Assembly: GCA_907163375.1 (NCBI GenBank)
Contig: CAJQUW010000942.1
Span: forward strand, 1-64,000
Length of the DNA stretch: 64,000 bases
Source: Prostheceraeus crozeri
Taxonomy: Eukaryota; Platyhelminthes; Polycladida; Euryleptidae
Direction: 5' to 3'
This document shows, in pieces, positions 1 to 64,000 of the stretch (positions are counted from its first letter, which is position 1; each line of letters starts with the position of its first letter). Both the position numbers and the translations under genes were made by a program. Under the pieces are notes generated by a model. That model was given only the letters and a program-made list of their open reading frames with translations. It searched no databases and was not told the DNA's origin.

Positions 1-59
1 TTCCGCTTAGTTAGGATGATTAAAAACTCAGGGAAATAAATCAATAAAAAATAATCAAA

Positions 60-988
60 ATACAGAGCTAAATTCAGCCCTGTGATCACAGCCTCCAGCT
101 CATTCAAATTTATATGTCCAACATCAGCAGGCTTACGCAACCAACAAGCATACTCGACAACTTCATTCTCAATCTCAATCGCAACTCCCACAGTCAAGGT
201 GCTTGCATTACACCAAACTTTCCCACACTCTGTCTGCGGAATATGCCAAACACCTCTGACTGGATCTTCAACTCTTAGACGCTCCTTTAGATCATTGAGA
301 ATCTCTAAAGTACGACCAGACAACTTTTCATCCCACTGACACTCAGAACTTACTCTCTTAAGGTATGGCCGCAGCCAACCACAAACAGGATAATGTCCGG
401 TTAACTTCCCACAGAATGCGAACAACTCTCGTCTAGTTTCGACATCCTACTGAAATTTCGTTGTCCTACCCAAACTTAATCCTTTCTCTGAGCTACTCAC
501 TCTCTCTGAGCTACTCACTCTCAATCCTAACACCCGTGCTCTACTAAGCCTCTCCGGGTGTTAAGCTTCCAAACCATACTCAGCCAGTACTTTCAAAACT
601 CTTTCGTTGGAGACAAAATTATTGCCAACTGCAATATCATCAATATATGAGTCAGTATGTTTAGCAACGATGGCGTCGGAAGACAGAACAAATTGCAGAA
701 TTTTTGTCATTATTCTAGGCGCAGAGCTTAATCCGAATCCTAGCCTTATTAAACAGTAGGTTTTCCCATATATCTTACCACTTGGTGAGCGCCACAAATT
801 TTAGCTAATATGGATTTGTAAATAGGCTTTTCTCAAATCAATCATGCTAAGGTTTTCTCCTAGCCTACGCCAATTTCTGCATGACAAATTAAGCTCTCTG
901 CAGTGTGGCTGGAAATATAGTCATTCAGCGCACAGAAATCCATAACTGGTCTAATTTTTTCTTTGCTTTCTTGAATAACGGCCATTAA
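60..988 (-). pseudogene. LTR retrotransposon RT C-terminal half and RNase H, broken
   Basis: On the minus strand, 797-988 carries the RPVMDF and IDLRKAYLQI motifs of the RT fingers and palm. An open stretch 561-797 follows with RLGFGLSSAPRIM and the catalytic SYIDD (YxDD box). Below 560 comes the connection domain (RRELFAFCGKLTGHYPVCGW) and then an RNase H-like core with GKVWCNAS, where related elements have an Asp in place of the Asn. It ends near ELEAVITGLNLAL. At least two stops or frameshifts separate these blocks. The 5' continuation lies beyond the piggyBac at 4758-5015. Family assignment is from motif order and is reliable; the exact clade is not resolved. Confidence 0.75.
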
Positions 989-2220
989 CCCTTTGAAGAA
1001 CATCGTGACTCTTTGGTAACGCTGAAATATATGCTTATTACTCTATACAGACCGATCATTACAACTTAAAAATATGGGGATGAATGAAATTCTGATATTT
1101 TGTTTATGCTAATCAATTATTTTTCTTTACATCAACCGACTTGAGTTTCCTGAATTCAAATAAAAGTTTCGTCAAAAAACGTGATTTTGATTTATTACTC
1201 TCGGTGAGGAATTTTGACGTTCTACGTTTTGTAGGGTAATCTTGCTTGAAATTTTCCTGACACATCTCAAATTCAAATGATACAAAAACTTCAAAAGTTA
1301 AAGATTATTGTTTGATTTCACTTAATGGTCGCAATCGCTTATGATTCTTTTGCAATTAATTCATGATCGTTATCATCATCGTTATTTTATGGTTTTTAAG
1401 AAGTGGCTATAATGGCTGTGATTTCTAAAGAATAAACTGATTTACATTGTATTACGTGATTTATGGTGGATATAATTTTAAGTTGTGATTCTCAATAGTT
1501 CAACTGGTTATATATTCAAAATTACAATAGTGTTATTTCTCAAATGGATTATATAAAAATTTTCTCTGTTTTCAATTTCAATCGTTTGTAGTATGATAAA
1601 CTTTATAAATGTTTAGGGAGAGCTGTTTCATATATGCATTGAATCTCCAATAAAATTCATTCATTCGTGCTGATCAGTTCGGTGAGTATTTACATAAATT
1701 TCTACTTGGATTTGAATTGTATTCTCTAAATTATGCATTGGTATGGAAGACTAAAATATACTATCGACAAATATTTACAAATACCGTATCTAAGTAAACA
1801 TTGAAATGCATTCGAGCAGATTATATGGCGATGTTGCCATTTGGTAACGTTGTCCATTGAAGCACACTATAATTGAAAAAAAATATTGCCGGCTGCGTGA
1901 CTAATTGGTAACTCTATCCGTTAATGGCAACGCTAGGCATAGTAAAATCATGTTTGTTAGTATTGCTATAAGCTTATACTTTTACAAGCCGTTCATTTTA
2001 AAGGCTGTATCAATTCGTATTAAGTCTTATTTCTATTAATTTTCATTCTCTTAAGATGGTTATCATAATCAGTACATTAACATATAACAATTATAGAGAT
2101 AATAAAAATGTAATTCATATTATTTGAGCAACAGTAATCAAAGTTTTACATTATCACAAAAATAAGTGGACCTAATAATAAATTGGCCTAATATATACGA
2201 TCACGCAAGTGGGAAAAATG

Positions 2221-2285
2221 TTGTGAAGATTCGAATGCAGGCCTTCAGCACGATAGTCAGGCAGCTATATCACTAGGCTACTGAC
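2221..2285 (-). repeat. tRNA-derived SINE head (fragment)
   Basis: On the minus strand this stretch has an A-box-like block (TAGCCTAGTGATATAGC) and, about 30 nt later, a B-box-like block around TTCGAATC. This is the spacing of an RNA polymerase III internal promoter. The surroundings do not fold into a tRNA, so a SINE remnant is more likely than a tRNA gene. No body or tail was identified. Confidence 0.4.
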
Positions 2286-2402
2286 GCTTCCCTACAATTG
2301 CTCGCATTGACAGAGAATATCATAATCGTGTGAAATGTTACGTACTAACCTAACAGCTCAGTCGTATCTCGATACAATTCTTACTTTCCTTTCCCTTTTC
2401 AG

Positions 2403-4090
2403 ATGTTATCTGCGAGAGTTCACGTGCGGCGTGCTAAGCAGGCAGCCATAAATAACATATTTTCAACCACTGGAGATGGAGACAATCGTGCTGAGGCTGT
2501 ATTGATTCCAGATGGAAACTTGAGCGAAGTTGATGAGGCTGATGATGGTGAGCCTGATGAGAGACCAGATGTTGTAATTGCAGAGGAAGAACAACCCGCT
2601 ACAATCGCAGAGGATGACGCTGACGTGCCCAACCCTGAATATGTGTTCCGCTGGAGAAGGCGGCAACCGCTGACAGTTAACTTCCGTGATTTCGAAGTAG
2701 ACGAAGAAGTTGGGGACTTGACACCATACCAAATGTTCAAGGAAGTCTTTACTGACGATCTCCTCCAACTAATTACGGATGAATCAAACAGGTACTCAGT
2801 AGAACAAACAGGAGAATCAATAAATGCTTCATTTGGAGACGAAGCATTCTTCGGTATTCTATTGTTTTCCACAATTATGGATACGTGCGAATTTCGTATG
2901 TAGGCCTACTGGAGAGCGGACCTACGGTGGTCATATGCCGTTGCAGACGCAATGCCGTTGAAACGTTTTGAATCGTTAAAGCGTTTCTTTCACCTCTCAG
3001 ATAATGCTAAGGCAAAGCCGCACGATGATCCTGGATACGATCCTCTACACAAAATTCGGCCGTTACTTGATCACATCCTCAGTTGGTGTAAAACCATTGA
3101 ACCGACACAACATCCATCAATTTTACGAGATGATGGTTGCATTTAAAGGCCGCATCAAAATTAAGCAATATATGCCCAAAAAGCCGTCGAAGTGGGGCTT
3201 TAAAATATTCACACGGTGCTCTGACAGTGGAATAGTGCATGATTTTAGCGTGTATTGTGGGTCCAAAACTCAGCTAGGAAAATTCGAGAATTATCCTGAT
3301 GTTGGATTTGGAGGTTGGGTTGTATTGCACCTTTGCGATTCTCTACCTGACAATAAAGACCTTAAAGTTTTCTTCGACAATTACTTCTCTTCTCCTGAGT
3401 TAGTCTTGATATTGAAAAATACTCATGGTATTCATTCTGTTAGAACGATACGCACTAACAGGATGAAAGGTTGCCCACTGAAAACCGATAAGGAATTAAA
3501 ACTTTCTGGAAGAGGTTCCTCAGACATGATGGTAGATGGTAATAGTAGCATGATTATGGTGCGATGGTATGATAATCGCGCGGTCAGCTTTGTTTCATCA
3601 TACGCTGGTATTGAGCCATCTTCAACAGTGAAAAGGTGGTCAAGAAATGATAAAAGAAACATTGAAATCGACTGCCCTTTCGTCGTCAGGGAGTATAACA
3701 AATTTATGGGGGGCGTCGACCTTATGGACATGCTTTTATCATTGTATCGCGTCGATAGAAAGTCCACGAAATGGTATATGCGACTAGTTTTTCATCTTTC
3801 TTTGCAAAGTAACAAGTAAGTCTCTTTCTTTGCGGGAGTTCATTATTCAGGTAGCTTCTGGCTGTATTGATGCGCGGAAACTAAAAAATATTGTTTCTAA
3901 GCGGTCGGTCTTAACTGATGTCAGGTATGATGGACTTTGCCATTTTCCTCAACATCATGGAAGACGATTACGATGCAAGAGGGAGGGTTGTGGTGGCACC
4001 AGCGTTTGGGAGTGTGGCAAATGTTCTTTGACATTATGCTTGTCTGAGCGCAGCAACTGTTTTACACAGTACCACATCCCTCAATCATGA
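2403..4090 (+). pseudogene. piggyBac transposase, decayed
   Basis: An intact-looking acidic N-terminal region (166 codons, 2403-2903) ends at a TAG. A second piece (2952-3146) carries the PLKRFESLKRFFHLSDN motif of the DDE_Tnp_1_7 domain. The core (3004-3819) continues in another frame with the family hallmarks KVFFDNYFSS, SVRTIRTNRMKGCP, GRGSSDMM, WYDNRAVS and YNKFMGGVDLMD. A last piece (3830-4090) is the C-terminal cysteine-rich zinc-binding domain (CKREGCGG...CGKCSLTLC). The catalytic Asp in FFDNYFS and the one in MGGVDLMD are present, but at least three frame breaks make it non-functional. Related to PGBD-type transposases. Confidence 0.88.
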
Positions 4091-4757
4091 TTTTTCTACT
4101 GGGCGTGAAGGTCATGCTTTTAATTAATTCATTAAACTTTTACCTATAACGCTCTATTTTTTGTAATTTTTTAATTATCAAACAAATAACATTAGCGTAC
4201 TTGTGTTCTCTGGTAACGAGATATATTTCTATTTTCTACGGCCAAGATGTGTATTTTTAGTTAGTTTTATGCTTATGCATGCCTATATGTATATTTTACT
4301 ACGGTGATTCTATATTTCTTTGCTCAACTTGTAAACGGATGTGTATTTTTAGCATGCTTTATTGCTATGGCCTATATGGCTTTGTCAGCTTATAAGGGCC
4401 TGCACGTATGGAAATTTTGTGGTGTTTTTAAAGAGATAACTGCCAACCAATCATCAACAAGTCGTTTTCATACATCTCAAAGGAATATTGGGCGCTGAAA
4501 ATTATGTCAAAGCTATCTGTGAGCTCATACTAAGTATTCCTATGTTTTCACTTTTCTTTAAAAAATCAGATTACGATATTCAACCTTTGTGAGCAAGTGG
4601 ACAATGTTACCGTTTGGTAACGGTCACTTACAGGCTGACCATTCGATTTTTTTAAAAAATATGAATAGAAACACATTTCTTAGGGTCTACATGTAATATC
4701 TAAAAGCCTTATGGATAGTTTATACAATTATCGTGAATGCGTCCTTCAAAGGGTTAA

Positions 4758-5015
4758 AGGTACAATGCCTTCATGCTCCCCACTATATTCTTTGAGCCAA
4801 CCCTTACTTATCCAAGTCTGAACTTCATCATGAAAGCCTACTCTGGCTCTTTCAGGAATGTTATACTGACTTTTTCTATTCGATAATTTTGGATCATCTA
4901 CGAACTTCCAATCTCACAGTCCATTTAGCGTCATCAAAAATGGCGGTGAAATCTTTGTCGTGGATTTCCACACTTTGTGCGGGCCGACAAGTTAATTCAG
5001 AATCTGCACAAGCTA
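4758..5015 (-). pseudogene. LTR retrotransposon RT N-terminal segment
   Basis: On the minus strand, in more than one frame, this stretch reads AKWTVR, then SNRKSQYNIPERARVGFHDEV, then WISKGWLKEYSGEHEGIVPL. This is the usual run-up to the RT fingers motif found at 988 on the other side of the piggyBac. It supports a single retrotransposon interrupted by the piggyBac. At least two frameshifts are present. Confidence 0.65.
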
Positions 5016-5017
5016 GA

Positions 5018-6300
5018 TTTTATTTATTTATTTATTGTATTTATTGCAGAATTACAAAAGGTAAATCATAGGCTGTTTAACAGCTCTTATGGATTTACCT
5101 ACAACAAACATCTAAAAGTAGGCTATACAATGAGGTAAAGTCATAAATACGCTTTTTGAAAACAGACACAGATTTCGATGATATAATGTTACTGGGTAAA
5201 GAATTCCAAACATTCACAATTCGGTTACTGAAGAAAAAGTCTTGCACATTTGTTCTTGGGAATTCCTGAGTTCGGAGCTTGAAATTATGACTGCGAGTAG
5301 AGTACCGTGATGAATTCACGATAAAGAAGTCATTGAAATCCAGATCAACTAAGTTAATCAGCATTTTATAAATCAAAATAAGATCAAATATTATTCTGCG
5401 TCTCTCGAGAGTCAGCATGCCCAGCAAAGATAAACGAAAATGATAGTCACTGTAAGGTATTTTCGCGCGTGTGCAGATGTGCCTGGTGTAGTACTTTTGC
5501 ACCTTCTCAATGGCAATGATATCCCTCTTTAGACCAGGATTCCACACCGGTGTACAATATTCCAAGATTGGTCGGACATACACACAATAAGCTTTTTTAA
5601 GTAGACTGCAATCATTTGTTTTATGAAGCATTTTAAAATCAGGTATGCACGGGATTTGGCTTTAGAGGCAACAGATTCACAGTGCATAGAAAACTTGAGA
5701 TTTGAGGAAAATACAACTCCAATGTCAGTAATTGAATCAACTCTGGAAAGTGGCGAATGTATGTTCCCAAGGAAATATTCACTGTCATTGCTTCCACCAA
5801 AACTAATGTATTTACACTTTTCTTGAGAAATTGGTAGCTGCCAAGTGTTAGACCATGCTTCAATCTCAGAAAGAGATGATTTTAGGCATGCGAAATTTCC
5901 ATCATTTCTGCTTTCATAAACCTTCAAGTCATCTGCAAAGAGAAGCAAGTTGCACTCATTTTGTGCAGCTGAGACTATATCGTTCAAATAGACTACGAAT
6001 AGCAGCGGTCCAATTACTGAACCCTGTGGCACACCACTATGCACAGGCAATTTTCCAGAAATCTTGTTTTCCACCATGACATTTTGATATCGGTGTGTTA
6101 AGAACTCTCTGATCCAAGAAAAAAGCTCGTAATTGATGCCATATTTTTTCAGTTTAAGCAGCAATTTTGTATGACAGATTCGGTCAAAAGCTTTCTCGAA
6201 ATCTATGTGTATGACATCTCCTTGTTGATGGCAGCTTCTGAACCTGTTCAATGTTTTAACGATTTCATCAGTTGGGTACATGTAGAGCGCTTCTCCATAA
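5018..6300 (-). mobile_element. 5'-truncated non-LTR retrotransposon (Jockey/CR1-like)
   Basis: A minus-strand insertion ending in a short AATA/TAAA simple-repeat tail (about 5018-5040), as is usual for this class. It holds only the RT palm and the C-terminal region. The 5' edge is inferred to lie between about 6,240 and 6,330, where the protease frame of the host retrotransposon changes into RT text. I could not find a clean target-site duplication. Confidence 0.75.
5095..6300 (-). pseudogene. Non-LTR retrotransposon reverse transcriptase, C-terminal part
   Basis: The frame ending at 5529 carries DVIHIDFEKAFDRICH (RT motif with the first catalytic Asp), SGVPQGSVIGPLLFVVYLNDI, LLLFADDLKVY (the FADD catalytic box) and the thumb region. 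A second overlapping frame (5095-5631) carries YVRPILEYCTPVWNP and the family's C-terminal tail. The two are joined by one frameshift near 5.6 kb. No endonuclease domain remains because the copy is 5'-truncated. Best described as a Jockey/CR1-group element. Confidence 0.85.
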
Positions 6301-6309
6301 TTTTGTGTA

Positions 6310-6700
6310 GTTCTATCAAAATGGCTATTTGTATTGGGTTCAAATATATGAAAGCGAATCATGTCTTTATACACAGCGACTCCCTCAAGTAGGTCAACAC
6401 AGTCCTTACCCAAAAGAAAATCAAATCCAGGAATAATTTCTGTTACCAAACACTGTAAATGAACATTCTCATTGTTTATTGTAACATCAATTTCTGAAGT
6501 TCCGTGACATGCTGTAATAAAGCCATTCATGTTCTGAACAGTATGAGGCTTATTAAACAATTGAGTTTTGTTAACTAATTTTGATGAAATTATTGATTTC
6601 GATCACCCTGTGTCAATCATAGCTTTTATCGACGAATTGTTAAATTCTACATACAACGAAGAAACCACTGGCGCAAAATTTCAGTGGCTTCCTCTACACG
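6310..6700 (-). pseudogene. Retropepsin-like protease of the LTR retrotransposon
   Basis: The minus strand shows an IDTG active-site motif followed by a TGA stop, then SKSIISSKLV. About 55 residues on come the flap-like and core strands, with the second-half motif GFDFLLGKDC. These are features of an aspartic retroviral-type protease. The TGA directly after DTG is one of two in-frame TGA codons in this retrotransposon. The frame then runs into the inserted non-LTR element. Confidence 0.65.
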
Positions 6701-6763
6701 TTTTTTGTTCAGGTGTGGACTTGTTCTCAACGACATTTTTTGGACAGTTAGCAATTATGTGAT

Positions 6764-6967
6764 TTACTTCACCCATCGGAAACAACGTCGCTCATTCAAT
6801 GACGGACAGCGATTCCTTGCATGACCCTCTTTCCCACATTGGTAACAAATCAAACTTTTGCTCTTTTGTGAAACATTGTTTTTGGCCTGACTTACGCAAC
6901 ATATCTCTCGACTGGAATTTGATTTCATCAGACCTCTGGTTCGTTGCACTATCATGTCTAGGCTCAT
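6764..6967 (-). pseudogene. Nucleocapsid zinc knuckle of the LTR retrotransposon
   Basis: Contains CYQCGKEGHARNRC, a canonical CX2CX4HX4C zinc knuckle, preceded by a basic Ser/Asn/Arg-rich linker. It lies in the same frame as the gag segment upstream and is separated from it only by a TGA codon, so both are parts of one Gag. Confidence 0.8.
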
Positions 6968-6988
6968 TTCTGTTAGAGAACATGTAGT

Positions 6989-7399
6989 TCATAACTGTGT
7001 TTTCACGATATCAGGTAGCCCAAAAACAAAAGCAGTTTTCAATAACTCATCAGACGAAAATTCATCAATCAAATAGATCATCCGTTGGATGTCCGCTAAA
7101 TATACATCTACAGATTCATTCAATCTCAACTTTCTAAACATTAAAGACTTATATACGGTAAACTTATCGCTACTAAAAATATTGATCAGTGCAGATTTTA
7201 CCTCTTTGTAGTTCTTTCTTGTGTCCTCACTCAAACCAATGTAGACTGAGAAGGCTCCTCCAGTTAAGAACAAAGGTATGAATTTTGACAAATCTTCTAT
7301 GTTTTGCAGAGATGCAACCAACTCAAGTTTGTTAATCCATTCTACGAAATCTCCAACTCCTGAATACTTCTCGACAATATCGGAAAATTTGATAGACAT
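6989..7399 (-). pseudogene. Gag capsid region of the LTR retrotransposon
   Basis: The Met at 7399 opens a frame with FVEWINKLELVASLQ, FIPLFLTGGAFSVY and SVDVYLADIQRMIYL. This hydrophobic and charge pattern is that of retrotransposon Gag capsid proteins (UBN2/retrotrans_gag-like). It ends in TGA at 6989, after which the same frame reopens into the CCHC knuckle. The frame also extends upstream of 7399 without a stop, so the true start is uncertain. Confidence 0.7.
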
Positions 7400-7501
7400 A
7401 CTTGATCTTTGTGCCGTGATAGCTTGTAAGTTGAAAAAACTTGTGACCCAGCGATAACCATATTGAAGTAGCATAAAATTTAGGAGTGCAAGAGCAAACA
7501 A

Positions 7502-9467
7502 AATTCAACTGCTTAAAATTTGATAAGTTGCTACATTAGAAAATCGGTTGACAAGGCATGAATTTCAAATGGACAAACATACCATATTTTAGATATCACT
7601 GACAACAATTATTGATCATCAATTTACAAATTTCCATATTTGGCTATATAAGAAATTACTACGGTAGACATGACAATTCCAAAATCATAGAGAGTTAAAA
7701 AAAATATCTGAAAACACTTGACTGCAACTTATTGCCTTTCGATGATACGATCTGAGAAATCATATCAGTCAAACATCTACAAAAAACAAATTACTATGAC
7801 ATGACGACTATCATATGGTTGCTATCAAACCAGGTAACTATTGATTCATAAGTTCATGAAGTCATTTCACTTAATTAAGACAAATGTTAATCAATGTACA
7901 AAAATACAAAATACGAGATAAACCACATGACTCTTACAATAATCAATATTGCATTGTCACTCCTTTGTAAAATGTCAAATCGACCGTGGAAGTGATATCA
8001 AACTTTTCCCGTCAATTCGAAGAATATGAGTTGCCTTCATGAGAATTTCCCTTGTTGTACATGTCCGAAATTGTCGATATTTTCCAGCGTCAACCTTTAA
8101 GAACTGCTTAAAATTTATAAACTAAGTGGTCATCATTGTAATTTTTCTTGTTTTTCGACTGACGCAAATAAAAGGATCTCAATGTGGTTATATTCCAACA
8201 CATACGTTTAACGTGTGCGAGGCATAAACAGCAGATGGTAATTAAAACAAATAAAAAAATCGCACATTTGTGACAAAAAAGTGAGTGACTTTGAGACATG
8301 GGAAAATCCCCTACACATTTCCGCACACAAAGAAAAATAAGTGAAATATCTGTCAAAGTTGCCATTTAAAATAGAATTTTCTGTTCAAGATGTCGTTTCA
8401 ATGCTTCGACAAGTATATTTTCAATGAAAGTTTTGCATAGAAAACGCAAGCTTTCAGACCTTCTAAGTTCGTCGCCAGGTGATGTCGAAGTATTACAAAG
8501 ACATTTTAAATATGAGCAGTCTCAATGAAGAAATAAGCAATTAGAAAGAATCCACTGTTTTTTTACAGCCTGCACAGAAAAGCTAAATAATTGGCTGTTG
8601 TTTTACTTTCTATTTTTAACAGATTTCAACTGTGACATCATCAATCCTCTTATTGTAACGCCGTCAGTTAGTGCATATCTCTGATATCAACGGATATTTT
8701 CCAAGTTTTTTAATTTTTGACTTCACGTATTTATCCGATGTAAACCTGCGATTCCCTCAAATCACACATGTTCTTTATCATCGTTTTTAGTGATGGTTTG
8801 GAAAACTTTGAAGAAAATGCGTTTGCTTCCAGATTGAAATGGGCAATTTCTGCACAGTCCAGATACCTTACACAAGAGTGATTGGTACATCAGCTAAATA
8901 TCCACATTTGAAGTGGTGTTCGGGAAGTAGCGTCTTCATACAAAACCGACAGCCTGAAGAAGTTATAGTGCTGTATAGATCACATAAAAATAGACAAACT
9001 GTGATCATGTTGGATAATCTCTGAGTACAAAAGCTGCATTTCTTGAAATAATGGAAATGCTCCTGATAAGATGAGCATGTATACACGTATTTTTTCTTAC
9101 TTTGATGCCGCTGATAGCGCTCGGTTTTTTGTAATAATTATTTTGACGATAATTTTACAAAAATTATCAAGAAAATGAATGCATGCTCGTGTAGTATCAA
9201 AGAGCTTAAAATCTATTGACTAAGCTAAGTAAAATCAAATTTCAATTTCGAGTTACGGAGATCAAGTTCATCTCACAGAGCAGTAGAAGATTCTTCACGT
9301 CACAGTTCTTCCCTTATGTCAACTGTAAATTAGATAACATCGGATTCTAGCATGTTGAGTGCTTTTTGAACGCATCTATGCAATGTGTGGAATTTGAATG
9401 AAGCGAAATCTGTGACATGCTCCTTGGCTGACATGAATTTATCTTTAACGTCATTACTCCTCCAAAC
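7502..9467. other. No recognisable gene
   Basis: AT-rich DNA with only short, low-complexity reading frames. It may include the 5' LTR and leader of the retrotransposon that ends at 7501, but I cannot delimit an LTR without the partner copy. Confidence 0.5.
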
Positions 9468-9543
9468 TGGGGGCTTGGACGGTGCTGACATAGTCAGACT
9501 TTTCTAGAGGGATGTGGTATTTGGATGCCCTTCCAGGCGACGA
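9468..9543 (-). repeat. SINE 3' fragment, same family as 29,584-29,765
   Basis: The minus strand reads GGAAGGGCATCC, then AAGTCTGAC, then GTCAGCACCGTCCAAG. These match, in order, the body of the tRNA-derived SINE near 29.6-29.8 kb. The head is missing. Confidence 0.65.
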
Positions 9544-10110
9544 TTAATGGCCAACAAGGCTAATAAATGAAACCTTTCACAATTAGTGGTCAACATCTAT
9601 TTGCCGGAATGCTTGCAAAAATCTTGAAAGTTGAATGAAGGAACTCTGCATTGCATCATTTTTGCGGATATCAGTTATTCGTGAAAGGTTCGCATATTTT
9701 CGGTTTACTTTCATGTAAATAGATATCCAAAAATTCCACTCGAATACTCTGCTGACTACTGCGCTAGAAAATCGCTGTCAATTCAAGTTGCTTGCATTCC
9801 GAGGATTTGTTCATAAAATCTAGGCAGAGTGGCCAAAGTCATATTACTTAATAATATAAAATTACTTAATAATTGACGAAAAGTGCGGACGTCTGGAAAA
9901 TCTGCAAAAGTGATCAGGTTCAACATAAGGCAACTTTGAGACATTTTTGATATCATTTTCCTGTCAGACAACAGAACATGTCAGCTAAATCAGTGATCGC
10001 ATTCTGCCAAACTCCCTAAAACACCGAGAGTGGAGAAATGAACTCCATATGCAGATGCAATGAGATATTACTGACAGATTCGTATTACGGTTGAAAAAAC
10101 GGCAGGCAAG
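9544..10110. other. No recognisable gene; contains the left target site of the Polinton-like element
   Basis: No coding region I can support. Positions 10105-10110 (ggcaag) are the left copy of the 6-bp target duplication of the next element. Confidence 0.6.
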
Positions 10111-10214
10111 AGTAATGGGAAGAAGACCGTTCCAGGCCAAGACAAATTCAGAAAAATTGGTATTTTTAAAAACGACATAAATTCATGAATTTTAACCCTT
10201 TTTCAGGTTTTTAA
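10111..10214 (+). repeat. Left terminal inverted repeat of the Polinton-like element
   Basis: 104 bp; its reverse complement recurs at 24973-25076 with one mismatch that I can see. Confidence 0.95.
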
Positions 10215-10236
10215 AATATGAGATAACTAAAATTAT

Positions 10237-10707
10237 GTGACTAAAAATATTTCTTTAAAAATGGAAGAAACAAAAGTGGAAGAAACCGCAAAAATATATC
10301 CTTCGTTATCATATGAACGTAGTTCTACTTTAATGGACATTGAAAAGATGAACATTGAAAAAATGAAAAAAGAAAAACACAAAGATAGAGTTAGGTATAT
10401 GAAAGATAAGGAATCTCAATTATTATTAAGATTAGAGCATTATAAAAAATTAAGAAAGAGATGGAGTAAAGTTAAGAATGTAACACAAGGAATTGGCATC
10501 TTCTTAACAATAAGTTTAGGTGCTTTAACAATTGTTATATCTTCAGGTGTTTTAGTAATTCCAGTAGTTGCTACAGCTTTAACAGGTACGGGTGTTTTTA
10601 CAACTTCACTTATTAGAATGTTAGACAAATCTTTAATTACTAAGAAACGAAAATCATTAAAAACTAAGCATTTACACTATTCAAAACGTTATCAAAGATG
10701 TCAATGA
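10237..10707 (+). CDS. Small basic protein with one or two membrane segments
   Basis: 156 codons. Residues about 30-80 are highly charged and probably helical (many Lys/Glu/Arg). About 85-125 is a long hydrophobic stretch rich in Gly, Val, Ile and Thr (GIFLTISLGALTIVISSGVL) that would span a membrane once or twice as a hairpin. The C-terminus is basic. Polinton-type viruses often encode small membrane or virion proteins like this, but I recognise no named family. The last residues may be an artefact, since the frame runs into the minor-capsid remnant and the original stop may have been lost. It is the first gene inside the left TIR. Confidence 0.5.
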   Translation: MTKNISLKMEETKVEETAKIYPSLSYERSSTLMDIEKMNIEKMKKEKHKDRVRYMKDKESQLLLRLEHYKKLRKRWSKVKNVTQGIGIFLTISLGALTIVISSGVLVIPVVATALTGTGVFTTSLIRMLDKSLITKKRKSLKTKHLHYSKRYQRCQ

Positions 10708-11271
10708 TCAATTTAGATATTCTACTGATAAAGGCAAAACGTGGAAAATACTAACTTTTCTTCCTGGTTCTTACGAAGTTGAATCAATATCAAATGAAAT
10801 TAAGAGACATTTAGGTATAGCATTTAAAGATAAGAAACAATTACATTTTGCAGTTGAACCGGCAGTTAATAAATTTTCTCTTACTTTAGACGAAAATCAT
10901 CAAGTTGATTTTAATCATGATAGATCATTGTCAAAGCTATTAGGATTTAATAAACAAACCTATAGTGAAGGTTATCATTTAGGTGAGAAGATTCCAAAAA
11001 TAACTGAAATAAATTCAATTGTTGTACATTGTGACATTATTGAAGGAGGATATATAAATGGTAAATTTTTTCAAATTTAATATTCAGTTTTCCAGCTTTT
11101 ACTGTACCCATTGGCTATAGATTAAATGTATTTCCACAAACATTAATATATTTCCCTATTACAAGAAAAACTATTAACAACATTAACATTAGAATCACTG
11201 ATGAGAAAGGACAAGAAATAAATTTTGGAGGTGAAGAGATTATGATAGATCTTTTGGTTCGGGAGGTATAA
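10700..11271 (+). pseudogene. Minor capsid (penton-like, single jelly-roll) protein remnant
   Basis: Two out-of-frame segments (about 10700-11080 and 11080-11271) carry recognisable pieces of the Polinton minor capsid protein: FRYSTDKGKTWK, LLGFNKQTYSEGYHLGE, ITEINSIVVHCDIIEGGY, then SFPAFTVPIGYRLNV and INIRITDEKGQEINFGGE. The last block is the typical C-terminal strand pattern of the jelly roll. The N-terminus is missing and at least one frameshift is present, so no capsomer could be made. In Polinton-type virions this protein is thought to occupy the five-fold vertices. Confidence 0.65.
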
Positions 11272-11343
11272 ACTCCCACGCGAAGCTAGAGAAGTTTAAT
11301 TTTCTTTTTCTTTTAAAATAAAAATAAAATTTTATTATTAAAA

Positions 11344-12110
11344 ATGAGTGAAGTGCCCCATTAAATAAAAAAAAAACTCAAATTTAATCATCATCCAAAT
11401 TTATCTAATAAAGTTTTGTCAGTTATTTGTGGAAGATCAGGTTGTGGTAAAACGTGTCTATTATTTAAAATTTTAACGACTCCAAATTTTTTGGATTATA
11501 ACAATCTTATAATTTATAAAACAACAGCAGAACAACCCGTCTATCAATTTTTAAAATATGGATTTGAAAATAATCTTAAAAAAACAGCAATTGCTTCATT
11601 ATTCAAAGAATATGAAAAATCTGAAGATGAAGAAGAAATAAGTTCGTGGTGTGAAGAAGCAGCAAAAAATAATCAGTTAGTTGAATCCAATAAAAAAAGC
11701 ATATAAAGATACAATTAATAGATGATAGTGGTCATATGCAAGATCCTAGTAAATTAGATAAAACAATGAAACATTGTGTAATTTTTGATGATTGTGTTAA
11801 TGATAAAAATCAGTCAGTTCAGAGAAATTATTTCACAAGAGGTAGACATAATAACTGTAGTGTTTTTTATTTAACACAAAGTATGTATTCATTAGACGGA
11901 AGTGTTATTAGAAAGAATGCAAATATATTTATACTATTTGAAATAAATGCAAGAAACTTAAGTGATTTGTTAAGAGATTTATGCGTAAGAAATAAAGATG
12001 AATTTAAACAATCGTGTAATAATGCTTGGTCAAAAGATTACGGCTTCATTACAATTAATATTGATAAAGAAATTCATGATAGAGTTATAGAACATTTGTT
12101 TACCGAGTGA
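11344..12110 (+). pseudogene. Genome-packaging ATPase (FtsK/HerA, A32-like), broken
   Basis: The ATG at 11344 is followed within a few codons by a TAA. The frame then reopens and carries the Walker A motif GRSGCGKT. A frameshift near 11.70 kb leads to a second segment (11736-12110) with the Walker B motif HCVIFDDC and the downstream sensor-like FYLTQS. The size and motif spacing fit the DNA-packaging ATPases of Polintons and adintoviruses, which pump the linear genome into the capsid. It lies next to the capsid remnant and is convergent with the polymerase gene. Two frame breaks make it inactive. Confidence 0.75.
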
Positions 12111-12687
12111 TAAAAAATATACAAATATAGTGCTATATTTTATTTTTTTATTTTATATATATCAAATTTGTCTATCTTAGAAATTAGAAAATTAAAAAGG
12201 TAAAGTAGTTATTCCATCAGGTAAAATTTTTCTTTTATCATCAAATGGATCTAATGCTAATTTATGTTCCTTTTTTAAATACATTTTATGTTTCTTTGAA
12301 TTAAGTCTATAATTACATGCTGTTTTTATTTCATTATTAAATAATACATTTTTACAATCTTGAAATGTTATTTGATTAGCCACTGATGCCTTTGAAATTC
12401 CTTTTTAATGTTTTATGTGTTTTAATATTATTAGTTGTATTATAACAATAACATTTAGATTTTAAAAATATAGCTTCTGTTATGAAATCTTCATTTCCTT
12501 CTAGTTCATCTTTTACTTTACATAAATCAGAAGGATGAATGATATCTTTTATTTTACTAATTTCTTCATCAAGTGAAGAATTATACGGTATTGTTAATTT
12601 TAAGAAAACAGAATCTGTATCTGTAAAGTGTAATTTATAGTTTTGCCATAAGCAGGTGCTAAATAATCATATATAAATTTATACATA

Positions 12688-15504
12688 CAGTAAACTACGG
12701 ATAACTCGTCCTATGGATAACTCGTCACATTTGCTTAACTCGTCGGTTGACTCAATTCCCGGCAGAATTTCCTATTTCATAATGTATTAAAAATCGCTTA
12801 ACTCGTCACTACGCTTAACTCGTAACTCGTCGCCAAAAAGGCAGCTCAGTCATTTTTAACTCGTCAGTCTAAACAACGTGTTGATAAGTCAAATTGTTGA
12901 ATCATTGCATTCTGGCTGTCATATTGATTACTTATGCCATATCTAGTGTCTAGCAGTCAGGTCACGGGTACAGAGAGTCTCTCTATTCAGCAGTACACGT
13001 CTTGTTAGCATCCGTGTGTTAGTTGTTAGTTGTCAGTTTAATTGTAGAAATGACATTTGTGTGCGTTCTTTGCTTTTGCTATTAACAGCTACTTAACTTA
13101 AAAAATACAATAATTCAAAGAGAATGCGCAACCGAATCTCAAGCGCGCATAGCAGCGTCCAACCACGATGAAGTAAATCTTCCCCAATCGGACTATTGAA
13201 CAATGAACACACACACTGGTGACGTCTACGCAGATACAACGTCTACGCATGTCAACATTTGTTACTTTAGTTTGAGATTTACTCAAAGCCATGAAACGAC
13301 GACAGTCTTCACCAGTTAATATTCGCAAAAAAGCAGAAATCATATTAGATTTTGAGAACAACAATTTACAAAAGATTGATATCGAGAGGAAGTATGGAGT
13401 GAAACGACAAACATTTAACTCTTGGTTAACAAAGCGGGATCAAATAATATCGTCTATGGAACAATCAACATTTGGGACCACTCGCAAAAGAATGAGACTT
13501 TCCTATAATGCTGATATAGAGTCTTGCTTGTTACAGTGGTTTCGACAAAAGCGGTCTGAGGGAATCCCCATCGCAGGTAACCTCCTCATCGAGAAAGCCA
13601 ACGAATTTGCTTCAAAACTCGGACTTAACGACTTCAAATGCAACGTTGGATGGCTTGAACGTTTCAAATCACGGCATGACATCGCAAGTAGATCCGTGAG
13701 TGGAGAAGGTCGATCTGCTCCGTTCGATTCCGTTGAGACTTGGAAAGAAGACATTCGGACAATTATAAAAGACTACCATCCACAAGACGTCTACAACGCC
13801 GACGAAACTGCTTTGTTTTGGAAAATGCTTCCAAGTTCAACGTTAGCAGAAAAAGGCGACAAGTGCATCGGAGGAAAACAAAGCAAGCAACGAATCACTG
13901 TGATGGTAATGGCTAACATGGACGGTTCCGACAAGCGGAAACTCCTTGTCATCGGCCGATTCGAAAAACCTCGATGTTTTTCTGGGATCAGAAAGTTGCC
14001 ATTAACTTACAAAGCGAATAGAAGATCGTGGATGACTAGTAATTTATTCGAAGAATATGTGCGACAATTTGATGAAGAAATGACACTCGATGGACGTAAA
14101 CCTATCCTTATCATTGATAATTGTCCAGCCCATCCAACGATTTGTGACCTGAAATCTGTTCGTCTGATATTTCTCCCACCGAATACTACGTCACATACGC
14201 AACCTATGGACGCAGGCATCATTCGTTCTTTGAAAGCAAATTATCGTCGTTCTCTACTTCATCGCATGATACAGGCTATGGACAAAGGAGATGACTTTGA
14301 GATTAATCTTTACACAGCTGTGCAATTACTTTCTCGAGCTTGGGCGAGTGTGACATCAGAGTCAATAAGTAGCTGCTTCGGACACTGTGGATTCGTACAT
14401 ACATCATCGAATGATGTATCACTGTCGAGTGATAACGGTTTAATAGACTATGGAAACATATTTGAACGTGCGATGCAATTTTTATCTTTACCGCCTTCTG
14501 CATCACTCGAGTCGTACCTGTCTGCAGATGAAACAACGTTGGTTTGTGCACCAGTACACGAAGAAGACATAATCTGCAGTGTTCTCCCTCAAACTTCAAA
14601 AGAAGATGAATTCGAGAACTCTGAGCCTGACGCCGACGATAGTCTTCCACCGCCTATTGTAAAATCTCATGAGGTGATTAAGGCGATAGAAACCATCACA
14701 CTCTACATGGGTCAACAAGGAATTGAGCATTCTGATAAAGTAAGCCTTTCTGATCTTAGTTTTAATGCATCTCGCAAATATGTCAATGAAATGTCTCAAT
14801 CAAAAATTACTGATTTCTTTCATCCTTCACAATAAAACTGATATACTTCTTTGCATAAGCAATAAAGCTTTTTTAAACTGAAGTTTATTGCTTTTGTACC
14901 TTCAAAAAATATAATTTTTGGGGACTGTATTGAATTGTATTTGAATATGTTGTATTTGAATCGGAGTGTTGACCCGCTTTAAGCGAAAGCGGCCGGTCGC
15001 AGAATATAAGCGAAAGCGATCGAGAATTTAAAAAAGCAGTAGCAAAAGCGGAAAAGCGATTTTAAAATTTATCAAGAGCGGAAATCAATACTTGTGTTGA
15101 ATCATTTGACGTAATTTTAATTTAATGTGCGCATCATAGGTAGAAATTCGGTTCACTGAAGAGAAATGTTTTATTCATTTTCTCAATCGCTATATTAAAT
15201 TTATTAATATAATGTCAGTGTAATAATATAATATTAAATTTCAAAAGCGAATAAGCGGTTAACAAAGGAAAGCGATGAACACAGATAAGCGAAAAGCGAT
15301 TTCTTAAAAAGCGGCGATAGCGAAAAGTGATTTTAAAAAGTGATGTAATTACTCTTATTTGAATATGAGTAATAGTAGACCATCAGAGATCAATTTATCA
15401 TTTGAAAAAAATGACATTTCAGAAAATACGGTTAACTCGTCATACCTGATAACTCGTCGTTTCATCTATTTCCCCAGAGCTGACGAGTTATCCGTAGTTT
15501 ACTG
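12688..15504 (+). mobile_element. pogo/Tigger-type DNA transposon, 2,817 bp, nested in PolB
   Basis: Begins CAGTAAACTACGGATAACTC and ends with its inverse at 15504, flanked by the TA duplication (12686-12687 and 15505-15506). The left subterminal region repeats the octamer AACTCGTC at least six times (about 12.70-12.87 kb). Two more copies plus the TIR lie at the right (15.43-15.50 kb); these are likely transposase-binding sites. It carries one intact transposase. The 3' region 14836-15430 has many AAGCG(A/G) repeats and no gene. It sits between polymerase motifs B and C of the older Polinton PolB gene. Confidence 0.93.
13291..14835 (+). CDS. pogo/Tigger transposase (CENP-B-like, DDE_1), intact
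   Basis: 514 codons without a break. Residues about 1-52 form a Psq-type helix-turn-helix (IDIERKYGVKRQTFNSWL). About 70-135 form a CENP-B/HTH_Tnp second DNA-binding domain (LLIEKANEFASKLG...WLERFKSRHDI). From about 165 the DDE_1 catalytic core shows the first Asp in YNADETALFW, the second in LIIDNCPAH and the third in QPMDAGIIR. The C-terminal 150 residues are acidic. Length and motif order match full-length Tigger transposases (about 500-600 aa). It would cut its own element out of TA sites in the nucleus. The intact frame, within a decayed host gene, indicates a later arrival. Confidence 0.93.
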   Translation: MKRRQSSPVNIRKKAEIILDFENNNLQKIDIERKYGVKRQTFNSWLTKRDQIISSMEQSTFGTTRKRMRLSYNADIESCLLQWFRQKRSEGIPIAGNLLIEKANEFASKLGLNDFKCNVGWLERFKSRHDIASRSVSGEGRSAPFDSVETWKEDIRTIIKDYHPQDVYNADETALFWKMLPSSTLAEKGDKCIGGKQSKQRITVMVMANMDGSDKRKLLVIGRFEKPRCFSGIRKLPLTYKANRRSWMTSNLFEEYVRQFDEEMTLDGRKPILIIDNCPAHPTICDLKSVRLIFLPPNTTSHTQPMDAGIIRSLKANYRRSLLHRMIQAMDKGDDFEINLYTAVQLLSRAWASVTSESISSCFGHCGFVHTSSNDVSLSSDNGLIDYGNIFERAMQFLSLPPSASLESYLSADETTLVCAPVHEEDIICSVLPQTSKEDEFENSEPDADDSLPPPIVKSHEVIKAIETITLYMGQQGIEHSDKVSLSDLSFNASRKYVNEMSQSKITDFFHPSQ

Positions 15505-18500
15505 TAAATAGTTTAGCTAATTCTAATATAGTGAATCCTATAAAATTAAACTTATCATGTTTTACGCTGATTCGACGTAAATGTACAGCACATAGATTAT
15601 CACTAAATCTAGTAGTTCTTTTATATGTAGGTTTCCTTGTTAAATTTTGAAACCTATCTCTATCATAAACTATTTCAATATTTTGTCTATTACGCACATT
15701 TTCTAAAGTCTTACCATAAAATGCATTATTCAGCAATTTGAAGAACACGTTTCCAAAATCATCTTTATTTCTTTTAGCTATTTTACGTTTTTCAATATTG
15801 AACTCTATATAATTTTTTAACCACCTAGATTTTCTATACTCTAGTTTTCGATGTATTTTAGTGAGAGTCATTCCATGTTCTAAATACCAATCTAACATTC
15901 TTCCTTCAACAATATACTTTTCTGTATTACCTTGTGTTAACATAAGATTTTTTTGTTGGTCTGTATTTCTTAGGAATTATAGACTTTTGATAATCTGAAA
16001 AATCTTCTATATTGGGAATTTTGTTTTCGGGACAGAAAGGATAATATTTTGTTGCGCCTTTTATATAATCAGGGTATACTAAATCAACTTCATATATATA
16101 ACCAAAATTATAATTTCCATCATGTGTTTTTTGATAATCAAGAATATTACACCATGACATTTCACCTGTTGGTAATTCTCGTATCATGCAAGAAGAATAT
16201 AAGCTATTAAAATCATAATATAACAAATAGTTTTCTCTCATGATTTCATCAACTGCTGCTTGACTATCTTCATTTGATATAAGTCCTTCTATATTTTGAT
16301 TAAACAATTTTATAAACTGATCGCTTTCATCTGGAGATAAAGGTTTCATTATTCCATAATCATCAGGATTTACTTTTTTATTATAACACTTAACATATCT
16401 ATTACCTAAAACTGATGAAACTCCACCTCTAATACCAGATTCAAAAAATAATATTTTATCATATGTATTTTCTTTATAATGTTTAAGTTTAACACCAGTA
16501 TGTTTTAATCCTGCTAACCATGTTAAACCTGGTGTAGAATAACAATAACATGGATCTATTCCGTAATATTCTAAACACATATCACGAAAGTTTTCAAAAA
16601 GATCAGTAAGAATTAATACATCTATCTGAAGATATTTCATTGTATAATCATACATTGTTCTACAATTTAACTCTCTCCAATTCTTTTCAGCTTCTGCATA
16701 GTCTTCTTCAGATAATTGTGATTGTTTTAATGTTGATTTAAATATATTTATTGGAGGAAGTTGTTTTTCTTCCATAATTTTATTCACAAAATTAAAATCT
16801 CCAGTTATATATTCATACGGAAATATTACTTTTAAAGGTTTTAAATTATATTTATTTAATATTTTACATTGTTCAGGTTTCAAAGTTTTTCCCATTACAT
16901 CTAATGAATAAGGAGTAAAAAATCTAAATGCATCTAAAATTCTAATACAACCTAATTGCATTGAAAAATATTCTTCTTCTTGTTTACATAGTACATTTAT
17001 TTGTTGTTGTTGTAATTTTTCAGATGAAAATAAATCTTTCATTATTAAATGGAAATCATATTTAGAAGCATTATAGAAATATAGAGGAACAAAGTTATAT
17101 TTAAATTTATTAGCATTAAGATTACAAGAATTATGTCCTGCACCTCTATATAATCCATTTAGATGATCATGATCTTTTACTTTGTCGGCAGAGCCGTCGC
17201 TTCGCTTATCAAGATATCTACCTCTGCCAGTTTTATAATTATTTGTAAATTCTTTTCCACAGTAAAAACATTTTATTTCATTAACAAAATTATTTTTTTC
17301 TTCATCCGCTAATGGAAGCATTGGTATATTTGTTTCAAGCAATTGTGAAAAGCGACCTTGTAATTCTTCTACTTTCTTTGTAAACATTTCTGAACTATCT
17401 TCACCATAGTATTGATAATATTCTGATTTAAATAATTCAGGATAATTTGAATGAATGTACATTCCCCAACATAATGGTTTTTGTTCAAATAAATATTTTT
17501 CTTTACTTTGTTCAGATGCACTTTTTTCTGGTGCACTTTTTACATATTTACCATTATCAGAATTTTGTGTTATGTTAACATTAAATGCTTCGAAATCACA
17601 ATAAATAGTAAAGGGTACTTCATTTTTCAAATAATGTCTATTATAAATTAAATAATCATCTTTAGGAAAAGTATTTTCAACTGCTTCGTTTTGTTGACAA
17701 TTCTCCAAATGTCTATTCATTTCTTCTTTAGTTCTAAAGCTCGTCATACATTGGAGACAGGGAAAATTAGCATTATCTGAAGTTTTTGTAAATATAGAAA
17801 CATCTTTACACAATATAAAATGACCCTGATAATATAATATATTCGCTTGTGCTGGTTGTTTTGTTTGTTTTAATTTTTCAAATTTATCTTGATATATTTC
17901 ATGTGTTAAGTCGATATATCTTTGTAAATCTTTTTCAGACTAGTGACAATTTTGATTTAATATTTGTAGCTGATAAATATATTCTTTATCATATTGTTCT
18001 TTATATTGTTGTTGACATTTTTTTAAACATTCATTTATTTTTTGATTGGTTTCATTTTCTTCATAATTTAATTCTTCATTGTCTTCACTTTCTTCATTAT
18101 TTTCTTCATTTAATTTTTGAATTGTTTCTACCTTATTTTGATATTCTTGTAGTAACATTTTTAATTGTTGTTAATTGTAATCATAATCATCATTACGTCC
18201 TTTATAATTATTATGATTAATCATTATTGGTGATAGTGTTTTGACAATTTCAAATTTTTCAGTACATATTATATTTCCTTGGTAAAAAATATTATGATGC
18301 AGGTAATTTCCTCTTTCATTGTATACTATTTCTGATTGACATAAATTTTTATTATTCAAATAAAATTTTTTTGAATCTGAGTAAAGTGGAGTAATTTTAC
18401 CAATAGAAACATAATTCACATTTAATTCAAAAACATTTACTTCTATTAAATTTTTATTCTTTTTATGAAACTTTATCAACCTATTATAATCATATGGAAA

Positions 18501-19421
18501 TTCATCTAAACCATCAGAAAGATCAAATTCATTTATATATTCTTTTTTGTCATAATGACTTAGTCTTTCTTTGTGATATTCTGCAGGATGTAAATGTGCT
18601 ATAATACTCCACAGAAAACAATAATCATCTTCATTTTTTATGTTGATTATTTGTGGTGAACTGAAAGGTAAAGGAACATAACTACCACCAGTATTATTTT
18701 TATATTTATCAATTACTATTTTCTTAGTTAGCATTTTAACAAATCTCCAACCAGATTCACGTAACTGGGCTTCAATTATACAATTTTCTAATTTATTTAT
18801 CATCGATTCAAATATGGGTTGTATATCATTTACATTATGAATTTCTTGCGAATTTGTAAAATGTCCTTGTATTATTTCTTCAGGAATTCCATCAGGTCCA
18901 TTTTTTGTATAAAGTACTTCTACATTCATATAACATTTGAAAGATTTCTTAAATATTTTGAAAAAGTTTGTTAATACATTATAAAAAGTTTCATCGGTTT
19001 CATTATGTTCAACAGATTCATTAAATAAATATTTTATATCTGTTACTGCCGAAGCCCTAGAACCTTCGGTTCGTTCCGCTTCATCGGTTTTTTTAGTTTC
19101 ATCAAATTCATCAGTATCGCTAAATAAATATCTTCCATCTGGTGCGGGCGAAGCCCTAGAACCTTCAGTTCCTAGATCCTTCATCAACTCGATCTACATT
19201 TTGTAAATGCAATTTACTATTTAAATGAGATTGATAACTTCTTTTTGTTTGCAACTTTTTTTACATAAATTACAATAAAACTTGGTATTTTCCATTTATT
19301 TTTTAAAGAAAAAATTTGTGTTTTAATTTTAGATATAAATATTCTAATATCAAGGTCTTGAGAGTTATTATATATCATTAAATATTTCACGTTCTTTAGT
19401 TATTTTATTTTCTTTTTCACA

Positions 19422-20629
19422 TTAAGTTTTATCATATAATGTTTTATCATATAACGTTTTATCGAAAGATAATCTAAATTTATTTTCACTAACTATTGAT
19501 TCTTCATCATCATCATAAATTGATTCTTCAACATCATAAATTACACCTTTTGGTATAGGATGCCATTCCCTGATAGGAATATCTAATTCCAAATTATATT
19601 TATTATTTGATAATAATATAATAGAGAAAAATATTGGTCTTTGATCTCGTTTGGAAAATTTAATAACACCACCATAATCTGAATCATTTTTAGTTTTTAT
19701 TAAAGATGATAAAATTTTAAATTGATTAGATGTAAATCCTAATTTAAATTTTGTAGACCCGACACATAGTTGTCTAACAGTATCTTCAACTATTCCATCA
19801 TTATTATTTTCAATTGTAAGAAAATGAAATTTAGATAAATTTTGATTATATGTACTATTAATATCATGTTGAGATATAAATTTTTCTTCACTTAAATTTT
19901 TATAATTACTAATATTTTTATAATCTTTTTTTACCATTGACACCTTTTTCAGATGTTTCAGAATCATCATCATTATTATTATAAGATTCTTTAAAATTAT
20001 TATGATTATGATTATGGTCATTGTTAATAGTATAAGGTGTTGTCCGCATATAAATTTTCTCTTGTTGAGCTGAACCATTTATGTAAGATTTTAATAAATT
20101 GATATTTAAATTTGAATATAATCCTATATAAGTATCATCATCATATCTCTGTGGCATTTCTGATGTTTCTTTTTTATAAATTGTATTTCTATAACATACT
20201 TGACATAATAATTCTTCATTATGTTTTTTACTCTCGATATGAATATTATATTGATTAAACTCATCAACAAATAATCTAATTTATCCTTTGAAAACGATTT
20301 AAATTTTTTAACTAATTCTCTAATATTGATATAATTAATAATTTTAGTTTCTATCCAATCAGTATTACTAATTGGTAACACTGCTCTAATAAATCAATAA
20401 ACATTATTATGACCAATAATAACCATATACAATAGTTAGTTTCTATAGAAGGTAAACCTTTAGTCTGTTCTTTGAATATTTCAGCTTGTAATTCAAACAA
20501 AAGATTAACATCTATACATGGATTATCATTATTATCAAAACATTTATTTTCAAATCCCGATGATCTCGTCGAATAAGAAGAGCAGGATGATACGGGCGAA
20601 TATAATTTTTTTAAATTTCCTTTTTCCAT
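19422..20629 (-). pseudogene. Unrecognised Polinton-like protein gene(s), frameshifted
   Basis: Three or four overlapping minus-strand frames (20629-20351, 20381-20124, 20157-19918, 20078-19422) look like one gene broken by frameshifts. The first starts MEKGNLKKLYSPVSS. Later parts include LLCQVCYR, an Asn/His/Asp-rich linker, and a C-terminal region with LCVGSTKFKLGF and IREWHPIPKG followed by short DKTLY repeats. I do not recognise a domain. It sits just upstream of PolB on the same strand, where other Polintons often carry early or replication-associated genes. It is not an integrase: no DDE/zinc-finger pattern is visible. Confidence 0.45.
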
Positions 20630-20716
20630 TTTTTTATTTTTATTAGAAAAAAATTTATTTTTTTTCTCACTATATAAAAAAAATACTTTTTTATTGGTAA
20701 AAAATGATGTTACCAA

Positions 20717-21208
20717 ATGTTGGTGGAGGTGGATAATCGTGAATCAGAAATAGAAATAGAAAATTATATCATGAAAACTGGAGACGTTTTATCTGGCCCA
20801 TTGCATCTTCCTATTCCTCCGCAACAAAATACAGAGTTAACAAATAAACAATATGTTGATACACAAATCAATGACTTAAAAGAAAAATATATAAACGATG
20901 TTTTGGTTCCACTGATGAATGAATTAAAGTTGCTTAAACTTAATGACAAATCATTAAACGAAAAATTATTAAAACTTGATAAAAAGGATAGAGAGCTAGA
21001 AGCAGATATAGAAAAACTTTTTAAAAAGATTTCAGAACAATCAAAAATTTTAATATTACTTACTATAAATTTAAAATCTGCAGTCATTAAAAATAAACAT
21101 CAGCTAAAATTATTGAAAGAACAATTAGAAGATGAAATAGAAAAACTACCTGAAAGAATTAAAAAAAAATTTAAAGCAGTTACATACTACATTCCAAAAA
21201 AGTATTGA
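20717..21208 (+). CDS. Fibre-like coiled-coil protein with phage-tail-fibre-type N-terminus
   Basis: 163 codons. Residues about 19-50 read MKTGDVLSGPLHLP then NTELTNKQYVD, a layout resembling the shaft-attachment repeat of phage tail fibres (SGPL...TKQYVD). The rest is a long Leu/Lys/Glu heptad coiled coil. The ATG-ATG at 20704-20709 opens a Gly-rich leader that hits a stop after ten codons, so one small frameshift probably separates the real start from this frame. It begins the plus-strand virion gene block. A trimeric fibre or vertex protein is an inference from the motif and the coiled coil. Confidence 0.5.
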   Translation: MLVEVDNRESEIEIENYIMKTGDVLSGPLHLPIPPQQNTELTNKQYVDTQINDLKEKYINDVLVPLMNELKLLKLNDKSLNEKLLKLDKKDRELEADIEKLFKKISEQSKILILLTINLKSAVIKNKHQLKLLKEQLEDEIEKLPERIKKKFKAVTYYIPKKY

Positions 21209-21236
21209 TGAACTAAGTTCTAAAATTACTTAACAA

Positions 21237-21581
21237 ATGAAAAAGATGAATAGAATAATAAATGAAGTAAAGTCACTTAATCAAAAAGTTGATCAAATGA
21301 AAAATCTTAAAATCAATTTAGAAAATGAATTAAAGAAAAATTTACAAGAAAACTCTAAAGAAAATAAAGAACAGTTAGATTCTGTTAAAAGACAACTAGA
21401 TGTTCTTAAAATTAAGCTAAATGCTCTTAAAACGGCATTGAAGATTAATCAGCAGAAAATGCAAGTTAATAGAAAAGAAATTAAAGTACATCACACGCTG
21501 CTTGACGCAATAGATAACGTGCAACGTAAAATTAATAAAGTTATCACGAAGTTGTTGTCCATTCACAAACGTAAATCTTGA
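21237..21581 (+). CDS. Coiled-coil protein, probably the continuation of the preceding gene
   Basis: 114 codons, almost entirely Leu/Lys/Asn/Glu heptads. Only 28 nt separate it from the stop of the preceding coiled-coil frame, and that spacer also translates as coil-like sequence in another frame. One original fibre-like gene split by a frameshift is therefore the simplest reading. No catalytic motif. Confidence 0.45.
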   Translation: MKKMNRIINEVKSLNQKVDQMKNLKINLENELKKNLQENSKENKEQLDSVKRQLDVLKIKLNALKTALKINQQKMQVNRKEIKVHHTLLDAIDNVQRKINKVITKLLSIHKRKS

Positions 21582-21582
21582 T

Positions 21583-21706
21583 CGAACCAAAGGTCCTCAG
21601 GTTACAAACCTATAGAACATTGTTCAGAGGCTTTAGCCGATGACGCACGTAAATCTTAATCGGACCAAAGGTCCTCAGGTTACTAACCAATCGTAAATAT
21701 TTTTTC
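21583..21706 (+). repeat. Left arm of an internal inverted repeat (Polinton-like element)
   Basis: Contains two copies of AACCAAAGGTCCTCAGGTTA or its one-base variant, separated by CAGAGGCTTTAGCCGAT. The same block is found inverted at 24331-24410, so the capsid/pX cassette lies between the arms. Confidence 0.8.
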
Positions 21707-21732
21707 CCAAAAGTCAAATTTAATCCTAAAAA

Positions 21733-22185
21733 ATGCATATAATTTATAAACACAATCTTAAACATTTTGCTTCAAATCAAAAAATTGCTCATGAACCATC
21801 TATGAAATCTGTTTACCATTATGACAGTGTAGAAACAATTCAAAAAGAAGGGGCCGGCATCTTTTCTGGCATAGGAAGTATCGTTAACTTGATAAAAAAT
21901 AATAAAGATTTGATTACATCTGCTGCAAAAGGAGCAGCTGCTATAGGTAGTACAGCTAGTGCAATATCAAATGCTGTTAAGTCTCAAAACGAATTAAAAC
22001 AATTAGAAACTATTCGTAAACTTAAGAATGACTCTGAAGAACAAAAAAAATTAAAAAAACTTTCAGAGGAAACAAAAAACAAAATTGCTAACATAGTACC
22101 TGATAGTAAACAAGAGAAGAAATCAGGCGTAGCCATAGAACGTTCAATTGAAGAAATGAGAGGTAATGGTCTAGCAAAATTCTAA
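21733..22185 (+). CDS. Small virion protein, adenovirus pVI/pX-like
   Basis: 150 codons. After a 35-residue leader comes GAGIFSGIGSIVNLIKNNK and an Ala/Ser/Gly-rich amphipathic stretch (SAAKGAAAIGSTASAISNAV), then a charged helix with Lys/Glu. Polintons and adintoviruses carry such Gly/Ala-rich minor virion proteins, compared in the literature with adenovirus pVI or pX (core condensation or membrane interaction). The frame is intact. It sits between the fibre-like frames and the major capsid gene. The assignment rests on composition and context only. Confidence 0.5.
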   Translation: MHIIYKHNLKHFASNQKIAHEPSMKSVYHYDSVETIQKEGAGIFSGIGSIVNLIKNNKDLITSAAKGAAAIGSTASAISNAVKSQNELKQLETIRKLKNDSEEQKKLKKLSEETKNKIANIVPDSKQEKKSGVAIERSIEEMRGNGLAKF

Positions 22186-22291
22186 AATTATATTTTAGTA
22201 AAATTTTTTTGGTAATTCTTTTAGTAATTTTTTTTAGTAAAATTTTTCTGTATGTGAGAAAAACAAAAAAGTCAAATTATTTTTTATAAAA

Positions 22292-23623
22292 ATGTCTTCT
22301 CTTATCGAAAATAAATTTAGATTAGACGATCCTCCGTTCGTCAGTTACAATCAAAAAAAGAATGACTATATAAGAATTGCTATGAATCCCGGATCTTCCA
22401 GGAGAGTAAATACTGGAGGAGATTTAATCTTTGAAGTTGATAATCAGCAGAGTTATATATATTTACCCGATTCGTTTTTACACTGTGAATATTATTTCTA
22501 TAGTGATGCCAATTCTACAACACCATTACCAGATACTGATAATATTGCACTATAGAATAATTTCTTTCCAAGATTATTTACACAACTGCGTTTAGATGTT
22601 GCAACTCAAAATATAGAAACAATAAGTGATTCTCCAGGCGTAATTGATACAATGCTTAGATTTGTAACAATTGGTGAAACTAATAAAAAGCATGAAATCG
22701 AAGGTTGGTTTCCTGATACTAATGATGGTATAATTGTTGATGATTTAACTCACGCTGGAACAGATGCCGCAGGAATTGCGAAAAATGTAGAAAATATTGC
22801 AGATCATTTAAATAAAACAAACAATAGCGCATATAAAGAAAGACGTGAATTTAACAAGAAAAGTAAACAGACAGTAAATTGGTCATTGTCTCCATTATTT
22901 GGATATTTAGATATTATGATAAAATATCATGTCAATTAAAATTTCAATTAAAAATTCATCGTACAGCAAATAATGAATTAATCTTTTTTGGTAAGACTGG
23001 AAAAAAAGCATATTTAAAAATTGATAGACTTGAATGGTGGATTAAGCATATTACTCCTAGTTTAGAGGTTGAAACAGCTATTGCGAAAAGATTAAATACT
23101 AACAAACCAATTCCAGTAAATTTTCTAAAGCGTACTGCTAGTTCAGTAACTTTTTCAGAGCAAAGATTTAACTGGCATTTTACTAGAACTGCGAATACTC
23201 CAAGATATTTATTACTAACATTTCAAAGAAATAATTCTCCAAGTTTTGATAAGAACAATAATCTTTTTCATATTAATACAATTCGAAGTTTACAAGTTTC
23301 ATTAAATCAAACCCGATATCCAATTGATACATTAAGATTCGATGATACCAATAATCAATTTATGGAAGGATATGATGCTTATAGAAATCTTTGTATAGAA
23401 TTTGGAGTTGAACCACAATTAACTCCTGGAGATTGGAGACATTTATATCCTGTTTTCTGTTTCGATTTAAGTGCACAATCTGAAGATATTATCAAGACTG
23501 CTTGTGATGTAACAATATTGAAAAAAAAGATTCCACAACTTCATTGATGGCTTATGGTTTATTGCTAGAAGATGTAAAATATTCTATTGAAGTTCTTAAT
23601 GGGAAGATGGCTAGGATAGGTTA
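22292..23623 (+). pseudogene. Major capsid protein, double jelly-roll (hexon-like), broken
   Basis: Three frame segments: 22292-22555 ends in TAG; 22556-22939 continues in frame to a frameshift; then a third frame runs to 23547, and a final shift leads to the typical C-terminus ending at 23623. Conserved pieces include NPGSSRRVNTGGDLIF, NNFFPRLFTQLRL, YKERREF, GNKxxFFG-like text, LEWWIKHITPS and HLYPVFCFDLSAQSEDI, which are familiar from Polinton/adintovirus capsid proteins of arthropods and cnidarians. About 440 residues in total, normal for the family. The stop and two frameshifts make it non-functional. Confidence 0.8.
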
Positions 23624-23840
23624 ATTAAAATTTTTTAGTAACTTAAATTTTTGATAACTAGAATAGATTAAAATTTTTTGATAACTTAAAATTTTTTCAT
23701 AACTAGAATAGTTTAAAATTCTTAACTTAAAAATTTTTCATAGCTAGAATAGATTAAAATTTTTTCATAACTAGAATAGATTAAAATTTTTCATAACTAG
23801 AAAAGATTACAATTTTTCTTAACTTAAAAATTTTTTTATT
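23624..23840. repeat. AT-rich tandem repeat, ~35-bp unit
   Basis: Six or so imperfect copies of ATAACTAGAATAGATTAAAA with variable T runs lie between the capsid gene and the next small ORF. Confidence 0.7.
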
Positions 23841-23844
23841 AAAA

Positions 23845-23958
23845 ATGTCGGAAGCGAAAAGTAGTAATAATAATAAAACTGTTGAATTAAAATTACGTAA
23901 CATTGTTGACAAAAATACACCTAAAACTATTACGATTAACAAAAAAAGTATTACATAA
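23845..23958 (+). CDS. Short ORF (37 aa) upstream of the pX-like gene
   Basis: ATG at 23845, stop TAA at 23956-23958; Ser/Asn-rich start, then alternating Val/Leu/Lys. It ends 8 nt before the next ATG and has the same AAAAATG start context as other genes of this element, so it may be a small virion gene or the true N-terminus of the next one. Unrecognised. Confidence 0.3.
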   Translation: MSEAKSSNNNKTVELKLRNIVDKNTPKTITINKKSIT

Positions 23959-23966
23959 GTAAACCA

Positions 23967-24329
23967 ATGATAGAGAATATTCAATTACAAGAAGAAAAGA
24001 ATGGCGGGATTCTCCCATTAATTCCTCTAATAATAGGTGCCATAGCAGCTGCGGGAAGTGTCGCAGGTGGGACAGCTGGTATTGTTCAAGCAGTAAATAA
24101 AAATAAATCAGAGAAGGCAGCATTAGAAGAACAAAAACGTCATAATAGAGAGTTAGAGAAAGTTGCTAAGGGAGAAGGAATAGTAGAGAATTTTATTAGT
24201 AAATTAAATTTAGTTGATGAAGGAAAACGAGCTCTTAAAAAAATTCTCCACAATGTTGATGATTTAATAGAAATTAAAGAAACTAAAGATGGTTCTGGAA
24301 TATATGTCAGTCCTAGTATGATTAGGTAA
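23967..24329 (+). CDS. Small virion protein with Gly/Ala hydrophobic segment (pX-like)
   Basis: 120 codons, intact. Residues 13-45 (GGILPLIPLIIGAIAAAGSV then AGGTAGIVQAVN) form a hydrophobic Gly/Ala segment. A charged helix with RHNRELEKVAKGEG follows, and the C-terminus is DGSGIYVSPSM. The pattern GG-LPL-hydrophobic, RHN, GxGIYxxP recurs in Polinton/adintovirus genomes next to the capsid genes. In those elements it is regarded as an adenovirus pX-like virion component. Function here is inferred from that similarity. Confidence 0.6.
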   Translation: MIENIQLQEEKNGGILPLIPLIIGAIAAAGSVAGGTAGIVQAVNKNKSEKAALEEQKRHNRELEKVAKGEGIVENFISKLNLVDEGKRALKKILHNVDDLIEIKETKDGSGIYVSPSMIR

Positions 24330-24330
24330 T

Positions 24331-24410
24331 AACCTCAGGACCTTTGGTTCGATAGGTTAGTAACCTGAGGACCTTTGGTCCGATCGGCTAAAGCCTCTGA
24401 GCAAGGTTCT
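24331..24410 (-). repeat. Right arm of the internal inverted repeat
   Basis: The reverse complement carries the same CAGAGGCTTTAGCCGATCGG and AGGTCCTCAGGTTACTAACC text as 21583-21706. Confidence 0.8.
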
Positions 24411-24441
24411 ACTCGGTAAAACATTTATTTTACCTTTAAAA

Positions 24442-24855
24442 ATGAATTCTACAAATTCCGGAAATTTAATTAAATTAAAAATTGCTAATTTAGATTTATT
24501 AAATTATCTCTTAAAAGTACATAAAACCTCAAATTGTCAGCATATTGGAGGTGACATACAAAAAACATTAGAAAACTTTCCTGGATTTATTTGGAGTAAA
24601 TATTCAAAAGAAAAACATCTTCCTGGTCATTCATATACCGGTCCAGGAACTCGATTAGATATAAGACTAGATGAGAATAATAATCCAAAACCAGGTGAAG
24701 AACCAATAAATAGAGTAGATGAAGCAGCTTACAGACATGATTTAGCTTATCAAAATCATGACCTAAGTTCTCGTCATGTAGCTGATAGGAAAATGATTCA
24801 AGAATTAGATAGTATTCAAAATCCTATATTTAGAGAAAGAATTGAAAGAATTTGA
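24442..24855 (+). CDS. Parvovirus-type phospholipase A2 domain protein
   Basis: 137 codons, intact. The calcium-binding loop YTGPGTRLD lies at about residues 72-80 and the catalytic pair HD in AAYRHDLAY at about 108-116, preceded by NRVDEA. These are the two signature motifs of the PLA2-like domain found in parvovirus VP1 unique regions and in adintoviruses. In those viruses it acts during passage through the endosomal membrane. The protein is short and has no capsid domain attached, as in adintoviruses where it is a separate gene. It is the last gene before the right TIR. An intact frame in a decayed element may be chance. Confidence 0.8.
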   Translation: MNSTNSGNLIKLKIANLDLLNYLLKVHKTSNCQHIGGDIQKTLENFPGFIWSKYSKEKHLPGHSYTGPGTRLDIRLDENNNPKPGEEPINRVDEAAYRHDLAYQNHDLSSRHVADRKMIQELDSIQNPIFRERIERI

Positions 24856-24972
24856 AGAATTTTTTTGATGTTGTGGCTTGGAACGGTCATGATTGTAATT
24901 CTCAAATTTGAGATTTTGAAAAATTTGAAAAAATGGTACTTTTTAAATGGACTAAATTTATGAATTTAGGTC

Positions 24973-25076
24973 TTAAAAACCTGAAAAAGGGTTCAAATTC
25001 ATGAATTTATGTCGTTTTTAAAAATACCAATTTTTCTGAATTTGTCTTGGCCTGGAACGGTCTTCTTCCCATTACT
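24973..25076 (-). repeat. Right terminal inverted repeat of the Polinton-like element
   Basis: Partner of 10111-10214; it is followed directly by the TSD copy ggcaag. Confidence 0.95.
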
Positions 25077-25082
25077 GGCAAG

Positions 25083-27143
25083 TAAGCAGAATGAAATTTA
25101 CAATACCTCCTCAGTAAAACTATCTCTAAGCAATACAACCAAAAGTATCGCACTGATTCATTGAATTGTGATCATAGCATCAAAATACTTTTATATGTTC
25201 CATTCAGCAGCAATGAAATGTGCAAATTAATTGAAAGATTTCATCGCCTATTTCAGAAGATGACGAATTTCCAAAATATCGTTATGTTCCATGCACACTA
25301 TATAAACCAAACGACGTGATGGACTCAAGAGACTACATAAGATTTCGTAAATAGTTGAATTACTTTGATGACACAGTTGTATCATCAGTTCATTCCTTCA
25401 CTGTAGCGATGGTTCGAATCCATCAACGGCAGTGTGAAGGTGGTTCTTCGGTGGGTACAGTGATTGATATTGAGCTGAAACCAATAAATTAAAGAAAAAC
25501 AGTCATCTGACAAGCACCATGCATTGAAATTCAGTAAATGTCATACACGTGTGAAACTCAGAGAACAACAGAATCAGAGCTGGTGGGCCAACGCAATTTT
25601 GTTATAATAATGATTTTCTTTGATGACAATGTTATTTCATTAAGTTGTCATTGAGCACATTGTCGACGCCAATACTTCGTTCAGGTGCAGCTGGATCGAA
25701 TGACAACGACTTGTAATGAGAAGATATCAACCAGCTGTTGTTCATGTGATCGACCGCTGACGCATGTACATGAAGATAGGATAAAAGCCCCGTTACATTC
25801 CACAGTAGTGTAGGTCTGAATAAGTCAATAAACGAAAGAATAAAAATCAAATACAAAGGAAAAACAGCATTGTTTGTTAACTCATTCAGACGTGGAGCCA
25901 TTGTGGAATGCAATTGCCCATTTTTGTGCATCTTTATGGCAGGTAAAAGACAATGAAAAAGGTACAGGTTCGATCGATCACTATGAAAGAGGACTGATGC
26001 CGTTTAGTATTAGCCAGTGGAGCACGAAAGACACTGGGGTTTCTTTGAGTGGGAATTCGTTCCTCGAACATTTTTCGCAGACGATGATGCGAATGTGAGG
26101 ACACTTTACGAGTACTTAACGGTCGACAACATTTCTCGTTCGCTTAAGCCCTGAGGAACAGTTGGTAGTCATTGCCGATATTATTATTTCAACACTTCAC
26201 AATTTATTCTTGCAGTAAACTGGAGAGTTGTGAAATAGGAAAATCACATAAAAAGACTAAACGCAAAGAAGCTACGTTAACGCTAAATTTCTGATTGATG
26301 AAGAATTATTTGAATCCGCACCCCAAATTGACCGGTTGCTTTCAAAACAAGCGTGACTGCATAATTATCTGCTGATAAGAATCCGTCATGGAAACTTTGC
26401 ATAGCTAACCCAAGAATGTACAAGCGAGCTGGAAATGCCGCTTCTGTTTAACTTCCTCTTCGAATCGGATGAGGACGATCACAATCCACCAACAAGCGAA
26501 GGGATCTACACGTAATAGCGTTGTACTCTCTGTAGGAAAGTTGCGACGAAAACACTCGCAGCAGGAATATTTCGATTCACAGCTCTTGAAGGAAGAAAGT
26601 CAACTTCTTATTACGCAGTTCACGCAACCACTTTTAATGATGGGGCTACATTTTTTCCTTATAAAAAAAGTCTCAAGTGAGGAACGCCAGCCAAGTCATT
26701 CGTCATAATTTTTAGCATGGAATATTTTCAGGTCATTTTCTATCCTACATGTGTTTATGCCTCCGATCGGTTACAGGTATTCAAAGGCAAACTAAATTTA
26801 ATCAAGATATTGCGTTTGACGACAAAAAAAAACGATTTGATAAATCTAAACGTGCTTAGTACCCTAAACAAAGGTACATTAACTGCATGACCTAGAGATG
26901 GTTCTACACGCACCGTACTACTTCTCACGTAATCACAGAAAGCACAGACAAATGTCATTTTACCTCAGTCTGCTTCCCATTGGATTTATGTGCTTTCTTT
27001 GTTTCTATCTGACAAGAAAAGGCACCGTGAAGACATCGACAACTGTGCAGTTTTGCATCAGTCAACGGGTGATGCATCGTTCTGTGAAAGTCTCATTTTC
27101 AGTCTCGTGTTGGCGGTCCGACTATATGTCGAAAGGTCTTATG
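25083..27143. other. No recognisable gene
   Basis: Only short frames. A stretch near 26.46-26.70 kb has CTLCRKV-like cysteine text in broken frames, but I cannot assign it. A frame ending at the hAT insertion site (27.0-27.14 kb) appears to continue beyond the element at 29.905 kb, so some coding-like sequence was interrupted there. Confidence 0.45.
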
Positions 27144-27650
27144 CAGTGGTCGGATTTCGAAATTTCGCCAATTTCGCGTATCGGCTCTGATTTCGCGTAT
27201 AGGTCTGATTTCGCGTATTAGCGCTGACTTCGCGCATCAGCACTGATTTCGTTTACTTTTGTTTTATGTACCCTACGAGCAAGTATATATTTATGTGGTA
27301 ACACAAGTTTACGTACTACAAGTTTACAGGAACAAGTCCACTTACAGCGAACAAAAATAGATGATAGAGAGAATTTCATCTTCTATCAGATGACATACAT
27401 CTTATGGAGGACGCAGATAAGCATTTCAGTGATTTTCATGCTTTGTCAATACATCACACACAACAATTTTAAACAAATTTTGTAATCTCACTTAGCTAAT
27501 TTGTATGTGCAGTCTTTTTATCGTGTAAACAAACTTCTTTCATTCAAACAGGAAAATCCAGAAAGTTAATTCCTTTTGTTCATTTCAAAGGACATGCCGC
27601 ATGTTATAGGTGTGTAGATCTGAAGATTGATATCAACAATAATATTAAAG

Positions 27651-27836
27651 ATAAAGAAAAATTAACGTAGTCTCAAAATGCATCATTTTATTGACAAATT
27701 TTCGTCACAGACTTCATCAGGTGCACGATGCAAATGAACATTTGCATCGTGCACCTGATGAAGTCTGTGACAAACTCTGTGACAAACATTTGTCAATAAA
27801 CTGAAGCATTTTGAGACTACGTTAATTTTTCTTTAT
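27651..27836. repeat. Foldback (long perfect-arm hairpin)
   Basis: The arms starting ATAAAGAAAAATTAACGTAG and ending with its complement pair almost perfectly around a centre near 27,743 (the inner arm begins CATTTGCATCGTGCACCTGA). The right arm has a small internal duplication. MITE-like. Confidence 0.85.
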
Positions 27837-28318
27837 CATTTCCTAAGTCTCATGGCGATTACTTTTGAATAATAAGAACATGTATAAATGGACAGTGACA
27901 GTGAAATACAGGATTTGATATATAGTTACGTATCTGTAAAATTATTGATTGCGTTTTAACTGGAGATTTTATTAGCTTAATTTGTATTCGCAATATTCAC
28001 GTGTCATTTGTTTGGCGTGTTCTGTTCATTCTAATGGAAAGGAAATTTTTCAGGAAAATAGAAACACTCAACTTTACTTGATAAAATAAAATAGCATACA
28101 AAACCATATAATAAGAACATATAAGATATTGTAGAATATAGAACATGTTTTTCCCACCATACTTGATTGTGATCATGGATCTTCTATAATTAGTATTTTA
28201 TTGTTTACATGCACGATCTAGGTAAGAAAACTTACGACTTCAACTTATGCGCCATCTACTTTATAACTTTATCCAAATAGTAACACACACAGAAGTTTGC
28301 TTTATACGCCTATGTAAC

Positions 28319-28970
28319 TCATAATGGCAAGCAATCCATTGAATTACACAGATCAGTCTTTTTTGAATATTTGCTACTCGGCATAGAAGAATCTGAGAAT
28401 TGGTGTACATGTACATGTCTTTTTAGATTCACATCGAGTGCTATACTGCACGCGGCTTCTTTTTTCATTTCTAATGCATTTCTTTCTTGTCGAAGATCCA
28501 TCAGGTCTTTCTCGGCTTTTCTGGCCTGCTGCAGTGCATTCTCTGCAAGAGATGTTAGTCGCCGTTGCTCATCTTCCTTTTTCTTAAGAGAAGTTACGAT
28601 GTCTTCCATCTCAGTCGCGTGCTTTCGAATACTTTCGTTCTGTTCATTTCCTCGTTCAATTCTTTTCGTAGACGTTCTTCTAATTTCTGTCTTTCTTTTT
28701 CTTCCCGTTCTTTTCGTTGCTCCTGCTTCCATGCTTCATATTTCGAGTGCGATGCCGTGTATGAATCTCTGAGTTGACGATCTATTTTCAATGTAGAGCT
28801 GTCCAAATTTTGCTGTGAGAATTTTTTCGACCAAAATTCTCCTACATCGTTTTCATAGGCGTTTTTTACCAGACTTTGATGAAGCCTAATCTCGACTTGC
28901 AATGTCGATTGGTCGGTATCTCCTAAAATGTTAGGGATGGCTTTGACGAATTTAAAACCCCATTTCTCAT
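28319..28970 (-). pseudogene. Coiled-coil protein frame inside the hAT element
   Basis: Two overlapping frames (28902-28594 and 28732-28319) form one coding-like stretch after a single frameshift. It has a folded-looking N-terminal part (YEKWGFKFVKAIPNILGD), then a long Glu/Lys/Arg coiled coil and a Ser/His-rich tail. I recognise no family. It may be captured host sequence or an accessory gene of a related autonomous hAT. Further short frames at 29005-29365 on the same strand may belong to it. Confidence 0.35.
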
Positions 28971-29583
28971 AATGGTCACTCTGTTGGTACAGAGGACTTA
29001 AAAATCATGAAGCACTCAGTACCTCGTTCCCGAAAGGCAAATAGTCGCTCAATCTTTTTGTAATTTCCATGTAAAGGCTTTCATGATCTTGAAGGCGATT
29101 GCCTGGTTGGGCCTGATAAATCTGAGAAGATTTTTCGAGCTTTTTCGCCAATGATGATGGTGTAGGCGTTGTGCCAATGATCAAAGTTGGGTACATCAAT
29201 TTTCCAGCATCGGGAAGGGATCTGATCAATTGATATATTTCTGAAAATCATGTTCTCAGAATGAAGTACTAACATAATTCTTATGTTAACCTCAGCATAT
29301 TCACAAGCAACATACATTCGTGTGTAAAATGGATCTGGAAAAGGTAAAAATATTAATAAATCCATCGCATATCATATGGAACATCGCAGTTCAAACTTAA
29401 TTCAGATGGAGTTACAAACTTAATGATAAGATGTTAAATAATGCCTAGTTAGTCACAAGTATAAACACATAAAGCAGTTCATAAACTCTATCGAAGATTG
29501 ATATTATAAATGAGAATTAGAATATCAATATCAAGTTATCTAGTGACAAGAGCATTAGCTCGCGGTATATATTATAATATATC

Positions 29584-29765
29584 GTGGTGTCCGTGGCACA
29601 GTGGTTGCGTACTTGTACTAGCGATCTCATGGTCCAGAGGTCGAACCCGGAAAGTGTCATTGGAAGTCGGCAGGAAGGGCATCCGGACTACAAAGCACCA
29701 CAACGCTCCAAACAAAGTCTGACTTAAGTCAGCACCGTCCAAGGCCCCAGTAGGGGTAAAAAGTG
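29584..29765 (+). repeat. tRNA-derived SINE
   Basis: A-box-like GGCACAGTGGTT (about 29594-29605) and B-box-like GGTCGAACCC (29639-29648) lie at tRNA spacing. A body with GGCAGGAAGGGCATCCGGAC and GTCAGCACCGTCCAAGGCC follows. A second, headless copy lies at 9468-9543. Confidence 0.75.
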
Positions 29766-29904
29766 ACGTAAAATCCGTAAAAAAAAATATCTAAGTGCAT
29801 AATTTCGTTCGCGTATAAATCCTCAATTTCGCGTATTCGCGTATTTCCAGTCCAATTCGCGTAATACGCGAAATTCGCGTCAGAATCCGACCACTGGTCT
29901 TATG

Positions 29905-31650
29905 AGGAAGATAGACTTTTCCAGGAAGCTTCGAATTGTTCGGATTGTTTTGGACGATTTTCAGGATGATTCTAAACAGCCACGGCATGATCATGAAGTG
30001 CATTGTGAAAGAATTAGTTGACATTACATGATCAACGAATAAACTAGATAATTCGGCCATCGTTTGAGTGATGTTGATGAAAAGAAAAGTGTCTGCGGCT
30101 TTCACAGGAATGACTTATTCTTTGAAGTCCGATATTTTGCCTTCTTCGACGGGGACTTGACATGCACTGACAGACAACAGACACGTATGAAAGATCAGCT
30201 GAACAATAGCTACAGCCAGGCTTCATTAACGCAAACCTCACATTTACAAACTTTTAATAAATGAAGCATAGAAATACAGGACAATCACTACTTCCTTTCT
30301 TATGAGTAATTATTTACTAGGGAGTCTTTAGTTGCGTAGAATGTTTTCAAATATCTGCATAAAACACATTGTGATGTAGTAATTAACTAATTAAAACTAT
30401 ATCACAGATTACATTCAGATTTCAGTGTGTTGACACAACGTGATTAATAACATGATAAACACAAATATTTCTGTTTTCCATTCATGCAAGTGCCCGGCAC
30501 CAAAGTCAATCAATATTACATAACTTATTTCGGGGCCGACCTCGACCTTGACCTCTACTAAAAACTTAAAAGCTATCTAGCAGCGACGTATAGCTTTGTC
30601 AAGCTTTGAACTGTGAGAGTTACAGCTTGATTACCGCTCGTACTCGTCAGAGTTGTTGGTTTACTACGTTACTTCTAAAAATAGATCATCCCACCGGTCG
30701 AGCTTTGAGCTGTGATAATTGAGAGAGAAGTTATCGCAGCTCGAAGATAGCTGTGACAAGCGGCCGCAGCTGGAGCTACTGGTGTGGCCGCTGCGATTGA
30801 AACATCGGTCAATTTCTGTAAGAATGTATCTCCCCAACGACTATCGCCGATATCAAATTCTGATCATGTTTCAATATTAGTGAAAATTCCTACCGTAAGG
30901 TGATTGTTCGGAAGTGGAATAATGGTATTTTCGCGAAGATAGCAAAATACATTCAAGGAATTGATTGGCTATCTTTGGGTAATTCGACTTCCTCTCTTGA
31001 TGAATTGGCGGAATTCTTCCTAGGTTCACTAAAGGCTATTTTCAATGAATGCAACTTTTAGATGACTGCAACTTTTTACATTCACGTGTTTTTTCTCTCT
31101 TTGAAAACTCTGATTCAGAAATTAATAGATTCAAACAAAAATCTCGAAAACGTCTTTCATCAAAGGAAATTCCCTACAAATGTTAATATTAAGTAATAAA
31201 TCTTGACTTAACATAATTACTTGTCCACAGATGAGATTCAGTGTCCGTTTTTGGTTTTGTCTAAAGTCTCCCCATCTTACCTACGGTGCTGCAGTATTCT
31301 CACTTCAGGTGTCGATGTATCTAGAGGCCTTTCGGGTCGCACACGCTAGGTGAAATGAATGAACAGGTCAAATGCAAAACTATGCATGAATTCAAATAAA
31401 TTTTCTTTTAAATCAAATGCAACATTTTCATAATCAATCAAATATAAATGCAGTTACAATTGTGACTCAGAATGAACAAATTCATCAAAATATATGTCTA
31501 AAAATAGAAAATTAGGAAAATATACAAGATCGTGAAATTTAAGAATTATGCAATTGCTTATTACAATGCAAGTTCGTGAATCTTTTTTGAAGAATCAATT
31601 GATTAGTGATACAGTTCAGAAAGACCTGATAATGGCAGTAAGAATAAATA
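29905..31650. other. No recognisable gene
   Basis: AT-rich with short frames. The first 150 bp continue the sequence interrupted by the hAT. A GC-richer patch around 30.70-30.80 kb repeats AGCTCGAAGATAGCTGTGAC-like text but shows no gene. Confidence 0.5.
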
Positions 31651-31675
31651 TTTCACAAGTTGAACAAAGTTAGAG

Positions 31676-33374
31676 GTGAAAGTAAAGCACCGCGTATACG
31701 AAAGCGACAAAATGCTCAGACTTCTGGATGTCAATTTGAAGAAATTCAATGAAGCGCGAGTAAACAGCGGGAGTAACTATGGCTCTCTAAGATCTACGGA
31801 CCTTCTCAAAGATGTATGTTTATGTGCCCTGGTTTGCAACCTAACTTTAAAGTTCGGTCCTCCGGATTCAATGCTTGTGTCCAGGTTGGTTTGTGTTCCG
31901 AAAATTGACCATCCTACTTCCGCGTTGGATTTTCGTCCTATCTCCGTCGGCAGCGTCTTCCTTCGCGTGGCACACAAATTCTGCTACGACGTTGGATGTC
32001 CCATTCCAACATGATCCATCCTCTCCAGTTCACCGGTAGGTCAGAGGACGGGTGTCTTTTCGCTTCTTCCATCCTTCAGGCTCTGCTGCGTGACGCAAGT
32101 GTTAGTAAGAAAAATCTCAGTGTGGGTCTGCTCGATTTTTCGAAGGCCTTTGACTCTGTGGGGATCGACAGCATCATCCGTGTAGCTGAGGGGCTTGGAG
32201 CCAGCCCTGTCATTCTCCGACATCTCCGCTCAGTTTACGGTGCGAGTATTGTTCTCCTGCCGGATGGTTCGTCTGTCCGCTGTACCAGGGGAGTCAGACA
32301 GGGAGATCCTCTCTCCCCGTTCCTGTTTGCCGGTATCATCCGTGAGGTCGTCGAGTCTTCCAACGCTTCGTCGCCTGCCATGTTGAGCCGCAAATGTTGA
32401 TGAGGTCAGCTGTGTTCTCGGGATATCCGCAAATATCATGAAAGCTCCCCTCAAGCCGTGGCAGCGGCTCGTCGTTTTCAGGCAGTACTGTTTGCAGCCT
32501 TTGATTCATCGTTTAGTTCTGGGGCGTATAACGGCGGGTGCGCTACGTGGTATGGACCGTATAATGCGTCGTGGGGTTCGTCAGGCGTTGAAGCTGCCAA
32601 AGGACACCAGTAACGGCTTTCTACACTTCAGGCCGTCTGATGGTGGTCTGGGGATCCCGTTCCCCTCCATCTTGGTCGTGTTGGCCAAAAGAAAACGAAT
32701 CAATACGCTAATTATGCTTCGTGATCCTGTGCTTTCAAGCATTACGAGTAACATTTTGTCGGGTCCGGCAAATTCGGTCGCAAGGAAAAATATTAAGATT
32801 GAGGGGAGAGCAGTGAATTCACCCGTAGAGGCGGCATCTGCTTGGAGGGATGTATTCCGTCGGTCGAGGGATGGTTCTGGAGTCTCGTGTGCTTCTTCGG
32901 CTTCCGCGTCGTGGCACGTTAACCCGAGCCCGAGGGTTTTTTCAGCGTGGTTCATTCGTGCTGTGGGTTTGCTTGGTGGTGTCTTGCCGTGCAGAACGAG
33001 AGCCTTGAGAGGTGGACGTGGTGATGGCATGGTCAATTGCAGGTCAGATTGTCGTCGGCCTGAGTCCATGCAACACATTAGTTATTGATGTGACAGTGTG
33101 CGCAGACGAATTCTATCAACAGGCGTCGAGAACTAAGAAGGCAAAATATGGAGGGGGTGACCAGCTGGCGGCTTTCTTCGGGGTCAATATTCAGGCTATC
33201 TCGGTGATTCCGTTGGTGGTTTCTTTTAGAGGCCATATGGACTCTGCCTCCCTGAGGTTCTTGATGAGTCTAAGCCATTCTGCGACGTTGGTGCGCGATT
33301 TTGTGTGGCTAACTGTGTCGGGAAGTGTCGCGTGTTACAATCAGTACTTCAGAAGTACTTATGTGTTGTCTTGA
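31676..33374 (+). pseudogene. R2/NeSL-like non-LTR retrotransposon, RT and RLE remnants
   Basis: Frames 31676-32014 and 31996-32400 hold LVCVPKIDHPTSALDFRPIS, GLLDFSKAFDSV (first catalytic Asp) and VRQGDPLSPFLFAGII. The frame 32438-33088 has the thumb and C-terminal region with WQRLVVFRQYCLQPLIHR and a Cys/His end (CRSDC...ESMQHI). 33012-33374 has VIDVTVC and PLVVSFRG, like the restriction-like endonuclease of R2-type elements. The segment that should hold the (F/Y)ADD catalytic box is missing around 32.40 kb, so there is an internal deletion as well as two frameshifts. No 28S rRNA sequence flanks it. Confidence 0.78.
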
Positions 33375-33560
33375 CTTCCTCCTTTCCTTACGTCCTTACT
33401 TTTGTATATATTCCCTCTTTGTGACTTCATAATTTCGTACGGTTTCAGGCCTTTCTCCTCAAAAGGCCTCTGTCAGATAAATGTTTCTTTGCATGTTCTT
33501 TGTATATAAATGCTCGGGTTAAGACACCCTGAAGAAAAAAAGGCAAATAAATTATTTAAA
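33375..33560 (+). mobile_element. 3' untranslated region and A-rich tail of the R2-like element
   Basis: After the last frame there is an untranslated stretch ending GAAGAAAAAAAGGCAAATAA, the kind of A-rich 3' end expected for a non-LTR element. Confidence 0.4.
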
Positions 33561-34239
33561 GTTGTGAGTGTGTGTGGTCGTAGATTATGCCAGCTCCTGA
33601 CAATTTCCGCTTTCGTTGCAGCTTTTACTGCTTTCTTCTGGGCCTGCCGATCCTCTTGACACCAGATGCTTCTTCGTTGTCTGGTTCCTGCGCTAGGACC
33701 CACGAAAGTTTAAATATAGATCCTATGTGCTTCTGTGGTGGGATCTTGGTGTCCGTTCCGTCCATCTCCGGTGAACTGAAAACGGATTTCTGGTTCTTCT
33801 CCTCGTCTACGCTCTCCTTACAGCTGGTTGTGCCCTCCTTCGGCAGCTCCTGTTTCCCAAGGTCATTGTACCACACTTTCAGGTGATCTTCACTCATTCT
33901 TACATCTTCTCCCAGTAGTCTCCAGGTTTTTCATGGGCATCCCTGACTCTTCTTGGGTACCCCCAGGCACCAGGGACTTTGTTTTTCCCGGTTCTGGGTC
34001 GGGATCTGCATTTTTATTTTTTGTGAGCAGACAATTTTCTCACAAATCCTTTTTTGCTTTTGTGTTTTTGTGTCACTGGTAGTTCTTCGTCGGGGTTTTG
34101 CTTTTTGGGATTTTTTGCTTTCAATTGCTTCCTCTTGTCTTGCGCTGAGAGCCAAATCAGCCAAATCAAAGTCTTTGTTCACAAGTCGGAAAAATGAGAA
34201 ATAAGTCAATTTTTTGTGCCATGTCTGAAAACGTCAGAA
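33561..34239. other. No recognisable gene
   Basis: Overlapping short frames on both strands, without family motifs. Confidence 0.4.
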
Positions 34240-34241
34240 TA

Positions 34242-36002
34242 CCGTGTGTGCCAAAAGTCACGCAGTTTTTCATGTTGTCATCATATTGACAAAACTTGCT
34301 CAAATATCGAGACATTTATATTTATTTGATCAGATATGACCCGGGGTTTGTGAAAAGTGTAAAATTGGTTTCTTATTCATAGAAATTTTTCTTAAAATCA
34401 GAGCTAAACACATGTATTAGCTTTGATCACAGCAAAATTGCTGCAGCGTGCAATTGAAACAGCATCCATCAGGGGAATCAACTTAAGTCATCCAGATCAC
34501 GCGATAGAAGCTCAAGATATCTATGCCACTAAGAGCAGAAGATTACGACAAAGGTTCGGGAAAATTGTGATTGATGTTGAATGATGGTGACTCAGCAAAT
34601 TGAGCCAATGTTACACATTTGATAAAGCTATGCGTGACTCATCAGCTGTGAACAGAATTTCAGAACATCGCTTTTTGAGTGTGGCTAGGTGAACATGGAT
34701 TTACAGCAGAGAATCGAATGTGTCAAACTTTATTATTCTAACAATTGTAGCGCAGCTGTAACCTTAAGGGCTTACAAAACTGCACATAGACTTAGAGCTG
34801 ATCCCTTTAGTGCCACAACAATTAGTCGTCTGATTAAAAGATTCGAAGATACTGGGTCAGTCCTTGACTTGCCAAAATCTGGGCGACCCAGTCTTACTGA
34901 AGATAGGAAAGATGAAGTATGCGAGACGTTACAGCATTTACAGAAAGAAAACGTCTTTGGCGTGGCTTCCACAGCCCAGGTGTCTGCAGCAAGTGGCATC
35001 CCAAAACTAAGTGTGTGTCGCATCCTACGTGAAGAATTACAGTTCTATCCATACAAGCTGCAGCTAACTCAAATGATGAGTGAAGATGATCATCTTAAAT
35101 GAGTTCAATACGCACAATTCTTATTGAACCCAATTGACATTTTGCACTCCATTATGTGGACCGATGAAGCCTACTTTTCCGTGAATGGGTATGTGCACCG
35201 AAAGAATTGTGTTATTTGGGGTGCAGAAAGACCCAAATTGACTGTTAGTCAGCACTCCACTCTCCACAGGTGTGTGTTTGGATTGGATTTACTGCGAACA
35301 CAATGTTTCCTCCTTACTTCTTCACTGGAACAGTGACAGGTGACAACTATCGCTACATGTTGGAGAACCACGTTTTTCCCGAACTGCGTCGTAGACATCT
35401 GATTAATCAGGTGATATTCCAGCAAGATGGCGCGCCCTCATTTCTCGAAAGTGGTTAGGGATTTCTTGTCCGCTGAACTACCCGATACACGAAAAATATC
35501 TCGAGGATTTCCCCAAGCATGGCCGCCTAGCTCACCAGATTTATCACCTGTTGAGTACAATGAAAAGTCGAGTGTTTCACAATTTCGTTCCAAACAACTT
35601 GAACCAATTGAAAGAACGAATCAAAGAAATCGCATGAGGCATCGGTCAAGATGGGCTACAGCGTGCAGTTCATCATCTTCCACATAGACTAGAATGTGTT
35701 ATTGATCAAGATGGTGGACCATTTGAACATTTGTTATGATTCCTGATTTCTTAAATTTCTTGAAATAGCAGTTAATTCCGTGATAAGAAGTTTATAAAAA
35801 ATTACATGATTTTTATGGAAACATAAATTGTTTTCTACTCTGACTTAAAGAAAAAATTCAGTGAATAAGAAACTAATTTTACACTTTTCACAAACCCCGG
35901 GTCATATCTAATCAAATAAATATAAATGTCTCGATATTTGAGCAAGTTTTGTCAATATAATGACGAAAATATGAAAAACTGCGTGACTTTTGGCACACAC
36001 GG
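34242..36002 (+). mobile_element. Tc1/mariner-superfamily transposon with ~150-bp TIRs, 1,761 bp
   Basis: Starts CCGTGTGTGCCAAAAGTCAC and ends with its inverse, flanked by TA (34240-34241, 36003-36004). The inverted repeats extend about 150 bp with a few mismatches, much longer than the ~30 bp of typical mariners. It encodes a broken transposase. Confidence 0.92.
34689..35690 (+). pseudogene. Tc1/mariner-like transposase, decayed
   Basis: 34689-35102 has two helix-turn-helix regions (SATTISRLIKRFEDTGSVLD, KSGRPSLTEDRKDEV). After a frameshift comes IMWTDEAYFSVNGYVHRKN with the first catalytic Asp. Then in another frame come VWIGFTANTMFPPYFFTGTV and FQQDGAPS with the second Asp, and finally SSPDLSPVEYN with the third acidic position region. 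Four frames are needed, so it is inactive. It belongs to the arthropod-common IS630/Tc1/mariner group. Confidence 0.82.
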
Positions 36003-36263
36003 TATGTTTCTTGAATTACTGATTTAGTTCTGAAGCTTGCAGAAAAATAAATTGACTAGTTTTCGAAATCTGACCACTTTTCTTGATTTTCGTACTGCTT
36101 ACAAGTAACATGACCTGGAAAATAGGATAGAAAATGTGCCAAATGGCAAACATGACGGGAATTTATTATATACAATTTCATTCGTATTTAGTCAAAATAT
36201 GAGCTTCATTGATCGACTATTTTCCTCATTATCGATTTTTTTAGAAACCGTATGTGTATTTAA

Positions 36264-38262
36264 CGGTTGTCCGGTTTTCAGGGTATGTCATACCCTATGA
36301 CATGTTCAACGATTTGTAAATCCTAAAATAATCCACCGATTCTTTTGAAATTCCATGACTTTTGCTGAAATACGATGTTCTTTAAAAGTGTACAAGAGTT
36401 TTAAAATAGCGTATATAGTGTTCCTGTTATGTATGAATTGGCCCTGGAACGCCCAACAGGGTATATGATACCCTCCTATGTTTTGTGCGACTTTGGATAC
36501 ATACATTTTCATTTCTAGTTCGTAAAAATATCAGTGAATGCAAACGTTTCTTGTCGATGCTGCAACAGACTTCTCATTGGTCAACCGGTTGTCATGTGAG
36601 CATTGAATCACCCAGTAATGCATTGGCATCCTTGAGATTCTGCATTGGCACTTGAGATTCTCTCAGCGAGCTTGCTGTGATTCACTATCTACTATTTCAC
36701 TATCGATAACCGACTACTGCAAGTACCGCTAAAGCCATGAGCCGCCCTAAGCGCCTCTGTAAGGAGCAAGCCATCGCTATGATATTGCAACAGGATGAGT
36801 CAGATGAAGAAGACTTCAATATTGATGTTTTTGATAACGCTGCAGATGAGCCTATTCGGTCTAACCTGCCTATTGAAGATGAACTTCCTCCTGCTTCAGA
36901 TACGAACGATGATATATTAGATTTAGAATTTTTGCATGAGGTCGATAGAAGTGAATCTGATTCTGAAGAAGAAGACGAGGGGGAAACGTCATTCTCCCGT
37001 CAAGGTGCTGGTAGGCCTACTACTATTGTGGCTCCTTCCGGTCATGTTTGGTACGATCATGAACCATCAAATGTTGGACGAGAACCATCAAGAAATATTA
37101 TTCGATTCTCGAAAGGACCTGCACCAGGTATAAATCCCGAAAATGAACGAGAAGCAATACTCATCTTTTTGGATAAAACTCTGGACGAAGTAGTCTTGTA
37201 CACAAATCTTCAAGGTAGGCGGATTATACACGAATGGAACAGAGGAAATCCATCCAGGAGAAAAGTGTTTGTTTCAACCGACAAACCGCCAGAAGAAAGA
37301 TACCCGTGTATTCTATGACGATCAGGGAGGTATATTGGTTTCGTTTTGGGACAAGGGAAGGAAACCGGTTCTTCTTTTGGAATCGAATTGTTGCTGTTCC
37401 CGATGTTGGAGAAAAACCATGTACAGTCAAGTTATACAATGAGACGAAATCCGGAGTTGATGTTGCTGATAAGCGTGTGAGAGGTTTGTCATGCAAACGG
37501 AAATGCCGAAGATGGGCATTTGCGATATTTTCAAACATGGTCGATGTGGCAGGCAATAATGGTGCAATTCTGCATTACAACAAACATCCAAATATCGTAC
37601 AAAAAAGTGAACAGCATTACACATTTCTCAAAAATTGTGGATACCAACTGATCGATGCTCATATCAAAAGAAGGATTATCAATGAGACAGGCATTTTGAA
37701 AAAGTCAAAAGCAGCAATATAAGACCTGGGCTACGAGGTACGAGCTCAATCTCCATCCCTTCACCCAATTCGTCTTCAAAAGAGCAAGAGATGCTCTTTT
37801 TGTCCCTATTCACGTGATAGAAAAACGTTCGTTTGCTGCAGCAAATGCAAAAAACGATCTGTAATGAGCTTAGATCATATTTTTGTATTCATTGTGAAGA
37901 ATTGTCGTGATTTTGTTTTCTCTATTGACCTCAGCAATCATGCAGACCTGATGAATAATTTTGAGTGTTAAAAACATTTTACAGTATACACATGTATACA
38001 GAAATTTTTGGGATTACAATGACGCTTTTTGTTTCTGTATAATGATAATAATAGTAGCAAAAATACTTAGATGTTAAATACTTTATATCAAACTTGATAA
38101 AAAACAAATAATAAACTTATATCATTGTAATTAGGAAAAGAAGCAATCATAAGGAGTATCGATTTGTAATTATAATATGACATAATATCGTTTTTTATGA
38201 ACAGGATATGACATACCCTTTGCGGCCTTTTAACACTTTCGAACATCAAGACCGGACAACCG
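36264..38262 (+). mobile_element. piggyBac-superfamily element, internally deleted, 1,999 bp
   Basis: Begins CGGTTGTCCGGT after TTAA (36260-36263) and ends ACCGGACAACCG before TTAA (38263-38266). A second inverted motif GGTATGTCATACCC lies just inside. It is a different family from the piggyBac at 989-4753. Confidence 0.92.
36737..37900 (+). pseudogene. piggyBac transposase with the catalytic core deleted
   Basis: 36737-37318 starts MSRPKRLCKEQAIAMIL, with a long acidic N-terminus. It jumps, without the FFDNYF-type catalytic region, into the C-terminal half carrying SGVDVADKRV (the position of MGGVDLMD in complete relatives). 37320-37722 then continues after a frameshift through a helical region. 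From 37,730 a cysteine-rich tail (CSFCPYSRDRKTFVCCSKC) matches the usual C-terminal zinc-binding domain. The deletion removes catalytic residues, so any mobility would be in trans. Confidence 0.75.
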
Positions 38263-38266
38263 TTAA

Positions 38267-39662
38267 TGAATATAATATAATTTCTTTACACCGAGAACTT
38301 AAAAAAATGCGCCATGCACAACTATCATTTAAGAAGATTTAGTAGATAACTTCTATTCTAAATTCTTTGAAAGTAGACCATTTTGTCGGTTAGATTTTGT
38401 TTTAAAAAATATTTTTTTAATTTCAAATTTGCTGAATCTCATGCACCTATATGCATGGTAACAAAAAAGCTCCTCTGCTGACAATATTGTTTTATGCTTG
38501 AATGTTTTGTTTACAACATACTAAAAAATGAAGCAGATTCATCGACACTTTATTGAGGAAAAATGTGACGATACTACACAATATGCAGCGATATTACACG
38601 AAACAGCACAGACAGTTCAGCTTTCTATGCTGCCGACGTCGAGAAGCAGCAAACGTTTCACTAACGATATGACTTTATTTGATGCCAATGACTTTAAAAA
38701 TTAGTCTAGATATTGGTCATTGTTTGATTCCAAACTGCAAAGCTTTATCGAGTATTATTAATAGCACGGCAGCAGGCTCTTCGTGTGTGTGTGCGCGCTC
38801 CAGCTGTCTAACTTTCTCTCTCATTTGTCTTGAGATGTGTGAAAGAGATGCATAATTAAGGACTACTATAAATAGATATCATTCCTTTTTTAGAAATTTG
38901 ATCTTATTCCATTGATATAGGTCTACTCTTACGGATTTCATCGTTTTTCTTTCGGGAGATATTAAAGTCTTGCAATTAGCAGTTGGAAATGCAAAACACC
39001 CTTGGGTTTATTTGACTTGGTCCACACACATCTTACGAAGATGGTATATAGAAAAGAGATCAAAAATTTCTTGATATTCACTATTAGGTCTTTGTATCCG
39101 ACCATCAGTCTGATATTTCAAAAGGCATACACGTCTGAAATTGTATTTCTGAACGTCTGTTGTGCAACAAAGGTCAATATACATTCTGTTGCTTTTCCCT
39201 TCATGCTCTTATGGGAATAGCTCAACATTTGTTCAATGCGATGGAGAGCCAAATGTCTGAAACCTCTAAAGAGGATCGAATGTCTAACCGCTCTGTCTGC
39301 AAAAATTTCACAAATGTAACGACCGGGATATCCGGGGGGGGGGGGGTTCGTAACGACCAGGATGTTGGTAATTTCTAAATTTTCAGAATAACCACTTTCC
39401 GGAAACTACTACAACTTTCAGGAACGCTACATAAAACAATTACGATGTGACATTCAGTATCTAGCAGGACTGGCGCTGGGATTGGGCTACCAAAAATCCA
39501 TCCCAATCCCAATAAGCCCTCTACCAACACATTACACATGTAATCGTTGACAAAAGTCAGTACATTGCAAATGTTTTCGGGTTGTGCTTAGCAGTTAATT
39601 TACTGAGTCTTCAGTCTGACCTTGCCACTCGAATTCGAACATTGAGAGTTCTTTGTGTGATT
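38267..39662. other. No recognisable gene; 13-nt G tract at about 39.34 kb
   Basis: AT-rich, with one G13-type tract placed between two copies of GTAACGACC(G/A)GGAT. No coding similarity. This is the left flank of the giant-TIR element, and it does not match the Gypsy sequence on its right flank. Confidence 0.5.
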
Positions 39663-39689
39663 AGTAGTAACAAAAGGTCCAGAATAAAC

Positions 39690-42062
39690 ACAGCGCGCCC
39701 CCCCCCTCTGGAACGACAGAGGTTGTGGTCTGTCGTGGTGTGCCGGCCAGGTTGGTTCACAACATGTTCGCTGACTCCCCCCCCCTCTGCAACGACAGAG
39801 TGTGAGACTCGAGTGAGTTGGTCCGACCGCCTGGTTGACTTGGGCGACCGTCCAGGTTGACGTGGGCGACCGTCTAGGTTGACGTGGGCGACCGTCTAGG
39901 TTGACATGGGCGACCGTCTAGGTTGTCGTGGATGGTGAAATGGCTGCCAGATTCGGATTCAGCGTAAAATTCTGCATCTGTGGTGTGATTTCCAGCTCAA
40001 TCGGCGAGAAAAACTGTTTCTTCAAATTTTGGCAGAGTTAAAATGTGGGACGTTTTGGTGTGTAGGGCCCAAACGTATCCTCGGATGAGAAAACGGAGGC
40101 CAGATTCGGATTCAGCGTGAAATTCTGCATCTGTATGGTGAATTTGAAAGCAATCGGAGAGAAAAAATTTTTCGCTGACGTCCCCCCCCCCTCTGGACAG
40201 CTTGCTTCGATTTTGGCTTCCAGTGGACGGATTTTGTCGTGCGATAGCTCGTTTGAAAGCTAAGAGTGAGACGAATTCAGTGAAAGAATCGGCTTGTTCC
40301 TATCTGTCTTCGTTTAGATGTGAGACGCCATTTAAGATTTTGGGACATTGGCGAAAAACGACAGAGTTAGAATTTGGGATGTTTTGGGCTGTAGCTTCAA
40401 AACGAACCATCGGATGGGAAAACGGATTTCAGATTCGGATTCAGCGTGAAATTCTGCATCTGTATGGTGAGTTTCAAGTCAATCGGAGAGAAAAAATTTT
40501 CAACATTTTTCGAAAAAACGACAGAGTTAGAATTTGGGACGTTTTGGTGTGTAGCACCCAAACGAAGCATCGGATGAGAAAACGGAGGCCAGATTCGGAA
40601 TCTACGTGAAATTTTGGGTTAGGAAGGACGTTTCCAGCGAAATCGGAGAGAAAAAATTTTTCGCTGACGTCCCCCCCCCCTCTGGACAGCTTGCTTCGAT
40701 TTTGGCTTCCAGTGGACGGATTTTGTCGTGCGATAGCTCGTTTGAAAGCTAAGAGTGAGACAAATTCAGTGAAAGAATCGGCTTGTTCCTATCTGTCTTC
40801 GTTTAGATGTGAGACGCCATTTAAGATTTTGGGACATTGGCGAAAAACGACAGAGTTAGAATTTGGGATGTTTTGGGCTCTAGCTTCAAAACGAAGCATC
40901 GGATGGGAAAACGGATTTCAGATTCGGATTCAGCGTGAAATTCTGCATCTGTATGGTGAGTTTCAAGTCAATCGGAGAGAAAAAATTTTCAACATTTTTC
41001 GAAAAAACGACAGAGTTAGAATTTGGGACGTTTTGGTGTGTAGCACCCAAACGAAGCATCGGATGAGAAAACGGAGGCCAGATTCGGAATCTACGTGAAA
41101 TTTTGGGTTAGGAAGGACGTTTCCAGCGAAATCGGAGAGAAAAAATTTTTCGCTGACGTCCCCCCCCCTTTGTTCTAACTTTGGTTCTAGTGGACGGATT
41201 TTGTTCGTTCGACTTGCATTGGAAAGAGGATGAAACACTGCTCGACCGCATTTTTCGTTGCGAGTCAATCGGAGCAGCCGTTCAAAAGTTAGAGCGGTTA
41301 CAAGATTTTAGGTCGGAGCTCGCTTACCTGAAAAAATCCTAAGTGTCAGAGTGACTTTGTATGGGTAAAATTTTGAAAATTTTCCAAAGTGTGGAATTTC
41401 GACCTGGGACCGTCACCAAAACATTTTTCATCAAATTTTGAAATTTCACTGACGTCCCCCCCCCTTTGTTCTAACTTTGGTTCTAGTGGACGGATTTTGT
41501 TCGTTCGACTTGCATTGGAAAGAGGATGAAACACTGCTCGACCGCATTTTTCGTTGCGAGTCAATCGGAGCAGCCGTTCAAAAGTTAGAGCGGTTACAAG
41601 ATTTTAGGTCGGAGCTCGCTTACCTGAAAAAATCCTAAGTGTCAGAGTGAGTTTGTATGGGTAAAATTTTGAAAATTTTCCAAAGTGTGGAATTTCGACC
41701 TGGGACCGTCACCAAAACATTTTTCATCAAATTTTGAAATTTCACTGACGTCCCCCCCCCCTTTGTTCTAACTTTGGTTCTAGTGGACGGATTTTGTTCG
41801 TTCGACTTGCATTGGAAAGAGGATGAAACACTGCTCGACCGCATTTTTCGTTGCGAGTCAATCGGAGCAGCCGTTCAAAAGTTAGAGCGGTTACAAGATT
41901 TTAGGTCGGAGCTCGCTTACCTGAAAAAATCCTAAGTGTCAGAGTGAGTTTGTATGGGAAAAATTTTGAAAATTTTCCAAAGTGTAGAATTTCGACCTGG
42001 GACCGTCACCAAAACATTTTTCATCAAATTTTGAAATTTCACTGACGTCCCCCCCCCTCTGG
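39690..42062 (+). repeat. Tandem array of C-tract-bearing units
   Basis: Eight runs of 8-10 C (near 39.70, 39.78, 40.19, 40.67, 41.16, 41.46, 41.75 and 42.05 kb), most preceded by GCTGACGT or ACTGACGT. Each run starts a unit of about 80-490 bp. Two related unit types share TAGTGGACGGATTTTGT or CAGTGGACGGATTTTGT. The longer type contains a ~140-bp sub-repeat (GACAGAGTTAGAATTTGGGA ... AGATTCGGATTCAGCGTGAA). The outermost part also has a short GTTGACGTGGGCGACCGTCT repeat. Apparent ORFs across these units are poorly protein-like and differ between unit types. Confidence 0.85.
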
Positions 42063-42610
42063 ACAGCTTGCTTCGATTTTGGCTTCCAGTGGACGGATTT
42101 TGTCGTGCGATAGCTCGTTTGAAAGCTAAGAGTGAGACAAATTCAGTGAAAGAATCGGCTTGTTCCTATCTGTCTTCGTTTAGATGTGAGATGCCATTTA
42201 AGATTTTGGGACATTGGCGAAAAACGACAGAGTTAGAATTTGGGACGTTTTGGGCTCTAGCTTCAAAACGAAGCATCGGATGGGAAAACGGATTTCAGAT
42301 TTGGAATCAGCGTCAGATTCTTTATCTGTATGGTGAGTTTCATGTCAATCGGAGAGTTTCAAGTCATCAGCGAGAAAAATTTTCAACATTTTTCGGAAAA
42401 ACGACAGAGTTAGAATTTTTGCGATGGCTGCCTACTGTAGAGCCAAAACGAAGCATCGGATGGGAAAACGGAGGCCAGATTCGGATTCAGCGTCAAATTC
42501 TACATGGAAATGGTGTATTTCCAGCTCAATCGGAGCACTAGAACCGGAGATAGACGGGATTTTTAGTGTTTGGATGATGGGTATTACGTCATCAGCTGAT
42601 CGCCACACAC

Positions 42611-42618
42611 TATATAAG
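42611..42618 (+). promoter_or_regulatory. TATA box of an inward transcript in the left TIR
   Basis: TATATAAG; a start about 30 nt downstream would give a short leader ending at a consensus 5' splice site (AG/GTAGGT, GT at 42667). No acceptor or protein is assigned. Confidence 0.5.
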
Positions 42619-43098
42619 CTGGGAACCGACGGAGACTTGTCATTTAGAGGAGAACGATTGTCAGAGGTAGGTCGTCTCTCTGAGCTCCGATGATAGCTTC
42701 GGACATTCCAAATTCCAAGTTTCTGTAAGAAACCGACTTAGAAAATTTCATTGCTGATATCAGCTAAGCCGTCAGACTTAGAGGTTCGCCAGGAGATGGC
42801 CTTCGTCTCCAGGCCATAAAAGACTCCAAAACTTTAAAGGCTCGTAACTTTGCTTCTACAAGTCCGTTTGACTTGATTCAAAAAAGGTTCGGTCGCTATT
42901 GACCTGCCCTAAGTGATGGACTACTTATAAAATTTCATAAGTAGTGCTAAAAAGTTGAAAATTTTAAATTCACTAGTTTTGGAGGTTTTCTGGGGTTTTC
43001 GACCCTGCTGAAGTCAATGAAAGCATTTTTAATGATGTCTGAGCCAGTCTTCTCATGGTATAAGCGGCTTTTCACTGAAAGCGAGCAAGACACGGAGA

Positions 43099-43326
43099 GT
43101 TTTGCTGTAATATTCCACTGACAGGGTGTTCCTTCGGGACGGCGGACGATGCCGTAGTGATAAGTGTGGCAAGGGAATGTGTCATATTTAAGACCGTAAC
43201 CGCTGGGACAACTCATGTCTCATGTTGGGCATTTGACACAGCTCTCAACGTAGCACTTTGAACGCCAATCGGTTGAGTCTTAGCTATCTTGTCATGGGTG
43301 GCCTCTAAACATCTCCATTGCAAAAC
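43099..43326 (+). ncRNA. Structured RNA domain, copy A
   Basis: Closed by a 7-bp helix GTTTTGC/GCAAAAC. Inside are the motifs shared with copies B, C and D: TGTAATA, GTTCC-TTCG-GGAC (a cUUCGg tetraloop in this sense), GGCGG...GCCGTAG, an AACC motif before a hairpin TGGGAC/GTCTCA (with a G-U pair), and ATGTTG...CAACGT. The G-U pairs and the UUCG loop favour transcription in the plus direction. Family unknown. Reading frames across it on the minus strand lack support. Confidence 0.7.
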
Positions 43327-43350
43327 GCTGGTGAATCAAGCTCTCTACGG

Positions 43351-43436
43351 CTTGCTATCAAGTAGATCAAAGCAATAACTTGGGATGTTTCCTCAAGGTT
43401 TTCAAGTATGCTGAGTTCAAATCTGCTATCAGATTT
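43351..43436 (+). ncRNA. Two CUAU-loop hairpins (H0, H1)
   Basis: CTTG-CTAT-CAAG (43351-43362) and AAATCTG-CTAT-CAGATTT (43419-43436): same loop, unrelated stems. Confidence 0.65.
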
Positions 43437-43694
43437 CAAATTTAACTAAGACTAAGGCAGCTTTGAGGGGTTAGATCCCAGCTACTGTTCACTACCTTTG
43501 ACTCGGCGTTGCTGTTACCACTTCGGGGCAGTGACAATGATGTCTTCAGCTGTAAAGAGCGGGTATCGGGGAAGATCTCTCACTTCCCTAGTGATCAGTA
43601 CAAGGCCTTCGGGCTGTCGACGGGATCGAGTGCCACTCACTACACTCAAATCTATCATTCCTCACTAAGTGTAAATTACTGACTATACATTTGT

Positions 43695-43753
43695 CCTGCT
43701 ATCAGGTTATTTTTGACTTGCTATCTAGTTGAATAGTCTCTTGCTATCAAGAG
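43695..43753 (+). ncRNA. Three CUAU-loop hairpins (H2-H4) preceding RNA copy C
   Basis: CCTG-CTAT-CAGG (43695-43706), ACTTG-CTAT-CTAGT (43716-43729, one mismatch) and CTCTTG-CTAT-CAAGAG (43738-43753). The same trio precedes copy D at 46.81-46.87 kb. Confidence 0.65.
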
Positions 43754-43766
43754 ATTCACTTCTACT

Positions 43767-43987
43767 CATAAAGCACATCATCGCTGTAATACCTCCTTTG
43801 CTCGAGCGTTCCTTCGGGACGGCGGGTACTGCCGTAGAGGGATTGTGTTGCACGGGTTGTTCGTCGTTTGTTAGACCGAAACCTCTGAGCCGTTGCTCAT
43901 GTTGGGCGTTCGACTTCATACTCAACGTGACGCTTTCTTTCGCCAGGTCAGAGTACTTCAGCCATTCGACAAAGGTTAGTCTTTATG
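43767..43987 (+). ncRNA. Structured RNA domain, copy C
   Basis: Closed by CATAAAG/CTTTATG. It has the cUUCGg hairpin, ACGGC/GCCGT hairpin, TGAGC-CGTT-GCTCA hairpin and the CATGTTG/CAACGTG helix with a U-G pair. Very similar to copy D; diverged from A and B. Confidence 0.72.
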
Positions 43988-44135
43988 ATATGGAGTAGAG
44001 TGAAATGTAATTCATTAGATGTCCCTTCAATGATTGCTCCCATGATAAACGTTGATGAGACAAATGAAATGATTCTCATCTTCCCTTTTCAATGATTGAA
44101 ATCTACTAACACACTACCGTATAATCGGCCACTAT

Positions 44136-44205
44136 GGGGCAAGACATGATAGAGCCTTCAATGCGCTTTGCCCTGGGCAGTCTTTAGACTGGCGAATACT
44201 ATCAT
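44136..44205 (+). ncRNA. HDV-like self-cleaving ribozyme, copy 1
   Basis: P1 GGGGCAA/TTGCCCT (44136-44142 with 44168-44174, first pair G-U). P2 ATGATAG/CTATCAT (44146-44152 with 44199-44205). P3 AGC/GCT with a 9-nt L3. P4 CAGTC-TTTA-GACTG (44178-44191). J4/2 is GCGAATA with the predicted catalytic C at 44193. The order P1-P2-P3-P3'-P1'-P4-P4'-P2' is the HDV double pseudoknot. L3 is longer than usual, so activity is less certain than for copy 2. It lies just upstream of the TATA box of the 88-aa ORF. Confidence 0.8.
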
Positions 44206-44206
44206 T

Positions 44207-44232
44207 AAGTTGAATCTGCTATCAGTCAACTT
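44207..44232 (+). ncRNA. CUAU-loop hairpin H5
   Basis: AAGTTGA(AT)CTG-CTAT-CAG-TCAACTT, directly downstream of ribozyme copy 1. Confidence 0.65.
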
Positions 44233-44256
44233 GAACGTTGCGTCGCATTAGAGGGG

Positions 44257-44264
44257 TATATAAA
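44257..44264 (+). promoter_or_regulatory. TATA box of the 88-aa TIR ORF
   Basis: TATATAAA, 27 nt before the ATG at 44291, implying a leader of at most a few nucleotides. Confidence 0.65.
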
Positions 44265-44290
44265 CCACTGCCTCTCATTCCATTTCAATC

Positions 44291-44557
44291 ATGCAGACGC
44301 CGAACAGTCAAGTCAGCTCTCCTCGCGGACCGCAGTTAAGGCCGCGAAATTTATTTGAGGAGTTTGTCAGGCTAGAGGAGCAAGACAGAGTTTTTAATAA
44401 TCTTGCTCGGATTGGCAATCCGATGACAGCAACTGCTGTCAATCCAACGGAATGGCGCTACATTCCACTTTTTAGCCATGTACCAGTTAGTGTGGAAGTC
44501 GACAGTGTTACCAAAGAGAGAGTCAAAGACTCTCTCAGTAGAATTGGTAGGGTGTAA
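44291..44557 (+). CDS. 88-aa protein of unknown function, left TIR copy
   Basis: Starts MQTPNSQVSSPRGPQLRPRN. The N-terminus is Pro/Ser/Arg-rich; the middle (RNLFEEFVRLEEQDRVF) is probably helical, with a short C-terminal region. No domain recognised and no membrane segment. Support: a TATA box 27 nt upstream, a good ATG, and perfect conservation in the right TIR. Caution: a 9-bp hairpin (GAGAGAGTC-AAA-GACTCTCTC, 44516-44536) overlaps its 3' end, and the region is rich in RNA structure, so a non-coding transcript is possible. The ribozyme at 44608 starts 51 nt after the stop and would cut this transcript. Confidence 0.5.
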   Translation: MQTPNSQVSSPRGPQLRPRNLFEEFVRLEEQDRVFNNLARIGNPMTATAVNPTEWRYIPLFSHVPVSVEVDSVTKERVKDSLSRIGRV

Positions 44558-44607
44558 GATGACATTACTCCCGAGAACGAACCATCGGCTCTCTTAAGGA
44601 CCACCAT

Positions 44608-44676
44608 GGGGCAAGACATGATAGAACCTCCTCGCGGTTTGCCCTGGGCAGTCTTCGGACTGGCGAATACTATCAT
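44608..44676 (+). ncRNA. HDV-like self-cleaving ribozyme, copy 2 (canonical)
   Basis: P1 of 7 bp: GGGGCAA (44608-44614) with TTGCCCT (44639-44645), with the G-U wobble at the predicted cleavage site (5' of G44608). P2 ATGATAG (44618-44624)/CTATCAT (44670-44676). P3 ACC/GGT (44626-44628 with 44636-44638). L3 TCCTCGC, whose C residues can form P1.1 with GG at 44646-44648. P4 CAGTC-TTCG-GACTG (44649-44662). J4/2 is GCGAATA, predicted general-acid C at 44664. The helix order and the L3 and J4/2 text match the hepatitis delta ribozyme family. Differences from copy 1 in P3 are compensatory. Confidence 0.92.
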
Positions 44677-44677
44677 T

Positions 44678-44703
44678 AAGTTGAATCTGCTATCAGTCAA
44701 CTT
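44678..44703 (+). ncRNA. CUAU-loop hairpin H6
   Basis: AAGTTGA(AT)CTG-CTAT-CAG-TCAACTT, one nucleotide after the ribozyme and just before RNA copy B. Confidence 0.65.
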
Positions 44704-44704
44704 G

Positions 44705-44942
44705 AACGTTGCAAATGAAGTTCGGTGTAATACTTCCTTTCGACGGGCGTTCCTGTAAAGGGCGGCGGTGAAACCCGTAGCTATGTATACCGCAAGGGAC
44801 ATTTGGCAATGGTCAATCTTGTTAAACCTCTCTGCGTCATGTTTGCAAGTGATTGCCTCTGTCTCAACGTAGTATGCATTCGCGCCAGGGCGACATTTAG
44901 CCAACTGTCGAAGGTTGCCTAAAACTTTCCATTGCATACGTT
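44705..44942 (+). ncRNA. Structured RNA domain, copy B
   Basis: Closed by AACGTTGC with GCATACGTT (one bulged A), a third, unrelated sequence for the same helix. Contains TGTAATACTTCC, CGTTCC...GGGCGGCGG...CCCGTAG, AACCTC, ATGTT...AACGT, GCGCCAGG and CGAAGGTT in the same order as copies A, C and D. It begins two nucleotides after hairpin H6, so ribozyme cleavage would yield an RNA starting ribozyme-H6-copy B. Confidence 0.72.
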
Positions 44943-45179
44943 ATGAGAACCATGAGTTCTACCTGTCTCTATCAATGAGACGAATTGATGAATGGAATGA
45001 AATGGGAGGACACTCACGCGCCACACGCAACATAACACACTTCTCTCTTTCGTAGTCTAACAAGCTCTTTACACATGGATCGCAGTCGATTGCTATCCCT
45101 GTATCAGAAGTGTAAGCTATCTTAATTTTATTTGACACTATTTCATCTATCATCATCGCCCATATGAAATGTTTTAAGA
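44943..45179. other. Spacer between RNA block and satellite
   Basis: No gene that I can support; a short hairpin GTCTC-TATCAAT-GAGAC lies near 44.96 kb. Confidence 0.4.
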
Positions 45180-46525
45180 TTTACAAGTTAGAAATAAAGT
45201 TTCAATAGTGTATGCGTTAGAAATAAAGGTGTAACTGTTTGTAAAAATAAGATCGCAAGATTTACTAGTTTACAAGTTAGACTAAGTGTAAATTAAAAAT
45301 AAAATTATAACTGTTTCAAGAGTTTACAAGTTAGAAATTAAGTTTTAGCTGTTTGTATATCAAAATAAAGTTTCAAGAGTTTACAAGTTAGAAATAAAGT
45401 TTCAATAGTGTATATGTTAGAAATAAAGGTGCAACTGTTTGTAAAAATAAGATCGCAAGATTTACTAGTTTACAAGTTAGACTAAGTGTAAATTAAAAAT
45501 AAATTATAACTGTTCACGTGTTAAAGCGTTGATGCAACGATGAACAATTAATAAGCTGAAAAGTTTTAGATTCACTTTAACATTATCATATGTTTACAGA
45601 TAGAAATGTATTACAGCAAAGCTACTTCATGAGTTAGTTTGCCAGGAGTGTATCATCTCAAACTTTTACTCCGACTGTGGAACATTGATTTCCATGATGA
45701 AGATTTAAATAGTTAGATTCGATGGCGAACAAGATTTACTAGTTTACAAGTTGGACAAAGTGTTCTACTATTTGTAAATGAAAGATATCATTTCAACAGT
45801 TTACCAGTTAGAAATAAAGTTTCAACAGTCTACAAGTTAAAAATAAAATTATAACTGTTTCAAGAGTTTACAAGTTAGAAATTAATTTTTAATGGTGTAT
45901 ACGTTAGAAATAAAGTTTTAGCTGTTTGTATATCAAAATGAAGTTTCAAGAGTTTACCAGTTAGAAATAAAATGAAGGTTCACCAGTTTACAAGTTAAGA
46001 ATAAAGTTCTATCTGTTTGTATGTTAGAAATAAAACAAAGTTTCAACCGTTTACAAGTTAAAATAAAGTTTTATCTGTTTGTATGTTAGAAATAAAACAT
46101 AGTTTCAACCGTTAACAAGTTAAAAATAAGGTTTCAATAGTTTGCGAGTTAAGAATGAAGTTTCAATAGTGTGTGTATATTAAGAATAAAGTTTTATCTG
46201 TTTGTATGTTATAAATAAAATGAAGCTTCACCAGTTTACAAGTTAAGAATAAAGTTCTATCTGCTTGTATGTTAGAAATAAAACAAAGTTTCAACCGTTA
46301 ACAAGTTAAAAATAAAGTTTCAATAGTTTACAAGTTAAGAATAAAGCTTCAATGGTGTATACGTTAGAAATAAAGTTTTAGCTGTTTGTATATCAAAATA
46401 AAGTTTCAAGAGTTTACAAATTAGAAATAAAGTTTCAATAGTGTATATGTTAGAAATAAAGGTGTGACTGTTATTAAAAAATAAGATCGCAAGATTTACT
46501 AGTTTACAAGTTAGACTAAGTGTAT
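45180..46525 (+). repeat. Satellite of ~40-bp units, left TIR
   Basis: Imperfect tandem copies of AGAAATAAAGTTTCAA plus AGTTTACAAGTT-like halves with variants (GTATGTTAG, TAAGAATAAAG). A rarer unit AAGATCGCAAGATTTACTAG recurs. Reading frames here are repeats, not genes. Confidence 0.9.
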
Positions 46526-46742
46526 GAGTAAGCTCTGAATACATAAGATATAGTAAAATCATCAACGAATAAATCATATCGCAATAGGAATGTACATTGA
46601 CAGATTCAAATAGATGCTCATACGTTCATAAAAGAGAGTTTGTGACATCAGCATTAATTGGAAGTGCGTGAGCGCACTGGAAACTCCTGATCGTCTTGTG
46701 ATTGGACGAGACGTCTCATCCATTCACCGCTTAGGAAAATCT
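46526..46742. other. Upstream region of the polymerase promoter
   Basis: Unique sequence between the satellite and the TATA box; no ORF that I can support. Confidence 0.4.
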
Positions 46743-46750
46743 TATAAAAG
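46743..46750 (+). promoter_or_regulatory. TATA box of the PolB gene
   Basis: TATAAAAG; an initiator-like TTCACATTT lies about 30 nt downstream. The first, non-coding exon ends at 46791 with the donor AAG/GTGAGT. Confidence 0.7.
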
Positions 46751-46810
46751 GTAGTGCACCAGCTCTACTCTTCACATTTATCTTTCATAAGGTGAGTGTT
46801 GGTGAGCTCC

Positions 46811-46866
46811 CGCTATCAGGTTGTTTTGACTTGCTATCAAGTTGAATAGTCTCTTGCTATCAAGAG
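46811..46866 (+). ncRNA. Three CUAU-loop hairpins (H7-H9) in PolB intron 1
   Basis: CCCG-CTAT-CAGG (one mismatch), ACTTG-CTAT-CAAGT (46829-46842) and CTCTTG-CTAT-CAAGAG (46851-46866). Confidence 0.65.
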
Positions 46867-46879
46867 TTTCACTTCTGCT

Positions 46880-47100
46880 CATAAAGCATATCATCGCTGT
46901 AATACTTCCTTTGCTCGAGCGTTCCTTCGGGACGGCGGGTACTGCCGTAGAGGGATTGCGTTGCACGGGTTGTTTGTCGTTTGTTAGACCGAAACCTCTG
47001 AGCTGTTGCTCATGTTGGGCGTTCGACTTCATACTCAACGTGACACTTTCTCTCGTCAGGTCAGAGTACTTTAGCCATTCGACAAGGGTTAGTCTTTATG
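46880..47100 (+). ncRNA. Structured RNA domain, copy D, inside PolB intron 1
   Basis: Closed by CATAAAG/CTTTATG; nearly the same as copy C but outside the TIR. Here a stem position changes to a U-G pair (ACTTC opposite GAGG), again consistent with the plus sense. It lies between the donor at 46792 and the acceptor ending at 47201, so it is intronic in the polymerase transcript. Confidence 0.7.
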
Positions 47101-47245
47101 GTATGGAGCATTTCGAAGTGTTGATTGACTCATGTTCATTGAATGACTATTCACATGATCATCATAGGTAAAATGAAATAAATCTTACGTATCCTTTTCA
47201 GTGAATTTGCCTTCAACGTCGAATCTAACTACTTTAATCTTCGAT

Positions 47246-50200
47246 ATGGATACGAGTATCACGAGAAAAATTGAATCTTATCGCGTCTCTGCCAAGATGG
47301 AGGAAACTCTCATTGAGCAATGTAAGTTTTTGTGTGATGGGGCAAGGATGCAGGTTGTGCTAATAAAACTCTTGAACTAACATCATTCGGTTACCATGTG
47401 TGTTGAGCATAGGAATTAATTTTCATAAACCTTTGAATAACATCAAGAATGTAAGAATCATATCCTTACTAATTTTCAACAAAAGACCCTTAACGTCTTT
47501 TTACTCCGCGATTTTCAAAAGCGAAGCTCATTTCTAAAATTTATAATGCACTCTAATATCTCCCTCCCTTTTTCAGTACAGCAGCGCATCATGAAGAGAG
47601 AACCTATTCCTGAAGGGGCACTTGGTCGAGCCTATGAACGACTGGGAATATGTAAGTATCTTAATGAATGAATGCTGTCATGTGTTCTGTATCATCATGG
47701 CTGATAGCATGCATTCTATCATTCATCAATCTCATCTCTTTTCCACTCTACAGTTTTGGCAAGGCAGGAGAAGTGGGAGGAAGTCGCGAGGCGGAAATAT
47801 GATGACGATTTTCCGACCCTACCCTCTCGCCCATCTACCTCAGCTCCACCATCTGAGCAGCCATCCACCTCGGGCATGGTCATCGCCCAACCTCCACCAC
47901 CACCCATACCTGCTCCTCGTCGCCGCATCCCTCCAACACCCAAGCCGCGGACTCTTCCACCCTCGGCTCGCATCCCCCTTCTACCTCCTCTTGAACCATC
48001 GGTGATGGTGGAAGTAGATTCTCTTGATGGTAAGTTACAGTGATGGTAAAGGGGGACAAGGACTTAAACAAAACGCACGCCACACTTGGAATTGAATAGT
48101 CATGTTACTGATCGCTTTCCTTCCTTTTCTCAACAGATCTCGCAACGGTATTTCTGGGCGACAACGTTCCTAACCGCCCCGCCAACTCTCACATACCACC
48201 ACCGGCAACAGCAGGCGACTTCCCTCCCATCTCCAACAAGTCGCTAGAAATGGAGATCGAGGTGTGCGACCACACCATTAAAATGGTAGGTTGAAGATTT
48301 CCTCACTCATCTCCCTCGAACGTTTGGCTAATAGCATCTTCCTCAATTTCAGGCATCGACTTCATCACCAAAGCCCTCCTTTCTCAAGGAAAGTTTACAG
48401 CTATTGAGTGAAGGTAAGTTGTAACAAAACACTAAGACTTTAATAGAGATGATAGAATGATTTCTCTTTTAGGTGATGCTAGTTCCAGCTCAACACTATC
48501 GCGGGAAGGCGACGAGCGGGAATGTGCTGACTGTGGGCACATCTTCACGAGGAAACGCGATCTGCTCCGACACATCAGACAACGTGTGTGTCAACCCAAG
48601 TCGCCATCAATCTCCCGAGGTGAGGATGACTCTATTGAACACGTCTCCTTTACTTGCGACTTCTGCATTCAATCATTTGAGTCACATTTTGAATTATCTT
48701 CACATAGACTTCGACATACACACACGAACGATACCTACACCAACGGTACCTCCTCTATCCGACTCTCTGAAATATCAATGAACAATTTAGTGAGGAACTA
48801 CCAGATGGACTCCTCAGAAACCATTGCTAACTTTGAGGAATGGTTTCATCAAAATTCATCCTTGATAGATGCGCTCTTTAGAAATTTAGACAACTTTAGA
48901 ATAAAAGCGCTCATCTACTTAAAAATAAAATATGTAAAAATCGATCATCATACTGGTCAAATAGTAGAGCGGTTGGAGTTTCACATACCCTCCTCTCCTG
49001 CTACAGAAGTAATCGATGAAGATTCTTGGTTAAATTTTCATATTCAAGGACTAAAACTAAATATAGTTAAATTCAACGAACGCGATAGTGGCCTCATTTT
49101 TGATGGTATAGAATCTGCCAAGTTTAAAATCAATTTGCTAGAAAGTTATAGTGGGCGAGGCTCCTTCAATCTTCCAAAAATTTTAAAAGACAAAAAAGCA
49201 GTCATTTCTGTAGATTGCGAATCGCAATGTTTTAAGTATGCAGTGTTATCCATTCTCCACTACAATGATGTAAATGATAATCGTTTCCGTAGAAGTAAGT
49301 ATCAAGAGTGGGAAAATGAATTAAAGTTTGATGACTGCAATAGTGAAGACATGAAATTGAAAGATATAGAGAAATTTGAGAAATTAAATAAAATTAAGAT
49401 AGTGGTTCACGTCTGGGAGAAAGGGTTAAAAGGCGTTAGGTATAACAACCGCCAAAGTAGCTATGATCGAGTTGTCAACCTTTTGCTAGTGTATGAGGAC
49501 AATACTCAACAGTGGCATTACTGTGGTATTCCAAAAATTCATCGCCTTTACAACCATATACAAAAATCGATTAAAGGTGAACATTTCATATGCGACCGCT
49601 GCACACGACCATTTTGGTCGAAAAATAAATTTCTAAGTCATTATGAATGGTGCAAGCGGGGTAAACTACAAATAGAGCGCATGCCCAAAGATAAGGAGTT
49701 TTCATATAGAGAGAATGGTGATGAACTAAGTCCCCTGCGTGTCATCTATGCTGACATCGAATGCTATATCGATGATATCATCCACAAGCCAGCAGCCATT
49801 TCCTGCTATGAAGTATGGCATGATCACTTTAGGAGTAGGCAAAATAAAATGCGCGTCTGGCAAGGTGAGGATTGTATTTACCAATTCCTACAATTCCTCG
49901 AACAGGCTGTAAAATTTCAACAAAAGTATGATGGTGAACTCTATCGCAGATCATTGCATATGACAGCAGATGATCAAGCAAAATTTGATAGCTGCAACGT
50001 TTGCCCCAAATGTAGGAAAACATTTGACGATGATAAGATTAAGAAAGTGCGCGACCATGATCACATCACTGGTAAATTTAGAAACGCACTCTGTTCAAAA
50101 TGTAATTTTTCACTTAGGATGAAGCGGCGTACATTACCCGTCATTTTCCATAATTTCAAGGGCTACGACAGCCATATGATAATAAAAGGAGGTTTAGGTC

Positions 50201-52251
50201 AAATGAAAGAGTGGAAGCTTGATGTAATAGCGCAAACGAGAGAGAAGTTTATGGCCATGACAGCAAAAGTGCCTGTCGATAAAACTAAAGAAAATAAGAC
50301 GGTCTATTTTGATATAAAATTTTTAGATTCCTACCAATTTATGACTGCATCACTGGCCTCTCTCGTGCAAAATCTAAAGTCTCTTCCACTAACACAAAAT
50401 CTTAAGAAACAATATCCAAATCTAACCGATGAAGTCATCACACGGAAAGGAGTCTTTCCATATGCATATTTTGATGCAATTAGTAAACTCGGCGAGACTT
50501 CTCTTCCGCCCATAGATAAATTTAAAAATGATTTGATCGGTGCAGAATGTAAGACCGAAGATTATGATCATGCACAAGATGCATGGATAAAATTTGACTG
50601 CCATACATTTGGTGAATATATGATTGCCTACCTTAAGTTAGATGTATTTTTGCTGGCTGATGTATTTCAGGAGTTTCGACGAGTGGCATTAGAAGAAGAT
50701 AAGTTAGATCCCGTCCACTTTGTCAGTCTGCCAGCCATGTCATTTAAGTCTGCTTTTAAAATGACTGGTGAGACCATTCATCTCTTACAAGATCCAGAGA
50801 TGTATAATTTATTTGAGCGAGGAATTCGCGGTGGTCTCACATTTGTAAATAAACATAGGTTAAAATCAAAAATAGTAGGCAATGACCAGACTCATCTGAA
50901 GTATTATGACCAAAATAATTTGTATGGTAGTTCATTATCCAAACCGCTACCTCACTCTGAGTTTAGCTGGTTAGATGATAGTGAAATTCAACATTTCTCC
51001 AACCCTTCCAACATACTAGCAATTCCAGATGAAGGTGATTGGGGATATTATTTTGAGATAGATCTAATCTATCCAAATAATATTAAACATAAAACCGTGG
51101 ATTTTCCACTCGCACCCGAATCAGGTGAAGTGACCAAAGATATGTTTTCCGACTTTATGAAACAATTTCATAAAGATTTAGAATCATGCGGTCAACCCGA
51201 CTATAAGCCTTGCCGCAAACTTTTACTCACCCAGTATGATAAAGAAAACTATCTAGTCCACTTTAGCATCTTAAAATTTTATTTAGAAATGGGTATGATT
51301 TTAAAAAGAGTTCACCGCATTATTAAATTTAGACAGAAAGCCTTCCTCAAACCATATATTGATAGCAACAGCCAGAAACGTGCACTAGCCCAAAATAATT
51401 TTGAAAAAGATTTTTATAAATATAAGAACAACAGTCTATTTGGTAAGACGATGGAGGATGTTAGAAAGCGCGTAAACTACAAACTAGTTAATGATGATCA
51501 AAAGTATCACAAATTGGTCTCATCACCTCTATTCATCGATAGAGACATTATCGATGAGGATCTTGTAGGTATTAAAATGATAAAATCTGAAGTTGAGTTG
51601 TGCAAACCCATCTATATTGGTCAAGCTGTACTAGATTACTCTAAGCTTGAAATGTACCAACTCTTTTATAAAATACTAAAACCATGTCCTCTCGTAAAAG
51701 AGGTTCGTTTGTTGGGTGGTGATACAGATAGTTTCTTCTTAGGTATTACCACTCAAAAAGATTTAAATTTCAATGAAGTAGGAAAATCTTTAGAAAGATA
51801 TTTTGATACATCAAATTATCCTACTGATCACCCACTCTACTCCATCAAAAATAAGGCAAAACTTGGCTGCTTTAAGGATGAGACAGCAGGGAAGGAAATA
51901 GATGAAATGATTCTCCTCCGTCCAAAAATGTACAGTATGAAATTAAAGGATAGCGACGATAGTATTAAGCGTGCTAAAGGCATATCAAGATCATTGGTCT
52001 CTAACATGAAACATAAGAATTTCAGGAAAGCCTATAGGAATAAAAATATAACGTTTGTCAATATGACAATCTTAAAATCTAAGTCGCATGAGATCAAAAC
52101 TCATACTTTTAGGAAACGGGCGCTTTCAGCATGGGAGGATAAGAGGTGCTGGTTAGAACACAACATATCTCTTCCACATGGACATCCTGACACAAACATA
52201 CCACCACCCAAAAGAATTAAACTCACACTACCACATTCAGGAGACGTGTAA
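47246..52251 (+). CDS. Protein-primed DNA polymerase B with N-terminal extensions, spliced
   Basis: Coding exons 47246-47321, 47577-47651, 47754-48029, 48137-48285, 48353-48413 and 48473-52251. All have GT/AG borders and matching phases, giving 1,471 codons; a non-coding exon 1 ends at 46791. Order: Pro-rich N-terminus; C2H2 finger CADCGHIFTRKRDLLRHIRQ and a second (CDFC...H...H); a Cys/His domain with CFKYAVLSILH and WHYCGIPKIH; a third finger (CDRC); exonuclease I YADIEC; endonuclease-VII-like CPKC...DHDHITG...CSKC; exonuclease II NFKGYDSHM; exonuclease III YLKLDVFLLADV; motif A YYDQNNLYGSS; motif B NNSLFGKTMEDV; motif C GDTDSFF. All catalytic residues are present. Its job is replication of the element's linear ends. 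Confidence 0.88.
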
Positions 52252-52562
52252 ATAGATTCATCCTTAACTCAGTATTTTGATGTTGATTTCTGTAGATAAA
52301 CATTGTTGTTTTATGTATCGCATGAGATTGTTTTTTCCTTGTGAATATGTGTCCACATCTGTACATTCCCCATGTGATGACTTTTCCACTGAAAGACATT
52401 TTTCCTATCCCTGTATATTTCCACCCTTCACGAAGTAAAAAGACTTTTTGTATATAACAATGTTTATTGAAGTGCGCTCATGTATATATTTTCAGTGGAT
52501 GTTGTATAAAGTCTATTGCTTCACATTCATGTACATATTTCAATAAATGTTGTATAAAGACT
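52252..52562. terminator. Overlapping 3' ends of the two convergent genes
   Basis: A plus-strand AATAAA at 52542-52547 serves the polymerase; a minus-strand AATAAA (52463-52468) serves the capsid-like gene. A short duplication (TGTTGTATAAAG.CT) lies between. Confidence 0.55.
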
Positions 52563-53186
52563 TCACTTTGTTTTCCGAAACACTAACGTTATGAGGGATT
52601 TAGTATCTTTCATGTGGATGCACTCTTGTAAACCATTGGTAATTTTGATAGTAATAGAGGGTATCATTTGTTTGACGATAGGATGGTAGAAAATAGGTTC
52701 AAACAATATCTGGACTATTCCATATGAAGCGTCTTTGTCATGAATGAAATCGCGTAAAATGTATTCTTTTTTCTCATCAAAAGAAATAGGTGAAATCAGA
52801 TCACTTTGAATGTAAAGGTGTTGTTCATGTTTATTAAGGGTCATTGGTATTCCTACACCAATCATGTGTGTAGCAGTAAACACATTTTACAGCAATGAAA
52901 AACTACAGTTTTATCAAATTTTCACTCAATTGACAATGAATGCCATCGTCCAGTTTTAGAAGAGCACTTTGATTTTCAATCAAAAATGAAATGTGATGTA
53001 TCTTTGCATCATCAAGTAACACTTCACATAACTCGCTTGTGCTAATTTTTCTAACAGGTGGGCAACATCGTTGTATCGTCGATTTGCTAAACGACATGTC
53101 TAATAGAATAACACAAACAGCTCTATTCAGCTTAGGAAGCATGTTGCTTACATCACTGTCATTCTTCTTGTAAAGATAGTCACTAA
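52563..53186 (-). pseudogene. Jelly-roll capsid-like protein, C-terminal exon, damaged
   Basis: On the minus strand a splice acceptor (TATTTTTAG, at about 53187) opens a frame through LPKLNRAVCVIL to 52903. A stop and a frame change within about 30 nt follow, and a second frame runs to 52563 with HLYIQSDLISP, FEPIFYHPIV, PSITIKITNG and SLITLVFRK. That last pattern is the C-terminal jelly-roll signature of a capsid-like protein common in Polinton/adintovirus-type elements of invertebrates. The break suggests decay, though a tiny unconventional intron cannot be excluded. Upstream exons (53.19-53.48 kb) are not resolved. Confidence 0.5.
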
Positions 53187-53799
53187 AAATAGCAATAGTA
53201 AATTATATTCACAGCTGAATATGCGAGCGTGTGAACGTTTTCATATCAGACAAAGCGATAACCCATGTCTAAAAATGGATCCACCTCATTGTCGTAGATG
53301 TCAGACCATTCGATAAGATTCTATTCATCCTTATTGACAGCCTGATCTTTTCCCCATTCAGTGCGTGTGCATTCCTTTGTCAGTCAAATTGATGATGCAT
53401 ACCGTTTTCACCTTAACTCATTCATATGATGAGTCGTCAGTGAATGAAGGAAAAACTCAACGTTTAACATGCCTCCATTAGCTATACATTAAACAGATAA
53501 CACATTAGGAATTTAACAATCCGTGATACTTTATTGAAATCACATAAGCCTGTTATGATACAATGCCCGTTATGAAGGATGGTAATATGTATAGGGTACC
53601 ACTCGAATGAGAGCAGCAGGAAAGGGTTCAGTTTCATAAATTATATAATGGCTGCTGTTTTTAATATTTGCTAGAACCATTATAGTCTTCAATTGAACAG
53701 ATACTACCAAATTCTTCAATATTAATACACCAACACTAACAGGCAGAACACCTTCTTTTCAGCAAACGAAATATGCTAATCACTTACAATTTTTATTAT
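53187..53799. other. Upstream part of the capsid-like gene, unresolved
   Basis: Possible short exons on the minus strand (a donor-like TTAAG/GTGAAA near 53.41 kb; a TATA-like TTATATAAT near 53.65 kb), but no frame I can follow. Confidence 0.35.
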
Positions 53800-56630
53800 T
53801 TTACAAATAGCTATACCTTTATTTCTAGCATACAAAGGCTAAAACTCTATTTCTAACGCATACACTATTAAAACTTTATTTTTAACTTGTAAACTGCTAA
53901 AAACTTTATTTTTTAATATGGAAACTGATGAAACTTTATTTCTAGCATACAAACAGATAAAACTTCATTTCTAACATACAAACAGATAGAACTTTATTCT
54001 TAACTTGTAAACTTAAACAGATAGAACTTTATTCTTAACTTGTAAACTGGTGAAATTTCATTCTATTTCTAACATATAAACAGATAGAACTTTATTCGTA
54101 ACATACGCACTATTGAAACTTTATTCTTAACTTGTAAACTATTGAAACTTTATTTTAACTTGTAAACGGTTAAAACTTTGTTTTATTTCTATCATACAAA
54201 CAGATAAAACTTTATTCTTAATATACACACACTATTGAAACTTCATTCTTAACTTGTAAACTATTGAAACTTTATTTTTAACTTGTTAACGGTTGAAACT
54301 TTGTTTTATTTCTAACACACAAATAGCTTAAACTTTATTTCCAACATACACACTGTTGAAACTTTATTTTTAATCTGTAAACTGTTGAAACTATATCTTT
54401 CACTTACAAATAGTAGAACGCTAAGTCTAACTTGCAAACTAGTAAATCTTGCGATCTTATTTTAACAAACAGATAAAACTCTATTTCTAACATATACACT
54501 ATTGAAACTTTATTTCTAACTTGTAAACTCTTGAAACTTTATTTTTAACTTGTTAACGGTTGAAACTTTATTCTATTTCTAACATGCAAACAGATAAAAC
54601 TTTATTCTTAACTTGTAAACTGATGAAACTTCATTTTATTTCTAACATACAAGCTGATAAAACTTTATTGTTAACTTGTAAACTGGTGAAGCTTCATTTT
54701 ATTTATAACATACAAACAGATAAAACTTTATTCCTAATATACACACTATTGAAACTTCATTCTTAACTCGCAAACTATTGAAACTTTATTTTTAACTTGT
54801 TAACGGTTGAAACTATGTTTTATTTCTAACATACAAACAGATAAACTTTATTTTTAACTTGTAAACGGTTGAAACTTTGTTTTATTTCTAACATACAAAC
54901 AGATAGAACTTTATTCTTAACTTGTAAACTGTTGAAATTTCATTCTATTTCTAACATATAAACAGATAGAACTTTATTCGTAACATACGCACTATTGAAA
55001 CTTTATTCTTAACTTGTAAACTATTGAAACTTTATTTTTAACTTGTAAACGGTTAAAACTTTGTTTTATTTCTATCATACAAACAGATGAAACTTTATTC
55101 TTAATATATACACACTATTGAAACTTCATTCTTAACTTGTAAACTATTGAAACTTTATTTTTAACTTGTTAACGGTTGAAACTTTGTTTTATTTCTAACA
55201 CACAAACAGCTTAAACTTTATTTCCAACATACACACTGTTGAAACTTTATTTTTAATCTGTAAACTGTTGAAACTATATCTTTCACTTACAAATAGTAGA
55301 ACGCTAAGTCTAACTTGCAAACTAGTAAATCTTGCGATCTTATTTTAACAAACAGATAAAACTCTATTTCTAACATATACACTATTGAAACTTTATTTCT
55401 AACTTGTAAACTCTTGAAACTTTATTTTTAACTTGTTAACGGTTGAAACTTTATTCTATTTCTAACATACAAACAGATAGAACTTTATTCTTAACTTGTA
55501 AACTGTTGAAACTTCATTTTATTTCTAACATACAAGCAGATAGAACTTTATTCTTAACTTGTAAACTGGTGAAGCTTCATTTTATTTATAACATACAAAC
55601 AGATAAAACTTTATTCTTAATATACACACACTATTGAAACTTCATTCTTAACTCGCAAACTATTGAAACCTTATTTTTAACTTGTTAACGGTTGAAACTA
55701 TGTTTTATTTCTAACATACAAACAGATAAAACTTTATTTTAACTTGTAAACGGTTGAAACTTTGTTTTATTTCTAACATACAAACAGATAGAACTTTATT
55801 CTTAACTTGTAAACTGGTGAACCTTCATTTTATTTCTAACTTGTAAACTCTTGAAACTTCATTTTGATATACAAACAGCTAAAACTTTATTTCTAACGTA
55901 TACACCATTAAAAATTAATTTCTAACTTGTAAACTCTTGAAACAGTTATAATTTTATTTTTAACTTGTAGACTGTTGAAACTTTATTTCTAACTGGTAAA
56001 CTGTTGAAATGATATCTTTCATTTACAAATAGTAGAACACTTTGTCCAACTTGTAAACTAGTAAATCTTGTTCGCCATCGAATCTAACTATTTAAATCTT
56101 CATCATGGAAATCAATGTTCCACAGTCGGAGTAAAAGTTTGAGATGATACACTCCTGGCAAACTAACTCATGAAGTAGCTTTGCTGTAATACATTTCTAT
56201 CTGTAAACATATGATAATGTTAAAGTGAATCTAAAACTTTTCAGCTTATTAATTGTTCATCGTTGCATCAACGCTTTAACACGTGAACAGTTATAATTTA
56301 TTTTTAATTTACACTTAGTCTAACTTGTAAACTAGTAAATCTTGCGATCTTATTTTTACAAACAGTTGCACCTTTATTTCTAACATATACACTATTGAAA
56401 CTTTATTTCTAACTTGTAAACTCTTGAAACTTTATTTTGATATACAAACAGCTAAAACTTAATTTCTAACTTGTAAACTCTTGAAACAGTTATAATTTTA
56501 TTTTTAATTTACACTTAGTCTAACTTGTAAACTAGTAAATCTTGCGATCTTATTTTTACAAACAGTTACACCTTTATTTCTAACGCATACACTATTGAAA
56601 CTTTATTTCTAACTTGTAAATCTTAAAACA
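53800..56630 (-). repeat. Satellite of ~40-bp units, right TIR (expanded)
   Basis: Same units inverted but about twice as long. It includes a large internal duplication: the block near 54.06-54.83 kb resembles that near 54.95-55.70 kb. Confidence 0.9.
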
Positions 56631-56857
56631 TTTCATATGGGCGATGATGATAGATGAAATAGTGTCAAATAAAATTAAGATAGCTTACACTTCTGATACA
56701 GGGATAGCAATCGACTGCGATCCATGTGTAAAGAGCTTGTTAGACTACGAAAGAGAGAAGTGTGTTATGTTGCGTGTGGCGCGTGAGTGTCCTCCCATTT
56801 CATTCCATTCATCAATTCGTCTCATTGATAGAGACAGGTAGAACTCATGGTTCTCAT

Positions 56858-57095
56858 AACGTATGCAATGGAAAGTTTTAGGCAACCTTCGACAGTTGGC
56901 TAAATGTCGCCCTGGCGCGAATGCATACTACGTTGAGACAGAGGCAATCACTTGCAAACATGACGCAGAGAGGTTTAACAAGATTGACCATTGCCAAATG
57001 TCCCTTGCGGTATACATAGCTACGGGTTTCACCGCCGCCCTTTACAGGAACGCCCGTCGAAAGGAAGTATTACACCGAACTTCATTTGCAACGTT
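56858..57095 (-). ncRNA. Structured RNA domain, copy B, right TIR
   Basis: Mirror of 44705-44942; same closing helix. Confidence 0.7.
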
Positions 57096-57123
57096 CAAGT
57101 TGACTGATAGCAGATTCAACTTA

Positions 57124-57192
57124 ATGATAGTATTCGCCAGTCCGAAGACTGCCCAGGGCAAACCGCGAGGAGGTTCTATCATGTCTTGCCCC
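57124..57192 (-). ncRNA. HDV-like ribozyme, copy 2, right TIR
   Basis: Exact mirror of 44608-44676; predicted cleavage 5' of the G complementary to C57192. Confidence 0.92.
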
Positions 57193-57242
57193 ATGGTGGT
57201 CCTTAAGAGAGCCGATGGTTCGTTCTCGGGAGTAATGTCATC

Positions 57243-57509
57243 TTACACCCTACCAATTCTACTGAGAGAGTCTTTGACTCTCTCTTTGGTAACACTGTCG
57301 ACTTCCACACTAACTGGTACATGGCTAAAAAGTGGAATGTAGCGCCATTCCGTTGGATTGACAGCAGTTGCTGTCATCGGATTGCCAATCCGAGCAAGAT
57401 TATTAAAAACTCTGTCTTGCTCCTCTAGCCTGACAAACTCCTCAAATAAATTTCGCGGCCTTAACTGCGGTCCGCGAGGAGAGCTGACTTGACTGTTCGG
57501 CGTCTGCAT
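57243..57509 (-). CDS. 88-aa protein of unknown function, right TIR copy
   Basis: Translation identical to the left copy (44291-44557), with the same TATA box upstream (57536-57543). Conserved identity reflects TIR homogenisation, so it does not by itself prove coding. Transcribed inward, towards the element centre. Confidence 0.5.
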   Translation of the reverse strand: MQTPNSQVSSPRGPQLRPRNLFEEFVRLEEQDRVFNNLARIGNPMTATAVNPTEWRYIPLFSHVPVSVEVDSVTKERVKDSLSRIGRV

Positions 57510-57594
57510 GATTGAAATGGAATGAGAGGCAGTGGTTTATATACCCCTCTAATGCGACGCAACGTTCAAGTTGACTGATAGCAGATTCAACTTA

Positions 57595-57664
57595 ATGATA
57601 GTATTCGCCAGTCTAAAGACTGCCCAGGGCAAAGCGCATTGAAGGCTCTATCATGTCTTGCCCC
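57595..57664 (-). ncRNA. HDV-like ribozyme, copy 1, right TIR
   Basis: Mirror of 44136-44205, with the same long L3 and TTTA-type P4 loop. Confidence 0.8.
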
Positions 57665-57812
57665 ATAGTGGCCGATTATACGGTAGTGTGTTAGTAGATT
57701 TCAATCATTGAAAAGGGAAGATGAGAATCATTTCATTTGTCTCATCAACGTTTATCATGGGAGCAATCATTGAAGGGACATCTAATGAATTACATTTCAC
57801 TCTACTCCATAT

Positions 57813-58033
57813 CATAAAGACTAACCTTTGTCGAATGGCTGAAGTACTCTGACCTGGCGAAAGAAAGCGTCACGTTGAGTATGAAGTCGAACGCCCAACA
57901 TGAGCAACGGCTCAGAGGTTTCGGTCTAACAAACGACGAACAACCCGTGCAACACAATCCCTCTACGGCAGTACCCGCCGTCCCGAAGGAACGCTCGAGC
58001 AAAGGAGGTATTACAGCGATGATGTGCTTTATG
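57813..58033 (-). ncRNA. Structured RNA domain, copy C, right TIR
   Basis: Mirror of 43767-43987. Confidence 0.7.
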
Positions 58034-58473
58034 AGTAGAAGTGAATCTCTTGATAGCAAGAGACTATTCAACTAGATAGCAAGTCAAAAATAACCTGATA
58101 GCAGGACAAATGTATAGTCAGTAATTTACACTTAGTGAGGAATGATAGATTTGAGTGTAGTGAGTGGCACTCGATCCCGTCGACAGCCCGAAGGCCTTGT
58201 ACTGATCACTAGGGAAGTGAGAGATCTTCCCCGATACCCGCTCTTTACAGCTGAAGACATCATTGTCACTGCCCCGAAGTGGTAACAGCAACGCCGAGTC
58301 AAAGGTAGTGAACAGTAGCTGGGATCTAACCCCTCAAAGCTGCCTTAGTCTTAGTTAAATTTGAAATCTGATAGCAGATTTGAACTCAGCATACTTGAAA
58401 ACCTTGAGGAAACATCCCAAGTTATTGCTTTGATCTACTTGATAGCAAGCCGTAGAGAGCTTGATTCACCAGC

Positions 58474-58701
58474 GTTTTGCAATGGAGATGTTTAGAGGCC
58501 ACCCATGACAAGATAGCTAAGACTCAACCGATTGGCGTTCAAAGTGCTACGTTGAGAGCTGTGTCAAATGCCCAACATGAGACATGAGTTGTCCCAGCGG
58601 TTACGGTCTTAAATATGACACATTCCCTTGCCACACTTATCACTACGGCATCGTCCGCCGTCCCGAAGGAACACCCTGTCAGTGGAATATTACAGCAAAA
58701 C
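58474..58701 (-). ncRNA. Structured RNA domain, copy A, right TIR
   Basis: Mirror of 43099-43326. Confidence 0.7.
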
Positions 58702-59181
58702 TCTCCGTGTCTTGCTCGCTTTCAGTGAAAAGCCGCTTATACCATGAGAAGACTGGCTCAGACATCATTAAAAATGCTTTCATTGACTTCAGCAGGGTCG
58801 AAAACCCCAGAAAACCTCCAAAACTAGTGAATTTAAAATTTTCAACTTTTTAGCACTACTTATGAAATTTTATAAGTAGTCCATCACTTAGGGCAGGTCA
58901 ATAGCGACCGAACCTTTTTTGAATCAAGTCAAACGGACTTGTAGAAGCAAAGTTACGAGCCTTTAAAGTTTTGGAGTCTTTTATGGCCTGGAGACGAAGG
59001 CCATCTCCTGGCGAACCTCTAAGTCTGACGGCTTAGCTGATATCAGCAATGAAATTTTCTAAGTCGGTTTCTTACAGAAACTTGGAATTTGGAATGTCCG
59101 AAGCTATCATCGGAGCTCAGAGAGACGACCTACCTCTGACAATCGTTCTCCTCTAAATGACAAGTCTCCGTCGGTTCCCAG

Positions 59182-59189
59182 CTTATATA
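59182..59189 (-). promoter_or_regulatory. TATA box, mirror copy in the right TIR
   Basis: Exact mirror of 42611-42618, directed leftward (inward). Confidence 0.5.
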
Positions 59190-59735
59190 GTGTGTGGCGA
59201 TCAGCTGATGACGTAATACCCATCATCCAAACACTAAAAATCCCGTCTATCTCCGGTTCTAGTGCTCCGATTGAGCTGGAAATACACCATTTCCATGTAG
59301 AATTTGACGCTGAATCCGAATCTGGCCTCCGTTTTCCCATCCGATGCTTCGTTTTGGCTCTACAGTAGGCAGCCATCGCAAAAATTCTAACTCTGTCGTT
59401 TTTCCGAAAAATGTTGAAAATTTTTCTCGCTGATGACTTGAAACTCTCCGATTGACATGAAACTCACCATACAGATAAAGAATCTGACGCTGATTCCAAA
59501 TCTGAAATCCGTTTTCCCATCCGATGCTTCGTTTTGAAGCTAGAGCCCAAAACGTCCCAAATTCTAACTCTGTCGTTTTTCGCCAATGTCCCAAAATCTT
59601 AAATGGCATCTCACATCTAAACGAAGACAGATAGGAACAAGCCGATTCTTTCACTGAATTTGTCTCACTCTTAGCTTTCAAACGAGCTATCGCACGACAA
59701 AATCCGTCCACTGGAAGCCAAAATCGAAGCAAGCT

Positions 59736-61953
59736 GTCCAGAGGGGGGGGGGGACGTCAGTGAAATTTCAAAATTTGATGAAAAATGTTTTGGTGACGGT
59801 CCCAGGTCGAAATTCTACACTTTGGAAAATTTTCAAAATTTTTCCCATACAAACTCACTCTGACACTTAGGATTTTTTCAGGTAAGCGAGCTCCGACCTA
59901 AAATCTTGTAACCGCTCTAACTTTTGAACGGCTGCTCCGATTGACTCGCAACGAAAAATGCGGTCGAGCAGTGTTTCATCCTCTTTCCAATGCAAGTCGA
60001 ACGAACAAAATCCGTCCACTAGAACCAAAGTTAGAACAAAGGGGGGGGGGACGTCAGTGAAATTTCAAAATTTGATGAAAAATGTTTTGGTGACGGTCCC
60101 AGGTCGAAATTCCACACTTTGGAAAATTTTCAAAATTTTTCCCATACAAACTCACTCTGACACTTAGGATTTTTTCAGGTAAGCGAGCTCCGACCTAAAA
60201 TCTTGTAACCGCTCTAACTTTTGAACGGCTGCTCCGATTGACTCGCAACGAAAAATGCGGTCGAGCAGTGTTTCATCCTCTTTCCAATGCAAGTCGAACG
60301 AACAAAATCCGTCCACTAGAACCAAAGTTAGAACAAAGGGGGGGGGACGTCAGTGAAATTTCAAAATTTGATGAAAAATGTTTTGGTGACGGTCCCAGGT
60401 CGAAATTCCACACTTTGGAAAATTTTCAAAATTTTACCCATACAAACTCACTCTGACACTTAGGATTTTTTCAGGTAAGCGAGCTCCGACCTAAAATCTT
60501 GTAACCGCTCTAACTTTTGAACGGCTGCTCCGATTGACTCGCAACGAAAAATGCGGTCGAGCAGTGTTTCATCCTCTTTCCAATGCAAGTCGAACGAACA
60601 AAATCCGTCCACTAGAACCAAAGTTAGAACAAAGGGGGGGGGACGTCAGTGAAAATTTTTTCTCTCCGATTGACTTGAAACTCACCATACAGATAAAGAA
60701 TTTCACGCTGATTCCAAATCTGAAATCCGTTTTCCCATCCGATGCTTCGTTTTGAAGCTAGAGCCCAAAACGTCCCAAATTCTAACTCTGTCGTTTTTTG
60801 CCAATGTCCCAAAATCTTAAATGGTGTCTCACATCTAAACGAAGACAGATAGGAACAAGCCGATTCTTTCATTGAATTTGTCTCACTCTTAGCTTTCAAA
60901 CGAGCTATCGCACGCCAAAATCCGTCCACTGGAAGCCAAAATCGAAGCAAGCTGTCCAGAGGGGGGGGGGACGTCAGCGAAAAATTTTTTCTCTCCGATT
61001 TCGCTGGAAACGTCCTTCCTAACCCAAAATTTCACGTAGATTCCGAATCTGGCCTCCGTTTTCTCATCCGATGCTTCGTTTGGGTGCTACACACCAAAAC
61101 GTCCCAAATTCTAACTCTGTCGTTTTTTCGAAAAATGTTGAAAATTTTTTCTCTCCGATTGACTTGAAACTCACCATACAGATGCAGAATTTCACGCTGA
61201 ATCCGAATCTGAAATCCGTTTTCCCATCCGATGGTTCGTTTTGAAGCTACAGCCCAAAACATCCCAAATTCTAACTCTGTCGTTTTTCGCCAATGTCCCA
61301 AAATCTTAAATGGCGTCTCACATCTAAACGAAGACAGATAGGAACAAGCCGATTCTTTCACTGAATTTGTCTCACTCTTAGCTTTCAAACGAGCTATCGC
61401 ACGACAAAATCCGTCCACTGGAAGCCAAAATCGAAGCAAGCTGTCCAGAGGGGGGGGGGACGTCAGCGAAAAATTTTTTCTCTCCGATTGCTTTCAAATT
61501 CACCATACAGATGCAGAATTTCACGCTGAATCCGAATCTGGCCTCCGTTTTCTCATCCGAGGATACGTTTGGGCCCTACACACCAAAACGTCCCACATTT
61601 TAACTCTGCCAAAATTTTGAAGAAACAGTTTTTCTCGCCGATTGAGCTGGAAATCACACCACAGATGCAGAATTTTACGCTGAATCCGAATCTGGCAGCC
61701 ATTTCACCATCCACGACAACCTAGACGGTCGCCCATGTCAACCTAGACGGTCGCCCACGTCAACCTAGACGGTCGCCCACGTCAACCTGGACGGTCGCCC
61801 AAGTCAACCAGGCGGTCGGACCAACTCACTCGAGTCTCACACTCTGTCGTTGCAGAGGGGGGGGGGAGTCAGCGAACATGTTGTGAACCAACCTGGCCGG
61901 CACACCACGACAGACCACAACCTCTGTCGTTCCAGAGGGGGGGGGCGCGCTGT
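59736..61953 (-). repeat. Mirror array of G-tract-bearing units
   Basis: Eight G runs (near 59.75, 60.05, 60.34, 60.64, 60.96, 61.45, 61.86 and 61.94 kb), inverse of the left array. One unit is about 161 bp shorter than its left counterpart. Confidence 0.85.
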
Positions 61954-61982
61954 GTTTATTATGGACCTTTTATTACTACTCA

Positions 61983-62900
61983 GACGGATTATTTCAATAT
62001 AAAGTTATGCCCTTTGGCATGAAAAACTCACAATCGACTTTTCAAAGACTGATTTCTAAGGTGTTAGGCGATCTTGAGAACGTCACGGCATATGTTGATG
62101 ATATAGTTGTTCACAACAACACTTGGGAGGAGCACCAACGGACACTTAGGAAATTGTTTGGAAGGCTCCGAACAGCCAATCTCACTATAAACTTAACCAA
62201 AAGCGTATTTTGCCAGGCGGATGTGGTCTACTTAGGGCATGTAGTAGGGCACGGGAAAGTGAGGCCACTTCAAAGTCATATAAATCACATGAAAAATTTC
62301 CCACCCCCTTCAGATAAGAAAGGTATTATGCGTTTTCTAGGAATGCTAGGATACTATCGGAGGTTTCTACCAGATTTTGCAACTGTAGCAGTACCCCTCA
62401 CAAACATACTGAGTAAAAGGTCGCCCTTTATCTGAGACAGAGAGTGTCAAGACGCTTTTGATAAGTTAAAAATTATGATGTGCGATCCCCCTGTGCTAAA
62501 AGCACCGGCGTGGGACAAACCCTTTCAAATAATGACAGATGCCAGCGATGTAGGAGTAGGGGCTGTGCTAATGCAAGAAACGGACGGTACTCCATTTCCA
62601 GTAGCTTACTACTCTAAAAAATTAGACAAACATCAAGTGAACTATTCTACAATAGAAAAAGAGACTCTTGCGTTACTGGCAGCAATAAAGCATTTCGAGG
62701 TATATATCTCATCTTCAATAGAACAAGTTATAGTATACACTGACCACAATCCTTTAGTCTTCCTTAACAAAATGAAATTCAAAAACCGCCGTCTCCTCTC
62801 ATGGAGTCTGACTATTCAGGAGTTTGATCTTCGAATTTGTCATGTAAAGGGTAAGGACAACATTTGGGCTGACGCGCTGTCCCGGTCCTGCCCCCTTTAG
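61983..62900 (+). pseudogene. Gypsy-type retrotransposon RT and RNase H, 5'-truncated by the giant-TIR element
   Basis: Starts inside the RT palm at DGLFQYKVMPFGMKNSQSTF, immediately at the element edge. It continues through the catalytic AYVDDIVV (YxDD), the thumb GMLGYYRRFLPDF and, after a stop at 62433, the RNase H domain with MTDASDVGVGAVL and the IEKETLAL, YTDHNPL and GKDNIWADALSR motifs. It ends CPL-stop at 62900. No integrase follows. The missing N-terminal RT is not present on the other side of the giant-TIR element. Confidence 0.88.
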
Positions 62901-63599
62901 CTGATTCTATCTCCAGAACACGGCGGGCCGCGTAGACTGAAACGCACAACGCAAGTCGAGCACCAATCTCCGAGCTGTATCTACGATCCAAACCAGAAGC
63001 CACCCTGAGCACAAGACACTTCTGTATATCCACGCGATACGTATATCAATCTACTGCACGCCTCCTACCGATCGGCGTTCTTGTCCGGGTGGATGTGATG
63101 ACTATGACTTCTCTTTCCTCTCCTCCTTCCTCTACATTGATCGCGCAGAAGACAAGTGACGTCACTCTGCAACGTAGGAGAGAAATCAGGCTCATAATGA
63201 CATTCATAAACAGCTGCCGTTGCCGCCCGCGCCATCTCTCACTCTCATCTCGTGAAAAGAGGGTCAAGACCTCTTGCTCTCGCCTCGCGGAAAGAAGGAC
63301 AAGACCTTGCCGCGCGCGCCGTCATCTTCACACCTCCGCACCGACCAAATCACTCCCAATTCCTGTCCGCGGAGCTCAAGCGTGCCCGTTCAAACTCCGA
63401 CCGTTCCCGCTCGCTGCTGCTGCTGATCACGCGCACTAACTTTAACGTGAACGCTTAACTGGTCCTTCTAGGGGCCACTTTCGAGACTTGCCCTCCAGGC
63501 CCTCAAGAGGGCCCATACCATTTGCCGCTCAATAAAGCATTATTAAGAAGCCAATCCTCTTTTCTGCTACGACCTACCGGGTTTGGGAGATCGTAACAA
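62901..63599 (+). mobile_element. Probable 3' LTR of the Gypsy element
   Basis: Non-coding, C/T-rich with an AATAAA (63530-63535), ending GGGAGATCGTAACA, an LTR-like CA end. The LTR start is not delimited, and the partner LTR is not in the window. Confidence 0.45.
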
Positions 63600-64000
63600 C
63601 AGTCTCTTGGAACAGATGAGGAGCCACTAAGAAATCCTGATACAGAGGTATGTCTTAGTCATAGAAAAAAGATAATTAGACTATGGTGAAGGGACATCAA
63701 TTCATTTTCAGCGAAATTAAATCTGCTCCTGATGCCTACTCTTTAAAAATAAAAGTTAAGAATCTTGTATGCCGGCATATTCTTGAATTGTGGAAAATCT
63801 AGGTTTATTTGTTTGAGATAGAGTAACTAGGATATTACAATTCCGTGCACATTACTTTAAAGTATGGATGTCTGTTTGAGACTATGAATACATTAATTTT
63901 CAATTATTTGTACAAGTGATGCGTTACAATTAATTGTTTCTTGATATTGTGATGTTACTTGAAACTTGATAAATGTTAAATGCACACTCCTGCTGGCGTA
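63600..64000. other. No recognisable gene
   Basis: AT-rich, no frame with family motifs. Confidence 0.5.

Follow-up and report, generated by a model that had tools for sequence, protein, structure and literature searches.

HDV-like ribozymes are known in animals mostly as processors of retrotransposon 5' ends. A candidate of this family lies in the long inverted arms of a DNA element of the flatworm Prostheceraeus crozeri, in the 3' UTR of a short gene, and we asked what it might do there. The window, by which we mean the whole stretch analysed, comprises 64,000 nucleotides (contig CAJQUW010000942.1, positions 1 to 64,000); its features are listed in Table 1.

Table 1. Features of the 64,000-nt window.
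Feature	Position	Strand	Basis or remark
HDV-like self-cleaving ribozyme (predicted), canonical	44608..44676	+	sequence, Rfam, descriptor, copy conservation
Canonical ribozyme (predicted), right arm	57124..57192	-	sequence identical to 44608 copy
Degenerate outer ribozyme copy	44136..44205	+	lacks P3/L3 and a recognisable upstream stem-loop
Degenerate outer ribozyme copy, right arm	57595..57664	-	sequence comparison
Histone-type 3' stem-loop, 26 nt	44582..44607	+	homologous boxes match RF00032; stem 44587-44602
Histone-type 3' stem-loop, right arm	57193..57218	-	mirror copy
Hairpin AAGTTGA-AT-CTG-CTAT-CAG-TCAACTT	44678..44703	+	one base after P2 3' strand; cassette 3' part
88-aa gene (MQTPNSQVSS...)	44291..44557	+	ORF; 3' UTR ends in stem-loop and ribozyme
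88-aa gene, right arm	57243..57509	-	ORF
Presumed TATA box TATATAAA of 88-aa gene	44257..44264	+	34 nt before ATG
1264-aa protein between arms	48457..52251	+	C2H2 fingers, endonuclease VII motif, PolB-like C-terminal part
Left inverted arm, in pieces	39777..46343	.	self-comparison of window
Right inverted arm, in pieces	55457..61865	.	self-comparison of window

The 69 nt at 44608-44676 (+) fit the HDV double pseudoknot throughout, with sequence for every helix. P1 (GGGGCAA/TTGCCCT, 7 bp) pairs 44608-44614 with 44639-44645 and has G1.U at the cleavage site. The remaining segments are J1/2 (GAC), P2 (ATGATAG/CTATCAT), P3 (ACC/GGT), L3 (TCCTCGC), J1/4 (GGG), P4 (CAGTC/GACTG) with a TTCG loop, and J4/2 (GCGAATA), which contains C44664. 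Inspection of the sequence and a motif descriptor both gave the helix order P1-P2-P3-L3-P1-P1.1-P4-J4/2-P2, and the order and size of the helices claimed by an earlier, sequence-only reading of this DNA were confirmed. The cut site is predicted to lie between T44607 and G44608, with C44664 as the predicted catalytic base.

When a 701-nt stretch was compared with 4227 Rfam families (cmscan, E-value mode), the ribozyme matched RF02682 (26.5 bits, E 0.0093, model positions 1-74 of 74) and RF00094 (27.5 bits, E 0.075), and the sole unrelated match was to MAT2A_F (E 0.83). In a 5.2-kb stretch, only the two HDV models matched at E values up to 5 (E 0.069 and 0.56). At the Rfam gathering score there were no matches anywhere in the window, and the top RF02682 score among the cassettes described below was 29.0, against a gathering score of 44. 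The sequence-only reading had named the lack of a model hit above threshold as a refutation; taken literally this counts against it, the covariance models matching, but below gathering. RF02682 and RF00094 each cover narrow groups. The descriptor, which was hand-written and shaped with the 44608 hit in view, picked out just two places in the window, 44608 (+) and 57192 (-), and none in 20 dinucleotide shuffles searched on both strands. Free-energy folding alone, with a program that cannot model pseudoknots, did not single out the ribozyme (z -1.05). A chance fold was ruled out by the Rfam matches, the shuffles and the copy counts given below; as a feature predicted from the sequence, the ribozyme is real.

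The outer copies at 44136 (+) and 57664 (-) retained P1, P2, P4 and J4/2; their P3/L3 segment, longer by a base, is AGCCTTCAATGCGCT, and the descriptor failed on them. The inverted arms are long, one stretch of 4295 nt being 100% complementary, and their outer end is not fixed because inverted similarity runs on outwards; nor is a target-site duplication. In the window, and likewise on contigs C5, C9, C33 and C82, the cassette clusters of both arms point inwards. On the last of these, loci L035 and L036 carry a PolB ORF in each half, facing one another, in a near-palindrome. Five copies of a 22-bp tandem repeat were observed beside poly-C tracts in the outer part of each arm (39824-39931 and 61711-61818).

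The 1264-aa protein between the arms matched PF02945 (E 5.8e-07), and the C-terminal part of its alignment has an invariant GGDTDS, which we take to be a PolB-type motif. PF03175 matched 2 of the 12 members of this alignment and is precomputed for at least 10 homologues among the 100 listed; the window's own protein was unmatched by it at E values up to 10. Above chance level that protein matches only endonuclease VII and zinc fingers, and a PDB search with the PolB alignment returned zinc-finger proteins as the only matches. A scan of 12 element ORFs, which are not the full gene set, found no rve integrase, packaging ATPase or jelly-roll capsid, and gave one weak Ycf2 match (E 0.0015). The element resembles Polintons and adintoviruses in its PolB-type gene and inverted repeats, and differs from them in having no integrase or capsid gene among the 12 ORFs scanned.

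These results bear on three claims of the sequence-only reading. The results support its claim that an HDV-family ribozyme lies within the inverted arms of an element carrying a PolB-like gene. The four ribozymes that it counted in the element proved to be two canonical and two degenerate copies in the window. Its term Polinton-type is unproven, with no integrase, ATPase or capsid in the ORFs scanned and no PF03175 match in the window's protein; PolB element with long inverted arms is the name to use.

Free viral relatives of the element were sought by pattern. In IMG/VR, the PolB protein pattern retrieved 2 stretches and the alignment pattern 23, none of which was confirmed as such a relative. 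The ribozyme core pattern retrieved 0 stretches. Two stem-loop-plus-L3 patterns retrieved 10 and 7 stretches with just two stem types, none HDV-like on inspection, although a 7-bp P1 was possible in 3 of the 17. A phage collection gave only one weak, unrelated match.

Within the animal's own genome (2,048,925,868 bases in 14,165 contigs), the pattern GGGGCAAGACATGATAGANCC, a 21-base ribozyme piece with one base free, matched 12,849 times (6579 forward, 6270 reverse), and the reversed control 0 times. Copies of the ribozyme motif number in the thousands. Among the named records listed, the COI of this genome comes closest to those of the polyclad flatworms Pseudostylochus intermedius (71%) and Stylochus (70%), and a metagenome relative reaches 91%, so a flatworm host of this kind is probable. 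An RF02682 search of the same genome at E up to 0.001 gave no match with 62 of 81,278 candidates scored; control genomes also gave none, so the search is uninformative. A flank search of selected loci yielded 120 places, of which 8 with another core (43.4 kb in the window, and relatives) were dropped, leaving 112 copies. These were drawn from loci in which at least one copy matches GGGGCAAGACATGATAGANCC exactly, and the 5' strand is biased towards conservation because the loci were picked by that exact match.

The pairings, whose loss in related elements the sequence-only reading had named as a sign against a ribozyme, were mostly kept in these flank-chosen copies: all ribozyme pairs and the J4/2 C were retained in 88 of the 112, and in 101 when the P2 terminal pair was allowed to be open. 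Among the 2464 ribozyme pair cells, 1 had changed but still paired, 24 were broken and 5 gapped, and compensatory change was almost absent because the copies are too alike. Variants common to at least two copies occurred at 1 of 44 paired sites (the P2 terminal pair) versus 6 of 25 unpaired sites (Fisher p 0.008); with single-copy variants included, the counts were 12 of 44 and 13 of 25 (p 0.067), both p values being rough since the 112 copies are related and not independent. The frequently variable sites were J1/2 C10, P2 A11, L3 position 4 and P4-loop positions 3 and 4, with fewer variants at the last G of J1/4 and at the nucleotide that follows the catalytic C. The nucleotides expected to matter in an HDV fold, namely the catalytic J4/2 C and those of L3 and P1.1, were conserved: L3 C3, L3 G6, G39 and A59 were constant in 112/112 copies, and L3 U1, L3 C2, G40 and C57 each deviated in a single copy (111/112 kept).

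Directly upstream of the ribozyme lies a second motif, which the sequence-only reading missed, as it did the placing of each copy in a gene's 3' UTR. In the window it reads CCATC-GGCTCT-CTTA-AGGACC-ACCAT and ends at the predicted cleavage site. This copy carries a C-A mismatch at stem pair 3, where most copies have AGGGCC; the common RNA form of the 26 nt before the cut is CCAUC-GGCUCU-CUUA-AGGGCC-ACCAU. It has a 6-bp GGYYCU/AGRRCC stem, a 4-nt loop, a CCA 5' flank and an ACC tail, as expected of a histone 3' stem-loop, and its first loop base is C, where RF00032 has U. RF00032 did not match the window's own copy in the 701-nt and 5.2-kb scans. It matched 3 of 3 cassettes at locus L009 (18.9, 18.1 and 18.1 bits) and 11 of the 12 cassettes at loci L020, L022, L028, L059 and L065 (17.3-23.1 bits, below the gathering score of 34 like all RF00032 scores; best E 0.019), and the 3' portion of RF00032 is aligned to ribozyme sequence. 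Each of those 11 matches begins 26 nt before G1, and there was no other in 21.8 kb on both strands. The twelfth cassette (L022, 2272) has its stem in another register, and copies in a different register occur at both L022 and L045. Of the 12 cassettes at these five loci, 7 are also listed for RF02682 at E values of 5 or less.

A regular expression for the stem-loop, written after the fact and not requiring pairing, gave 107 matches at 105 distinct places on both strands of 321 kb (the window and the loci, which had been chosen for the ribozyme). All 105 places adjoin a ribozyme, 104 of them with exactly 5 nt between stem and G1, and in mononucleotide shuffles the expression matched 0.005 times per 64-kb strand. 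Six pairs were intact in 101 of the 112 copies, and pair 4 had changed from U.G to C-G in five. In a 161-nt stretch of the window, the minimum-energy fold preferred another hairpin over the mismatched stem-loop. The position, order and spacing of these predicted motifs can be read directly from the DNA.

Together with the hairpin that follows it, the ribozyme belongs to a cassette common to three gene classes: some 37 nt precede the cut, and behind the 69-nt ribozyme come some 40 nt that include the hairpin. The pair cells of this hairpin in the 112 copies were 1109 the same, 1 changed but pairing, 8 broken and 2 gapped, and the L009 copy folded at -7.7 kcal/mol (z -1.27). At L009, tandem ORFs of 388, 88 and 84 aa are each followed by a cassette, with ribozymes at 3179, 3655 and 4178. 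Other loci have one to four cassette copies; L008 has four, the 84-aa gene being doubled. In all 41 copies classed as 88-aa (25) or 84-aa (16), the stem-loop lies 27-44 nt past the stop, and a TATA motif lies 34-39 or 48 nt before the ATG (39 nt in 21 of the 25 copies of the 88-aa class). For the large first gene (n=14), the distance from stop to stem-loop was 94-117 nt in 12 copies and 22 nt in two. Twelve further ORFs fit none of the three classes. The 88-aa protein has two metagenome homologues, also of 88 aa (95% and 68-70% identity), and no histone match was found in a Pfam scan of the element's genes.

Histone mRNA ends have a CCA flank, a 6-bp stem, a 4-nt loop and an ACC tail, with the cut about 5 nt after the stem, and such ends are the products of a large protein-RNA machine. 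Histone genes are short, with a TATA box and a stem-loop shortly past the stop. The cassette shares those 3'-end and gene features (RF00032), its cut being a predicted one, and its ribozyme stands where histone mRNAs have the U7 snRNP downstream element. A ribozyme located in a gene's 3' UTR behind a histone-type stem-loop points to mRNA 3'-end formation and not to R2-like 5'-end release, and two RNA motifs kept at a set distance from each other behind different genes are most simply explained if the ribozyme creates the mRNA end and the stem-loop gives this end its function. Our preferred reading, to which we give a probability of roughly 0.7, is that self-cleavage would give the mRNAs histone-like 3' ends that lack poly(A) and can be used by SLBP, with no need of the U7 snRNP. 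The odds also lean, by less, towards a natural form of mRNA 3'-end formation absent from the literature that we searched, in which a ribozyme cut 5 nt past an SLBP-type stem-loop would bypass the U7 snRNP and CPSF73 and join S-phase translation.

The stem-loop, HDV-like ribozyme and hairpin would end each of one to four tandem genes in the arms of the PolB element. The small gene would be transcribed by RNA polymerase from its own TATA promoter, and the 3' UTR ribozyme would cut the nascent RNA 5 nt past the stem-loop, a position given by the sequence. The mRNA would then end in the stem-loop plus ACCAU, or ACCUA for the first gene, without poly(A), U7 snRNP or CPSF73, which would be the geometry of a mature replication-dependent histone mRNA. 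Host SLBP would presumably bind the stem-loop, leading to export, stability and translation. SLBP-type histone mRNAs are used in S phase, and expression would on that account be coupled to DNA synthesis; more speculatively, such coupling would suit an element with its own DNA polymerase. The downstream RNA would retain the ribozyme at a 5'-OH end, and the 3' hairpin might, again speculatively, aid ribozyme folding or prevent mispairing of P2. HDV-like cleavage leaves a 2',3'-cyclic phosphate instead of a 3'-OH, and the cyclic-phosphate end may affect decay enzymes. Cleavage, transcription, SLBP binding and S-phase coupling are the parts of this scheme that we infer.

Several observations stand against the mechanism. 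Every Rfam score for either motif is below gathering, and the copies are too alike to provide compensatory evidence for the ribozyme. The window's stem-loop is mismatched and unmatched by RF00032, and the outer copies are degenerate. In 12 of the 14 copies of the large first gene, the stem-loop stands as far as 94-117 nt past the stop, and the 3' UTR may contain an intron. The window's PolB gene has no cassette, but has an AATAAA 291 nt past its stop. If the mechanism is true, a ribozyme placed where histone mRNAs are cleaved would replace a large protein-RNA machine in a minimal and natural way, a selfish DNA element would have gained a route into S-phase expression, and mRNAs that lack poly(A) could be studied in a clean model provided by nature.

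Other functions were weighed against this reading. HDV-like ribozymes of R2 and L1Tc/ingi stand at the 5' end of the element and free it from a cotranscript, and 5'-end release is the role reported for R2 and L1Tc in the available passages of PMC8256844. An R2-type use, in which the ribozyme would free the 5' end of the downstream RNA, from the element or the next gene, and perhaps aid its translation, the stem-loop being incidental, is improbable here. The first cassettes of tandem sets do have genes after them; however, both short gene kinds possess their own TATA box, and past the last L009 cassette there are repeats, with no plus-strand ORF of at least 60 aa in the 1.5 kb scanned. A ribozyme serving a 5' end would have no use for the roughly 37 nt by which the common block extends upstream of the cut, and all 105 stem-loop places are located at a cut. 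R2-like release is disfavoured by the gene order and by this upstream block.

Intragenic HDV-like ribozymes have also been suggested to control expression (PMC8256844, in the passages available). An off-switch of this kind, in which a cut in the 3' UTR would lower the mRNA unless inhibited and a normal poly(A) site would lie farther downstream, is similarly improbable. It would leave the histone-type stem-loop and the fixed 5-nt spacing unexplained, and AATAAA or ATTAAA was found between -150 and +600 in just 1 of 17 cassettes from six sources, versus 7.5 of 17 expected from mononucleotide shuffles, the copies being related.

A role at the DNA level, such as a replication origin, a protein site or a recombination hot spot in the arms, might merely resemble RNA motifs, and the inverted-arm location and the near identity of the copies are in keeping with it. 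We consider this very unlikely, as the cassettes lie on the sense strand after genes in the annotated loci, shared variants mostly spare the RNA pairs, and matches to the HDV model and to the histone stem-loop model adjoin each other.

Synonymous changes made up 20 of 45 variants in the 88-aa ORF (16 distinct copies), 27 of 63 in the 84-aa ORF (17 copies) and 15 of 51 in the open frame across the cassette (42 copies), a modest difference; among variants in at least two copies they were 11 of 25, 17 of 35 and 6 of 20, with gapped copies in the counts (7/16, 9/17 and 32/42, respectively) and no neutral expectation computed. That the block is a coding exon (PENEPSALLRATMGQDMIEPPRGLPWAVFGLANTIIKLNLLSVNLNV) with the RNA folds as by-products is scarcely credible: an open frame does span the block in L009 cassettes 2 and 3 and in others, it has a Kozak-like GCCACCATGG, and its third-position variants (21/51) are not far below those of the real ORFs (22/45 and 31/63), but the first-gene class reads CCACCTAGG, with a stop at the would-be start, TA occupies the two would-be-start bases in 24 of 112 copies, the block frame at L009 differs from that of the 84-aa gene, and the outer window copy contains an extra base. 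The first-gene-class stop weighs most in this judgement, to which the synonymous counts add modest support.

The preferred reading, mRNA 3'-end formation by the ribozyme, was also compared with known systems. The R2 and L1Tc/ingi ribozymes share the double pseudoknot and likewise occur in many copies in a mobile element, whereas the cassette ribozymes follow a histone-type stem-loop in the 3' UTRs of genes carried by a DNA element. In the parts of the sources available, theta ribozymes of gut phages are HDV-like and often cut directly 3' of a tRNA (PMC10879173). Their carriers are DNA viruses and, as predicted for the cassette, the cut makes the 3' end of a structured RNA, but they belong to bacterial viruses and tRNAs and the cassette to an animal, mRNAs and a histone-type stem-loop. 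Chilo iridescent virus, a eukaryotic DNA virus, carries an HDV-like ribozyme, with no link to a stem-loop mentioned in the passages available (PMC8256844). The schistosome Sm-alpha/Sj-alpha elements are likewise flatworm mobile DNA with very abundant self-cleaving ribozymes, but these are described, in the available part of PMC2770079, as hammerheads in SINE-like retroelements. An HDV ribozyme has been fused 3' of a histone stem-loop in vitro to obtain an exact end, and the SLBP-bound SL26 RNA of the same work is 26 nt long, as is the cassette stem-loop (PMC12775136, in its accessible text).

Among the matches listed for the literature on Polintons, Mavericks and adintoviruses, the accessible text held no ribozyme of the cassette's kind. 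The terms HDV-like ribozyme and Polinton never occurred together in a search that most subscription papers lay outside. Among the matches listed for histone stem-loop, ribozyme and SLBP, likewise in their accessible text, no natural combination was found. Priority for the combination of stem-loop and ribozyme is not proven.

Further features were observed in the arms and at related loci. At L009 3045-3105, just past the stop of the large first gene, GTAAGT...TTGCAG resembles a 3' UTR intron. Upstream of the first gene, L009 1640-1800 and the window at about 43500-43660 are alike by eye and seemingly G+C- and hairpin-rich; Rfam gave no match in this part of the window in the 5.2-kb scan. The sense strand of the left arm has recurrent hairpins with TG-CTAT-CA as their closing sequence, at 43354, 43425, 43698, 43743, 44218, 44689, 46833 and 46856 (+), the first six having mirror copies on the (-) strand, and those at 44218 and 44689 have just 2 pairs beside G-C before a bulge. 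One member of this set is the hairpin that follows the ribozyme, and its loop could compete for the P2 strand. A lone hairpin resembling the set is present at 7821 (+), and another at 51366 (-). A second conserved block, with a like hairpin and a different core, lies at 43330-43440 with its mirror at about 58370-58450, and was seen at 8 places in the window and loci.
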